From contig NC_092573.1 of the NCBI RefSeq assembly GCF_037975245.1, positions 13,968,001 to 14,032,000 of the forward strand: DNA of 64,000 nucleotides, in the 5' to 3' direction. The translations under genes were made by a program, and so were the position numbers. A model generated the notes under the pieces. That model made no database searches. It was given only the letters and a program-made list of their open reading frames with translations, and was not told the DNA's origin. This DNA comes from Apostichopus japonicus (taxonomy: Eukaryota; Echinodermata; Holothuroidea; Aspidochirotida; Stichopodidae). Positions 1 to 64,000 of this stretch are shown here, piece after piece (the stretch's first letter is position 1; every line of letters begins with the position of its first letter).

Positions 1-1
1 T

Positions 2-1288
2 CAGGAAGAGGAACCAGCTTGGCTTTCCAAACTCACCGGCCTGCTACGGCCCCTGCTGGAGCAAAGGACGTCCACGGTAGCCGACGTGGCACCGGGCCCT
101 ACCAGCCCCGTATCGACCATGGCCCCGCAACCGGCCCCGGACCCGGACGCTCTGGATTGCAGAGCGTCGGTGAATCTTTCCGGCTTGGAGGACGAAGGGG
201 AGCCCATAGATCCAGATCCTCTCGACTACGATCCTATGGAGGACAGCTTTGGTCACAATTACGAACCGGAGGAAGCACCCGTGACAGGAGGAGCCCTCCC
301 ACAGGAGCTAATAACACGGGCGGCAGACATATTCAGACGACACCTGGGGTTCGAGGAACCCGAGACGCAACCGCAGAAGGCGGGCCGGGTATCAAAATTG
401 ACGGCGACCGGCGAAGCGTCATATAAGCCCAAAACTACCATACCAGTAGACGCAACCTGTTATGACAGATTTGAGGCCATTGCCAACAAGACCAAGTGGA
501 CGGCCTTCCCGGCCAGGGCAGATAGAGCGGTCAGGGTACCTGACGAGGCATGGAAGGATCTATTCAGATGCCCAACCATTCCCCAGGAGGCCAAGGAGAG
601 ATTAAAAGCCGAACAAGGGGCCTCATCCACACACGTGTTCAAGACCCCGGACCAGAGGAAGCTAGAAGAGCTTTTGGTAGAGGTGGACATGGCAGCCCGT
701 TCGGGCATGAAGTTCGCATCGGTACTAATGCTATCAGCCGAAGTCCTTATGCGACACCACCAACAGCTCCCTGAGGACAGCAGCCAAGTATCCAGGGACG
801 AAGCGGGCCAGCTCCTCCTGCTGCTGGGCCCCCTCGTCAGACTCGCGTACGATCAATTTGCAAGGGTCGCTACCAGGTCCGTTAAGGCCCGTAGACAAAA
901 CATCGTCTCCGCCATCCACTGGCCTTCGACGGAGGCGAAGGACAGAATGCTGGAACTACCAATCCTCGGGGAAGACCTTTTTGCGGGCTGCTTCCAAAAG
1001 AAACTCCAGGAAGAGGTAGCCCGAAGGGAGACTCTGGCCAAATCAGAATTCCGACCCCCACCTACCCAGAGAACCAGACCCTTCCGCCCGAGGGAGAGCA
1101 GAGCACCTAGGGGAACGAGAGCAGCACCCGCCAAATCTATGAGCAGAGGAGCTCTCAGAGGCCGAAGCCGGGGGGCAGCCTTCCGTCCAACCCGCCCCTG
1201 GGCCCCCAGAGGAGGCAGAGGCTCCACGTCGACCAGACGGGACAGTGACCGCTCCTCCAATCGACCAGCGTTCGCCGCCCAGCCCTAG
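2..1288 (+). CDS. DIRS ORF1, gag-like protein (5' partial)
   Basis: The frame is open from the window edge to the TAG at 1286-1288, so the start codon is probably upstream; the first in-frame ATG is near 119. The product has an acidic, proline-rich N-terminal part (runs of D, E and P), a helical middle (about residues 130-310 counted from 86), and a basic Arg/Gly-rich tail with RGRSRG and RGGRG motifs. An RG-rich C-terminus is common in retroelement nucleocapsid-like proteins and suggests RNA binding. I recognise no zinc knuckle. Assignment as gag rests on position before the RT ORF and on composition, not on a conserved domain. It overlaps the RT ORF by 44 nt in another frame. Confidence 0.7.
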   Translation, partial: QEEEPAWLSKLTGLLRPLLEQRTSTVADVAPGPTSPVSTMAPQPAPDPDALDCRASVNLSGLEDEGEPIDPDPLDYDPMEDSFGHNYEPEEAPVTGGALPQELITRAADIFRRHLGFEEPETQPQKAGRVSKLTATGEASYKPKTTIPVDATCYDRFEAIANKTKWTAFPARADRAVRVPDEAWKDLFRCPTIPQEAKERLKAEQGASSTHVFKTPDQRKLEELLVEVDMAARSGMKFASVLMLSAEVLMRHHQQLPEDSSQVSRDEAGQLLLLLGPLVRLAYDQFARVATRSVKARRQNIVSAIHWPSTEAKDRMLELPILGEDLFAGCFQKKLQEEVARRETLAKSEFRPPPTQRTRPFRPRESRAPRGTRAAPAKSMSRGALRGRSRGAAFRPTRPWAPRGGRGSTSTRRDSDRSSNRPAFAAQP

Positions 1289-3353
1289 GGGTGCCCACCT
1301 CACCGCGGCCATTCCGCCGGTGGGGGGGGGGAGACTAACAAACTTCTCCCAGCAATGGGAATTTATTGGCGGGGACAAGTGGGTGTTGGACACAGTCAAA
1401 CACGGGTACAAAATAGAATTCTCCTCCAGCCCACCTTTCGGGGGCGGAGGAAGGCAGACACTCACACCCACGGACCCCGTCAAACGCTTAGCCCTAGAAG
1501 GGGAAATTCTGGCCCTGCTGGCCAAGCAGGCAATTACAAGAGTTCCGGAAGAGACGGGACCACTCTTCCGGTCCTCCTTTTTTCTGACCAAAAAACGGGA
1601 CGGCACCTGGCGTCCCATTCTAAACCTAAAACCCCTGAACACAAAACACATCAGACCAAAACACTTCCGTATGGAGACCTTAAACTTAATATTACCCCTA
1701 CTCAGAAAAGGCATGTGGGCGGCGACCGTAGACTTACGGGACGCCTACCTGCACATCTTGATACACAAAGAACACCGACGATTCCTAGCGTTCCGGTACG
1801 CAGAACAAGACTACCAGTTCCGGGCGCTCCCATTCGGCCTAGCCACGGCTCCCAGAACCTTCACGAGAGTCGCGGGAGCAGTAGTCGCCTACCTCAGAAA
1901 AAGAGGGGTCACCCTCTACGTATATCTAGACGACTGGTTGGTAGTAGGGAACAGTCTATCGGAAGCAACCAACAACGTCCACAAAACGCTCCAGACCCTT
2001 CAAGAACTGGGCTGGATCGTGAACCAGAAGAAATCACGGCTATCACCCTCCCAGACGATCCAGTTCCTCGGGGCCATACTGGACTTCACCACCGGGGTAG
2101 CCCGACCCTCAGAAGAAAGAGTCGCGGCAGTCAAGGCGACCACACAACAGATCTTGGCACACCGGGGGTCACCAACGGGGACATGGCTCCGGGCCCTGGG
2201 ACTCATGGCCAGCCTCGTCGATATAGTGAGACTGTGCAGGCTACACATGCGACCTCTGCAACTGCACCTGCTGAGGTCCGCAGACCCTACAGACCCAGAC
2301 AAAACAACGCTCATCTACAGGTCAGAGGAGGTCACACAACACTTTCGATGGTGGCTCGACCCAAACAACTGGAGTTCAGGGGTACCCTTTGCGATACAGC
2401 TACCAATGACATCGATAACGACGGACGCGTCACTGTCCGGATGGGGAGCTCACTGGAGCAATCGCACAGCATGGGGGACGTGGTCCCAAACAGAAACATC
2501 TCTCCACATCAACATCCTGGAGATGATGGCGGTCAAAAGAGCCCTGGAAGCTTTCAACGACCACGTACAGGGAACGATAACCACAATCTTCACCGACAAC
2601 ACGACAGTGGTGGCCTACATCAATCGGCAGGGGGGCACCCGCTCAGAGAGACTGTGCCGACTCGCGTGGGAGGTGATAACAGCGGCCGAGGACTCCGGCA
2701 CGATCCTAAGGGCTTCCCACATTGCAGGCAAGCTCAACGTGATGGCGGACGCCCTATCCAGGGGGCATATAGACCCCAACGAATGGTCTCTGGAACAGGA
2801 GACTTGCGACAGAATCTTTTCGATCTTCGGCAGGCCCACGATAGACCTGTTCGCAACACACAAGAACAACAAACTCCAGACCTTCTGTTCCAGACGATTC
2901 CACCCCCTGGCCTACCACACGGACGCAATGTCCCTCTCCTGGGACCACATGGATGCGTACATCTTCCCGCCGCTATGTATGATCGGACAAGTCCTCAGGA
3001 AAATTCGGAACTCCAAGGGCAGGTTCACACTAATAGCCCCGTTCTGGCCTCGCAGACCCTGGTTCGCCGAGATCCCCCAACTCCTCATGGACGTCCCAGT
3101 GAGTCTACCGGACAAGCCCCACCTACTGTCCCAGAGACAGGGAACTCTCTCCCACCCAGACATCAAGGGGTTACAATTAGTTGCCTGGAGGCTGTCCGGT
3201 CTTCCCTACGACAGAGACGCTTTTCAGAAGCAGCTGCCGCGATGGCAGCCGACGCTAGAAGGGGAACGACCGCAGCGACTTACGATTCCCGTCTGCGGAA
3301 GTTCGACCAATGGTGCCGACCGAGACAGATACTGCTGCCTGCTGCCTCTGTGA
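1245..3353 (+). CDS. DIRS ORF2, reverse transcriptase / RNase H / methyltransferase-like protein
   Basis: This 702-codon frame carries the DIRS RT signature: the VGGGRL...NFSQQWEF entry (residues ~26-40), DLRDAYLHI (~163-171), LPFGLATAP (~195-203) and the catalytic YLDD box (~227-230). RNase H follows with TTDASLSGWG (D394), NILEMMAVK (E426), FTDNTT (D451) and ADALSR (D502), so all acidic residues are present. Residues ~530-640 (IDLFATHKNN, then YIFPPL in place of an NPPY/F-type motif) match the methyltransferase-like segment placed between RNase H and the recombinase in DIRS1-group elements. The frame begins at a GTG with no nearby in-frame ATG, so translation may need re-initiation or frameshifting from ORF1. 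The C-terminus (QLVAWRLSG) is typical of this ORF. Confidence 0.92.
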   Translation: MTAPPIDQRSPPSPRGAHLTAAIPPVGGGRLTNFSQQWEFIGGDKWVLDTVKHGYKIEFSSSPPFGGGGRQTLTPTDPVKRLALEGEILALLAKQAITRVPEETGPLFRSSFFLTKKRDGTWRPILNLKPLNTKHIRPKHFRMETLNLILPLLRKGMWAATVDLRDAYLHILIHKEHRRFLAFRYAEQDYQFRALPFGLATAPRTFTRVAGAVVAYLRKRGVTLYVYLDDWLVVGNSLSEATNNVHKTLQTLQELGWIVNQKKSRLSPSQTIQFLGAILDFTTGVARPSEERVAAVKATTQQILAHRGSPTGTWLRALGLMASLVDIVRLCRLHMRPLQLHLLRSADPTDPDKTTLIYRSEEVTQHFRWWLDPNNWSSGVPFAIQLPMTSITTDASLSGWGAHWSNRTAWGTWSQTETSLHINILEMMAVKRALEAFNDHVQGTITTIFTDNTTVVAYINRQGGTRSERLCRLAWEVITAAEDSGTILRASHIAGKLNVMADALSRGHIDPNEWSLEQETCDRIFSIFGRPTIDLFATHKNNKLQTFCSRRFHPLAYHTDAMSLSWDHMDAYIFPPLCMIGQVLRKIRNSKGRFTLIAPFWPRRPWFAEIPQLLMDVPVSLPDKPHLLSQRQGTLSHPDIKGLQLVAWRLSGLPYDRDAFQKQLPRWQPTLEGERPQRLTIPVCGSSTNGADRDRYCCLLPL

Positions 3354-4255
3354 CACAGATAGCCGAGTTCCTCCTCTCACTCTTCGGAGAAGGGAGACAA
3401 GTCTCCACTATCAGGAATTACAGGTCGGCCATCGCTGCCATCCACCAGGGCTTCCCAGATGGCTCCACACTGAGCAATAACCCGTACATTGCACAACTCA
3501 TCAAAGGCATGGCGAATCGTCGCCCACAGATCAGACGGCTGGCCCCCTCCTGGGGACTCTCAGCAGTGTTACATGCCCTGGCAGGACCACCATACGAACC
3601 AATGGCTAACGCCTCCCTGGCTGCCCTCACAAAAAAGACACTCTTCCTCGTCGCAGTTGCGTCAGCAAGAAGGAGGAGTTGCCTCCACGCCCTATCCACC
3701 AAGCAGAATCACATCAGATTTGAGGGCCACGGGGTGAGGATGGTTCCAGACCCGTCATTTATTGCAAAGAACCAGACCTTGACCTTCTTGCCAGGAGACA
3801 TTTTCATCCCGGAAATTAAGACCATGTCATCAGTAGCCGAGGACAAACGATGGTGTCCAGTCAGGGCACTGAAGTGGTACCTGAACAAGACAGAGAAGTT
3901 AAGACAATCAACTTCTCTCTTCATCATACCACGACCACCCTACGCAGCGGCCTCCAAAGACACTCTATCCAGGTGGCTAGTAGAGATCATACGCCCGTTC
4001 ACATCGGGGACCTCCCGACCAAGGGCTCACGACGTCAGAGGGGTCGCGGCCTCTACAGCCCTATTCGCCGGCATCCCGGTAGAGGACATACTCAAAGCAG
4101 CAGCGTGGAAAACTCCAACTACGTTCGTCGCCTGCTACTTGACCGACACTTTACACGCCGAAGCGGCATTTGGTAGCGCGGTGATGCGAGGTCCGGTGGG
4201 TAACAGGTCCCACCCCTCGGGCCTCCCACCATCGGGCAGTGCCACTCGGTGCTAA
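3242..4255 (+). CDS. DIRS ORF3, tyrosine recombinase
   Basis: The ATG at 3242 opens a frame that runs to TAA at 4253-4255 (337 aa); the same frame is open far upstream but there only shadows the RT ORF. The N-terminal part (ATYDSRLRKFDQWC) resembles the SAM-like DNA-binding region of YR retrotransposons. Catalytic features are visible: a basic ASARRRS segment around 3657-3680 where the first Arg is expected, the HxxR box HDVRG at 4028-4042, and the nucleophile Tyr in FVACYL (TAC at 4136-4138) after the typical AAWKTPTTF. The enzyme would integrate a circular cDNA without making a target duplication. The overlap with ORF2 is 112 nt. The exact start is inferred; in-frame sequence just upstream (SLRQRRFSEAAAA) could also belong to it. 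Confidence 0.9.
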   Translation: MAADARRGTTAATYDSRLRKFDQWCRPRQILLPAASVTQIAEFLLSLFGEGRQVSTIRNYRSAIAAIHQGFPDGSTLSNNPYIAQLIKGMANRRPQIRRLAPSWGLSAVLHALAGPPYEPMANASLAALTKKTLFLVAVASARRRSCLHALSTKQNHIRFEGHGVRMVPDPSFIAKNQTLTFLPGDIFIPEIKTMSSVAEDKRWCPVRALKWYLNKTEKLRQSTSLFIIPRPPYAAASKDTLSRWLVEIIRPFTSGTSRPRAHDVRGVAASTALFAGIPVEDILKAAAWKTPTTFVACYLTDTLHAEAAFGSAVMRGPVGNRSHPSGLPPSGSATRC

Positions 4256-4346
4256 GGTTGTGAGGAGACAGGTAAGCGAGGAGCGAAGTAAATATCCCAA
4301 AACTTACTGGTTTGGATATTTACGAGTGACGAGCTTACCTGTCTCC
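4248..4346 (+). repeat. DIRS internal complementary region
   Basis: The segment starts with GGTGCTAAGGTTGTGAGGAG, which is repeated directly at 4912. It is itself a hairpin: GGAGACAGGTAAG at 4264-4276 pairs with CTTACCTGTCTCC at 4334-4346. Its right part (4287-4346) is the reverse complement of 4928-4980. In DIRS elements such a region pairs with both element ends during circularisation of the cDNA. It abuts the recombinase stop codon. Confidence 0.85.
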
Positions 4347-4911
4347 ATTCCCGCCTCCCTCCCCCGAGAGGGTGGTGGGACACAGCCGGACGGAGGAGCG
4401 GTCGCTCGACTTGACTCATGACTCCGAGCTTCACACCAGATAGACAGAACCACCATCCACCAGAGAGCCATCGACTATGTCTATCGGGGAGTGTACCTAT
4501 GTGTTTCCGTATGCGTTTGCGTACATAGTCTTCCACTTACGTTCTTACCTAAGTTGATCTAAGGGTAACAAGTGGCGGACCGTAAATCTTTAGGCTCCTT
4601 GTTAGTGTAAGGGGTAGTTCCGCCTGCAGGGTTCAGGAGAGTGTCCCCCCTTCCCGCTGCGCCGGGGAGGGTTACACTCCCCCCTGCTAAGAAGGCGTCA
4701 GTGAATTTTTTGTTAGGGGTTCACTTTGGGAAGTTAACTCGACGGGGGTCGTTGGGGGTGGCCAGACCTTGCCACCCCCACTCCCGTGTCCGTGAGGCCA
4801 CTCTTTAGGAATGGTCTCATGAGAAAGGAGGAGGGACCGGAAGGGGGGTCCGGTCATAGAGGGCGCACAGTGTTATTTATTTACCAGGACTTTATAGGCA
4901 CGGTAGAATGA

Positions 4912-4983
4912 GGTGCTAAGGTTGTGAGGAGACAGGTAAGCTCGTCACTCGTAAATATCCAAACCAGTAAGTTTTGGGATTTT
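4912..4983 (+). repeat. DIRS right terminal repeat
   Basis: The first 29 nt repeat 4248-4276 directly, and 4928-4980 is an inverted copy of 4287-4346. Similarity stops at TTTTGGGAT, just before 4985, which I take as the element edge. The partner left terminal repeat is outside the window. Confidence 0.8.
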
Positions 4984-4985
4984 TA

Positions 4986-5490
4986 ACATTTTAGGGTTAT
5001 TTAACCTAAGCCCCTACCTCTCCCCCTTCCCCCTTCCTTTAGGCTAGCTAGTTGCATAGGATTATGTAAAGAACCTTTCTCTAGGTATCTCTACTGCTTG
5101 TTTTAGGACATGGTACTTGTCATAGTAGAAGGACATATGTGTGCAGTATAGCTACTTGGCCTATCAGGCATAACTAGAAAAGGAAGCCTGCATTATGCAA
5201 TAGATATCCCTTCTCTATAAATTGAAGAACAGACTACAATTTACCTCTGTGAGTAATTTCTCTCTGTGTCGGTCTGGAACCCTGAGCTGTCATTTTTGTG
5301 GATACGGAAAAGAAGTCCCATTCTTTATAGAAGCGACGATAGTTCAACTGTCGTATACATAATGATAAATAAAAAGGAGAGATAGCCAAAATGATTTCTG
5401 GTTGAAACAGTTTGAAGTCACCAAATCTTCCGCTGCATCTTTGTTAAAGTGAGTAAAAAAATGGTAATATTTTTTCCTTCATGTTCACAG
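4986..5490 (+). other. noncoding, intron upstream of the coiled-coil exon
   Basis: AT-rich sequence with no ORF or repeat that I recognise. It ends in a pyrimidine-rich stretch and the acceptor TGTTCACAG at 5482-5490, so at least its right part is an intron. Confidence 0.5.
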
Positions 5491-6492
5491 GAAGTGGCTG
5501 ACTTGACTAGAAAATTGCAGGACACCCTACACATCAAGCAAGATAACAGTAGACTCCAGGGAGAGCTAGAGGTATGGAATAAATCCATTGCATTTTACCA
5601 GTGTATGGGCACCTGTTTGTTCTAGGTTATATGTAACAGGGTCTAAACAAAGGTGTAGATACAATGAAAAATTCCTAATGGACAATGTTCATTTATTCAT
5701 TCATTCATTCATTCATTCATTTATTCATTATTGTAGTAGGTCAGTTATTGACTTCAAGGTGTAGATACAATGAAAAATTCCAAATGGACAATGTTCATTC
5801 ATTCATTCATTAATTTATTAATTATTGTAGTAGGCCAGTTATTAATCTTATGAATCCAAACTGAATTAAAGTTCAGATGAAAAAAATGTGTTCATTGTTT
5901 TTGTTAGCTGAGTTACTGTTGAGTGCAATTGGAAAGAGCAAGAAAATTTTGTGTTTTTCAAAAAATGTCGATATCAAACCAGTGACCCTAGGGGTACAAG
6001 TCATGTACATATATCAAGTTGATCTAAAATCCAACCTCTGAGTCAGCAACAATTTCTGTGTAACCTTTGCTCTTCTCAAGGTAGCTAGGCTGAAATGTGG
6101 CCCTTGGACCAAACAAGGTCAACTATCTCAGGTGAAGATGGTAACACGATGAGAAACAATGTGTAATCTCTGCTACCATCCCACGTCCACCTCACCCCTC
6201 CCTATATCTCCCTCACCCCATCTTCCACATCAATAACCCACCTTAAATTAAAAATTATTATAAGTCTTAAAAGACCGTTTTCAATGTCTTCCCCGTGCAG
6301 GAGCTTCGAAAATCGAAAGAGAGTCTGACAGCACAAGTATCTGAACTACAGGCCAAGGTAACAGCAACGTCAGAGGGCAAAAGAGTCACTTCAGAACAGT
6401 TTCAGCAGCTTCACTCACAGCTTGGCAATACTCTACAACAACTTAACACAATTCATCAACAAATGGCAAAGAATGCTTCGATCGACATCTAG
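5491..6492 (+). CDS. C-terminal two exons of an unidentified coiled-coil protein
   Basis: Exon 5491-5571 (27 codons, EVADLTRKLQDTLHI...) lies between TTCACAG and GTATGG. Intron 5572-6300 ends CCCCGTGCAG. Terminal exon 6301-6492 (ELRKSKESLTAQVSEL... to NASIDI, stop TAG) is read in the same phase (0). The joined 90 residues are rich in Leu, Gln, Glu and Lys with heptad-like spacing of L/V/I (LTRKLQDTL, LTAQVSELQAKV, LHSQLGNTLQQLNTI), so a continuous coiled coil is predicted up to about ten residues before the end. No cysteine and no other domain is visible. I do not recognise the family; the rest of the gene is to the left of the window, beyond or around the DIRS insertion. Confidence 0.75.
5651..5846 (+). 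repeat. two-copy tandem duplication with (ATTC)n microsatellite
   Basis: GGTGTAGATACAATGAAAAA occurs at about 5652 and again at about 5758, each followed by AATGGACAATGTTCATT, an ATTC/TTCA tetranucleotide run and ATTGTAGTAGG(T/C)CAGTTATT. It lies in the intron of the coiled-coil gene. Confidence 0.8.
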
Positions 6493-6640
6493 CAGGCACG
6501 CTGGTTGGTGGCGGATCAGAGGATCCCGCTGGTCGGTGGCGGGGATCAGATGATCCCAGAGAGGATCTAGTAAGATGTGCTAATTTGAGGGATGCAACAT
6601 TTATTCAGTTTAATAAGGAAATAAAGTTATGCACTATGTG
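6493..6640 (+). terminator. 3' UTR and polyadenylation signal of the coiled-coil gene
   Basis: After the stop codon a GGTCGGTGGCGGATCAGA(G/T)GATCCC unit is repeated imperfectly at 6505-6558. AATAAA lies at 6620-6625, about 130 nt past the stop, followed by a GT-containing stretch (TATGTGGGG). A second AATAAA at 7243-7248 is a possible distal site. Confidence 0.6.
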
Positions 6641-9600
6641 GGGCCAGTTAGACAGCACCCACTTTTATTCGCATCCGCTTGTTTAGGATTATATATGGAA
6701 TATTTTTTTAAAAGAAAATGGAGTAGTAAACAAGAAACTAAAAAATTTGGCTAAACCTGATGATTGTGAAGGTGAAAGCAGTTACAGGAAATTCTTTCAA
6801 CTAAATTTGAACTGAATGCTTCCTTCCAGAGAGCAAATGTTGTTCATGTTTGCATGTTGTTATGGCTTTGTTGCAATCTGGTCATTTAATACAGGGATAT
6901 TTTAAGGAAAGACGGTGTATCTGGGGTCATGTTGTGTAACTTGAGACTGCCATACTTGCATTATCAGGAAACAATGGTCACACTTAAGCAAAACCTTCAA
7001 AGGTTGGCCAATGTATGATAATAACATCTGTGCCACACAGCTCTAGATTGTCAGGGGGGGGGGGGTGGAGTAGAAGGTTAGTAAGTCACACATGAAGCAG
7101 GAGTGAGAGGTTGTTACACCAAGGGATCCCTTAGATAGATTTTGGTGTATTCAATTATGTTTAAAGTTCACATGGCTCTGCCAGAGGGCAGCTCCATGCA
7201 AACATGCAGCTTGAAGACAGGTGTGTATAAACAGGTGTTTGAAATAAACGACAGTTGACCTATTTCTTTCATCCTACCAAGATCTTCATCAATAGAAGTC
7301 TGTACCAATTGTTTGTAATTATTCCTGTTTCTAAGTTGTTTAGCTTACTTGGCTTGCAATGACGATTTAATTAAGCCTAACTTTGTAACTTACGATGTGA
7401 TACATTCTGATGAGGTCTGCAAGATAAGAGCTGATTTTTTGAAAGATTACAAGGTGAGATAGAGCTCTAATTGTCAATATTGAGTAACTACATAAAACTT
7501 ACAGATCCAATCAAGCAGTGGAGAAATAGAATGTGTTTCTTTTCAAATAGAATTATATTGATTGGCTACTCCGTTCATATCTACATTAGCAAGAGAGTTA
7601 AAATGGTGGTCTTTTTAAGTAAAAAACGGTTGTCATGCAATTTATTTGCTGCATTATTCACATCTCGCATTTTATCGCTCAGCTGAAAATTAGTTCAGGA
7701 AAGCTTTCATGCACCACTTTTAAGGTTCATCGTGTAGCAAAATAATACAAAGTAGATAAAATTTTGGGAGCATTTGGTAAACTGCTCAATTAGTAAACAA
7801 ATTTGCGTAGGTAAATTTTTCAAAATCTACAGAGAGTTTCATTATGATTTCTACTAGTAGGATTTTCTGCAAAGGTCAGTTGTCGTTTGGAGAAAACTAC
7901 TAGGATTAAATGATCTTCTACACATAATTGTCGTAATGCTTGAAAAAAAATTCAAATTATTTTATCCCGACCTGAAACTGAAAGCTGTGTACAGCTTCAA
8001 TGATTTCTCCAGTGAATCCTTTTCTTTTTGTATTGCTACTATTGTTGTTTTTATATGAGTTCAACCAGGGTTCTAAAAATTTGCTCTCCCAAGAGATATT
8101 TTTTGGGTAAAAGAGGCTCAGGGTTTGTGGTAAACCAGATGAGGCTTTAACTATAACCATCTTCTTTTACTCTTTTTTTAGTTTTTGTTTCGTTTTGTTT
8201 GTTACATTGCTTTGCAGTATCCAAAGTTTTGTTTTGTTTTTATGAAATATTTTATTTTAGCGTTCTTCTTTAGTCCGTTCGGATTGAAAAAAGTGACCAG
8301 CAGAGAGAGAAATTGTTATATTCGTTGGAAGATTTCAGTTGTAATGATTGGTAAATACAGCATTTCAGATCCATGTCAATGCCATTTTGATGAGGACGAG
8401 TTCTGTGTATTATAAACTAGCTCATGAAGGCTACAGAATGTTCCTGTTTAGTGTATGCAGTTTTGTTTGTCTACATCTAATATCTTGTTATGCTGCCTAA
8501 TGAATCACTTATAGGGGAAAATTGGTGCCTAAGCATTAAAACTAGTACCCCCTATTTTGGAAATGTATCTGGCAACAGCAGAATGGATGATGTCATCAGG
8601 GCAATTCAGCTAAAAAATTTTTTCTTTTCCTTTATAATTTGTCAATCAATATTTCTACAGAAAAACTTACATTTTGATGACATTATAAAGTACAAAGAAC
8701 AGTGATAGCTAATCAAACAATCCAGCTGTATCACGTTTTAAGGTTAAATCAACAAGAAGATTGAAATAGCCAAAGTAAAGCTTTTGAAGAGCATTTGTCC
8801 AGATCGTATCACAGACCCCCTACTGTGATCCATTTTCCTGTATTAGTTGAACGATTAGTCAGTCAAAATAGGTTATATTCAATAAACCGTATCTCAAGAT
8901 AGGGACACGATATCGAGATGGGGATTTCAACTGGTACACTGAAATATTATTCGATTCAATAATAAACTTCACACTATTACTCCTGTGAAAATCCTTTGAA
9001 CCCCACATCTGATTGAGACTTTGGGTCGAAGTTTGGTTGTAGGTCATTAACAACATATCATGCTTGTACACTACAACCTATTCTTTTTTTTGTTGTGTAG
9101 CTAGGACTAACTTTAATATGACTAAATTATTGGATACACATATGGACTCATGGCTACATCTGGCTTACTTCTTAATCTGATGTACACAGCTTGATGTATG
9201 GTTGGCTGCATGCCTTAAGCCAAGCTTTCAGAACCTACTGATAGTGATGATGAAGGTGCTGTGGTGATGTCATAGATGATACAGGAGTCAATACAACCAC
9301 AAAATGTTTCCTTGCATCCTTGTATCGTACCTAGATATAAGGATTAATATTTCACCACTCAGATGATGATGGGGGTAAGGTATGGGTGGAGAGGTGTGTA
9401 TGTGAGGGGGGGGAGGGGCAAAGTATTAAGTGAAGATGAGACCAAGCATCTAGGTGTTACTAGCACTGTTTAAAGGTGATATCTGGCAGTGCTTTATGTC
9501 TATACTTTTTTCTCTTCTAATTTCTAACTAATTCTCTATGCATTTGTACGTATTTGCCAAAAGTTTTTTCATGCAAGTTTGAATGAAATCACATACAGTG

Positions 9601-10479
9601 AAATTAGTTGACAGTTAGATTGAAGAGATTCTCAAATGTATTCAGTCAGCAATGTACTTTAGAAATGAGAATGGGGAGTAGGCTGGGGGAGGGGGAGGGA
9701 GAGGCTCATGGGTGGGAGGGGCTGGTGGAAGGAACAATATTGACCTGTTGTAGTCATATTTCGTGTGATCGGAGTTGGAAGATGTTCTGTATATATCAGT
9801 ATTGTGATCCCTTTGCTGCAAATTTTAAATGATTGTGAATCAGCATCTTTGAAGAACTCTTCTAGGTTGTTGAGTATTTCTGTGACTAATTGAGGAGTTT
9901 CTTTGTTGATTATGATTGAAGCTTGCTTGAATTAATCAATTAATCTGTTGCCGTAATTTGTGCACAGTCTTGGTACATTGTTGCATCATATTGTGAAAAA
10001 ACAATTGTTAGGAAAAAATCAATAAGTGTTATGCCGAAATTGGTAAAAATGTATTTTCTGTTTATATTAAAGAAGGTTTGCAGGGCTTGACATGGTGTTG
10101 TCAGCATTTTTATGGAAGATTCAACGTAAAAAGTACATTAGTGTCTTTCATGTGACCTCATAAATAACTTTGATTATTTGGACATGTCTAGACCAATAAT
10201 TCCTCATAAATGTGAAATGCAGTTTATAGGGAGGCTGACTTTTCGCTAATGTTTATATACAGCAACTATATGTGTTGTAAATGCTTGCAAATATAAATAA
10301 TGATTATATCCCATTGGTAGGCAGTTATTTCACACCGAAATGGCTTATTACTTTACACCGCATGTTGGGGTGGCCATCCAATATACAGTTATAGCTCATT
10401 CTAGATGTTTTTTAAGTTTTGAAGACTACGATATCAGATAGGTAAAACCAAGGATTTCCTCAGGATGAAAACCCACTTT
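6641..10479. other. intergenic or long 3' UTR, nothing recognised
   Basis: AT-rich DNA. Short ORFs of 60-80 codons on both strands have no splice context, no domain and no codon bias that I can defend. There is a G-run at about 7052-7064 and a G-rich purine stretch at 9365-9420 and 9670-9725. No RNA gene was recognised. Confidence 0.5.
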
Positions 10480-10480
10480 A

Positions 10481-10580
10481 CTTTGGCTGGCCAGGGGTCA
10501 AATCCATGACCTCCCAGTTGCTAGATTTCATTGCACCCAATTCCATCGCCTTATCCACCTGACCGTAGCACTGGTATTTA
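10481..10580 (-). repeat. tRNA-derived SINE remnant (tRNA-Ser/Leu-like head)
   Basis: Read on the minus strand, TGGATAAGGCGATGG resembles the D-arm/A-box region of a class II tRNA. About 50 nt further, GGTCATGGATTTGACCCC resembles the T-arm/B-box, followed by TGGCCA. No tail or flanking duplication was found, so this is a tentative call. Confidence 0.35.
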
Positions 10581-10668
10581 TGCTAAAAAAGTAATATTGA
10601 ACTTATAACTCTATGAACTCGATATCTGTGCAATGTTCGGTAATGTACAAAACCAATGGTTAGTTATC

Positions 10669-10936
10669 ACATCCAGATAATCCATGGTCCTGGTTTATAG
10701 AGGCTAGGATCATCCAGGTTTAACATATCTGACTATTTTAGCAATCTTCTACAGTTTCTCTGATTGTAAGATTAGCTCGTAAAATGACAATAGATACATA
10801 TGATATCCAGATAAATCCATGGTCCTGTTTATAGAGGCCAGGGTGGTCCAGGTTTAACAAATCTGACTATATTTGCAATCTTGTACGGTTTCTCTCATTG
10901 TAAGATTAGCTCGTAATATGACAATAGATACATATG
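10669..10936 (+). repeat. tandem duplication, ~134-bp unit, two copies
   Basis: ATCCAGATAA(A)TCCATGGTCCTG, TTATAGAGGC, CCAGGTTTAACA and GTAAGATTAGCTCGTAA occur in the same order in 10669-10802 and 10803-10936, ending in ACAATAGATACATATG both times. The copies differ at about one position in ten. No coding content. Confidence 0.85.
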
Positions 10937-11216
10937 TTATGACGTATGTAGGCTTCTAAGTACTTCTATACCCCCTTGACTGGTAAATCTAACTGCAACA
11001 GTACTTAGTAAAAAAATGTAGAAATGATGTCAATTTCAGTTGAAGATGTGCCTCCTTTCATATGTGCCTATGTTATGTATATATAATTATATATATACAC
11101 TGAACCGATACCTACCTTCACTAGTTGCAGTTATGTTAATATTCAGTGTGACACTCTCTGATGATCTTTTTGTTTGGTAGTTTGTAGTTAGCTCTTGGCA
11201 AACCTGGACACGCCCT

Positions 11217-11360
11217 GGAGGATGTCTCCCCGGAGGTTGTCTCTCCGGAGGATGTCTCCCCGGAGGTTGTCTCCCCGGAGGTTGTCTCCCCGGAGGTTGT
11301 CTCCCCGGAGGTTGTCTCCCGGGGGTTGTCTTCCTGGGGGTTGACTCCCTGGAGGTTGTC
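11217..11360 (+). repeat. 15-bp minisatellite GGTTGTCTCCCCGGA
   Basis: About nine consecutive copies of GGTTGTCTCCCCGGA with T/A and C/T variants. Because the unit is a multiple of three, both strands stay open and give short repetitive ORFs (on the minus strand a GETTS-type pentapeptide), which I do not regard as genes. Confidence 0.9.
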
Positions 11361-13492
11361 TGAACAGCAAAGTTGGTTGTCCATCAAGATGATATGTTAG
11401 GGAAGAGGGACTAAGTTGCTCCCTGAGGTTGTATGAGGTACAACTACTGATTCATACAGTAAGCACCTCAATCCACATCTCCAGTCTCTCCTGTAGTACA
11501 TAGTCCAAACACCTATAGAGATGCTATCTCTCTTGAGATTGTAAGCTCTCTGGGCCCACTTTGAACAGTGTGATCTAATTATACATGTGTAGGCCATGCT
11601 TAAATAGTTCATCCCAATAGATAGAACACTGCAAAAGTATACTGTTTGTTACCATTGTAAAATCACTTTTGGCTTTCAAGTTTCACTTAACAATAAGGAG
11701 GGCATTTGCAGGCTTAGGTATTCGTACAGTAATGTTGCTGATCTCCTTAAGCCCTGCTGGTTGGACCATTGCTTTTGTTTTCATGATATGGAGACAGATC
11801 AATTTTATATATTTTTTTTTATTTTTATGTTAAGCTAAACCTTTCTAGTGTCTTACCTCTAATTGTGATTTATTGTTTCCCCCTTCCCATCCTTTTGTTT
11901 GTTGTTGTTAACCTTACCCTACCACCTTTTTTGTTTGTGACAGTAGTTCTGTCACAAACATTAAAATTAGGTGTAGTCTATATGTCATTCAAATTATTTC
12001 TTCGATGGGTTGGTTCTTGTAATAGGTTATGCCAACAACACTTGTCTTTTTATACTCCGTTTTGTGCTAAGAGGTATGACTTTTAAGTTCTGCTCAATTT
12101 TATGCCATTGTTACATGAAGAAGGTGTACTTTTGTGTGCATGTTGAAACAAAAAAATTCCTTAAAACATTTTTTAAGTTTTTCCCTCCACAAGTGCTATG
12201 TATAAAAGTTAACAGTGTAAGTAAACAAATGGTAATTAAACAATGTGATAGGTATGAAGGCTGTTTTAATGGCTTGACACAGGGACAGAATATTTTAGTC
12301 TTGTTAATCCTTATGTAAAGAAGGCAGGGTGTTGTCTGAAGGGGAAACCCTTTGCGTCCTCGGTTAGATGTCGTTTCGGGGTATACTTCTTAAATAATCC
12401 ATTCTATAGTCAGTGATGTTTCCTCAAAACAAGAGTTTTTGAGTTGAGTTTCAAAATTTGGCTATGCCATTAGAAATTTAGATCTTGCGACAGTGTATGT
12501 CATAGCTTGACTAGCAAAGGTGCATTTCAAATATCAAAGTAAAATTTTCAATTTTTGAAATTCATTTTGTTTCAAGTTTGATAATACTACTCCAAAAAGT
12601 GTTTCGACAATGAAATGCAGAGAATCAAAAACCAAAAATTAAAAAAAAATGTCATTAAATACTCCCTCCTTCCTTCATTTTGGTGAAAAAGAAACTCAAG
12701 GAAGGTGTCTTAGTATAACTGGTTTCATTTTGATTTTTGAGTTATACTTTGTATGGATCTTCTTAACCTAAACTAAAATGGCTGCTTCAAGCACAGTCTA
12801 ATGTAAACAGACATTGACTGAACTCTACATGTATGATACATGCAGTTAAGTGAGGAATCTTTGATTGTGAATGAAACAAAAAGAAATCTTGAATGATTAA
12901 TGGAATGAATTGGGGACTCATAAATCATCTACAGAGACATTTGTTTCCATGTTGTACATAAATATACTGGTTTCATTTTGTGTCCTTTTGTGAGGCATCT
13001 TGGGGGAATTACATTTGCCAATTTCGATCAGTCATGTTTGATAATGAATATTTTTGAGTACTCATATATATATGTATTTATGATGGTTAGAGTTATTTTG
13101 AGACAGTTTGGACCAGTTATTAATAGGATAGTTTAGAGGGAACAGCACAGTTTGTACCATAGGTGAAAGGTGAAACTTAAAGCAAACAGGTGTGATGTCA
13201 TAGCTGCACCCTGAAAGCAACATGTTACCCCCTCCCCCTTTATTTTACATGTTATTGATTGGACCTTGTATGGCTAGAGTTCCAACTTTACCCAAAGGTC
13301 ATGTGAAGATAACAATTATGCCAATGGCTGAGGTTTGTTTATATTGAGATGTATTCCTTTTTGATTTTGTTGAAGTAGGAAATTGGATGTTAATTTTTGA
13401 AGATAAAAAACACTTAAAAGGAATATTGTTTTTGTCACCACTTGGTTGCTTCAAGTTCAATTTGGTCACAAAATGTGGCAGATGCTTTTCGT
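11361..13492. other. intergenic, nothing recognised
   Basis: AT-rich sequence with an AT dinucleotide run at about 13063-13073. No exon, RNA gene or transposon terminus was recognised. Confidence 0.45.
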
Positions 13493-14386
13493 CAGTGGCG
13501 GCGGAACCGGGGGGGCTTGGGGGGGCTCAGCCCCCCCAATGAAAAAGTTGAGGGGGCAAATGAATGATAAGCCCCCCCAATATTTACCAAGGCTCCGAAA
13601 CGTGCATCTGCCCATTTTTCAATGCATACTTGTCGATCTGTCCGATGCACATGTATACTATATAGGTGTAATAATTTTAGTAAATGCTGGGGGGACCCTC
13701 GGCCCGTCCCCTGGCTATAGACCACATTGATTGTCTGTATCATGCCTCATCGAATATTAGTGTTTTAAATAAGAGTGTAATAAGCTAAACGCTACACTCA
13801 TCAAAATTTGCGTTTACACTATGAGTACACGCAAGGCATGGAACATGGCTCTATGTTTAAACGCAATCAATTATTAAACGAACAAAAACACAATATTAGC
13901 ATTGCACCTGTACTGTATAGGGTACATGCATTCGTGACAGTGCTTGGTTCGTAGAAATTTGTTGGCAACTGCACATGGTTTTGGAATTACCCATTTGTTG
14001 ACATTAAGAAATGCTTTCTGTTTTTTCTTATGACATTTATTTAATTATTGCAAATAATTGCAAGTAGTAATTTATACTACACTCAAAAACGTCTTTGCAA
14101 GTACACTACGAGTAATAGCTACTCTCTTAAAACACCATCGAATATACAAATTACAATGTTTTTACAGTTTTTTACTTGCAATCTGAGAAATTGCAGGCTT
14201 GAACCCCATATTTTAGGGCTAGGTATTCGCAGCAAAAAACACTCGGGAAGTGCCGTTTACGGCCATCTAGGGGTTTGAAAAACCCAAAATTTTCTTGTAC
14301 GCTCCGCGCCAACCGATGGTGGCGCTCCGCTTAGATAGTCTCCACACATTAGCCCCCCCAATAATTTTCCCGTTCCGCCGCGCCTG
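13493..14386. mobile_element. non-autonomous hAT-like element, 894 bp
   Basis: The left end CAGTGGCGGCGGAAC and the right end (reverse complement CAGGCGCGGCGGAAC) form an imperfect TIR with 2 mismatches in 15. Flanks CTTTTCGT (13485-13492) and CTTTTTGT (14387-14394) match 7/8, as expected for an 8-bp hAT target duplication that has taken one mutation. G-runs lie inside the left end and C-runs inside the right end. It contains the shared 97-nt block at 14244-14340. No transposase ORF is present. Confidence 0.8.
14244..14340 (+). repeat. shared 97-nt MITE block, copy A
   Basis: Runs from GGGAAGTGCCGTTTACGGCC through TTTTCTTGTACGCTCCGCGC to CCGCTTAGATAGTC. The same block occurs at 21581-21677, 47876-47973, 55908-56002 (inverted) and 60929-61025. 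Confidence 0.85.
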
Positions 14387-14487
14387 CTTTTTGTTGGAGT
14401 TAAATGCAAATTTTACAAGGACACTAAATAAAGAACTTGTTCCTCTTTCCTCAGTCGAAAAGTAAATTTTCATCTGAACTATCCTTT

Positions 14488-14775
14488 TAAAGGCATTGAA
14501 GACTCTCCCCAAACCATGTGCGGCCATCTGAAAAAGTTAACTTTCTGTTGCTTGCAAGTGATGTTTTGTTCGTGTCGCTACAAAATGCAGACAGTAATGA
14601 AACGTGATACCTTGTTATCTTTAGCTGGACCTGAGATGTCCATCGCTGTATCGTTTGTATACTGTGCTGTGGGTATTGACCGCAGCTGTATGTACTGACT
14701 GTACACTAGTGTTTAATTACCGACGGTAGCAAGCTGTGTGTGTATTTTCTGGGATCAATGGTGGTGTTAAACACT
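14488..14775 (+). repeat. dispersed repeat, copy 1 (partner at 51484-51775)
   Basis: TAAAGGCATTGAAGACTC, then GCAGACAGTAATGAAACGTG, ATACCTTGTTATCTTTA, GTACACTAGTGT and GTGTTAAACACTTC match 51484-51775 in order at roughly 85-90% identity. No TIR or target duplication was found, so the class is unknown. Confidence 0.75.
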
Positions 14776-16611
14776 TCTGTTACACCTCATTCAAAAGTAG
14801 GTCAGATTACCGGCATTAGACGTTTCTTTTTGCGCAAGTCTTCACACCCTTTAAGGCTTTTGAGGGCAACACATACGACCCTTCGATAGCTAATGTAGCT
14901 TTGGTTTGCAGTGACTCTTAGTTGACACATGATGTAGTTTGCCTCTACTTGAGTGTGTGCGGATGGAATAGAGATATGTACCTCAGATTTGAGTTTAAAA
15001 GTCTTCTCAATGGAATGTCATAGAGAATTAAGGCCAAGTGATTTAAAGTTTCTGTCGTAACCAAAGAACCTTGTGTTATGTTGAGAGTATTGTTCTGTCC
15101 TGTTTATAGATTTTTATTGTAGGAAGTTAGGAAGATTAGTTATGTTGGACTCATGTTTTCTGTTAAAGCAATAGTTAACATTGAGTGGGAAAGGTCAGTA
15201 TTTATAATGAAACAGTAATGGATGGCATTGTGATCTAGTCGTTGTTCTCCCTTTCAAGTTGAATTAATACTTTTTATTCTGTTTTTGTGAATGAAAAACG
15301 GCGGTTTCTTCTCATCACGATTGATATCGTGACTGGTCATACTCCAAATTTATCCTTTTAATTTGTACAGATTTGCATCATAAACTTGCTTTTGCATGGC
15401 TCATATCGATATTACTACGTATATTCAGTTGATTTATAATGTCAGTTTAATCACAAACAGAACAACGCTGTATATATCAAAGACAAAGAAAAACTTGATA
15501 GTGATGAAAGTTGGAAACTTTTTTCCCTTTATAAATGTAAGTTATATCATCTAAACTAAAACAATGTGGTGAGAAGTGGATTCACAAGTATAAACCAAGG
15601 ATTTGTTGCATTTTAAAGTAGCTGGTTGATACCTTTCATAGCCATATCCCACAAATTTATAATTTGTATGACCTTTTCTTTGATTAACAAGATTGAATTT
15701 ACTATTATTACTGAAAACTTCCCAACTCCAATTTTCCAAATCAAGCTGTATTCTTTAGAAGTACCTTATGTTATAATGAAAATACCGAAGGTGTTAGGTG
15801 TAAAGTGGATGATAAAGTGAATACAGAATTGTTCTTTGAAATCGTCCTAAGTAACAAATTGTGGTTAATATATCAATAGTGCAAAGTATTAAAACCTTGT
15901 ATGAAATGTCCCCATTGTATAGTAAATCCTGTATTGTTCTACAGGTGATAAGTGTTATTTGTATAATTCTGTAATGTCCCCCTCTCTCTATCTCTTGTTT
16001 TGTTTTTCACCCTATAACTAATGATACTCTGGTACTCACTACACTCAACATATTTTACACAATGCAATCGCCCAGTTTGGGACATATAAACAAAATTCTC
16101 CTTTTGTTTTGGTCAACTGATAGTTTTGTCCACTTCAAAGCATGACACTGGCAGTATGAATATTCTGGGTTTATCAGATAATGGCCCAAAAACCTTTCAT
16201 ACTTGTCAGTAATATTTACTCTGAAGCATTACATTTCAAGTACCATATAGAGTGGTACTAGTAGTAGTGTGCAAACTTACTGATGTATTGCTAGATGTAC
16301 TGCATATTTATGACTTAATTGGTGAAATTGTTGGAGTATTAACCAATCAGATTTTATCTTCCCTTTTCCTTTTTTTGTTGTCCATGTGATTATTATTAAG
16401 TTTCCTTCCATATAGTTATATACCACCTCTTCCATAGACAGCAAATGAAAGCAAAATGTGTTTTTAATGTATATCATTGCTTTGTACATGCTTTTAAGTT
16501 TATTATTCTTTGCATGCTGCTGTTGCATCGATTTTTAAGTCAGTAATATTATGATGATTATTATTTTTTAATTAACTGCATTTTTGTTCATGGTTTGCTC
16601 ATGTTTTGCAG
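14776..16611. other. noncoding, nothing recognised
   Basis: AT-rich DNA without convincing ORFs, splice-bounded exons or transposon ends. It ends in a pyrimidine/T-rich stretch before the possible exon at 16612. Confidence 0.45.
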
Positions 16612-16695
16612 GCCATTAACAATGAAGCATATGAAACAGAAAAGTATTTGACACATGTGAGAGCCTTCGAAGCGTCTTTATTTCTTCTCGTCTGA
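16612..16695 (+). CDS. possible terminal exon (weak)
   Basis: The acceptor-like CATGTTTTGCAG ends at 16611. The 28 codons that follow (AINNEAYETEKYLTH then VRAFEASLFLLV and TGA) are open in phase 0, the phase left by the coiled-coil exon at 5571. A donor-like CAT|GTGAGA at 16656/16657 could instead make this a 45-nt internal exon. No homology was recognised; it may be chance. Confidence 0.2.
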   Translation, partial: AINNEAYETEKYLTHVRAFEASLFLLV

Positions 16696-16773
16696 TTTAA
16701 TAGTTTACGAATCTATAAGAACTTTCCCCTTTTCCAACTTTCCTCCTGTGATTTAAACTTTGAGCAACTATAA

Positions 16774-17178
16774 AGGCCTGGTCACACTACAGCGATATTC
16801 TATCGGAATACGGTCCGATTTTTCCGATTTTAGGACGAAGAGTGAGGTTTGTGGTAGTGAATGCAATGGGTGCAGTGGAGTATTCGAATACCTACTCCAA
16901 ATCTGAGGGGTTCTGGAACGGACTACATTATGAAGTGACGTCACATCGAAAAACGATAAAAATCGGAAGAGAAATCGGATAGCTATCCGATGAAAGGAAA
17001 CGGAGTCAATATCAAAAGTTAGGAGCGGGCTATTCCACATCGGAATGGCTCAACATATAGCAAATCAGGTCCTTTATCACTGTGGCTAGAAGACCCGAAC
17101 GAAAAACTGGCTGTTTCGATACCTCTGGGAAAATCGGATAGTATTCCGATAAAAAATCGGTATAGTGTGACCGGGCCT
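16774..17178. mobile_element. PIF/Harbinger-like MITE, 405 bp
   Basis: The ends AGGCCTGGTCACACTA and (reverse complement) AGGCCCGGTCACACTA form a TIR that continues imperfectly for about 40 bp, with ATCGGAATA and TCCGAT inside both ends. TAA flanks both sides (16771-16773 and 17179-17181), the 3-bp target duplication typical of PIF/Harbinger. No transposase; the antisense ORF inside is a by-product. Confidence 0.75.
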
Positions 17179-17307
17179 TAACTCATAGCTAGTGAATGCA
17201 CTTTTCCCATAGCAGAAACACTGAGGTGTGTTCCATTGGAATTATCTGAACCATTGTCTTAGTGAAGCTGATGATACATAGGTAGAGAAACATCTTTCTT
17301 GTGATAC

Positions 17308-17684
17308 CAGTGGCGTAGGAAGGTACTTTTGAGTGGGGGGGCTGAAGATGGATGGCCGGCCTGGGGGAGGGGTCTAAGGGGAGGGGGTGTCCCCCTCCCC
17401 TTTGGATTTTTTTTGCATTTCCAAGTGGCCTCAGATGCAATTTGGTGCAATATAGCACACTTCAACCCTCCCACTCCATTTTGTATATAATTTTGCATTT
17501 TCACCTGGCCTTAGATGCAATTTGGTGCTCTAAATGAGATTTTTTTCTCATTTGGAAATGAAAAAGGGGTTTTCTGACTTGCGAAGCAGGGGGGGGGGCG
17601 GAATGATACTTCCGCCCCTCCACATTTTTCACTGGGGGGGCTGGCGCCCCCCCCCCCCCCAGCCCCCCGGTTCCTACGCCCTTG
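17308..17684. mobile_element. hAT-like MITE, family with 50812-51180, copy 1
   Basis: The ends CAGTGGCGTAGGAA and (reverse complement) CAAGGGCGTAGGAA are inverted with 2 mismatches. TGTGATAC is present exactly on both sides (17300-17307, 17685-17692), an 8-bp hAT-type target duplication. It has G-runs near the left end and a long C-run near the right end, and about 90% identity with 50812-51180. No ORF of note. Confidence 0.9.
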
Positions 17685-17692
17685 TGTGATAC

Positions 17693-20600
17693 TAATTTAA
17701 GTAAGCCTTTCCTGTTAGACTTGATGGCTCACGTATTGGTGATGGTCATGTGTTGCCCATGCAACTCGACAGATATCATTCCAACAACTTACCATCTACT
17801 TCTACCATCAACTGATTATTGTAGTGCGTGTGGTTTCGAAATAATTTTATCCGACATGGCTGCACTGCAGTGGTGTCGAATGGGGTGCCTTTGCCTACCT
17901 CAGTATTTAGAAAGTGGTCAGATGCTGGGGATATACTCTCCTCCGTCGGATGGGGACGTTACATGGTGGTCCTGTGAGCAGGAAGGGGAGCGAATTCACA
18001 TATATGCCTCGTTATCCTCTGTCTGAACACTTATCGAAAAGAGAAGGTTTGAAATAATTATTTCAAATCTAACCGGTGTTCATCCACGAAATAACACGGA
18101 TAGGGTCTCAAATAAGCTACTGTAAGGCTTCCTGAACCTTGGGTCTCTAAACTAAAACGAAACTAAGTCGGAGGCACTGAATCCACCACCAGGTTGAGTG
18201 CCAAAGGATCCGATTGGTGTCTCACAAAATATGCTAATTACGTCCGAGGCGTCAAGTGCGCCTTTTGTTTCAAGCCCGCAGCGACTTTATTAACGTAACT
18301 TGACGTATTTGTTTTGTATTTGTGTAATTGGTATTCGAGCGAGGGATGGGGGAGGAGAGGAGCTTGGGAGAGAAGTGAGTGAACTTGTGACCATCAAGGA
18401 TTTAAACAACCCCCTACGATAATCTTACCCTGATACATAGAGCAGAATATATATATATTCTGCTCTTTGTCATCCTGGTATCATCGTTCAAAGCCATGTC
18501 AGTGGCTGCCATCTTGTCAGTATGTGGTGTCATATGCCTATATTGTGACAAGAGGGTGAAACTTATACTTTACCTGTTGCTGGTTTTTCATCATTTTCGA
18601 GGTGCCAATGTAAAAGATGTTGACACTGATACCAGAAAGCATCAGTTTGAGTTCTTTTTAAAAGAATTTCAATACTTGAAATCAGCATATGGTAAGACCC
18701 ATATTCCACGGTTTCAAGGAATAAACATTGTAAACAAAATTTAGCAGTTAAAAATAACACATGGCGCGATTACGTCATATTTAGACTTGCTCAAGCCGTA
18801 GTCCTCTTTTTCCCGAAAATCAGGACCGTGATGTCTCCTAAATGAGAATCAGATATTTGTTTGTAGAAGTTGCTCAACGGTAGTATCTCCTTCACACAGA
18901 CCAAAAATAATGGTTGGGTTTGCTGCTCCTATACACTCTAAATTGTACATTTTGAAGGTTTCAAGCAAAAAGAAAATATTTCACATACAACACATCCATC
19001 TGTCATTGCCTAATTAGAGGTGTTGACCGGTGTGACAGTGCAAAGTCCCCCCCCCCCCCCCTGAGTATTTCATCCGGGAAATTACAGTTTAGTTTAAAAC
19101 GACGAGCAAATTGGTTGACCACGTTCAGGTTCTTCAAATTCGTGCAGCTATAGATTAGTCCTGGGATGTGGGCTTTGGGATGTGCAAGTTACAGATAATT
19201 TTGTTGAATTGAAGTGGCTAAATGTCCGTCAACATGCATTATATTTCAGGAATATTCTAATGTATAGATGTATCCACGGCCTGGCTCCAGATTTACTTGC
19301 TGATAATACAATTCTACTGAGAGATAGCCATTCGATCTAGCTGATCTAATAATGTTTTATCTGCTCCTGTTAGATCTAGGAATGGTATAGAAGGTCTTTT
19401 AAATTTTCTGGAGGTAGATCGTGGAACATGCAGTCTTTCCCCAAATTTGAAATGCTTGCCAATGTTAATATTTTTAAACGCAATATGAAAACTTATACTT
19501 GTTTAGTTGTCTGATATTTGTTTGTCTATCCTTTTGCCGTCATTTTTGTGCTTTTGGATGTTTACAGTTTTTCTACTGCATAATATTGTATAATTTGTAT
19601 TGAGGGATTCTCTGGAAAGCAGTGCTTCTGCACTGAGCAGGACTACCCTCATTAAAGATGACAATAATAAACAAAAAATAAATAATAATAAAAACATCCT
19701 GCCGTTAATATCCCCTATACTCAGGGCATGTGATCAATGGTGTTCAAGTTGGCCTACCCTAAGCGGACAGAGGGGATTTAGACTCGATAAACTTCTTCAA
19801 CACAAACGCGACATTATATTTCTGATGACTGTGATGACTGCATAACGAGTATATTTTACAAATGGTTCAAAACACCAATCCAAATGTGTTAATATTTTGA
19901 ACATTTTTGTACATAATTCAATTATATTTTACGAAACTCAAAGTGCATATCAAACGTTATCTGGAAGAGCCCTCTGAAGGTTGTACCACTCCAATAGTCT
20001 GCTGTCAAAGTTCCCCTAATGCCATGGCAGTTGTCCCATTGGCCTTTTGTCACAATTTCTCCGTCTCGGCAAAGAGGTTAAGTTCACGTGATAAGGCTCG
20101 ACAAAGCATACAGCTACACAATTTCTGAATTGAAAACGTCAACGGAGCGGATGAACTATATACTAGACTGTGTCGTGTATCCATCCGCATATTTACATCA
20201 TTCGACCCCTTAATCGTAAAACTGTCAGAGGACACACCAGGACTTCGCAATTAAAACTAACAAAGGGATTTAAATAATCACTGGGGATCTTCTACACTGT
20301 CACACTTGTTGTCAGTTATTTAATCATAAATTGTAAATTTGGTACAATGTAGACACGCAATCTGTAAGGTTCGAAAAAAAAAAGCGTTTTACTTTGGTAT
20401 ATTTTCAGTTATTTAGGCCTACATTGCGAAAAAGAAGGATTGAAGGTGAGTTAAAGCGTTTTTTTGCGGGGCAGAATGTGGTATATACATTATTCTGAGC
20501 GAGCAGTCGGAAAGTCTTGGGGTTCAGTTTGCCAAACTTGCTCCTCTTCTAGTTCAAAACCCAAAGGGTTAAAAAAATGGCACTTTCAGCCGCGATGATA

Positions 20601-20873
20601 GGCTAAGCCATCAGCCACCATGTGTTTGGTAGGATATGCCAGCCTTGAAGGCTCTTAAAGGCTATTCACCGATTTCGTGTGTAAGTTGTTTTATTATAAC
20701 AAGACATTTCCTATGTTGTTGCTAAAGATTATAACGAATTATTTAAGGAGGTGTACAAATACCAACTCTTTACACACCTTTAAACAATATATCCAAGTCA
20801 TTTATTATGTTTCTTAGTTTGTTTTATTTCGTTAATTGTTCGTTGTACTATTATTTTGATGTTATATTAGTTG
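17693..20873. other. noncoding; two perfect palindromes
   Basis: No gene recognised. TTTGAAATAATTATTTCAAA at 18048-18067 is a perfect 20-bp palindrome, and 18439-18466 is a perfect 28-bp palindrome built on AGAGCAGAATATA. There is a C-run at about 19047-19062 and G-rich DNA just before the element at 20874. ORFs of up to 114 codons (17682-18026) lack domains and splice context. Confidence 0.45.
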
Positions 20874-21755
20874 CATGGGCGGCGATCCTGGGGGGGGGGG
20901 GGAAGGGGGGGGATATATCCCCCCATGAAAATGGGTGGAGGGGATGTAATATACCATATCCCCCCACCAAATGCCAGGGATAAGAATTTTTTCATGCCTA
21001 CATTTATGCATCATCGTGAATTTACGGCTCTTTTTTAGCTTCATTTCTCGCCTACCATAAACGCAGTGCGATCTTTTCAAATAAAGCGTCTTTATAAAGC
21101 AAGAATAGTTGACTGTAGGCTTCATTGGCCCTATAACAACAAAATGTATTATTGCGCCCACGGTATTGATATAGTACATATATGCACCCTCATAGTATTC
21201 ATATAGGCCCTATAGTAGGCCTACCTACACACGTACATGTTCCCTTGAACAGCTGAGAATCTCATGTTACCAGGGTAATGCTTAATACACGTTTCACCTG
21301 GATGCCCTAGCAATCGGTACCTAGGAATGTAACTATGTGTAATTGTGTATTGCATGTGTATAGGCCTATAACAGCCTGCATGAGGCCATTTTCTTCATCG
21401 AATAATATAAAAGAGCTCTCGGACATTCTAACGTAGCGCCTGAAACAAGATTGACAGGGGCAATTTTTCCAAAATAACACCCGAAAAAAAAAAGAAAAAA
21501 GTATTTTGGATCCTGATTATGAGATATTTCGGACATGATATCCCTATTTTAAAGTTGGGTATATGCCGCTTGGAAACCTCGGGAAGTGCCGTTTCCGGCC
21601 AACTAGAGGGTTTGTAAATCCCAAAATTTTCTTGTACGCTTCGCGCCAACCCGTGGTGGCGCTGCGCTTAGATAGTCAACCAGAGCCGTATATACGGCTC
21701 TGATAGTCAACAAGGTCATATCCCCCCCACTCGGAAGTACGGATCGCCGCCCATG
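20874..21755. mobile_element. non-autonomous hAT-like element, 882 bp
   Basis: A perfect 15-bp TIR, CATGGGCGGCGATCC at 20874-20888 and its inverse at 21741-21755. ATTAGTTG flanks both sides exactly (20866-20873, 21756-21763). There are long G-runs inside the left end and a C-run inside the right end. It contains the shared 97-nt block at 21581-21677. No transposase ORF. Confidence 0.92.
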
Positions 21756-21763
21756 ATTAGTTG

Positions 21764-22172
21764 TTGTATTTTTGTTGCCATTGTAATTTATTTTCTGTTT
21801 CCCTTATTGTCGTCATTTTATACTCGTTTGTCTTCTTTATGATTTTTTATTTTTGCATCTTTTTTTTTATCAGGGCCTCGGGGAAATAAGCTAGACGTTA
21901 ATCGATTTTTGAAATAAAAATAAATAAGTCAAAGAACTTAGTTGTAGTACGACCCCTCATGTGAAAGTATATTAGAATGTGAGGACGCTATAACAATATC
22001 GAAAATTCACAATGGTGCACATGTATGCATGGGCAACATACGCTGAACGCCTTCTCTGTTACAAGAAGCCTACCATAACGTAACGCACGCGTTGGTTAGA
22101 GCAATAGCCTAACATTATTTACTCTACTTCGTTGATTCTAAACAGGCCCAGTTAGTAACTCACTGCAACGAA
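21764..22172 (+). promoter_or_regulatory. upstream region / 5' UTR of the hnRNP M-like gene
   Basis: No TATA box is obvious. CTAAACAG|G at about 22145 could be a 3' splice site, in which case the first coding exon would be preceded by a noncoding one. In-frame stops occur before the ATG at 22173. The transcription start cannot be placed from sequence alone. Confidence 0.3.
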
Positions 22173-22288
22173 ATGGCAGATTTCGGTGATAACGGATTTG
22201 AAGAAGGTGTAGAGGATTCTGGACCTTTGGGAGATGCAAGCTTTCCGCAGTCGTTTTCAAGCGGAAACGGAGGAATAGACACAAAAAG
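22173..22288 (+). CDS. HNRNPM: hnRNP M-like exon 1 (start codon)
   Basis: The ATG at 22173 starts MADFGDNGFEEGVEDSG, an acidic, Gly-rich N-terminus of 38 codons plus two bases. The donor is AAAAAG|GTACAA. The two spare bases join the first base of exon 2 to make Arg39. Intron 1 (5.35 kb) holds an inverted-repeat element and the pogo-like element. Confidence 0.85.
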
Positions 22289-25200
22289 GTACAAAACTAA
22301 CCGTCCAAATTCTATGTCTGTGGACTTAACGTTAACTTGGGTAGCATAACGCTATATCCTAACTTAACGTTAGGCTTAACCTTGATTTGGGCAATAGGCT
22401 CGGGCCTGACGTTAGGCCTACCGTCAGTTTAATCAATAATATTTGCCTAGATACAGTACTTGCAGATGGACGGGTTCCATTAGGGAATAACGGTTACCTA
22501 AGTTATTAGCGAATCAGGAGAATAAAGCCTAGGCCTATGCCTAACAACATAGCCTAGGCCTATTTAGGCTAGTAGGAGTCCTAGTGACAAGGATCAACAC
22601 AAAAAAGATATAACCAGTTTTACTAAAAGTAATACCAAACCTTGGGCCCAGTCATTGCTTAGAATAGATGCCAGTTCCTACAACCAACAATCCCAATGAC
22701 TGTTACACAGTACTACCTAGTCCAAGCCCAAAGAAGAACAAGCCTTAGCCTAAGTTTGGCTACTTTCTTGAAAATGTTAGGAGTGCCGGTAATTGCATGA
22801 CCAAGGTTACCTTAAGTTAAGCCTGGGCTTAAGCCTTACATAAACTTACTTTGTTATGTACACTGTAAGTGTAATAGCTGCCAAACACTAACACTAACAG
22901 CGGTCAAATGCCATAAACATGTGATAAGTGCCCAGTGTAATGTAGTATAGTCAGTATTGCGAAGTTCGCCATACTGCGAAGTTCGGGCACCCTAAGAAAT
23001 ACACGATTTTCACCATGAAAACCTACAGGAAGAGCCAAATTTCACCAAAAAGTACGAAGCTACAGTTATTTTCTCTCCAAAATGACCCGTGTGCAAGAAA
23101 TTACTTACATATTTGTCAATAAAATGACGAAGATCTATGAAGTCTGTTATAATTACTGAAAAAGCAACAGCGCCACCAATTTTTACCAGCGCCACACTGT
23201 AGGTTGCGTGGCCGAAATTCGCAATACTCTAGCAAGAAATACAAGTTCCACAATCACGAAGAATCTTCTTGGAAAACAACGTGAAAACAGTTTGCAGGAA
23301 AGAAAGTTTGGCCGTGTATCGTACTATAACAAAATTCTCCCACCATATGAAGTATATTTTCAAATGATTTATACCAGAAGATTTAGTTTTGGGGTGTTTT
23401 AAGTCTTAAGTGGGCGAACTTCGAAGTCACCATCCTACAGTTGATACTAGTCTACTTTTTCTTTGGTAGTTGGTTAATCATCTGTAGTAAATCAAAAACT
23501 TTTGAATGAATCTACAAGGCTACTACAACTACAAGCACTAATAAAAGTAGACATGCAAAAATGGTTGTAACACCTTGTAGTGATGTGATGATCAGTATGC
23601 AAGACTTTTCTGTAGAAGGACGTTCAACGTTCTAGGCTAGGCTTTAGCCTTGCGCCATAGCAGGCACATATTTTTCACATTGAAATGAAACTACACTGCA
23701 ATCGACACACTCTATCAGACATCCGATGAATGTGAACCAAGCCAGTAATGAAGAAATTGTAAACATGTCTGAAGAAATGACAAATACTTTGGCAATCCTA
23801 AAAGATTAATAAGTACCAACTTGCGATTATGTGCAATGATTAAACATTGTCAGGACTGAATATTGCACTTCAGAACAAGCATATTTCTGACAAACAAATG
23901 CATGAATCTAACTGGAGCAGGTGCTTGATAATTTTTAACACGGCACAGTGCTACTGTAGTGTAGCATTGTGAAAACCTGTATACTTATTGCGATATTTGC
24001 TGACAAACTGCTTTAGTGTCGTTTGTGATAGCTAAGGCTATTCTTCAAAAGCAGATTACAGTGGTGTTCCGTCGAGGTTGACCTAGTCGTCCGATTTCAA
24101 ATGTCCGAAAACGTCCGAAAATGTCTGAAAGTGTCAGGAACTGTCTGGTTCTGTCCAAGCATCCGGTTAGAAAAAAAACCGTCATACCCAGTATTCAAAG
24201 CCAAAAGTGTCCGAAAACGTCCGATGTATAGTTTACTAGCCCAATAGTAACAAAAGAGTGGAGTGTTTATCTAGAGCATTTGCGGTCACACGGCCGCGAT
24301 GATTCCTCAGCGTGATAACAATAGTCTGTAAGGATTACAAGTTCACTGACAAAAACTCTGTGCAGAAATATTTACTCACTATCATTTACTATTTTGATAC
24401 TTACAGCTAGCAAGGAACAGTTTTTCCTGTCAGATGGATACGACAATATAATATCGCTAAATACATACAACACTTTTCGTTTACACTTTTCGTTTATTAG
24501 AAGCGTGCTAAGTTCAAAGTTCGATTCCTCCCGCGAGGTGGTACAGTACCGTCTCGTCAATTTGACATGAGACACGGACGAAGCTCTGTGCCTAAATTGA
24601 GATTTTAAAGGTTACTAGGATACAGTTTAACAAAATTGAAGCTGCAATATAAGGTGATGAAATAAATTTCATCGTGAAAAACTTTATCGATATAATGCAA
24701 GTTCACAATCGATGATAAATTCGATCTTGTCCTAAACATTCAGAGTGGAATATTATCTACAATTAAGAAATGTATGGTAATTCTTTGTCGCAAGAAGTGT
24801 TTTATTAGAAAGTATGTATTGAAAGAGGCAGAGAATTTGCCGCAAAACGGCGGACCTTTCATATAAAAATATGTATTATTGACATTTTCCGACAGTTCAA
24901 ACCTTCATTGAACATCCTGTTCTCCCTCAGTTGATTTGAGTAGGCCTATGCTAAAACAAAACTTTGAACAAAAAAGAGGTGTTACGTAAAAAAACTTATA
25001 CTTCTTAGAAGGTAGGAAAACAGTTTCCAATTGCATGACTTTTGTCCTTGAATGTCCGTTTGCCAAATAAAAATCATTTAGGATCCACAGACTGATTGGC
25101 CATGACAAAAGTGTTCGAGCACAATTTAAAATGGCGCTAAGATGCTTACCAGCTCCATTCAACTTGACATTATAAGAGCCAGTTGTAATCGAACATCAGT

Positions 25201-28200
25201 AGTAAAAGAGTAAAATCCACGTATTCCAACAGTAAGTTTCATTTGAGGTTTTCGTTTTCACATGTCATGCGTACAAAAACGTGATCACCAAATATCCCAA
25301 CTGCAGGTGCGCGTGCGGAATATTGACTACCCTGGAAATCTAGGTCATGTCCTGGTTTCTGCTCACAAGCCTGACACCTGTTTATTTGCATTCCATTCTG
25401 ACTTAACAAGGAGTTGTTACAACCCTGGCAAACTGCCAAGAAACGTGCAACGCTATATTAACCCGTCTTGTAAGAGAGGAGGGGTGGCCCAAGCAGTCTC
25501 CCAGGTACCTTGCTTAGCGCGTGTGAGCTCAACCTTTGCAGCAACGAGCTTTACCGTGGATTCCTGGAAGTACAAGTATGTTCGCGAGATTTTACGCCCT
25601 GGGATTAGTTTCTCAATATATTCAAATTTTGCGAATAACATTTCCTCATTGTCAAAAAACAAACTTCGATAACCATTGAAGAAAAAAAAAGAAGGAAAAT
25701 AACCGGACGATTGAACGGTGAGAAAAATACACTTAACATAGGGGTAAAACGTTCGTAACATTTGCATATTAATAGTACTTTCAGATGTTTCCGACTTTTT
25801 AAACAGTGTTACATTTCGTGGCGCCTTGTGTGTCTGGTAATGGCGGTACGTTCGGCGTTATCAATAAAAAGCTTAGCAACTTTTAAGGAGCTACGGGAGT
25901 GACATGTTAAAACATTGAAATTATTTAAAAAAAAAGTTCAATACGTATCTCCGTGTTACATATTAAACATTAAACATTTTCGGTTGTGTCGGCAGGAGGT
26001 AAAGAATAAAGTAACGATGCTGTAGTGTATTTATATTCGTTATTCAGTCTGGGATTTATTGGATTACTTCATGTGTACCGTTGTTTTGAAAATATTTTGT
26101 GCGACGTTTTGAGCCTAGGTAAAACGATATTTTTGTTGAACTGAAGCCACTCAGAACCAGGATAAGATATAGTGGGAATGGTTGGTTGTCGCCCGACACC
26201 AATGGGCATTATCATCAATATGTCGATATTTCTCTTATTTCTTGTTACTGCTCCCCACTCCTTCTGCTTGAATTTTTGTTTCAAAAGGTTAGTAAATAGT
26301 TGTTGTACATTGCATGCTTTTGCTACTTCAATATATTTCTTCGCAGCAATTTTGTGTTCAAAGTTGTATCACCTTTGATTTTGTTCGTAGCAGAAATACT
26401 ACCCTGTGCTGATAGTTTATTCCGTCCGGATTATCGGACGGATTCAGACGTTTTGCGAGCTGATATTAGAACTGCCTCTAAAATCGCTTTTGAATAGAAA
26501 CATAGTTTAGCCTTAAGCGTCCGGATTATCGGACACATGACGCTTTTCTGAAATGAAAGGGTTCTTGCCTCTGTAATCCATACTGTTTTGTTACTTGAGT
26601 CGGGCTAAAAACGTCCGGATTATCGGACAGAATCGGACATATCACCATTGTAACTTCTATTGTAACAAACTGAGAAGATCGATTTAATCTGGTGTGAAAA
26701 AGTAGGCAGTAAACCACTTGTTCCGTCCGGATTAAAAGTGAATATTGTTGGAGTAAAATGTACAAAAGCGTCCGACCGTCCGGAGGTGTCAGAAAACGTC
26801 CTAAAGTGTCCTAAAGTGTCTGGAAACATCTGAAAACTTCGCGTCCGGACGGTCGTGTCAACCTCGACGGAACACCACTGTATGTGTAGTGCTAGCTTGC
26901 AGTCGAGTAATCGCAACTTAGGTTTTGAGGGCGATTAATCAAACTTCCAAAGTGTAATCGCGATAACTGGCAATTAATCGATTACGACTATCAGCACTAG
27001 TGTAATGACAAGCCTAGACCAGCTCTTATTGTAACCAAATGTAACTTAAAGCCTCTGAGTCTGACAATATTAGACCAAATATGGAAGATATCTGACTTAA
27101 CTTCAGACTAGAGACAGTAACCCATTCCCAACCTGTTAGCTCACATGACCCCACCAGTTCATCCCTTACAATAAAACATGCTATTTGGTTCTGTTGCAAA
27201 TGTAGCCTAATCAGTTCTTGTCATAAAAAGTCACTCTGAACAAGCCTTCAATACAATACCTTATAATGAATAGTTTCATTCTGTACAGCAAAAAGAAAAA
27301 TATGGCTCCAGCAATTTACATAAAAACAAATTTATAATTTTTTATTAGTAAATTGTAATAAAAAGACTTAGCATTTTGTTTTGTTGTTGCGATGATACTA
27401 TATACAGATATTATTGATAATGGACTGTATGGGTAATGCACGTATGTAGTGTAGAATTATGATGGTTTGGATACCAGATTTAGGTATTTATTACACTAAA
27501 AGTATAATAGGTTTTGATAGTTGGGGCTCTAAGTACTGTCACTCTTTGGTCAACATAAAAAGTGAAGAAAACATTCAGTGTTAACACTTCAGAATTTTAT
27601 CTAGGAAATATAATTTGTCATTTGTAAACTTTCACAGAGAACAGCTTGACTCAAGAAACAGATCAAGAAGCAGAAGCCCGGCCAGAAATTACGATGACAA
27701 TAAACGACGAGATAGGAGTGATCGTAGAGATCGGGAACGAAGAAGAGATAGAGGGCAGAGCAGATCGCAATATGCTAGCATAATCGACCAAAGGACGGGG
27801 AAAGAACGAAGAGTGAACTACGAGTATTGCGTCTTTGTTAGTAACATTCCATATGAAGTAACATGGTCGGAACTGAAGACACTAATGTCTGAACATGGTT
27901 AGTATTGTTGGCTGTAACAGCCAATTTTTTGTAATGTTCAGTGATGAATGTATGTCCTTACTAGCCAACCCACTGGCTTCATTTTAATGAATTAGCTGTA
28001 ATATTTTTGTTGATGTTAACCATCACATCATCACCCCCAAGTGTCAAAATTCATTAATCTGTTAAATGATATATTTTGTCTTCATCTTTCTGCAGTTGGA
28101 CCTGTCGCTTATGTAGAATGCTTCCAGGATGTTGATGGCAAACCAGCTGTAAGTACTCCTCCCCCCCCCCCCCCCCATAAAAAAGCCTTTAATAACAACT

Positions 28201-31200
28201 GTGGATGATGTAAATGTTATGATAATACTTATATATTTCCTTAAATTACGTGAAAAAAATATATCAAATGTTGAGAAAGTTTTCCTGATGTCTTAAATTA
28301 GCTAATACTGACATTTCTAGCAATTGTTTCGTGTAAACACTAGGAACCTCTTCTTTTGGCACAATTACAACCAGCTTGTAAATAACCCAATAACTTGATT
28401 GTAGTAAAATATTCAGCCTAGAAATGTACATGCAAATTAAGGGCAGAACTAGATACACCAGGCTATTACAAAGTGTTGTAATGCTTATATAGTATGCTTA
28501 GTATTGATACTTGAAAATTAGTTTTGAAGGCCCTAATCAACAATTGAGCTCCTACTGTAACACACTATGCTGGTTTGTCAGTGTAGAATAGCACCCCTCT
28601 CAGACCTAAGGTAAGGCAACATATACGCTTCACCCTTAATACCTCCAGTGACGATATGTCTGGTGGTCTCAATGTTCTGGAGTGACTAAAGTTTCACATT
28701 TTATGATTCACTCATTAATTTTCCTTTGGTAAAAATGTATTGGAGAGTGTTTTAGTTTGATCAATTGTTATCCCACTTTGTGTAATATTCGTAATACTTG
28801 TGTAAAATTACCAGCAAATGCAAAATCTAAGCTGCCTTCATATTTGGAATATATGGTGTTTTATTCTTTTTGTATCTTCACTCTCTTTTCTTCTGCATAT
28901 ATTCTTGGTTTCTTATGGCTCTGTTTGGATCCCAGGGATGTGCGTAAGTATTTATGTGTGTAAGGATAAAGTATTGTAGTATTTAACTGGAGTTTTTCAT
29001 GTTTCGTTATAAGTGTATGTCATTACATGCTTTTGAATACCTATGGCAGTAACTACATAGTTCTCTATCCCTAGCATGTCTTATTTGTGTACGTGCCTTT
29101 GAATACCTACAGTAGTAACTACATAATTCTCTATCCCTAGCATGTCTTATTTGTGTAGATGCCTTCGTATACCTACGGTAGTAACTACATAATTCTCTAT
29201 CCCTAGCATGTCCTATTTGTGTAGATGCCTTCGTATACCTACGGTAGTAACTACATAATTCTCTATCCCTAGCATGTCCTATTTGTGTAGATGCCTTCGT
29301 ATACCTACGGTAGTAACTACATAATTCTCTATCCCTAGTATGTCTTATTTGTGTACAGTACATGCCTTCATATACCTAAGGTAATTGGAATATTGAAAAT
29401 GGCAAAGTCTAATTTTCCTCTTGCTATGGACTTGTTTGACTTACAGTGTGGATATACACTTCAGTACTGTATCTGTTAAATCCTGTACAGTATTTAATTT
29501 TTTAGCGTTTGTTAATAATTGTAATGAGTATTAGATTCCGATGTGTTGACCTCATCATATATTTGAGCTCTACAGCTTGGACTGAGACTTTTCATTCTTG
29601 AATATCAGTCACAGATGCTGTGTTGGTCAGAGAAATAGTCACTGGCCCAAAGCAGTTATTAATATGTAATTGTACAGTAGTTGTTAGGAAGTGTGCCTTA
29701 TGGAACAACCGATGGCCTGAGTATTACAGTAGTGTTTATATTCATTTCTGTTTGCAGGTTTGTAGAGTTCAAAGAAAAAGACTCCGCCACGAAAAGTGTG
29801 GAATCCATGGACAAATATGACATTCGAGGGAGGAAACTTGTTGTCAAACCAGTAAGTTTCACAAACTGTCATTTCTAAATGTGATTTTCTTCTTTTAATT
29901 TGTGCCCATTGAAAGGAACATCATTCTGTATTTCATTGTAAAGCTTCTTTGGGTAAGAGGTCACCTAAACCTCCAAAGAATAAATATTTCAAAGGTTGCA
30001 CAAACATGAATAGATCTGTAGCAGAAAAGATCTGGGCCACGAAGACGTGAAAGGGGCAAGAATGCTGGTTAAAAAGTTGACTTATAATGCATCCAATAAT
30101 AGGTCAAAGTCACATCTTGGGATATGCAGAGTGCAGACCACATCTGAACTAAATTTGTGTTATATCCTGAATGAAGGTATCCTAGAGATCTGTTTAATTA
30201 TTACCAACAGTGAGTAACAGTTACTTACCAACTGTAACAATGCAGCAAGGTGTGAGAGTCTGTCATATATAATATATATGACAGACTCTCACACCTTGCT
30301 GTAGGTCTATGGAGTCACTGGAGTGGAAAGGGACTTATGAAGAGGGGGAGGAAACATATTTTAAGGAGGCAGACAGTTGTGAAGAAATAAAAAGAAGGAA
30401 AAATTCAAGGAGTTTGTTAATGTCAACATGTTGATATAGCATTTTGCAACTGTTTATCAAAGTACAAGAATTATCACAGAATGTAAAGTAAACTTTGAAA
30501 AGTAAAGAAAGTTTGCTGATAAACATATCTGATAAAATAATTATAAGCTGATTTTTTTTTTTAACTCAATGAAATGCAAGAATTAGATTAAATACTCACT
30601 GGAGGTTGAGTAATTAGAACAAGTAAAAACAAGGTGGTGAAATCATGCAAACAGTGATTAAACCATATAAACAGCATTTGCACAAAAAAATTCTATAAAT
30701 TTTTGTTCCAAAAAACTAAAATATTAACATTGGCAGGTAAGAAGCAGCTTCTTTTTGAATTTACAATGTTCCCAGCAGTAGAAAAAATCCTTTCACTCGG
30801 GACAGACGTTGACGGTGTTCCTAAATACCTTTGAGCTAGGGTGGAAAGAATAGGAAAATTTGTGTGATATTGCTTCCACCAAAGGTTAGGGTTGGAGTTG
30901 TGACTGGGAGTTGGGAGGCCGATGTAGTGGGCGAGCTCCCTCTCGTCAAAGTCGTCACATTGGGGTGTCTGGTTGTCGTCGCCATCGCCCAACAAGAAGT
31001 CCATCGCGCTTCTTTGTGGCTCTGCAACGTTGCTGCTTCGGCGCCGCTTCTTGGTGGCGGGTTGTTGTTCCGAGATGTGTTCCTTCATTTTGTCTTGTAC
31101 CATTACTTGCTCTTCCTTTGAAAGGAACTTCAGGCCTTTGTACCGAGGGTCCAGGAACGAGGCCAGCTGGGCTCTGCTGACTTCCTCACTTGGTGTGAAC

Positions 31201-34200
31201 CTGTTGAATATTAAAAATGATGAAATGTTTATGTTGTACAAAGAAAAGCTAAAGTTGTAATGGGGAAAATTGTGGCAGGTTAGTGATACGCTGGCAGATG
31301 AACACCATGGGAATTCAAGAAACTGCGTTAGCGATAAGTGATCTGTTGGAAATAAACAATTTTTTTTATTATCCCCAGCTCACCTTCAGTTGATCGATCA
31401 CCATGGGGATCCGAGTTCCTCCGTTGGGGATAATTAATCTGTAGGAAAGAAAACTTTTTTTCACATGCTCACCTTCTTTTCAAGTCATTTGATGTAGTAA
31501 TCTTGAAGGCCTTCACTGCAGGAATGTCCTCAGCATCCACTTTCAGGTGCCTCTTCACTAGTCCGCTGACTATCGGCAGGACACTGGAGAGGGAAGTGTT
31601 TTGCTCGGACGACAAAACAGTCGTTGCAATCTGCAAAATAAAAAAACAAAATTATAAATCAATTACTCTTTTGTTGTGTTAAAAGTAAAGAAAGAATATG
31701 TAAACCCCAAATTTGGTAAAATGACACAAAAAATTCTCCACAATTTTTTTGGGTAAGTCAAGAGGACCACCATTGAGTGTAAGAAGAACTCGGTTTACAG
31801 AATGTAAAAAAAAATAGTTGAAATAATTGAATTTGTAATTCAATTATATTTAACATAAAATATGGTCAAGTTTTCTGATATTTTTGTTGTTGTAGAATGT
31901 CATTAATAATTTCTGGGAGGGGGATGGGGGGTCATGCAATCAATGTTCAAAATGCTACAAAAATAATTATTATAAAAAATCCAGTTTAGTTTAACCAAAG
32001 TTGCAAAATAATTCAAATTTATAAAATCCTATAGATGCAATTTTTTTCTATAAGTCAAGAAAAAGTACCACTTATGAGTGTTGGAACTCTGTTAGGAGAT
32101 GTTTGTTAGACTTAGCATGTTATAAAGTATTTGGGAAGGGGAAAACAATCAATGCCAAAAATATTACCTGTAGTGGTTCCAGGCAAGCCAACAGCTCCTC
32201 CGCAATCCTCCAGTCTTCATCCCGAATTTCTAAGGTCCTCACATCAGTTAAAGAAGTGAAGTGACGGTCACTTAGCACAGCACAAACTGCCCAACGCTGT
32301 TCTACAAGTCTTTTCAGCATCTCGAAAACAGAGTTCCAACGTGTGCAAACACTCTGAATAAGTTTGTGCTTAGGCAAACCTAACTGCTCTTGCTTTACTT
32401 CCAAAGCCTTTGTAGCTGTAACACTCTTTCGAAAATGTGCAACAAGTTTCTTCCCACAAGCAATCAAACGTCCGATTTGAGGATGAGCTTTTAATCCGTT
32501 GTTAACACATAACTGTAGGGTGTGTCCAGCACACGCAACGTCGTCCACTCCAAGGGATTCCCCTAAATGTTTAACATTACTGGCGTTGTCGTGGACGATC
32601 GCATCAAGTTTATTTTCCAAGCCCCATTCCTTGACGATCCTGGACATCTGTGTAGTGAGGGCATCTGCAGTGTGGCGTACCACTGTGTCCTGGCCACCCT
32701 CTTGATTCACTACCGGTGTAGTGTCTAGGACATAGCTCCGATTTACCCAGTCCCCATCTAAACCATGTGCTGTGACGGTCATGTAGCCCTCTGATGACCT
32801 AGAGGTCCAACAGTCTGTTGTGACGGACATGAAGGCAATCTTCTCCAAATCGGTCTGCAAAGTCGTCTTCTTTTCCTCGTACTTTGCTTTCAGTAACGCT
32901 GACATGGTCTTCCTTGATGGTACCACATAGCTTGGCTCGATGGCCTTCATGAGGGCACGAAATCCATCTCCTTCGATGAAGCTGACTGGTAGCGCATCCT
33001 TGGCTACCATTTCGACGAGTAGGTTGTTGAGCCTCTCAGCTTTCTTCGGGTTGCAGACTGTTCGGCTGATAAAAGCGTCCATAGTTGCTGACAGTGCCTT
33101 CTCTGCAACCTGATGCCTGAGTTTCAGATGTTTGGTCATTGACCCAGTCGAACCTCCTAGGTACTTCAATAAGGTGCCGCAGATCTTGCACTTCACTGAC
33201 GACTGCACCGACTTCTCGAAAGAGTTCCATACTTTGGAAGGCATTTTGAGATATCCTTGAACGTAGTATGTAGTTGAGCTTGAGAGTATTGACTTGCAAT
33301 GAGAACCCTCAAAATTCGTGCCTGCTTTTATCCTTATTACAACCTTTGATCTCCCTCCGACATCATTAGAAATCTTTGAAGAGGTACCGCTTTCTAAGGG
33401 TGTTTCAGACTTCGTAATTAATTGATAAAAGGGAACTTTGTATACGTTTCGAATGTTCGAAAAGATTACCAATTTCGAAGAGTATTTCAGACTTGGTAGT
33501 CAATTACTTATCAGACTTTGTAGACATTTAAAATGTTGTTTAGATAGTTACGGAGGTTTCAAGATTATAGTGAAAATGATCACAAAATTTGAAAGGATTA
33601 GATGCAGGCTCGCCTCATTGTCGAACGGGGTAACAATAGGCGCTACACGGGTCAGTAATCCCTTCAATCGTACCGCCGATCTTAAAAATCTTTTGTATGG
33701 ATGCGTGATAAAGTTTGCCATTGTTACGTGATTTTCGGCAAGCAACTGTTGCGGTCTATTTCGGGAACAAAGTGATGTGAAGACGCGCCATAGCGACTGT
33801 GTAATTGGCATTACAAAAACGGTTAAACTTATACGATGTACGGCGGATGCTTATCCGGCCGTTCGGTCGGTTAACCGGTTAACCGTTTAACTGTTACAGC
33901 CCTAATATATATAAATGGCATCCTTCATGTGTGGACCGTCAACAAAAAGGGGTAGGGGAGGTGCCAGGTGGGGTATCGTAGATATAAAGGGAGGTCTCTT
34001 GCTAAGTAGTCATACTGTAGTTACCCAGTGTGCTATCCTTCGGTGTTAAGTAAGGGCGTGTATACAGAATGAACAGAGACAGAGAGCAAACTAGAGACGT
34101 GTGTTATGATGCTCTACGTACAATATTCTAATCTTCAAATCTGTCCGTTATCGTCCAATACGGTATATAAAGTTAATAACAGAAAGGTGGCGGTATACTA

Positions 34201-37200
34201 CTTCATCTTTACTACATTACATCGGTTCTTTATAAGTATCGTTTCAAAGGAAACTCATAGTTCTGGAGCTGACTTTTGAAGATGACACCATTCATCTCTT
34301 TAACACCGTATCTGCTTGTCTTATATAACAACACAAACACATATTCAATACAAGGAGACTGCAGTGAGACATTAATAGTCTTTTATAGTCACAAACTCAA
34401 CAAACAACTGCCATAGCTTAAAAATCTGGTAATTCAGTTTTTGTGTTATTGAGTTAATTACTAGTCATTCTATGCATCTTCCTCTGATGTGCGTCTGTTT
34501 CTTTCACAGGATTTTGATGGTCACCACAGCAGCAAATTCCGTCGTAGGAAAGAGCAAGATATGAGAGCTCATGCACTGCTGACTCCTCAACTGCTCCAGA
34601 GTTTGAGCCTTGATCCAGATTGTCTGTCAGATACTGTTTTTGTTGCTAATGTAAGTCTTGATTTTCATCAGTAAGTCTAGTTTCTTGCAATGTTTTTAAT
34701 TAAGGAGAGTAGAATAGTAGAGTTTCCCACCAGCTGAGCATTCAGGTGGGCAAAAATAGAGAAAAAGGGAGTTATAGGTTAGGGGTTTTGAGATGTATGT
34801 ATGTATGTATTTAAGATCCTCCTGCAAGCAGGAACTTGCGAAGAAGCCATCATTGGCTTATCAAAGCCGCAAGCTGACCGAAGTCAGTCTCACATTCATA
34901 TTTAACGTCCATGGTTATGAATTGTCAACAACTCTGTAACTGGACGACATACATTAATTTTGGAGTGACTTGAACTCGGGACCTTATGATTGGAAGTCAC
35001 AGGCATTAACCACTGAGCTAACACTCCAATGTGATACACATGTGCCAATGTGCTAATGTGCTAACACTCCTAGATGTGATACTGAGGTAGCAGTGTTGGA
35101 TGTTTTCATCATCCATTCAGTTGGCACAGTGCCACAGTTACCTGTTAACGATTACAACCAGTTCTGAGCTTTGTATCGTGCAGGATCCGTTGTGTTGGTG
35201 TTGACTAATAGAAAAGGAACAGAAAGTAGGAAGAAGATGAAAAAGAAAAGCAAAGAAAAGGGACGTAAAATAAACTATCAAGCAGCGAGTGCAAGTAAAT
35301 GCTGTAAGGAGTATTTTTTCTTCCGTAGTAGAACAATCAGTTGATAGTAGGTGCGGGTTTGATCCTCGTCTTACACTTCTTAGTCTCAGGTACAAGTTAG
35401 CACTCTGTCGTAACATTCTCTCACGTTTACTCGTTCTCTCAGCTCTTCTACAAGATGGATTGGAGAGACATCAAGGACGTGTTCAGGGTCGCCGGTAACG
35501 TAGAACGGGTCGAGGTCTTCAAGGACAAAGACGAACGCAGCAAGGGTCTGGCAGTCGTCAAATTTGAATCGGTGGTGGACGCCGTGAATGCCATCTGTAT
35601 CCTTTATGAAGTAGAAATCGTTTCAGAGACACGGCGAATATTTGATGTCTATTTGACAGGTTTACAGGACATTGTATAGATATGTTGTTCACAGACAGAG
35701 GGGGACTAGGAAGACATTGAAAGCTATATCGGTAAAATGGAAGTGTTATCAAGTAAACAGACAGTGGAAAAAATTATGGTTAAAAGATAATGTCTGAAGG
35801 ATAGTGGAATACTTAATATGAAGTTTGAAAAGCTGATGTCAAATATATATTTGACAACATTAGTCAAACTTGTATATCATCAATGATAGTTTTCAACTCA
35901 AAATCTAGCTTTCATTGAAGAAATAGTATATTATTTTTTTAGCTACTTATGAGGAGAGATATAAAGCCGATGGTAAAGATTGTGGCCAAAGAATTCATGT
36001 ACTGACCTCTATTAGTTTAGGGCTGATGTAAATACCATGGACTTTTGTTTTATACAAACAGTTGTAGGAAAGATTGTGAAGAATAAAAAAAAAAGGATGG
36101 ATTTTGAAAAGTTCCTTAACGTACATATCAGGTATGCTGAATGGAAGAATGTTACACAACAGAGAACTGTTAGTGAGAATGGTAAGGTATTATTATGGTT
36201 GAGGGATTTTTTTCTATGTTGCAAATTTTAAAGGAGGTTTTCTGGGTTTTTTGGCCAGAAAAGGTAGCAAATAACAAAGAACGAACAATATATACACTGT
36301 AGGAAAGATGTGTAGGTTTGGTGAATATAACACCAATATGTACGCTGTAGGAGAGATCTGTAGGTTTGGTGTATAGAACACTGATATGTATGCTGTAGGA
36401 GAGATGTGTGGGTTTTGTAAATAGAACACCAATATGTACACTGTAGGAGAGATGTGTAGGTTTGGTGTATAGAACACCGATATGTATGCTGTACGAGAGA
36501 TGTGTGGGTTTTGTAAATAGAACACCAATATGTACACTGTAGGAGAGAGGGGTAGGTTTGGTGAATAGAACACCAATATGTACACTGTAGAAGAGATGTG
36601 TAGGTTTGGTGAATAGAACACTGATATGTATGCTGTAGGAGAGATGTGTGGGTTTTGTAAATAGAACACCGATATGTACACTGTAGGAGAGAGGGGTAGG
36701 TTTGGTGAATAGAACACCGATATGTACACTGTAGGAGAGATGTGTGGGTTTGGTGAATAGAAAACTGATATGTATGCTGTAGGAGAGATGTGTGGGTTTT
36801 GTAAATAGAACACCAATATGTACACTGTAGGAGAGATGTGTAGGTTTGGTAAATAGAACACCAGCTTTGGGTCAGTGAAACTCCAATTTGGTGTCATATG
36901 TCAACAAGTTTTGTCATCAGCTATTAAGCTTTTGATGGTAGCTATGTCCCCAAAAACTGAATTTTGCTCGCAAAGTGTGCAAGATATAATTGTTACCATT
37001 TATCGGTTGAAATTTTCTACAAATTAGAATCGTGAGAAGAACCTCAACCAAAGAGAGAGGGAACCACCTAAACCAAAGCCCGTTCCAATTCCACGTGAGT
37101 CGTTTCTATTTACTATAAAAAAAATTATCCGTCAATAATTCTATTTCTTTTATCCACCTGACTTTTGTTTACAATCTTGACTCTTGCTGTGTTTAAACAA

Positions 37201-40200
37201 AGCATCCTTCTAAACATTTGGTGTTTGCTTAATTTTATTTACATGTTTTATGATATTCTCATTAGTTGTTTGGTTATTCCATTCTGTGGGTAGTAGGGGG
37301 ACTGTGGTGTGCCTGTTGCAACTTATAAAGCAAGATGCTTGTTATAACACTCAACTGTGAATCAGTTTTGACTACTCCATTCAGTAGATAGGGGAAATAA
37401 TTTCTTATTGGTGTTGTTACATCCGTGCGTTAACTCAGTTTTTGCCTATTCCATTTCTGCAGGTGGGTTAGAGAGTATGGGACCAAGCCTGGAGCAGATA
37501 GCCCAAGGAATACATACAGGACCTGGCAATATGGGTGGTGGAAGAATGGGAGGAAATATAGGGATGGGTGGTGGTGGAAGTCTAGGTGGAGGGGGTATTG
37601 GTGGTGGAGGTGGAGGCTTAGGGGGTGGTCTGGGTGGTTTTCAAGGACTTGGCGGTGGTTTGGGGAGTGGTCTAGGCGGAGGGCTCGGCTCTGGAGGGTT
37701 AGGAGGAGGGCTAGGTGGGGGATTAAGCAGTGGTGGTTTAGGAGGACCAGGTTCATCGTCCCTTGGATTGGGCAGCAGTGGTGCTGGGTTGGGTCTAGGT
37801 GGATTAGGGTTAGGTGGAGGGCTGGGTAGTCTGAACCCAAACATGGGTAACTTGGGTAACTTATCGGGTGGACTTGGATCCAGCAGCAACCTTGGAAATT
37901 TGGGTGAGTGCCATCTTCCTTTGTCTTTTGTATGTGTATGTGTATGTGTGGTAATTGAACAATAGAGCTCACAATTGAGTAAATTAATCTTAAGAAATGG
38001 GTAAAGAATTATTGGTGATATGGGTATTAAGGTTATATTGGTTCATGCAGGAGAATTTGTGATACCCACTTGTTGTCATCAACCAGCCTTACTACTGCCC
38101 ATGTCATCAACCCTTCACAAGTGTTCTCTACAACAGGATGAATGTCATCACGACAAATTAGTGCTGAAATTTTCTGTAAAAACAGGAAACAATGCTCGTG
38201 TTTTATATTTTGTGTAGTGATTTGGAGATTTATGGACTTTGCTAGTACTTAAAAATGATAGCAAATGCTGAGGATCAGTACTGTTTATAATAAATGCTAT
38301 GGATCAGTAGTTTGTACATAACTGCATTTTTCACATCTTTGCAATCGGATAGCAGTTTTTAAATTTGCATAGCATTTTGCTGTGTGCACCATGCCAGATA
38401 AATGCTTCCTTAATCCAAGCTTCTTGTTGCAAATTTTAGAAGTGCTTGTTGCAGATCTGGTGAAGTTGATAGTTGTATTTTGGTATGGATAGTTTTATTT
38501 CACATGAATGTTACTTAGCCATATAATAATTCCACATCACATTTTTGGATACCATGTGGTGTGAGTAAGAAATCCATTGAGCTGATCCTAATAAGAGAAT
38601 GTTTGAGTTCATTAATAAAAATTTCTCCCTTCAACTATTGTAACATTATATCCTTTCACTCGCAAACCGAATTCACTGTTTGTCAAATTGTTCAGTTCCT
38701 GGAGCAGTTTCTTTCTGGTTGTGAGTTAACAGTTACAATTATATCTTCGGGGGCCTTATCGTGCCTTTCAGCAATAATCAGCGAACCACCAGATTATGCC
38801 AAACCCATCACAAAATGTACTTTGTGAGCAACAATTTGATTAAGAAAGCCTGGTTTTGACTTGAATAAAGAGGCCGTTCAGAGTCTGGATCGAGTAAAAG
38901 TAAAGTGACATCAATCCAGTCTTCGATTATCAAGACATCTCCAAAATAGATATCATTCCAGATAAAGGTTTCATTTATGGGTTATGTTGTACTGTACTCA
39001 TTTGAAAAATGTACAAATAGAATTGAAAGTCTTAGAAAGTATTGATTTTGTCTTTTCTTTTGAATGATGTGCAGGTGGTTTAGGTTCCAGTGATATGGGC
39101 CGTTCCCTCGGGGGAGGTGTAGGGTTAGACAGACTCCAGAGTGAGCTCTCGCCGCGATTCAGCAATTTACGTGATGACCTTCCTCGTGATATCGGCCAGT
39201 CCAGGGGATCCAGCAGTTACGGTCACCGGGATAACTACCCCCAGGATATGGGCTACAGGGATAGGGATATGGACCGACACGGCATGGGTAGAGACCGTGG
39301 GGACAGAGGTGGACATGGCGGGCACAGTAGCGGTCATGACAGGGATCATCGTGATCGCAGCAGTGGAGGTGGAAACTTGGCTGGCACCCCAAAAGAAGGA
39401 GGTTGCCAAATCTTTGTTAGAAATGTGAGTCAAATTTCTGCCTTGATTTGTGAACAATATTTTTTTTAATCATTTTTAAGCACACTCCTCATGTCCTGTT
39501 TTAGTCTCCCTTGGGGTCTTTTTCCAAAGAGCGATTAGAATTATCATTTCGTTTTGTTTTGTTGTGTTTGGATTTCCAGACTTATGATTGATATAAGAAA
39601 GCCTTATCATAAGATCCCAAGCAGAAGCCAAAGATGTAGATAAAGCTACCCAACAAAACATACTATTCTCTCTCTCTGTTGGCGCCTTTAATAGGAAACA
39701 TAAGTGGTATTGATCAAAAGTGCCATGCTTCACAGAGAAAGAACGCAGCATTTAACGGAAACTTGGCAAGAGGACCGACAATATCTCTATTCAAAAGCTC
39801 TCCTATTGAATATGAAAACTAAGCTGTTGTGTGGATCTTAATTATGTTTACTTTGTCTCAACATAATCTACAGACCATTTTGGGAGTAAGCAAATTTTGT
39901 CAATGATGAAAAATTGGGTGAGAAAATGCTCAAATATCACTTTCATAAGTGATGAAAATATTCTGTCAGACTGTTCTTCACTCCAAGGGAACCGTTAAAG
40001 AATCGTTTGGATTTAATGGCACTGGGCTGTAGCTAATGTTTCAGTGTTAAGAGGATGATTTATCAACACACAGATTGCAAAGTGGCCTTCCAGTTTGGTT
40101 TAAGATTACAATTGCAATGTGTGATAAATTATGCTAATGAATAGTTTGGATTTAATGGCGTCTTGGCATGTAGCTGATGTTTCAGTGTTAGGAGGATGAT

Positions 40201-42122
40201 TTATCAACACACATATTGCATAGTGGCCTTCCAGTGTGGTTTAAGATAACTATTGCACTGTGTGATAAATTATGTAGCAAAACTGGAGGTAAAACAAATA
40301 TATTTTCTCCATTTTCTTTTCAGCTGCCATTTTCAGTGGACTGGCATCAATTGAAGGATGCCTTTAAAGACATTGGTGAGCTCATGTGTGTCCAACCTAC
40401 ACTATAGTTTAGTGTAGAGGTGGATGAGTCAATAAGAATCTGATTTATTAAAAAAGCACATATTTTATCATGTCTAAATGTATCATTTGCGTAGAAAACC
40501 CCGCAATATGACATATTACAGAGAAAAACTTGGTACTGTTGTACCACACTTACCTCACATGCACAGATCAAAGGCTACATTTTCAAGGAAAAGGCCTGTT
40601 TATTTTCAAATTGCTGTCAATCCAGCTTCATTCATTTTGAATACGATTTGGTCCTAGAAGCCAACGACAGTTCAGTTCTTTTATCTGGGCTTGTCTAACA
40701 TGGAATAATGGAAAACGAGGCTGAACAATTGGAAATTCATGTTTTGAATACAACAACAAAAATGTTGATGGAGGTCAAAGGTCCACCTTTTTACAAGAAT
40801 CCTGCTATTTTCTGTGGAGGTCAGAGGTTATTTCAGGTCGACAGAAATCAAAGTACAAAGACCCTTTTATACATGATAAACTTCATATGTGGTGTGGTCC
40901 GGTGGACAAAGTTGATGTGTAGGGTCCACTGTGTGCAAGGACCTTGATGATTGCTGGAGGTCAGCAGTGCTTAACACTTGAAATCTGATGTGCATTGTTA
41001 CATGAAGTATGCTGCTCCTCAAATGAAATGTGGGAAGAAATAGCTAAGCCTCTTTGTCTTTCTGGTTGCATTTGTCAGGCCATGTGATGTATGCCGATGT
41101 CAAGATGGACGACCAGAACCGGTCCAAGGGATACGGCACAGTGCGGTTCGAAAGAGCAGAAGAAGCCTATAGGGCCATCAGTATCCTTTATACTATAAAT
41201 AGCTCTATCTCAGATCTAGGCTGGTTTTAACTTCCGTTGAAAACAATCAGGGGTCTGCAAAAGTGTCTCAGATGGTGTTTCTTTTGTTTATATAAGAAGC
41301 TAGTCACAAATATAAAATATGAATGTGCAGCAACTTGTAAACCAGGTGACATGTAGATCCAGCTTGGTGAGTACTAGGGTGCTATTGAAAGTGTTTGATG
41401 TCAAAGATCGGTAGAGGTCAACAGAGCTCAAAATCTGACAACCTTGTGAATATGGTGATTCTTATCATACATGGTATGTATGACCCACCTCATTGAGTAC
41501 AACCCTAATCTTATCTGTTTTCTCAAAGGTCATTTGAGGTCAAAAATCTTAAAAATTTTGTAAACATGCATCCGATAACTCAAAAGCTGTATCTTTTATT
41601 GAAGTTCATTCTTGGTTAATGTAGATCCTGTAGGACATGATAACCGCAAATATAAATCTTGGATCATGAACTTCTTTCTAGATAGGTACAGTAAGTTCTC
41701 CATTTGTGCAAGAAACTTGCTGATAACTTAAGTGACTTGTGGTCAACATATAAGAATCTTGTTTGTAGTGTTACTGTTTTAATTTTCCTATACAACAATG
41801 TGGCAAAGAATCACAAGCCAACTGGCTTGCTGGTCATGTTTTGTCTCGGTATTATGAATTGTCCATCTGGACAATAGAGGTGAAAATGTTTTTTTCTCAA
41901 AGTTTGTGAAGGATTTGGTAGTGCAACCTGGACTGACAGGTAGTTTGTATTTAAATTGCCTGTATCGTGCCAAAGCTCCAATGTCTACCCACGGTCATCC
42001 CATTGAGAACTGTACTTCAGTATGATTTGCAAAATTTTCCCTTAACAGAAATTTCTGCAGGTATGATGAATGGACGATCCATCAAGGGACGCAATCTGGA
42101 CGTGTCTTTGGATCGTTACTAG
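22173..42122 (+). CDS. HNRNPM: hnRNP M / MYEF2-like RNA-binding protein, 14 coding exons, 649 aa
   Basis: Coding exons: 22173-22288, 27638-27897, 28096-28148, 28936-28943, 29758-29851, 34510-34650, 35443-35596, 36132-36181, 37028-37094, 37463-37903, 39075-39424, 40324-40375, 41079-41180, 42061-42122. They sum to 1950 nt and keep one frame from ATG to TAG. Order: acidic N-terminus; Arg/Ser/Asp-rich stretch (45-82); RRM1 (~103-177; RNP2 VFVSNI, RNP1 AGCAFVEF); linker; RRM2 (~219-292; VFVANL, KGLAVVKF); Gly/Leu-rich region (~320-460); Arg/Asp/Gly-rich region (to ~568); RRM3 (~572-646; IFVRNL, KGYGTVRF), ending at the C-terminus. Three RRMs with a long Gly-rich spacer before a C-terminal RRM3 is the hnRNP M/MYEF2 layout (nuclear pre-mRNA binding and splicing regulation; human hnRNP M is 730 aa). 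Vertebrate MERMG-type repeats are replaced by GLGGG-type repeats. Invertebrates usually have one gene for the pair, so HNRNPM and MYEF2 are equally apt names. Confidence 0.93.
22940..23446. mobile_element. possible short inverted-repeat element in intron 1
   Basis: TGCGAAGTTCGCC near 22959 and GAAGTTCGGGC at 22978 on the left are mirrored by GGGCGAACTTCGAAGTCACC at about 23412-23431 on the right. Ends are imperfect and no target duplication is clear; the boundaries are approximate. Confidence 0.4.
24059..26880. mobile_element. pogo/Tigger-like (Tc1/mariner) non-autonomous element, 2.8 kb
   Basis: A perfect 24-bp TIR begins CAGTGGTGTTCCGTCGAGGT (24059-24082; inverse at 26857-26880). TA flanks both sides, the Tc1/mariner target duplication, and CAGT-type ends suit the pogo/Tigger branch. 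Inside each end lies an array of ~10-bp units of the type AAAATGTCCG (24095-24215, 26765-26855), and on the right a palindrome GTCCGGATTATCGGAC recurs about every 95 bp. The interior has no DDE transposase; its largest ORF (25262-25672, 136 codons) is unrecognised and may be captured sequence. Confidence 0.8.
26424..26734 (+). repeat. palindromic iterons GTCCGGATTATCGGAC in the pogo-like element
   Basis: Complete copies at 26424-26439, 26519-26534 and 26613-26628 and a half copy at 26725-26734, spaced 95, 94 and 112 bp. Weak similarity between copies (GCCTCT..AATC) suggests a decayed ~95-bp tandem repeat. Such iterons next to a TIR are candidate transposase-binding sites; that role is inference. 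Confidence 0.8.
27638..27897 (+). CDS. HNRNPM: hnRNP M-like exon 2 (RS/RD-rich region and start of RRM1)
   Basis: Acceptor AACTTTCACAG, donor CATG|GTTAGT. It encodes SRNRSRSRSPARN and further Arg/Asp repeats, then CVFVSNIPYEVTWSELK, the first beta strand (RNP2) and first helix of RRM1. It ends with one spare base (G) that joins TT of exon 3 to make Val126. Confidence 0.9.
28096..28148 (+). CDS. HNRNPM: hnRNP M-like exon 3 (RRM1)
   Basis: Acceptor CTTTCTGCAG, donor GCT|GTAAGT. It encodes VGPVAYVECFQDVDGKPA (residues 126-143), matching the GEVTYVELLMDAEGKS type segment of hnRNP M RRM1. It ends in phase 0. A C-run follows the donor. Confidence 0.92.
28936..28943 (+). CDS. HNRNPM: hnRNP M-like exon 4, an 8-nt microexon in RNP1 of RRM1
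   Basis: GGATGTGC lies between acceptor TTTGGATCCCAG and the consensus donor GTAAGTA, downstream of a long pyrimidine-rich tract (28858-28930). With G of exon 5 it gives Gly-Cys-Ala, restoring AGCAFVEF where hnRNP M family RRM1 has RGCAVVEF. Without it exons 3 and 5 do not join in the RRM frame. Evidence is frame, splice signals and family fit. Confidence 0.88.
29027..29382 (+). repeat. 66-bp minisatellite, about 5.4 copies
   Basis: A unit containing CTACGGTAGTAACTACATAA and CTCTATCCCTAGCATGTC recurs at 29029, 29095, 29161, 29227 and 29293, with a partial copy at 29359. It lies in intron 4, between the microexon and exon 5. As 66 is a multiple of three, the minus strand stays open with a 22-residue repeat; I do not call it a gene. 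Confidence 0.9.
29758..29851 (+). CDS. HNRNPM: hnRNP M-like exon 5 (end of RRM1)
   Basis: Acceptor CTGTTTGCAG, donor CCA|GTAAGT. It encodes FVEFKEKDSATKSVESMDKY and DIRGRKLVVKP (residues 147-177), the third strand, second helix and last strand of RRM1. It needs two bases from the microexon to be in frame. Confidence 0.92.
30243..30301. repeat. 59-bp near-perfect palindrome
   Basis: Arms of 28 nt (starting CAGCAAGGTGTGAGAGTCTG at 30243) are exact inverted complements around a 3-nt centre AAT. It lies in intron 5 of the hnRNP M-like gene. The 3-nt loop is too short for a typical microRNA precursor. Confidence 0.9.
30302..30692. other. intronic sequence on the 3' side of the hAT transposase
   Basis: I searched it for a left TIR that would match the right end at 33903 and found none. 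It probably includes the 3' flank of the hAT element. Confidence 0.4.
30693..33244 (-). CDS. hAT-family transposase, BED-finger (ZBED-like) type, 3 exons, 580 aa
   Basis: On the minus strand exons 33244-32168, 31630-31473 and 31200-30693 join in frame (donors CAG|GTAATA and AAG|GTGAGC; acceptors TTTTGCAG and TTCAACAG) to 580 codons and a stop. The start is the Met of MPSKVWNSFEK, the usual start of this transposase type; the frame is open 76 codons further upstream. It has a BED zinc finger (CKICG... KHLKLRH, ~residues 20-50), the SVTTDCWTS motif with the first catalytic Asp, CAGHTLQLC, and a C-terminal dimerisation region (NPNLWWKQY, LGTPSTSVPSERIFSTAG). No stop or frameshift interrupts it. 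It lies antisense in intron 5 of the hnRNP M-like gene. Introns within a hAT gene and full length suggest an autonomous element or a recently domesticated copy. Confidence 0.85.
33245..33903 (-). mobile_element. 5' region and right terminus of the hAT element
   Basis: Sequence upstream of the transposase ends in GGTTAACCGGTTAACCG and TTACAGCCCT (33868-33903). Read outward-in on the minus strand this is AGGGCTGTAACAGTTAAACG, the kind of end seen on ZBED-type hAT elements. The partner terminus beyond 30693 was not found, so the copy may be truncated there. The edge is therefore supported on one side only. Confidence 0.55.
33904..34509. other. intronic sequence before exon 6
   Basis: No repeat or gene recognised. 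It ends at the acceptor TTTCTTTCACAG. Confidence 0.5.
34510..34650 (+). CDS. HNRNPM: hnRNP M-like exon 6 (RRM1-RRM2 linker, start of RRM2)
   Basis: Encodes DFDGHHSSKFRRRKEQD... to SDTVFVAN, 47 codons in phase 0 (residues 178-224). Its end is the first half of RNP2 of RRM2. The donor AAT|GTAAGT is canonical. Confidence 0.9.
34792..35027 (-). mobile_element. tRNA-derived SINE
   Basis: On the minus strand 35027-34962 reads as a tRNA-like head. The acceptor ends GGAGTG/CACTCC pair, the A box is TTAGCTCAGTGGTTAA, and the B-box-like motif is GAGTTCAAGTC. A ~150-nt body follows, then a tail of ATAC repeats (plus-strand TATG repeats at 34793-34811). It lies in intron 6. No target duplication was identified. 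Confidence 0.7.
35443..35596 (+). CDS. HNRNPM: hnRNP M-like exon 7 (core of RRM2)
   Basis: Acceptor TCGTTCTCTCAG. It encodes LFYKMDWRDIKDVFRVAGNV and on to KGLAVVKFESVVDAVNAI (residues 225-275), closely matching hnRNP M RRM2. It ends one base into Cys276 at a U12-type donor, T|GTATCCTTT. Confidence 0.93.
35597..36131 (+). other. HNRNPM: U12-type (minor spliceosome) intron in RRM2, GT-AG
   Basis: The 5' splice site GTATCCTTT fits the U12 consensus exactly. The branch-point TTCCTTAAC at 36112-36120 is also exact, with its A 12 nt before the AG at 36130-36131. There is no polypyrimidine tract before the acceptor CATATCAG. The intron is 535 nt, phase 1. Confidence 0.93.
36132..36181 (+). CDS. 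HNRNPM: hnRNP M-like exon 8 (end of RRM2)
   Basis: With the T left by exon 7 it encodes CMLNGRMLHNRELLVRM (residues 276-292), matching the MFNGQLLFDRPMHVKM end of hnRNP M RRM2. Donor ATG|GTAAGG, phase 0. Confidence 0.92.
36264..36868 (+). repeat. 48-bp minisatellite, about 12-13 copies
   Basis: The unit GTAGGAGAGATGTGTAGGTT followed by TGGTGAATAGAACACC and (A/G)ATATGTACACT is repeated through intron 8. Two alternating unit types (GTAGGTTTGGTG and GTGGGTTTTGTA) suggest a 96-bp higher-order unit. The minus strand is open over 227 codons with a 16-residue period, a by-product of the 48-bp unit. Confidence 0.92.
37028..37094 (+). CDS. HNRNPM: hnRNP M-like exon 9 (basic/proline linker)
   Basis: Acceptor CTACAAATTAG, donor CCAC|GTGAGT. 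It encodes NREKNLNQREREPPKPKPVP (residues 293-314, ending in ..IP). This Pro/Lys/Arg linker follows RRM2. Confidence 0.85.
37463..37903 (+). CDS. HNRNPM: hnRNP M-like exon 10 (Gly/Leu-rich domain)
   Basis: Acceptor TTTCTGCAG, donor TTGG|GTGAGT. After GLESMGPSLEQIAQG it encodes about 110 residues of GGG, GGL and GLGGG repeats, then NPNMGNLGNLSG. Low-complexity Gly-rich spacers before RRM3 are a family trait. The antisense ORF across it is a shadow. Confidence 0.9.
37904..39074. other. intron 10, nothing recognised
   Basis: 1.17 kb of AT-rich intron; starts GTGAGT and ends ATGATGTGCAG. No repeat or nested gene seen. Confidence 0.6.
39075..39424 (+). CDS. HNRNPM: hnRNP M-like exon 11 (Arg/Asp/Gly-rich region, start of RRM3)
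   Basis: Encodes GLGSSDMGRSLGGGVGLDRL, then RD/GH-rich repeats (RDRDMDRHGMGRDRGDRGG), ending GGCQIFVRN, the RNP2 strand of RRM3. Donor AAT|GTGAGT at the same relative position as the exon 6 donor in RRM2. Confidence 0.92.
40002..40275 (+). repeat. tandem duplication, ~139-bp unit, two copies
   Basis: Copies at 40002-40136 and 40141-40275 share GTTTGGATTTAATGGC, ATGTTTCAGTGTTA, GAGGATGATTTATCAACACA and TGTGATAAATTATG with about 90% identity. It lies in intron 11. Confidence 0.88.
40324..40375 (+). CDS. HNRNPM: hnRNP M-like exon 12 (RRM3)
   Basis: Acceptor TTTCTTTTCAG, donor ATTG|GTGAGC. It encodes LPFSVDWHQLKDAFKDI(G), residues 579-596, matching hnRNP M LPFDFTWKMLKDKFNECG. Confidence 0.93.
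41079..41180 (+). CDS. HNRNPM: hnRNP M-like exon 13 (RRM3 core)
   Basis: Acceptor GCATTTGTCAG. It encodes GHVMYADVKMDDQNRSKGYG then TVRFERAEEAYRAI (residues 596-629). It ends one base into Ser630 at a U12-type donor, A|GTATCCTTT. Confidence 0.95.
41181..42060 (+). other. HNRNPM: U12-type (minor spliceosome) intron in RRM3, GT-AG
   Basis: The 5' splice site is GTATCCTTT. The branch-point-like TCCCTTAAC at 42038-42046 (one mismatch to TTCCTTAAC) has its A 15 nt before the AG at 42059-42060. The intron is 880 nt, phase 1, at the same codon of the RRM fold as the U12 intron in RRM2. Confidence 0.9.
42061..42122 (+). CDS. HNRNPM: hnRNP M-like exon 14 (end of RRM3, stop)
   Basis: With the A left by exon 13 it encodes SMMNGRSIKGRNLDVSLDRY and TAG at 42120-42122, matching the RMMNGMKLSGREIDVRIDR end of hnRNP M. 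RRM3 is the extreme C-terminus, as in the family. Confidence 0.95.
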
Positions 42123-42744
42123 CGATGGTCTCGTTCAGCAGTAATTTTTTTGTCTACCTTTTTAATTTGTAAATATAGTGACCCAGTCGGTCTTCTGTAT
42201 TGTTTTAGAAGAGTCGTTTGTTCCAGATTGAACTTCTTCGTCAGCTGTAGAATGTACTTGTACTTCACAATCAGACATGAGGGTCACTGGAAGATTGTAC
42301 TCTCTATCTGAATAGACCAGTATTCAGTTGCTGACATTCTGTGGGGGACTACTGTGGTCCTGTAGGGACCACTCTCGTCCTGCAGGGACCTTTCTGGTCC
42401 TTTTGGCCTTAAAATAGTATAAGCTTTTGCATAGTCTGCAAATTGTTGCAAATTACAGAAGACAAAGACTAGGTTTTTATATTGTCATTTCGAATAGAAG
42501 TAGGATGAAGCTTTAATTTCTCTGCCGAGAAGTTTGGGTTTGAGAACTCTCCGTATTTCAATTGTTTGTTTACTGTCGTAGCAGACACTTGTGCTTCTGT
42601 TGAACCAAGACTCTGTCTCTTGATTTTCCATGAACATCTTCATCTTGTATCACAGGGAATAACAAACTGGATGAAAGAGATTATCCCCATTCCCTTTACC
42701 CTCAAATCCCTTCAGATGTAATAAAGACACGAGTAAGTTCAAGG
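42123..42744 (+). terminator. HNRNPM: 3' UTR and polyadenylation signal of the hnRNP M-like gene
   Basis: AATAAA at 42720-42725 is followed by a G/T-rich stretch (AAGGTTGTGTCGTG). Within the UTR a GGTCCTG(T/C)AGGGACC motif, itself a small hairpin, recurs at 42356-42390. Longer UTR forms cannot be excluded. Confidence 0.6.
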
Positions 42745-45700
42745 TTGTGTCGTGAAACTGATTGTGTCAACTTTCAGTGGAACTGAAGCACAGAAACTGA
42801 TCTCAGCTCTGTTGAAGTGAATTTCATTTGACCTTTGTGCTTGTCTCCAGGACTGCTATGTTGAAAGAGATGAGTCGAATGGGGAAAGAAAATCCTTCTC
42901 CGTAGTATTTCACTGTTGTCTTTTCCATCTAAACAATCTTTTGATGATAGTACTTAAAAGCAAACTTTTTATGGCATTGGTTTCATATTTGCAATTATTA
43001 GTACTTTTGTTAATGGGGTACTTTTGATTCCCCTTTTTTTGTTTCTATTGGAAGTTTATAAGTCTGTAAGATGCACACTACACAATTATAGTGGCAACAG
43101 ACTTCTAAATGGCTGTTTCCGTGGAAACGTATCTTTAAGCATATGTTTAATTTTTACTCTGTTATATAACAGACCAAACCAGCTTCATGACAGAATTTTG
43201 CAGACATTCAAGGTGTTTTTCTTTGTGTTTTTTTTCCGTCTGAATTTGTTTATGAAAATGTTAATTGTGTGCTGTGAAGCGTATGCTGTTTATCACAATC
43301 CCTGACTCAGATGTGTAAAAGGAAGAGCAAATCTTACGGTTGTAAAGATAGTTGAGATGTTTGACCTATTTGTCCAGCCTAAAATCATGGGTTTTGTTTT
43401 ATCCTTTGTTACTTTTCTTTGGTTAAAAGGGTAAAATATTCAAAGAAACTTGAAGAGGTTATATAAATTTTTAAATGAGAATTGACATTTTGCTATGATT
43501 TGTATAATTGTAACTTACCAATGTCCCTGTGTGTCAGTGTTTGATACCTGTCATCTTGAGGACTTTATTTCAGGAAGGAATGTAGCAAGAATGTGATCAT
43601 TGTTGGGCTTTTTTTGAGGATTTGTTGGAAGAATTTGTAACAACCCTTGTTTTCTTTATGCATTGTTTTTTGTTATTGTTGTTGCATGCTAGATATTTGT
43701 AAAGTTTAGATATGACTTTTTACTACAAGCAAGTGTCTTCAAAGATATACTGCTCCATCTGGATGTCAAGCTTACATTGAAGTGATTTGTACCAATGGGT
43801 GGTCTCTGGAATAACATCCTGTTATTCCATGAATAGTGTATCTACATAATTCTCATTGCATTGGCTGTTTGTTCCCTTTGGAATTTGGTATTTAAGAGAG
43901 GGACATATATCACCCAGCAGCTTCCCCCATCCACTGCTCTGAAGGAGTCTAAACGAGGAGTATTCCATGTTTATTATGTGCGTTGGTGTCTCTTCCAAAC
44001 TTACCGTAGGGCAGAACCTCTTAACCTGTTGTGTGGGGGTGTTAATGAGTCCAGTGTTTGGTTTGTTTGGTATTGGGCCTTATTTAGTCAGTTTTAAGAA
44101 ACCTTGTTTGCAATGACTTTTGTGATGTTGCATTGGTTTATTTGTTTGTTTGGTTGGGAAATTTCAGAATGACTGGTCTTTCTGTTGAATGGGGATATGA
44201 AAGGGCTGTTATTGAGAAGGGGAATGGGAGTAAGTACCACTAGGGCTACTGTGGAATCATTTTAACCTTGTTGCAAGTAAAACACCCCATTGCATGGTCT
44301 CCTAATGCCTAGGTTTCCAAGCTAAAGGCTCCAGTGCCCCCCCTCCTTTCCCCCTCCAATAATTGTTTTTTGTGTCCTGTGAGAAAGTGAATTTATAAGA
44401 TCTTGTGTCTCTTTGCATCATTTATTTCTCTGTAATACTTATGCTGAATATTTCAGGTTTATTTGAAAGTTCTGATCCCGATGAGTATTACCCATTTATA
44501 AGTATACTCAAGGTTTTTGTCTCAGTGTAATTATATACTACTAATTCATCATAAGTCTTGTAATGAAGACATTCTAAGGCAGTTAGCTGTTAATCCTACT
44601 GTCCTTGCATTTTGTTACTCATTATTACATATTTTTGATGGAATTATGAGATTTGTATCATGGTGTCGTAGTCGCCAGAAAGTTTGTTGACCGGAGAAAT
44701 GCACGTGTCTGAAATGTTTTCACGTTTATGTTCCGTCGGCTGGTACATTCCATCGTCCTTTTCACCTTTTGTGTGCATTGCCTTCCATTATCTCTCATCA
44801 CGCAACCAATTACAAGTAGTGCATTTATAAGTAGTGCATCAAGACACAGTCAGTGGTCACCGGTCAGACCTTTGTCATTAGTCATTAAATGTCCGACAAT
44901 TCCTTCTTTGTTGTACAGAGTTTTATTGCTTGTTGTTGCATTTGGCAATATTATGCCAATAATATCTTTAATGAATATGCTGATATTTTTTTAATTTTTA
45001 ATTTTAGCAATGTTGACTCTTGTTGCTTTACGTAGTAGCCTATATCTGGTAAAACTTAATGATAATGAAACTTAGAAGATCTGCATAGGTGACCATCGCT
45101 ATGTATCAATGACTGAACCGTCCCTGATCATCAGTGAGTCAGTCAGTTGGTGTAACTTATATGTTTTGTGGATTCTGGATTGCTTGAATGTAAACTGGTT
45201 TTAATGACAATCAGCTCCACAGTCCAATTATTTAGTATGGATCGTCGTTTTTTTCTTTCTTTCTGATAAGTTGGTGAGCTTCAGTAAACAACGATTTATT
45301 GTGGATATGCCTTAAAGTTGCTCATTACGTAACACATTCTATCAGAGATCATGGTGTCATAGTTATTGGTCAGAATATTATGGAGTGTCTGAAAAAACAT
45401 CTTATGTAGCTACTTTGAAAGCTATTCACTGGATCTGTGATCTATGAGAAGAAATCATCTTAAAATAATAAAAACCATTGACTAATAAAAAGGATTTTTG
45501 GTAAGGGTAAGGTGGCATGAGCAGAATGGGTTTGTGATGTTTTTTTTTCGTTTCAAGCAGATTTTGCTCATGACTTTAGATTCTACCAGGATCATGATTT
45601 TTGACCAGTGTCTGGAATTAAATTTGTGCGTTTCCTTTTACAGGCAATGATAGAGAAAATGGTTTTTGAAAGTTCTCACCAGAGCAGAGAGATTGACACT

Positions 45701-47198
45701 TAGCAGTAATTGTTAATAGCACACTTTGTATAATGACAACTGCTGTATTGATCTTATTATATATCCAGGCTAGAAAATTTTCAGATGCAGTTCCTTCAGA
45801 TTAGTTATATGGTTACAGTTTTATTATGATGGATATATCGGAAGAATCAATTTACAACGTCCCAGGTGATTGTTAAATGTAGTAGACGGAGATTGGTATC
45901 TTCTCCATGAAGGAGAGAGAGATCGAGAGACGTGATCTGTGACTGATAACATTGGACAATGTCTGCCTGTTAGCGTTATCCACCGACTGATTGATCATAC
46001 ATATTGGGCCGTGGAAGATTACCGTGCTGTCCTTTGTGCCTGCATTAACCTGTCTATTCAACATTAGAACATTAGTTGATCATCGGAGCGAGCGGACCAT
46101 GACTTTGATATACATAAGACCTGATTGTATCCTTCAGAGCTGTTGGTTTTGTTTTTTTGATAGCATTGTGAAGCGCACGATGTCGTTTTGAGGAGAAGTT
46201 ATCAACTAAGCCACTAATTGATTGATAGTGTGAACATCTGTAACACTGATGGGAATCGTTTTGTGAGGTTTTTCCCCTTCTCGTTCAAGACTATTGTTGT
46301 AGGTTATTTTAAAATTGGGTACTCTCTGTGTAAAAATAGAGATTAAACGAAGTCGGCGGAGTTATGTGGTATAAATTTCTTATTCTATTAATTATTTTTG
46401 TACCCATATAAACTTTAAAAGTATGATCAATTTTCTGTTACTTGGCTTATTTAAGTTTCCGTGTTCCGTCTGTCTGACACGACTCAGGAGTACGGTTTTA
46501 CTCCATTTTTTCCCGCCTTTTTGTTTTCCATTTATTTGTGTAATGTCAGGACTTTTTATGCGATTTCTGGCAGGTGAGAGCTGAAAAATGACAATATATG
46601 AAATAGATTCAGTAGGTTAGTGATGAGATGATTAGCAAATTGTTGAATTAATTTCTATTTTCTTCTGTCTTTCATTATATTCCTGTGTTGTGTTTGTATT
46701 CCTGCGCTGGCTGGTTTGAAAGATCGCATTCTGAATTTTAAAACCAAAGACAATAGAAATCATATATTGAAATATTCCCACCAGAGTTGAATTCGAGATC
46801 TTTCTTGGACATCTTATATTTTAGATATATTTTATAAGAAAGTTTGGGATTTGAGTAAAAGATCTCAAGGTTCGTACTTGCTACCCTCGCCTTTCATTCC
46901 ATTTTCAAGCAGAACACTTGAAACGACTGTATTCCTTAATTTTTTTATTTTTTGTTAATTTTATTTTGTTAATTCTTTTTAGTACAATGACTTCATGCCA
47001 GTAGAGTTGGTTTCCCCAGACCAATGAGGCTGTTACAACCCGGCCTTTATTGGTGTTGAAATTGAAGTAGTTTATTACATTACGGAAATCTGGTAAAATA
47101 AAATTAACTTTGTTTGAGGACCTCATATTCAAGTTCAAGGAACAATCAGAAAAGATTCAATGTAGGTCCTGTGAAAGAAGTAGAATGTGTTTGTTGAT
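42745..47198. other. distal 3' UTR or intergenic, nothing recognised
   Basis: T-rich sequence with many short ORFs, none with a domain or splice context. AATAAA-like hexamers occur but do not mark a recognised gene. Confidence 0.45.
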
Positions 47199-47206
47199 GC
47201 ATTTTA

Positions 47207-48033
47207 CAGGGATGCCAGAATTCCGCCAATAACCGGAATTCCGGCCTTTTCTCGATTTGGAAATTTGGTTCCGGCTCCACACGATCTTTCCGTCCCAGTT
47301 GAAACAGGCAGTTTTTTATCTATTATCCTAACACACTGTAGCATACGCAAATTGGAGCCTATACCGCAATTTTTTCTCTGGATTTCCCAATAAGTTCCCA
47401 ATATTATTGCAATGATATTTTCCTAAGTTATCATGATTTTCAAGTATTTTAGTATCATTAGAGTAGGGACAAATATTAAAATTTGTTTAGAAAGCTACTC
47501 GGAAGCCTTAGAAAACTTTAGAAGGCTACTCGGAAACGGAGATAATTCCGGAAATTTCCTCTCTGCCTTAGAAAGCTATATTTCCTCTCTGCCTTAGAAA
47601 GAGATAATTCCGGAATTCCGGATTGGCCTGGCAATTCAGAATGAGACTTCTGCGGTACTTAGGCATATTTCACCTTTACCGAAAGTGCCATTTAACACAA
47701 TTTAACACATGACCATTATCCAGTTATGTGTGTTTTAATCTTATGGTGTTGTTTCTGACATGATTTTAATTTTGTATTTTTTATAGTATTTTCTTGGAAG
47801 TGTAAATTTCTAAAACATGATATCTCAAAATAAAGTTCAGATAAGAATCAAATTCAGATGCAACATACAGGGCCTGGGAAGTTTCATTTCCGGTGATCTG
47901 GGAGGGATATTTTGCCAAAATATTCTTGCAACGTTACGCGCCAACCAGGGTGTGCGCTCCGCTTAGATAGTCTTTGGGACGTCTGAGTCCCCAAACTTTC
48001 AGGCCCTAGGGGCAAACCCTGCTGGCATCCCTG
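47207..48033. mobile_element. non-autonomous DNA transposon, 827 bp, 6-bp target duplication
   Basis: A perfect 12-bp TIR CAGGGATGCCAG at 47207-47218 and its inverse at 48022-48033. ATTTTA flanks both sides directly (47201-47206, 48034-48039). Inside are short repeats (CTCTCTGCCTTAGAAAG, GATAATTCCGGAA) and the shared 97-nt block at 47876-47973. The antisense ORF 47204-47401 is not a gene. Confidence 0.8.
47876..47973 (+). repeat. shared 97-nt MITE block, copy C (most diverged)
   Basis: Starts GGGAAGTTTCATTTCCGG, keeps TATTCTTG, TTACGCGCCAACCAGGGTG and ends TGCGCTCCGCTTAGATAGTC. Confidence 0.75.
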
Positions 48034-48041
48034 ATTTTAAT

Positions 48042-49307
48042 TCCTAGGTGTTAAAAAGTCGTCTTAGCTAGTACTTCTCAACTCATGTTTTCTACACGTT
48101 GGAGAGTGTCTGATTCTCTATGCTTCTGATCCACTTAACCAGCTGGTTTCAGGCCATGAAAATATACGGGGTAACCACTTTACTTTGCTTTATAAGTTTA
48201 ACAAGTTCAGTTGTGGCGGCTTGGTATCAGCTTTGGGTGCACGGAAATCAACTTTGTGGAAATAAACTTGAGATGAGAATGAAAAGGACAATTTTGTAAG
48301 CAAGTCAAAAGCACTGGTCGGTCGTACCATCTCCAATGTAGATTTCCTTGTATTAGTACAACAATTCCCAACCTCTGATGCAGCATAATGAATGACTTTT
48401 TACGAAAGTATCGTTCTTCGCAAGAAAGTGTCCACTTTGGGGCTGGTCTTGTTGCTTCGTCTCCATTCAGATTTTGGTTGGAGGAATGAAACCAGCCCAG
48501 AGTTCAACCAGTATGTACCACAACTAATAGACCAATTGTTTACATGTCGTCATAACGGTTACAGTTGTAGCTTGTGTGATCCGATAAAAGTCAGTTATCC
48601 TCCCAATCCCGTCATCCTCTCCACCCAGTCATCCTCTTTGCCTTGTCTTATATCTCTTGCAGAATAATAGCGACTACGTTGAACACTTTCGATTTTAGTC
48701 CGAGTAAACCATAACGATTTCTAATGCGCAATTTTCGGTAACTCTGGTCACGTTGGCCAATACAGTTGTATAACCTGATGCTAATGTATGTATTAATTGC
48801 GAGTTTCATATTTGTTCCGTTCAAGCCTCTTATTTGATACGACCATTCGTTTGGAATGTTTTCCTTAAACGTTACTCTCTTGGTCAATGTGATCGTCTAC
48901 GGATTTTGTGACATATGACATAAACTCGTGATTCCAAAATCATGTCGGCCTAATCTGCAAGTACTAAAATGATATCATTTTATGGAACGCCACTAGGGAC
49001 ATTATTACAGTATTGTAATGCTCTGACTAAAGTCGTTTTCGTGCCAGATTTATTCATGTATTTCTCTAAATGAGCTTATTTCTTGGCAAGCGACATATTC
49101 CTCTGTAAATGGACTAAACGTATGATGGAAGTCTGCGGTAACGGAAGGCTCCTAAATTAGGTATCGTTCCTTCATGGTGTGGTAATTTGAATAGCCAGTC
49201 ATTTCTGCATGTCCTTGGAAAATGCAAGAACAAAAACAAACAAAAAATTTGAAGAAGAAAGAAAGCCTTTCAACTCTTTCTTGGCATAAAGAAGATCATC
49301 ATATTTT
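48042..49307. other. noncoding, nothing recognised
   Basis: Short ORFs only (up to 91 codons). No repeat termini or exon signals that I trust. Confidence 0.45.
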
Positions 49308-49531
49308 CTGGCATAGCCTTGTTGCGGGCAGTCGGTTGAATATAAGGTTTATGGGCCGTGGTTATTAGCTACGAAATGGTTTCTGGCATAGCCTTGTTGC
49401 GGCAGTCGGTTGAATATAAGGTTTATGGGCCGTGGTTATTAGCTACGAAATGGTTTCTGGCATAGCCTTTTTGCGGGTAGTCGGTTGAATATAAGGTTTA
49501 TGGGCCGTGATTATTAGCTACGAAATGATTT
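49308..49531 (+). repeat. 75-bp tandem repeat, three copies
   Basis: CTGGCATAGCCTTGTTGCGG, AGTCGGTTGAATATAAGG, TTTATGGGCCGTGGTTATTA and GCTACGAAATGG recur from 49308, 49383 and 49457 (74-75 bp period) with very few differences. Confidence 0.92.
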
Positions 49532-50179
49532 CTGGTGATCTTTGGTCTTAACTTGAAGGTTTCTTTTTGATGAAGACAAAACTGCGATTGCAACCCATGT
49601 GGTAAGTATTTTTTTTTTTTATTACAGTTAAGTACTGTTTGACAAGTATTATATGTTTCTCCGTTAAGGGGGGTGGGGGTGGCACTTGGTTGTAAAGACA
49701 GGGAGGTGGTGGTACAGAGGACAAGTACGAAATGTCAATGAATTGCTCCAATCTCAGAGGTAGAATTTTGTTATTTTGTTGATTGATCGGCAAATCCACA
49801 CTCCTCTTCATCAGATAATATATAGCATTCTTGAAATAAAATCTATCACCGCGTGGATATTTATGACATTGTATTATCGAGAAAGCAGCTGTAGTTTGTC
49901 ATTTGCATTTGAAGAATACAGTTACATTTGAAGAATACAGAATACACAGAAGAATACAATAAAGTATCTTATGAGAAATATAGCTCTTCAAATTGTATCA
50001 TATTTTGCGTATTAGGTCATTTTAATTTGTATCCAGTGGCATTGCGTCATATACCACCAAGAGGTACCAAAAGTGGGCGCGGGTCCATTGGATGCGTTCG
50101 TGCCTGTTCGGTTTATGTCGATTTCACCCGAATATTAGTAGTTACCCAAGTTAAGTCCAGTCACTCATTGCCTTAGCCT
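49532..50179. other. noncoding, nothing recognised
   Basis: Contains a T-run at about 49610-49620, a G-rich stretch at 49669-49690 and a short direct repeat of TTTGAAGAATACAG at 49908-49939. No gene. Confidence 0.45.
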
Positions 50180-50187
50180 TGTTCAAG

Positions 50188-50349
50188 CAGTGGCGCAGCT
50201 ACAGGGGTGGGGGGGGGGGGGTTATAGTCTACCTTTTGTCTACCTCCCCCAAAACTAAAGTCAGAAAAGAGAAATAAGGAGAACAGTTATTTGCCTGACC
50301 CCTAGAAGGGTATTGAATCCCTTAGAAAAGAAGTTCAGCTACGCCCCTG
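50188..50349. mobile_element. possible short hAT-like MITE, 162 bp
   Basis: The ends CAGTGGCGCAGCT and (reverse complement) CAGGGGCGTAGCT match 11/13, with a G-run inside the left end as in the other MITEs here. The 8-bp flanks TGTTCAAG and AGTGCGAG match only 5/8, so the insertion is old or the ends are misplaced. Confidence 0.45.
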
Positions 50350-50811
50350 AGTGCGAGTCTTGTTATGCAGTTCCACCCATCCCCTTTAAACAGTCATGCA
50401 TATTAAGGACCGTAGTCGAGCCAGGTTCATTATGCGATCCTCCATTTTAGCCCCCCCCCTCCCGACCACACAGACACTCAAAAGCCCGGTTGCGCCCCTG
50501 GCATTGAGTATTTTCGGACCAAATTATTGTGTTGATGAAACGTGTTGTGTGACCCTTTGACATGCACACATGAACAATAATAGTAGACTGGATGTTCATT
50601 AAACCTCCTTAAAGGTCTGATGTATAGACCCCAACTATAGCACGCTATCATGGAAAAGTTTCTTGAGATTACGTAATCGACCTGTCTTGGTCGTAAAATA
50701 AAAAATTCAAACGAGACCTTATAGGATTGAAGTTTGATAGTGATTCTGCCTATAAATGACATGAACGGAGGGATAACAATGTAGCGATCAAACTGTTTCT
50801 ACATGTAATAC

Positions 50812-51180
50812 CAGTGGCGTAGGAAGTTACTTTTGAGTGGGGGGGGGGGGGCTGAAGACTGATGGCCGGCCTGGGGGAGGGGTCTAAGGGGAGGGGGTGT
50901 CCCCCTCCCCTTTGGATTTTTTTGCATTTCCAGGTGGCCTCAGATGCAATTTGGTGCAATATAGCACACTTCAACACCCACTCCATTTTGTAAACTTAAT
51001 TTTGTATTTTCACCTGGCCTTAGATGCAATTTGGTGCTCCAAATGAGATTTTTTTCTCATTTGGAAATGAAAAAGGGGTTTTTTGACTTGCGAAGTGGGG
51101 GGGATACTTCCGCCCCTCCACATTTTTCACTGGGGGGGGGGGGCTGGCGCCCCCCAGCCCCCCCGGTTCCTACGCCCTTG
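50812..51180. mobile_element. hAT-like MITE, family with 17308-17684, copy 2
   Basis: Same TIRs as copy 1 (CAGTGGCGTAGGAA / inverse of CAAGGGCGTAGGAA). TGTAATAC is present exactly on both sides (50804-50811, 51181-51188). The interior is nearly identical to copy 1 apart from homopolymer lengths and small indels. Confidence 0.92.
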
Positions 51181-51483
51181 TGTAATACCGAAGTGTAGTG
51201 TGATGTATGGTAGAATTACCTCTTTTTACTTATTAGTCTGCAACGCCTGCACATATTTATTGTGTAAGGGTCTTTGTGTGAACGCTGTATGATTAACTAC
51301 ACTATAGAGATGAACATATTTCCACAGTGTTTACACAAAGAGCCTAATGATGTTGAGAAGCTGTGCAGGCTAATTGTGAGGCATGAGGTCGATTTACGAC
51401 CTTGGCAGGTCGATGACGTAACCACAACACTTTCCTATTGCTATAGCGTGCTGTACGTAATTGGAGCCAATAAGCAGATCTTT

Positions 51484-51775
51484 AAAGGCATTGAATACTC
51501 GCCCCAAACCGCGTGTCGCCCTCTGAAACAAGTTAACTTTTCCGTTGCTTGCAAGTGAAGTTATCTTCTTGTCGCTAAAAAATGCAGACAGTAATGAAAC
51601 GTGATACCTTGTTATCTTTATCTGGACCTGAGATGTCCAGCGCTGCTATGTACACTGTGTTGTGGGTATTGACCGTAGCTACATGTATTGGCCTGTACAC
51701 TAGTGTCTAATTACCGACCGTCGTAAGCTGTGTGCGTATATTTCTGGGATCGATGGTGGTGTCTAACACTTCGGG
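51484..51775 (+). repeat. dispersed repeat, copy 2 (partner at 14488-14775)
   Basis: Shares with copy 1 the ordered segments AAAGGCATTGAA, GCAGACAGTAATGAAACGTG, ATACCTTGTTATCTTTA, GACCTGAGATGTCCA, GTACACTAGTGT and GGTGGTGTCTAACACTTC. Class unknown. Confidence 0.75.
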
Positions 51776-54700
51776 GGATTAAACTCCCTCCTCCTCCCCC
51801 AACCTCATAAAACTTCACAAGCATTTATTTACACATTGGCGATTTTGTTGATACGGGTAGACACATGTGTGTCAATTGCAATTTCGACAGTCTAAAGTGC
51901 CAAATAACCAGAGTCAAGTTCGTTGTGGGCTCGGTCAAAGGTTAATTGAATAATTTGCAATTCCAAGAGACAGTTGATCCTCCTTCACATAGTAAGGGAT
52001 TTCATAAGTTAATCTGGAAAAGCTTGGCGGGGTGTTACAAAAAAGTAATCGGGGAAATTTAGTTTGGCTTGTGAAAGGTAACTTTATAAGTATCAAGTGA
52101 TAGTGTTCTTATATGTCAAAGGTTAACTTGCAGCAAGCAGGTGTGATGTCATTGATACACATGAGGACAATAAAAAAAGGTGTCTCCTTTTATTTTTCAC
52201 TCACTTGGTTTGAGTACGGTAGCATCTTTCCTCATAGGGATTGTCGAGCCAATAAAATACTCATAAAACGAGTGTTTTTATATTCTTATACATCCATCAT
52301 GGGTTAAAATTATGTAAATTTTGAACAAAATATATTTTATCTTTGTGCTGTTGTTTATTCAAGTTCACTTTTTTTACAACACATATATATATAGACATCA
52401 CAAATCCAATTATGCTTAGTTGACATTTGTCCATAACAGTTGCGTAACCAAACCTTTTCATCGGGGGGGGGGGGTGGGGTGGGGGACTGAGGGGGGGGGG
52501 CAAAAGAGTTCGATTAGAGGTTAAGTTTCGCGCGCGACCAGTTCGGACATGTTAGGTACATTTGCAATATGCCCCATTCCCAAACACTTGAAACCATGGT
52601 AACGGTACAATTATGAACGTCTCTTTACCCAAATTGAAGAGTTTATTCCTGAGCTCCATCTGCTAATTTGTGAAAGGGATAGTCGAAATAAAAATATGAA
52701 CTTGGTATATATTGTACAGAAAGTCAAGCGCGTAGCCAGGATTTCATCTTCGGTGGTAGGGTGGATTCAATTATCCAATTGGCCTAGAATTATACATGTA
52801 AAATTATATTAAATTGTTCAAAATACTGCATATGATTAGCCTAATATTGATTCGTTGGGTAGAAATGAAACGATCTCCCCCTGTTTGAAGGGTTTATTGA
52901 TAACCATATGTGCTCTGTTCTCATACTGTTTACAGTACATAAATGTATCGTTTACACTTTGTTTACAAAAGCATGTATTTCTTTCAAATTGGATGATATG
53001 TTTTTTGCAGTAACTTTTGTTATATGCCGAATCAAATTTAGAATTGGATACTAAAAGTCAAATATGATATAGCGATGGGATTTTGACAATTGGGTCCAGT
53101 TTTTCGTCCTTTCAGTTGTTTTGTCTGAAGTTCTCATTTTGGTCTGGACTATTCTTTCAACAGTAAGCTATCTCATCGTTTATGAATTTAACTATAACTA
53201 TGATTTAAATAATTTGTATATGAAGCTCAGTTTCATCGACTTTGGCTTCATTCATTCAGCCCGGTCAGCACCATAGTCCATCGGTTTTTATTGTATATTC
53301 GTCAGAAACAATATTTCTGTTACGCCTATACTAACGACTGATTAGTCTGTGTGAGGTTTACACGTGCTATGTTGAAATTACGTAATATATCACACAGCAG
53401 CTTCCAAGTAGCAATATCGGACGATCAATATAACGATGATATAAAAAAAAACGCGAACTGGTTTTACTGATCCTTTAAATGCATCTTGTAATTTTCGTCC
53501 GTTATTATTATTTTTGTTTCCACCAATATCATTGGTGGGGGGGGGGGGGAGTAAACTGGGTATAGTTTTAAGGTATAGTAAATTTATTAAATCAATATAT
53601 GCCCATTAAGCTTTGTGACAATGGATGAGGTGTATACTTCCAGGCAGTACTACTGAACTAATGCTGGAATCAAAATTCTTTCATTTTTGGTAATTTACAA
53701 AGTGAAATTTGGAGGCTTGAATGACTCCGATCCTGTCAGAAATTCTTTAATTTTAATCACGTGGGCAATTTCTTTCCAAAGTTGCATCCCTTAACCTTCT
53801 TTGGATGAGCTAAATGGCTAGTATTCAAACTATGTTTTTATTGGTGACTCCAATTTCAACATCTTGTCGAACCGCCAGTCCTGGATCTTGTCTTTTGGGG
53901 AAGACGCCTACGCAAGAAAGTATCCGTCCTTCCCTGTTTATATAATATTTTATATCTAAGGATGCCTAATTTCAAAGTGGTGTTAAATGTTGCAACATTT
54001 GAAGTAACTTATCTTCAAGGGATTCCCCCCTTTGATCCCTACAAAATATCGGCCATTATTTTCACTTCCGCATATTTTGGCGGTACACCAAAATATTTCC
54101 CTCCACATTGGAGACCAGGGAGCTAAACAATTATTCCATAAAAATTGTTGAAAGACAATTGAATGAGATCTAAGGACTCTGGACCCCGCCAAACAACGAA
54201 TAGGTCTACCTGAATCATGATATTGCCCAGATGAAATTAAAACTCCAATAGACTTAGAGCTTGCTGGAAGTAACGAAATTATGATTTTGTACGGCATAGT
54301 AGGTGAGCAATTGGGTTTTAAATGATCGACCGTAAATTGGACTGTGGAAGGCGAAGAGGGTGCTGCTTTGATCGCAGGAGGCAAACCAAAGAAATTATTC
54401 TCACACTTCCGACAAAATGGGTCTTTGGACATTCCGTACCACAAATTTAATTACATGTTCTACTCAAGTTTTCGACGAAAGGGCCCATTTTGCATATCAA
54501 AGGTCATTTTTCAATTGCATATATGGAAACAACGGGGACGTTTTGTAGGTTTTTCAAAAACTGGAAGGGTAGGTGGGGGGGGGGAGGGACGTGCCAGTTT
54601 TCTGATGAAGAGACTATAGGAGAACTACTCGGCTTAGATGTTTGCAGTACTGGCACCACTGGGGACGAGCAAGCTGGTTTTAGAGCTAATGACTCCACAC

Positions 54701-55841
54701 TATCACATCAGGTACCGATTTGGGGTTTTCTGTAAAAGGAGTTCATTGTACTTTTACTGATTATAAAAAAGTTTTGAATTGTTTCAGCCCCCCTCTTTAC
54801 CCTCAACTGGTTGAATGAATGACACTATTACAAACATGCGTGTTTAGGCCTAATATAGATTTATACGAAAGTGCCAAATCGTGCGTGTACTTAAAATATA
54901 GGTAAAACATCTCCAAAATATTATTGTAAGCTTGGAGAAAGTCAAGGTTCAGCGTTGTCTCCAGTGCACTTGACTGTCACTTTGAAAGATTTATCGCTCG
55001 GAACTACATAGTTTGAAAATACTTTAGTATTTTATACTTCAGTGCCATGGGGGGGGGGGACATTTTTGAGTCATGATGTTTAAAGTTATGTGATAAACAT
55101 CATTCAAGCATAGTAGCATATAAGGAGATATCTCTACATAACTAACTTGAAGAATACAATCTTCAGATAGATTAGAATTAATGCCAATTGGTATGTTGCA
55201 ATACATCATATTCATTTGGTAATGTAAATAATAATAAAGCAAATTCTTTAAAGACATAAATTAGGAAGATACACCACATTTTTCTTAAGAGATGAAGTTC
55301 TAGAGGTCGCCAACGACTTCATTTAGGAATTCATGTGAACTTTATTACCAGCTACACAAATATAGAGTTGAAACAAGTTTTTAAATTCCAGTGAACACTT
55401 TAAAGTTTATCAAAATTATCAGAGGCCTATACGATCTCCATCTACATCACCATTTAAAGACGCAACTGTTTGACAAGATGGGCTCACCTAGCATGGTTAA
55501 CCCTATGTTGGGAAATTGGAGATGTGAAGACTTAAATTTGAAATTAAAATTTGAAATTAAAAATGAGCAAAAAGTTGCTTAAATGAAATTAATTGTACGA
55601 CCAATTAAGGGTATGACTTTATAATGAGTACCGTGTAAACGACTACAACTGAAAATAGTTTATTCCTTTAATTCCTGGATTAATAATCGGTTATCCGTCA
55701 GGAGGGAGGGCAGTTATGATACGACGATAAGCAGCTACATATGTATATGTGGAAAAAGTAAGATTACTTTGTTTTAGTTGATTTATTATGGCACGAAACA
55801 GTCAACATTTTCTTTATATCAAATTCAATCCACTTGGTCGG
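51776..55841. other. noncoding with G-runs; no confident gene
   Basis: G-runs at about 52465-52500, 53537-53550, 54575-54587 and 55050-55059 and a partial GCGCGTAGCCAGGA end at 52729-52742 suggest fragments of the same MITE class without matching right ends. ORFs at 53983-54444 (-) and 54490-54735 (+) lack domains. The latter includes an acidic segment (ETIGELLGLDVCS) ending CATCAG|GTACCG that might be an exon, but no acceptor stands out. Confidence 0.4.
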
Positions 55842-55849
55842 AATCCGTC

Positions 55850-56143
55850 CAGGCGCGTAGCCAGGAATTTTCCAAGGGAGGGGCGAAACTGTAGATTCGG
55901 CATTGCAAACTATCTAAGCGTAGCGTAACCATGGTTGGCGCGAAGCGTACAAGAAAATTTTGGCTGAAAATGCCTCCCAGATCGCTGGAAATGGCACTTC
56001 CCAGGCCTTGTCAGTTGCATCTTAGCATTTTCTCTTTTGAAAATACTAGCGATATCATAAAACATTAAAAAAAATTGTTAAAAATATGCTCAAGGGGGGG
56101 GGGGGGGCTGCCCCCTTCGCCTCCCCCCTTGGCTACGCGCCTG
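55850..56143. mobile_element. hAT-like MITE, 294 bp
   Basis: A perfect 13-bp TIR CAGGCGCGTAGCC at 55850-55862 and its inverse at 56131-56143. AATCCGTC is present exactly on both sides (55842-55849, 56144-56151), an 8-bp target duplication. It contains the shared 97-nt block in reverse orientation (55908-56002) and a G-run then C-runs before the right end. Confidence 0.95.
55908..56002 (-). repeat. shared 97-nt MITE block, copy D (inverted)
   Basis: On the minus strand it reads GGGAAGTGCCATTTCCAGCG... TTTTCTTGTACGCTTCGCGC ... to CTTAGATAGT, matching the other copies. Confidence 0.85.
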
Positions 56144-56151
56144 AATCCGTC

Positions 56152-57840
56152 CGAGACAAGTTCATGAATCTAAATCCCTGAGTACGAATCGACATTTTTC
56201 TGATTTTACCGAGTAACGGAAGAGATGGTGGTGTATTACGTATTACATTCGGGGAATACATGTGCCGAGGGAAATTTAAGATTTTCCCCCCGTATGTATA
56301 GGTGTACGTGTGTATATGTGTGTGTATGTATGTATATTAGTTTACACCCTACTTAACAGTACCGAGTAAAACACTAATTACTAATGTTGCCCTGTAGTTT
56401 GTTCTTGTTTCTGAGGTAACAAAATGTTTCAACATTCCGAATATATTTGAAAGATCATATTTCGTTTCATGACAGTATTTTTTTTTTAATGGAGCTGTTA
56501 TTCATTTCATGGGCTTGACATTTATGTCGTTATTTTTAAACAAGTGGGTGAGCCTGATTTAGGTAAAAGGTAACGCTCGTGTTCCTCCTTGATACATCTT
56601 GCAGTTATACGTAGAATTTCGAATGATATAAAAAATAATAATAAAATTAAAATTAAAATAAGAAACAAAAACAATCTGAAAGAAACCTAAACCTAAATGG
56701 CAGATGAGATTATTTAAATACATTATATATGACATAAATAATTACCTTGGGGTACTTTTCTTCATTACAGACGTGCAGAAGAGGACTTTTCATTAACAAA
56801 GGAACACTTCTAATAATGGAAAGGGGCGTCTTAGATTTTTCACAAAATATAAGGGGAGGGGGTAAGGGCGAAGAACTGTGTGGGAGGTGCACCCAATCCT
56901 TCCTGAACCGCCCACCGCTCGTCGAACGGCCCTGCCGCACTTTTCAGTTTATACGGTTCATAAGTTTATCGTAGAGAAGAGCAGAATGTAAAAAGGTATC
57001 ACTGGCTTTTGTTTTAACATCAGTTTTCTGAGCTTTATAAAATAGAGGGGAATGGCCACCTTTATGGTCAACGTTTACACTACAATAGAGATAGCAAAAC
57101 ACGACGAAGGGTTGCGGTGGGCGGGGGAGGGAGGAGGGAGGGAGTAGGTTACGTCTCTCTGGTGATCCAAATGTTATCTGCTGCACGGAATTCGCAATGC
57201 CCGTGCATGAAGCTGCTTTATCAGGATTGATTCTTGATAAATGTCCTCAGTATTGCCCCGAAATATGTTAGAATGTCAAATATGAAAGATTTCATATTCT
57301 CAAATTCCATCAAGCACTTTACTGTCAATCATAAAATAGAGGTAAATCACACCGCTGAGATATTCAGTTATCTATTTTTTTAATCTTCAATGTTATCTAC
57401 GAAGAAAAGGTTGATGACGAAAATCCCCAGGATAGTGGGGAGGGAGTGGGGGGCTAATACTGATGCATTTTAGAAGCAACATAGCGTTGAATGAGTAGTT
57501 AAATCTTCTGAAAATTGTCACTTTACAAACCATCAACACAAATCACATGTTATGGGTGACGCATGAGCTATACGGCACCCGGAGCAGTCGTATTTAGTAG
57601 ACCGTGTTTGGCCAATACGTAACGATTTCTGATTGGTCAAGAGATTTCAGCGCTCACAGGTAACCAGCTTTGTTCCTTTCGAATGTACCTGGATTATTGT
57701 AAATGAGCAGGACGACATTGGTCTTGTACCCAAACCAGGGACGTTGCCAGGGGGGGGGGGGGAGCAGGGGGAGCGACCGCTCCCCCCCTTTCAGTGTCGA
57801 TTTTTTGATTCCTTGGCGGTAGCCGTAGGAATCTATGCGG
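56152..57840. other. noncoding, nothing recognised
   Basis: Contains a TATG/TGTG-rich stretch at 56300-56335, purine-rich DNA at 57120-57146 and a G-run at 57750-57763 preceded by CGTTGCCAGG that may be a MITE fragment. No gene. Confidence 0.45.
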
Positions 57841-57844
57841 TCAT

Positions 57845-57902
57845 GACTGCGTGTGTATATGTGTATGTGTGTGTGTGCGTGTGTGTGTCTGTGTGTGTGT
57901 GA
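57845..57902 (+). repeat. (GT)n microsatellite
   Basis: An impure GT/GTAT run directly before the 302-bp tandem array. Confidence 0.9.
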
Positions 57903-58660
57903 CGCAAAGCTTGAAATTAGGTTTTCTCAGCAATCCCAAGGTAGATTGATCTCATTCTTGGTACATAGGTTACCCATCATGAGTAGACGATCCCTATTTA
58001 TTTTGGTGCTAATATCATGCATATTAATGAGTGGGCGGGGCTTAGAGTGATTTTCAACAAATGTCAATATCTTCGCAACCGTAAGTTCAATTTTCATGGA
58101 ACTTGATTTGGTGGTACAAGAGGAAAGTCCTCTATATGAATATGGTGACAGTTTGTCCAATCTCATTATTATTCATGAGGGGCGGGGCTAAGTGTTGTTT
58201 TTCGCAAAAAAAGCTTGAAATTAGGTTTTCTCAGCAATCCCAAGGTAGATTGATCTCATTCTTGGTACATAGGTTACCCATGATGAGTAGACGATCCCTA
58301 TTTATTTTGGTGCTAATATCATGAATATTAATGAGTGGGCGGGGCTTAGAGTGATTTTCAACAAATGTCAATATCTTCGCAACCGTAAGTTCAATTTTCA
58401 TGGAACTTGGTTTGGTGGTACAAGAGGAAAGTCCTCTATATGAATATGGTGACAGTTTGTCCAATCTCATTATTATTCATGAGGGGCGGGGCTAAGTTGT
58501 TTTTCGCAAAAAAGCTTGAAATTAGGTTTTCTCAGCAATCCCAAGGTAGATTGATCTCATTCTTGGTACATAGGTTACCCATCATGAGTAGACGATCCCT
58601 ATTTATTTTGGTGCTAATATCATGAATATTAATGAGTGGGCAGGGCTTAGAGTGATTTTC
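57903..58660 (+). repeat. ~302-bp tandem array, about 2.5 copies
   Basis: Units start at about 57903, 58203 and 58505 with CGCAAA(A)nGCTTGAAATTAGG and contain TCTCAGCAATCCCAAGGTAG, AATATTAATGAGTGGGCGGG, AATATCTTCGCAACCGTAAG and GGGGCGGGGCTAAG. Units are more than 95% identical. The ORFs inside them on both strands repeat with the unit and show no domain. Confidence 0.93.
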
Positions 58661-58675
58661 AACACATCTTCAGTA

Positions 58676-58735
58676 TGACCCGGCCAGGAGTCGAACCTTT
58701 AACCTTCCAGCTGCAAGTCGGAATTCTACCCCAAT
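58676..58735 (-). repeat. tRNA-like fragment (SINE head or tRNA pseudogene)
   Basis: On the minus strand it contains a perfect B box GGTTCGACTCC followed by TGGCCGGGTC, and an anticodon-arm-like CCGACTTGCAGCTGG before it. The A box and acceptor pairing are not convincing. Confidence 0.35.
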
Positions 58736-58760
58736 ACTATTAATGAGGGGGCATGAATAT

Positions 58761-59582
58761 TAATGAGTGGTAGAGCTTAAAGCAAATTCTTTAAAATATC
58801 AATTTGTTCATCAAACTTGAGCTGATAGCAAGGAACAACATTTGTGTTGATGCTACATTAATATTCATAAAAGGTCGGAACCAAGTGTACACAATGAACC
58901 TACAGTAATATTTAGATGCCAAGGAATCTCAAAACCTCTTGGTTTTCTTGTTTTTTTTTAAACTCGTTTTTTTAGCATGGTATTTTGTCAGTGCTCTTTT
59001 GATCTTGAATACTCGTCAGCTCCGTTAACTCGATTGTAATCGTAGTAACATTCACGCCTACTGATTCAACTACTTACTTAGTTTGGCAGATGCAATTAGC
59101 TAAATTTAGCTTATAGCCAATTACAAGCCTACAGTTGGCCACTGCATAATAAAATACATATTGCCTACCTAACCGCACTCTATGGAATGTCACGAACTGT
59201 ATGCACAACAACGTCGACAATGTTCGTTCAATGAGTCGTCCTAAGTTGTTGCACGAACAGCATGCTATGAAGCTAAGCTAGCAGTCGTACGTGATACGCA
59301 CTTCCTATAAATAATTATTACACTGCTAATACACTGCGATAACGATATTTGTTTTTAGGCCACTGCATATCTGGCTGTATTACAAAATATGAAAGTTTAT
59401 ATTGTCCATCAGTTAAGTTCGTCAAATGTATTAAAGTCCAGACATTGGACAATAAACAAGAATCATCCTACTGGAAAACTTGTAAAAGAGCACTATGTTT
59501 GTCTTTCTGATATATTATGTAAAAGAACATGTAAAGGAATTTAAACAGGAAACAAAATCTGCTGATACTGATATCATATGAT
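58761..59582. other. noncoding, nothing recognised
   Basis: AT-rich sequence without recognised features. Confidence 0.45.
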
Positions 59583-60606
59583 CAGGGCGTAGCCAGTATG
59601 TAGCACGATAGTTTCATTCAACACTCTACCCGCCGAAAAAGACTATAGGATCCGATCTTGTCAGTTTTTTAACATGTAGTTAAGAACCCGTTTACGCAGA
59701 TAATATTTCAGTTGAGAAAACACTTGAGAAATTTGCATCAGATGGCAATCGTCGGATAGCTCTCGCCTTCTCTTATTAGGCTAACTTAAACATTTACTAG
59801 CTACAGTTGTATCAAAGACATTTCTGGACTATCTTTGTATCTACAAGTATCAGAAGTTGAAAAGTAAGACTACTCTGTACATGTACCTTCAAGGGCGGCG
59901 GAACCGTGGGGCACAGGGGGCAAGTGCCCCCCACTTTTCCTCAGGTTAAAAATGTGCCCTTTTTCTACATAAAACTTGTACTCTTGATCACCTTATTAGG
60001 TCAGCGATATTTCAGTAAGAGATCTAATCCTAATTTAGAACTATCAGGGGCGTAGCCAGTGTGTAGCACTGTAGGCCCGGGCGTACACTTTTTTTGGCCA
60101 AGTTATCTTTTTTATTAAAACACCCATAATTCAAATCCATAAGCTTGCTGGACGAGTTTAAGAGTCTAGACAGGAAAAACTATTGAAATGAACGTAGCAA
60201 GATTATGGCTAAATTAGGTGACCTATTCTTCTGTCATCTAGGCTGTCATTCATATCGCGTGCCGTTTCATTCAATACTCTACCCGCCGAAAAAGAATAGG
60301 ATACGATCTTGTCAGTTTTTTAACATCTACTTTAGAACCCGTTTACGCAGATAAAATTTCAGTTGAGAACATTCCACAGTCAAATAAGCCTATCGTTGAT
60401 TAACAGACTTTATATGTATAGAGCTGCAGCACTTTGTTGCCTGTTGTTGTCACGATCAGCGTTCCAAGTTCCAAAACAGCCTTTTCGATAAACATTTACT
60501 AGCTACAGTTGTATCAAAGACAAATACTGGCTAAGGTTGTATCAAAGACATTTCTGGCCTATCTTTGTATCTACAAGTATCAGAAGTTGAAAAGTAAGAC
60601 TACTAA
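59583..60606 (+). repeat. duplicated nested block split by a TIR element
   Basis: AGGG(G)CGTAGCCAGT at 59584 and 60045, CTACCCGCCGAAAAAGA at about 59625 and 60283, CGATCTTGTCAGTTTTTTAA at 59655 and 60305, and CATTTACTAGCTACAGTTGT at 59789 and 60492 occur in the same order. The second copy lies inside the element at 59890, so one copy was carried by or inserted into that element. Confidence 0.8.
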
Positions 60607-60792
60607 GACGGGGGGGGGGGGGGGGGGGAGGGGGGCGTTGATGGAGTGATGTGTATACGCAAATAAGATAATACAATAAGATTTATAAAGGGTACTAAAT
60701 ATCAGGCTGCATCAGTCCAATCGAATTTCTGCAAAGTGCCCTTTGACGTCGGTGCCCCCCCCCCCAGATTAAAAGTGCTTCCGCCGCCCTTG
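59890..60792. mobile_element. non-autonomous DNA transposon, about 900 bp
   Basis: A perfect 14-bp TIR CAAGGGCGGCGGAA at 59890-59903 and its inverse at 60779-60792. ATGTACCTT lies directly left (59881-59889) and again 3 nt past the right end (60796-60804), so the duplication is 9 bp with a 3-nt offset, or the right end extends to 60795. G-run and C-run lie inside the element. It holds the second copy of the duplicated block. Confidence 0.75.
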
Positions 60793-60928
60793 TGTATGTA
60801 CCTTGCTAATTTTAATACATTATGTATTATTGAATTACGTACTATTTTAACTCGTTTGTTTTTTGGGTTTAAAAGTGATATTGAATGAGGTGTCTCAAGT
60901 TAGCAAGAGGCCAGGGAACCAGAATGAT

Positions 60929-61099
60929 GGGAAGGGCCGTTTCCAGCCATCTGGGGGGTTTGTAAAACCAAAAATTTTCTTGTACGCTCCGCGCCAACCG
61001 ATGGTGGCGCTCCGCTCAGATAGTCGTGCCTACAACTTTGAAAATTCATATCCATCGCAAAAAGTGCTCCCCCCTTTCAAATTCCTGGCTACGTCGCTG
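60929..61099. mobile_element. truncated MITE carrying 97-nt block copy E
   Basis: The block at 60929-61025 is followed by a short C-run and CCTGGCTACGTCGCTG (61084-61099), a right end of the same style as the other MITEs. No matching left end was found, so the copy seems truncated. Confidence 0.65.
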
Positions 61100-61116
61100 A
61101 CCCAAACTTTGTCGAC

Positions 61117-61306
61117 TACCAGTGAGAAACTTTGCTGATATTTTCAAGAAATGCTGCAGAAATAGAGGATATTCCGGGACACGTTGGCTGTGCTGCAGCA
61201 ACATATCTTTACATTGTTCCCGAAGTGACAAGCACAGAATGGAGATTTTGGCGGTAAAATTGGGACGAACTGGATGATGATCGGGAGGAACAGCAGTAAC
61301 GGCCAT
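61117..61306 (-). CDS. possible first coding exon of an unidentified gene (weak)
   Basis: On the minus strand the ATG at 61306 starts MAVTAVPPDHHPVRPNFTAK, then ISILCLSLREQCKDMLLQHS and so on to LKISAKFLTG, about 63 residues with protein-like composition. A possible donor ACTG|GTAGTC follows. Beyond it the frame runs into the MITE. No family recognised. Confidence 0.25.
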
Positions 61307-63584
61307 GACTAGCTTAGATTAAACGTTGTAACGTAGTCAAATATTGTGACCATAATGAAAACCAAATGTTGTACAGTTTTAGGTTTGAATGTCTTCAGAG
61401 TTAGAATGGCAGGAATAGTCTTGTGTTAATGTGTATTGCATAATGGTTTGTTTTTCAGTGAACAGTAACACTACCTAATGTAGTAAAAGACCAGTATGTT
61501 ATCCACCAACAACAAGCAGCCCCAAAGTATGCTTAATGAACAGGGATATGAGAGAATTTTTTTCCCGTTTTATATATTCACAACCACACATTCATTCTTG
61601 TAAATGACTATAACTCATATGAATAACGCGTGTTATATTAACCGAGACAGGCCTACCTAATATTTGCCAGACTGAATGATTCGAAACCCTGACCTCCACC
61701 AAAATCGTCATCAAAAATATATCAATTAAAATATTTGCAACTCGAAAACCACACGTATACTCCTATTATATTCTTTTGATATTTCGTCAAGAAATAGGAA
61801 ATATAGTTTGGTATTTACACATTATAAAGCATTCAGTCCCGGTGTGTCATTGAGCCGCCGTATATGTTTACGTGCTAAGTTGCGATTGCTAATGAGCAAA
61901 AGGAACTAACAATATGGTTTCACTTTCAAATTGCAACTTGGCCGAACACTTGTCTTTATACGGCGCTGACGGTGCCATGAACGGAACGTTCCGTGTGGCC
62001 AATAAATGTCAGGTCTGGATTGGATATTACAGAAAGGTTGCATTACTCGAATACCGAGAAAATTAACTAACATTCTCTTTAGATTTTCTAGCACGTAAAA
62101 CACAATAAAATATGATAACCCGTCCCTGCATTCGGGGTTTGCCCTCTACATTAGGGTTGTCCTATAGGTTCCTACTATGTGGCAAATAAATGTCAGCCCT
62201 GTATTGGATATCACAGTTTAAAGCACTTAAAACACCTTTTTCTTAAAATTAAAACCCGTCCCTGTATATATATGTATATATTGGTAGAGCATATTTCCAT
62301 AGTGCTTATCACTGTTTATTCCAGTTGTCATTTCGCTTCACATAGTTTACCATTTATGACGCACTTTGACTGGCATTTATGAATCAAAATATGCTGCTTT
62401 CTTTGAAACCTGGCAAAGCTTGCCCTCCACATACGGGGTTCCTTTTCTTAAGGTTTTATTGGTTTGCTGCTATGTTAAGTATTCATCATTATATGTATTA
62501 AGTGGTCGCCATACAGCGATTGGCGAATACGGACTGACCAGAAAAGAAATGCAAACCCCAGTTGTTCAGGCTCAGGCCAGGTACAATAATGTTTCCATGA
62601 TACAATACTGCTATCATATCAAAGAGTAATTATGTTCCTCCCTCTCCCTCCCCCTACATCCCCAGACTCGTCAGTAGTCAAAGATAGGCACCCGAACAGC
62701 TCTGCACAAAGTGTGACAAAAAACAGACAACCATAAGGCAGTCGCCGAGCAGCAAATATATCGTCATAAAAATGATAAAGTGGTTCTACAATGGTCCAAA
62801 TTTTGTCACTGAAATCTCATTGGCCAGGCTCACATACTATAGCTTAATTTAGCAAATTTATGAAACTACAATAATGGCCATTGTTTTAATGATATTGTAA
62901 TACATTGTAATACACAATGGTGGTTTGTGACGTCACTAGCATATGTCACGCCATATTATCATTGACATGCAACGTATTAAGTTGTGTAATCCAAGTCTAG
63001 AGGGAATAAGTCCATTCTAACGCAAAAGCCAATGCCCAACAACTATCCCATCCAGAGACGTAGCCACGAACATTAGTATTCGGTTGCTGTTGGCGTTCCA
63101 TACTTATATTTGGTATGTAGATGCGGTTTATAGATGTGGCAGGGTTTTTTCGGTATAGAGTTATTTTGGGAAGATTTACCTAATACGACATACTGTTGAC
63201 CTCTTTTAAATTGAAGAATACTTTAAAAGGATATGTTATGTGCGAATACAAGTCACCTGCGCCAACGTCTGTGAACCCTTTCAAAAAGAGCTATGTCGTA
63301 GTACACGGAATAGTGTTGTCCAGACTCGTCAAATATATCCATCATATTTAAACTGTGATCGACATGCAACTATACAAATTCAATATTTCTTTAGGGTGAA
63401 GCCAAATGTGATACTTACAAAGGAGGCATTACCATTTCAAGTCATTTGCTTGTGCTTGAATAACACCCTGTAGTCTTCTTGTCAGTGAATGTGCTGGCCA
63501 TTTCGACTCTTGCTTTACTTCGTAAATCCATGTTAGCCATGTTTTCTATTGATCATTTGCATCTTTTTGTCTTTCTTTGTGCAG
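61307..63584. other. noncoding, nothing recognised
   Basis: The segment at 62497-62580 (CAGCGATTGGCGAATACGG ...) looks exon-like in composition but lacks a convincing acceptor. Otherwise AT-rich without features. Confidence 0.4.
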
Positions 63585-63611
63585 TTTGCCAAGCTGAAAT
63601 TCAGGACGGAG
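63585..63611 (+). CDS. candidate 27-nt internal exon of an unidentified gene
   Basis: A strong pyrimidine tract and acceptor (TTTTTGTCTTTCTTTGTGCAG, 63564-63584) are followed by nine codons FAKLKFRTE and a consensus donor GGAG|GTAAGT. Both splice sites are strong, and the exon keeps frame with phase 0 on both sides. Neighbouring exons were not found, so the gene would continue to the right. Confidence 0.45.
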
Positions 63612-64000
63612 GTAAGTGTGCATTTTTTAAAATATGCTTTCTATATCTTAAACTGCGTCTTCCCCTTCACTTTTGGGAAAAGAATGCTCCTTGATTTGTT
63701 ATAGTAGACGGCATAATGTCCCATAGCGATCGAACCCATCTATCGCCCGAGGAGCCCATTGACATGTCGTTTTCATTTTGCTTTCTAATCCATCCTAGAG
63801 TCTTTAAGCGGTATCAAACAGATTTTATATAGAAAAAATATTATTGTATCATATTTCCGCACATCTTAAGTCACTCTCTACGATACTAGTCATAGTGTAT
63901 AGTTTTGCCTATACGTATAGGTAGGACCAACATATATACAAATATCCTCCCGTGTTAGGACTACCGTAGTTGTTATCCTTTTTAATGTCGTCCATGTACA
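63612..64000. other. noncoding right edge
   Basis: Probably intron after the candidate exon at 63585. Nothing else recognised. Confidence 0.4.

Follow-up and report, generated by a model that had tools for sequence, protein, structure and literature searches.

We describe an internal exon of eight nucleotides, GGATGTGC, at positions 28936-28943 on the forward strand of the window, that is, of the whole 64,000-nucleotide stretch of Apostichopus japonicus DNA that was analyzed. In this echinoderm hnRNP M-like gene, the exon very probably supplies three amino acids of RNP1, the RNA-gripping motif of the first RRM (RRM1). We put the probability at roughly 0.83 that these eight nucleotides form a true internal coding exon, essential for the reading frame and normally included in the mRNA. 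The reading of this segment as an exon is strongly supported by the sequence, from which we infer its inclusion, the constancy of that inclusion, the handling of so short an exon by the spliceosome, and the mRNA decay discussed below.

Results

The gene was modeled from exon 2 to the stop codon as 13 exons on the forward strand, encoding 611 residues without an internal stop; the model excludes exon 1. The predicted product consists, in order, of an Arg/Ser-rich start, RRM1, RRM2, a glycine-rich linker, and RRM3, with the stop directly after RRM3. Exon 2 (27638-27897), which has one full match in the genome and matches the Pfam model RRM_1, encodes the N-terminal Arg/Ser-rich region together with the first half of RRM1. 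RRM1 continues through exon 3 (28096-28148, 53 nt, (V)GPVAYVECFQDVDGKPA), the 8-nt exon 4, and exon 5 (29758-29851, 94 nt), which completes RNP1 with (A)FVEF and encodes the remainder of the domain. RRM2 begins in exon 6 (34510-34650, ..DTVFVAN), has its body in exon 7 (35443-35596), and ends in exon 8 (36132-36181). The linker is encoded by exon 9 (37028-37094), by exon 10 (37463-37903), where it is glycine-rich, and by exon 11 (39075-39424), which also holds the start of RRM3. This last domain extends through exon 12 (40324-40375) and exon 13 (41079-41180), the latter including its RNP1, and exon 14 (42061-42122) provides its end and the stop codon TAG.

The initial annotation had called the gene hnRNP M-like, and this is borne out by the three RRMs, the glycine-rich linker, the stop after RRM3, and the matches to chains 2DO0 and 2DGV. 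Members of the hnRNP M family carry three RRMs, of which the second and third are separated by a glycine-rich linker, and end after RRM3; human hnRNP M also ends right after this domain. The 611-aa model has this family layout. With Pfam RRM_1, RRM1 scores 65.9 bits and RRM3 scores 75.8 bits. RRM2 matches chain 2DO0 (1.6e-19) and RRM3 matches 2DGV (3.8e-25); these two and 2DH9 (1.2e-22), which we take to be chains of human hnRNP M, come best after a multi-RRM poly(A)-binding protein entry. RRM2 and RRM3 accordingly have counterparts in the human protein (2DGV, 2DH9, and 2DO0), and Cys is present in RNP1 of RRM3 on both sides. The RRM1 query matched 58 RRM-type chains, hnRNP M included, with 18 other chains scoring above hnRNP M; a search of PDB chains with a sequence of human hnRNP M RRM1 found no solved entry for that domain.

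The donors of exons 7 and 13 both read GTATCCTTT and look like U12-type sites. The introns that follow them (35597-36131 and 41181-42060) are putative U12-type introns with a branch-like element close upstream of the acceptor, TTCCTTAAC (before exon 8) or TTCCCTTAAC. Both are phase 1 introns, and the residue pair after which they interrupt RRM2 and RRM3 is the same (AI/C.. and AI/S..); a match to the U12 snRNA is present in the genome. The human HNRNPM gene has a U12-type intron as well, according to a figure legend of PMC10853781.

The gene looks single-copy, since protein and cDNA searches of the 671.6-Mb assembly (35 contigs) returned essentially its own exons. The protein search found two of these exons plus two weaker matches with 39% and 30% identity, and the cDNA search returned only the gene's own exons, with no retrocopy of a spliced mRNA in the assembly; both searches score the best candidates only, and copies could be missed. 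No orthologues were found in the bacterial and archaeal genomes or viral contigs scanned, as expected for an animal gene.

Exon 4 is bounded by an acceptor AG at 28934-28935, with CCCAG directly 5' of the exon, and by a donor GTAAGTA at 28944-28950. With these functional-looking AG and GT bounds, 28936-28943 would fall in the class of microexons, internal exons from a few nucleotides up to 27 or 51 nt. The initial annotation had placed an 8-nt piece between CCCAG and GTAAGTA, and its coordinates proved exact to the base. Its accounting of the frame agrees with the gene model, in which exon 3 ends in phase 0, reading ..DVDGKPA, and exon 5 is entered in phase 2, reading (A)FVEFKEKD, and requires two incoming bases. 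The outer splice sites of exons 3 and 5 are both canonical, yet the two exons joined without exon 4 are out of frame. This direct join yields DGKPAVCRVQRKRLRHEKCGIHGQI, in which the shifted frame runs through 20 foreign residues to the TGA at 29818-29820, the very stop in exon 5 that had been foreseen for skipping. Joining exons 3, 4, and 5 yields DGKPAGCAFVEF.

The microexon encodes Gly, Cys, and two-thirds of Ala, corresponding to RNP1 positions 2 and 3 and two-thirds of the codon for position 4. The restored octamer, A-G-C-A-F-V-E-F, lies on strand beta-3 of RRM1. The frame and the RRM_1 score with Gly-Cys-Ala (67.6 bits, the best among the products scored) support the earlier proposal that these residues complete RNP1; a longer construct scored 65.9 bits with the three residues and 52.3 bits without them. 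Position 3 of RNP1 is usually aromatic, and Cys is atypical there; an alignment with 2DGV places Cys at the same position in RRM3 of human hnRNP M. The introns flanking the microexon are 787 and 814 nt long, and the interval between exons 3 and 5 is 1,609 nt. The letters of GGATGTGC have one other forward-strand copy in the 64-kb window, at 19178, which is without the flanks of the microexon.

Upstream of the acceptor is an AG-free zone with a pyrimidine-rich tract (28832-28933, forward strand), containing TCTC at -54 and TGC at -42. Longer flank features of this kind played no part in listing the candidate exons described below, and the initial annotation had mentioned a long pyrimidine tract. 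The AG-free stretch spans 102 bases (103 by the measure of the scan) and is the longest among the 13 acceptors, the other 12 having 11 to 53 by the measure that gives 103. An AG-free stretch of at least 103 precedes 1 of 779 other intronic AGs. From -75 to -5 (71 nt), the pyrimidine fraction is 0.76, the highest of the 13 acceptors. It also exceeds the fraction in every one of 1,589 background windows sampled from the gene's introns outside approximately the final 50 nt ahead of each acceptor. From -30 to -5, the fraction is 0.65, an ordinary value below that of 7 of the 12 other acceptors. The long tract of the initial annotation is borne out over -75 to -5, the richness lying mainly farther upstream. 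The AG-free zone and the pyrimidine richness are related features, because a pyrimidine tract holds few AGs. Of the 7,380 AGs on the two strands of the window, 16 combine an AG-free stretch of at least 60 nt with at least 70% pyrimidine, limits that were picked after the values of the microexon site were known, and a single one of the 16, the microexon site, has GTRAGT within the next 36 nt. When the limits are raised to 103 nt and 74%, four AGs still pass, the microexon acceptor among them by its values, so the tract alone is not unique.

On the intron side, the microexon donor is a full match to GTAAGT, and on the exon side, TGC is off consensus and weak. By a donor matrix, this donor ranks last of the 10 U2-type donors in the gene and 8th of the 128 GTs in the region. 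Branch-like yUnAy sites occur at -21, -56, -73, and -96, all inside the AG-free zone; no CTAAY branch site was found in the last 100 nt before the acceptor, and local RNA folding near the microexon does not stand out (z -0.99). Constitutive human microexons, as portrayed in PMC8831610, exceed longer exons in splice-site strength and in the number of intronic enhancers; the exon-side TGC of the present donor does not fit that picture. Two repetitive features were also observed in these introns. An array of approximately five to six 66-nt units lies just 3' of the microexon donor (28958-29355), with four of five overlapping copies 90-100% alike and the first copy 61%, and a run of 16 C lies a few bases after the exon 3 donor (28161-28176).

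Alternative fills of the gap between exons 3 and 5 were listed as every open-frame AG..GT piece of 2-38 nt whose length is 2 modulo 3 and which lies no closer than 40 nt to either intron end. The resulting 49 candidates encode 44 distinct peptides, and the RNP1 form G-[FYC]-[GA] before FVEF arises only in GGATGTGC; the piece originally singled out as the sole fitting one is thus the 1 of 49 that yields an RNP1-like triple. On RRM_1, 9 short rival peptides score 51.8-61.1 bits and 8 others score 48.9-55.7 bits, these 17 representing 22 of the 48 rival candidates. Single-junction alternatives were built from exon 3 donors (GT or GC) within 28110-28500 and exon 5 acceptors within 29400-29790. Among these, 28 joins are in frame and open, none uses both of the canonical sites of exons 3 and 5, and none restores RNP1. 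The 48 other small-exon candidates and the 28 joins were rejected because only GGATGTGC restores RNP1 and because it has the top RRM_1 score among those scored. The pattern AG/GGN TGY GC/GT occurs once in the 1,609-nt intron and does not occur in simulated first-order Markov sequence of 4,000 times that length; for the looser pattern G-[FYC]-[GA], 0.001 occurrences per intron are expected. Across the 64-kb window, the strict and loose patterns are found on the forward strand only at 28936-28943 and nowhere on the reverse strand.

These comparisons make it most improbable that the missing piece is another small exon, an alternative splice site, or an assembly error hiding a join of exon 3 to exon 5. 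The best rival by its donor is a 29-nt piece at 28582-28610, as the GT after 28610 scores highest in the region, and it is one of the 48 candidates other than GGATGTGC that keep the frame open. However, this piece would place ten unrelated residues into beta-3, with RRM_1 dropping to 48.9 bits, and it resembles a second stretch of the intron (71% over 34 nt). The single-junction product that uses a cryptic acceptor at 29768 scores 41.1 bits, and an indel error would leave unexplained how three RNP1 residues absent from both exons come to be found between an AG and a GT. With 28936-28943 taken as the exon, its inclusion could still be regulated. A switch in which the microexon is skipped in some tissues or at high hnRNP M, with decay setting the protein dose, strikes us as unlikely. 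By the junction rule, a stop with exon junctions sufficiently downstream leads to decay. The TGA at 29818-29820 (forward strand) lies 31 nt before the end of exon 5 and is followed by nine exon junctions, of which the second is 172 nt away; by this rule, the skipped form would be expected to decay. On paper, the microexon has the property of essential exons, whose removal gives a premature stop with junctions downstream, and exposure of the skipped mRNA to decay is what would be expected from the sequence. According to PMC6547761, RNA-binding protein genes are known to regulate themselves through exons whose loss shifts the frame; the paper names an essential exon of human HNRNPM as a plausible, lower-confidence candidate, a weak precedent given in one sentence that is followed by the authors' own warning on false positives. 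The present gene shares with those systems the frame shift on exon loss, the early stop, and its hnRNP M-like identity; it differs in that its regulated skipping is hypothetical, and the human candidate may or may not be the corresponding exon. The small size of the exon and the off-consensus exon side of its donor could leave inclusion sensitive. Two matches to GU-rich motifs, presumably of the hnRNP M type, lie within 150 nt of the microexon (0.65 per 100 nt), but over both flanking introns such motifs are not enriched (0.25 and 0.37 versus 0.00-1.09 per 100 nt in the other ten). Skipping of any internal exon that shifts the frame could trigger decay; the frame alone is therefore no evidence of a switch, and the sequence evidence appears to fit normal inclusion at least as well. 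We would give little credence to the more far-reaching idea that the 8-nt exon is old, common to animal hnRNP M genes, and a self-control valve in which protein excess blocks recognition of the tiny exon, removing RNP1 of RRM1 and leading to decay.

It is also very unlikely that the microexon belongs to the neural program driven by the eMIC domain of SRRM-type proteins, which would confine most production of full RRM1 to neurons. Fly eMIC-dependent exons, as characterized in PMC8797185, have a long AG exclusion zone, a long UCUC tract, UGC near the acceptor, a weak 5' site, strong CUAAY branch sites, and short flanking introns. Of these, the microexon has the long AG exclusion zone, the weak 5' site, and the long UCUC-bearing tract, which also contains a UGC. 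The only UGC, however, is at -42, which may be too far from the acceptor, CUAAY is lacking in the last 100 nt, and the flanking introns of 787 and 814 nt are not short. Compared with the neural microexons controlled by SRRM3/SRRM4 or eMIC (PMC8797185), 28936-28943 shares the very short length, the long AG exclusion zone, and the UCUC tract, and it differs in its frame-shifting length, its lack of CUAAY, and the position of its UGC, and any neural control of it is hypothetical. The genome contains one match over the cut-off to Pfam SRRM_C, a model that we assume covers the eMIC domain. A frame-shifting exon under neural control would also silence a general hnRNP in other tissues, which seems unlikely.

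Discussion

For an exon of 8 nt, it is hard to hold the machinery at both splice sites simultaneously. If 28936-28943 is normally included, as we favor, its length would leave little room for simultaneous binding of the two sites, and its flanks seem built to compensate, with a 102-base AG-free, pyrimidine-rich region, more than one branch-like site, and a full GTAAGT donor. The branch site may sit far upstream, which would ease the clash at the exon. One flanking intron may leave first, and the eight bases would then be part of a full-size exon before the second step. Any skipping would give a frameshift and an early stop, and the faulty mRNA would be removed by nonsense-mediated decay. The same crowding at the two splice sites of microexons is stated in PMC8831610.

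Tiny coding exons are already known, and 28936-28943 is a fine further example and not a new type. PMC8831610 presents conserved coding microexons of plants, a set based on RNA-seq with 9-nt exons in AP2 and invertase genes, and mentions an exon of 1 nt in APC11, which means that microexons essential for the frame have precedents. The plant microexons resemble the present one in that an exon below 15 nt, often missed by annotation, provides a few residues in the core of a domain. The AP2 and invertase exons are 9 nt long and backed by RNA-seq, whereas the exon here is 8 nt long, from an animal, and predicted from sequence. No microexon in hnRNP M was found described in the literature, judged by titles and the starts of abstracts in a body of work where subscription journals are thinly covered.

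A gene model without the eight bases leaves RRM1 of a major splicing regulator truncated or mis-framed, so the annotation of echinoderm hnRNP M should be checked. If the exon is common to animals, it would allow a clean test of the way in which an exon below the size needed for ordinary exon definition is included by the spliceosome, and of whether such exons serve in the control of RNA-binding proteins. Were it restricted to this lineage, it would represent an intron pair that splits a conserved motif into an eight-base fragment.

Several further features were observed within the window. Intron 5 contains a perfect inverted repeat at 30245-30299, whose arms, each at least 27 nt long, are separated by a single base, and frames of 228 and 459 aa on the reverse strand at 30693-33499, which look to us like a hAT-type transposase. 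The intron between exons 8 and 9 is rich in repeats at 36170-36900 and has three overlapping long frames on the reverse strand. Overlapping long frames of 736 and 988 aa at 1143-4255 are, we presume, a reverse transcriptase and a tyrosine recombinase of a DIRS-like element.

COX1 was observed on two contigs of the assembly. On contig C35, its product starts with MNLSRWLFSTNHKDIG under table 9 and two Asn read Lys under table 5, because table 9 reads AAA as Asn; judging from the usual COX1 start, we take the Asn reading to be right. Table 9 is shared by echinoderms and flatworms, and the Asn reading makes an echinoderm the most likely host. A cox2-like frame follows cox1 in the same piece, an order seen in echinoderms. 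On contig C29, four pieces of a COX1 copy lie in order at 14745-16086, and a partial second piece lies at 30842-31219; these are perhaps nuclear mitochondrial copies or part of a misassembled mitochondrial contig.
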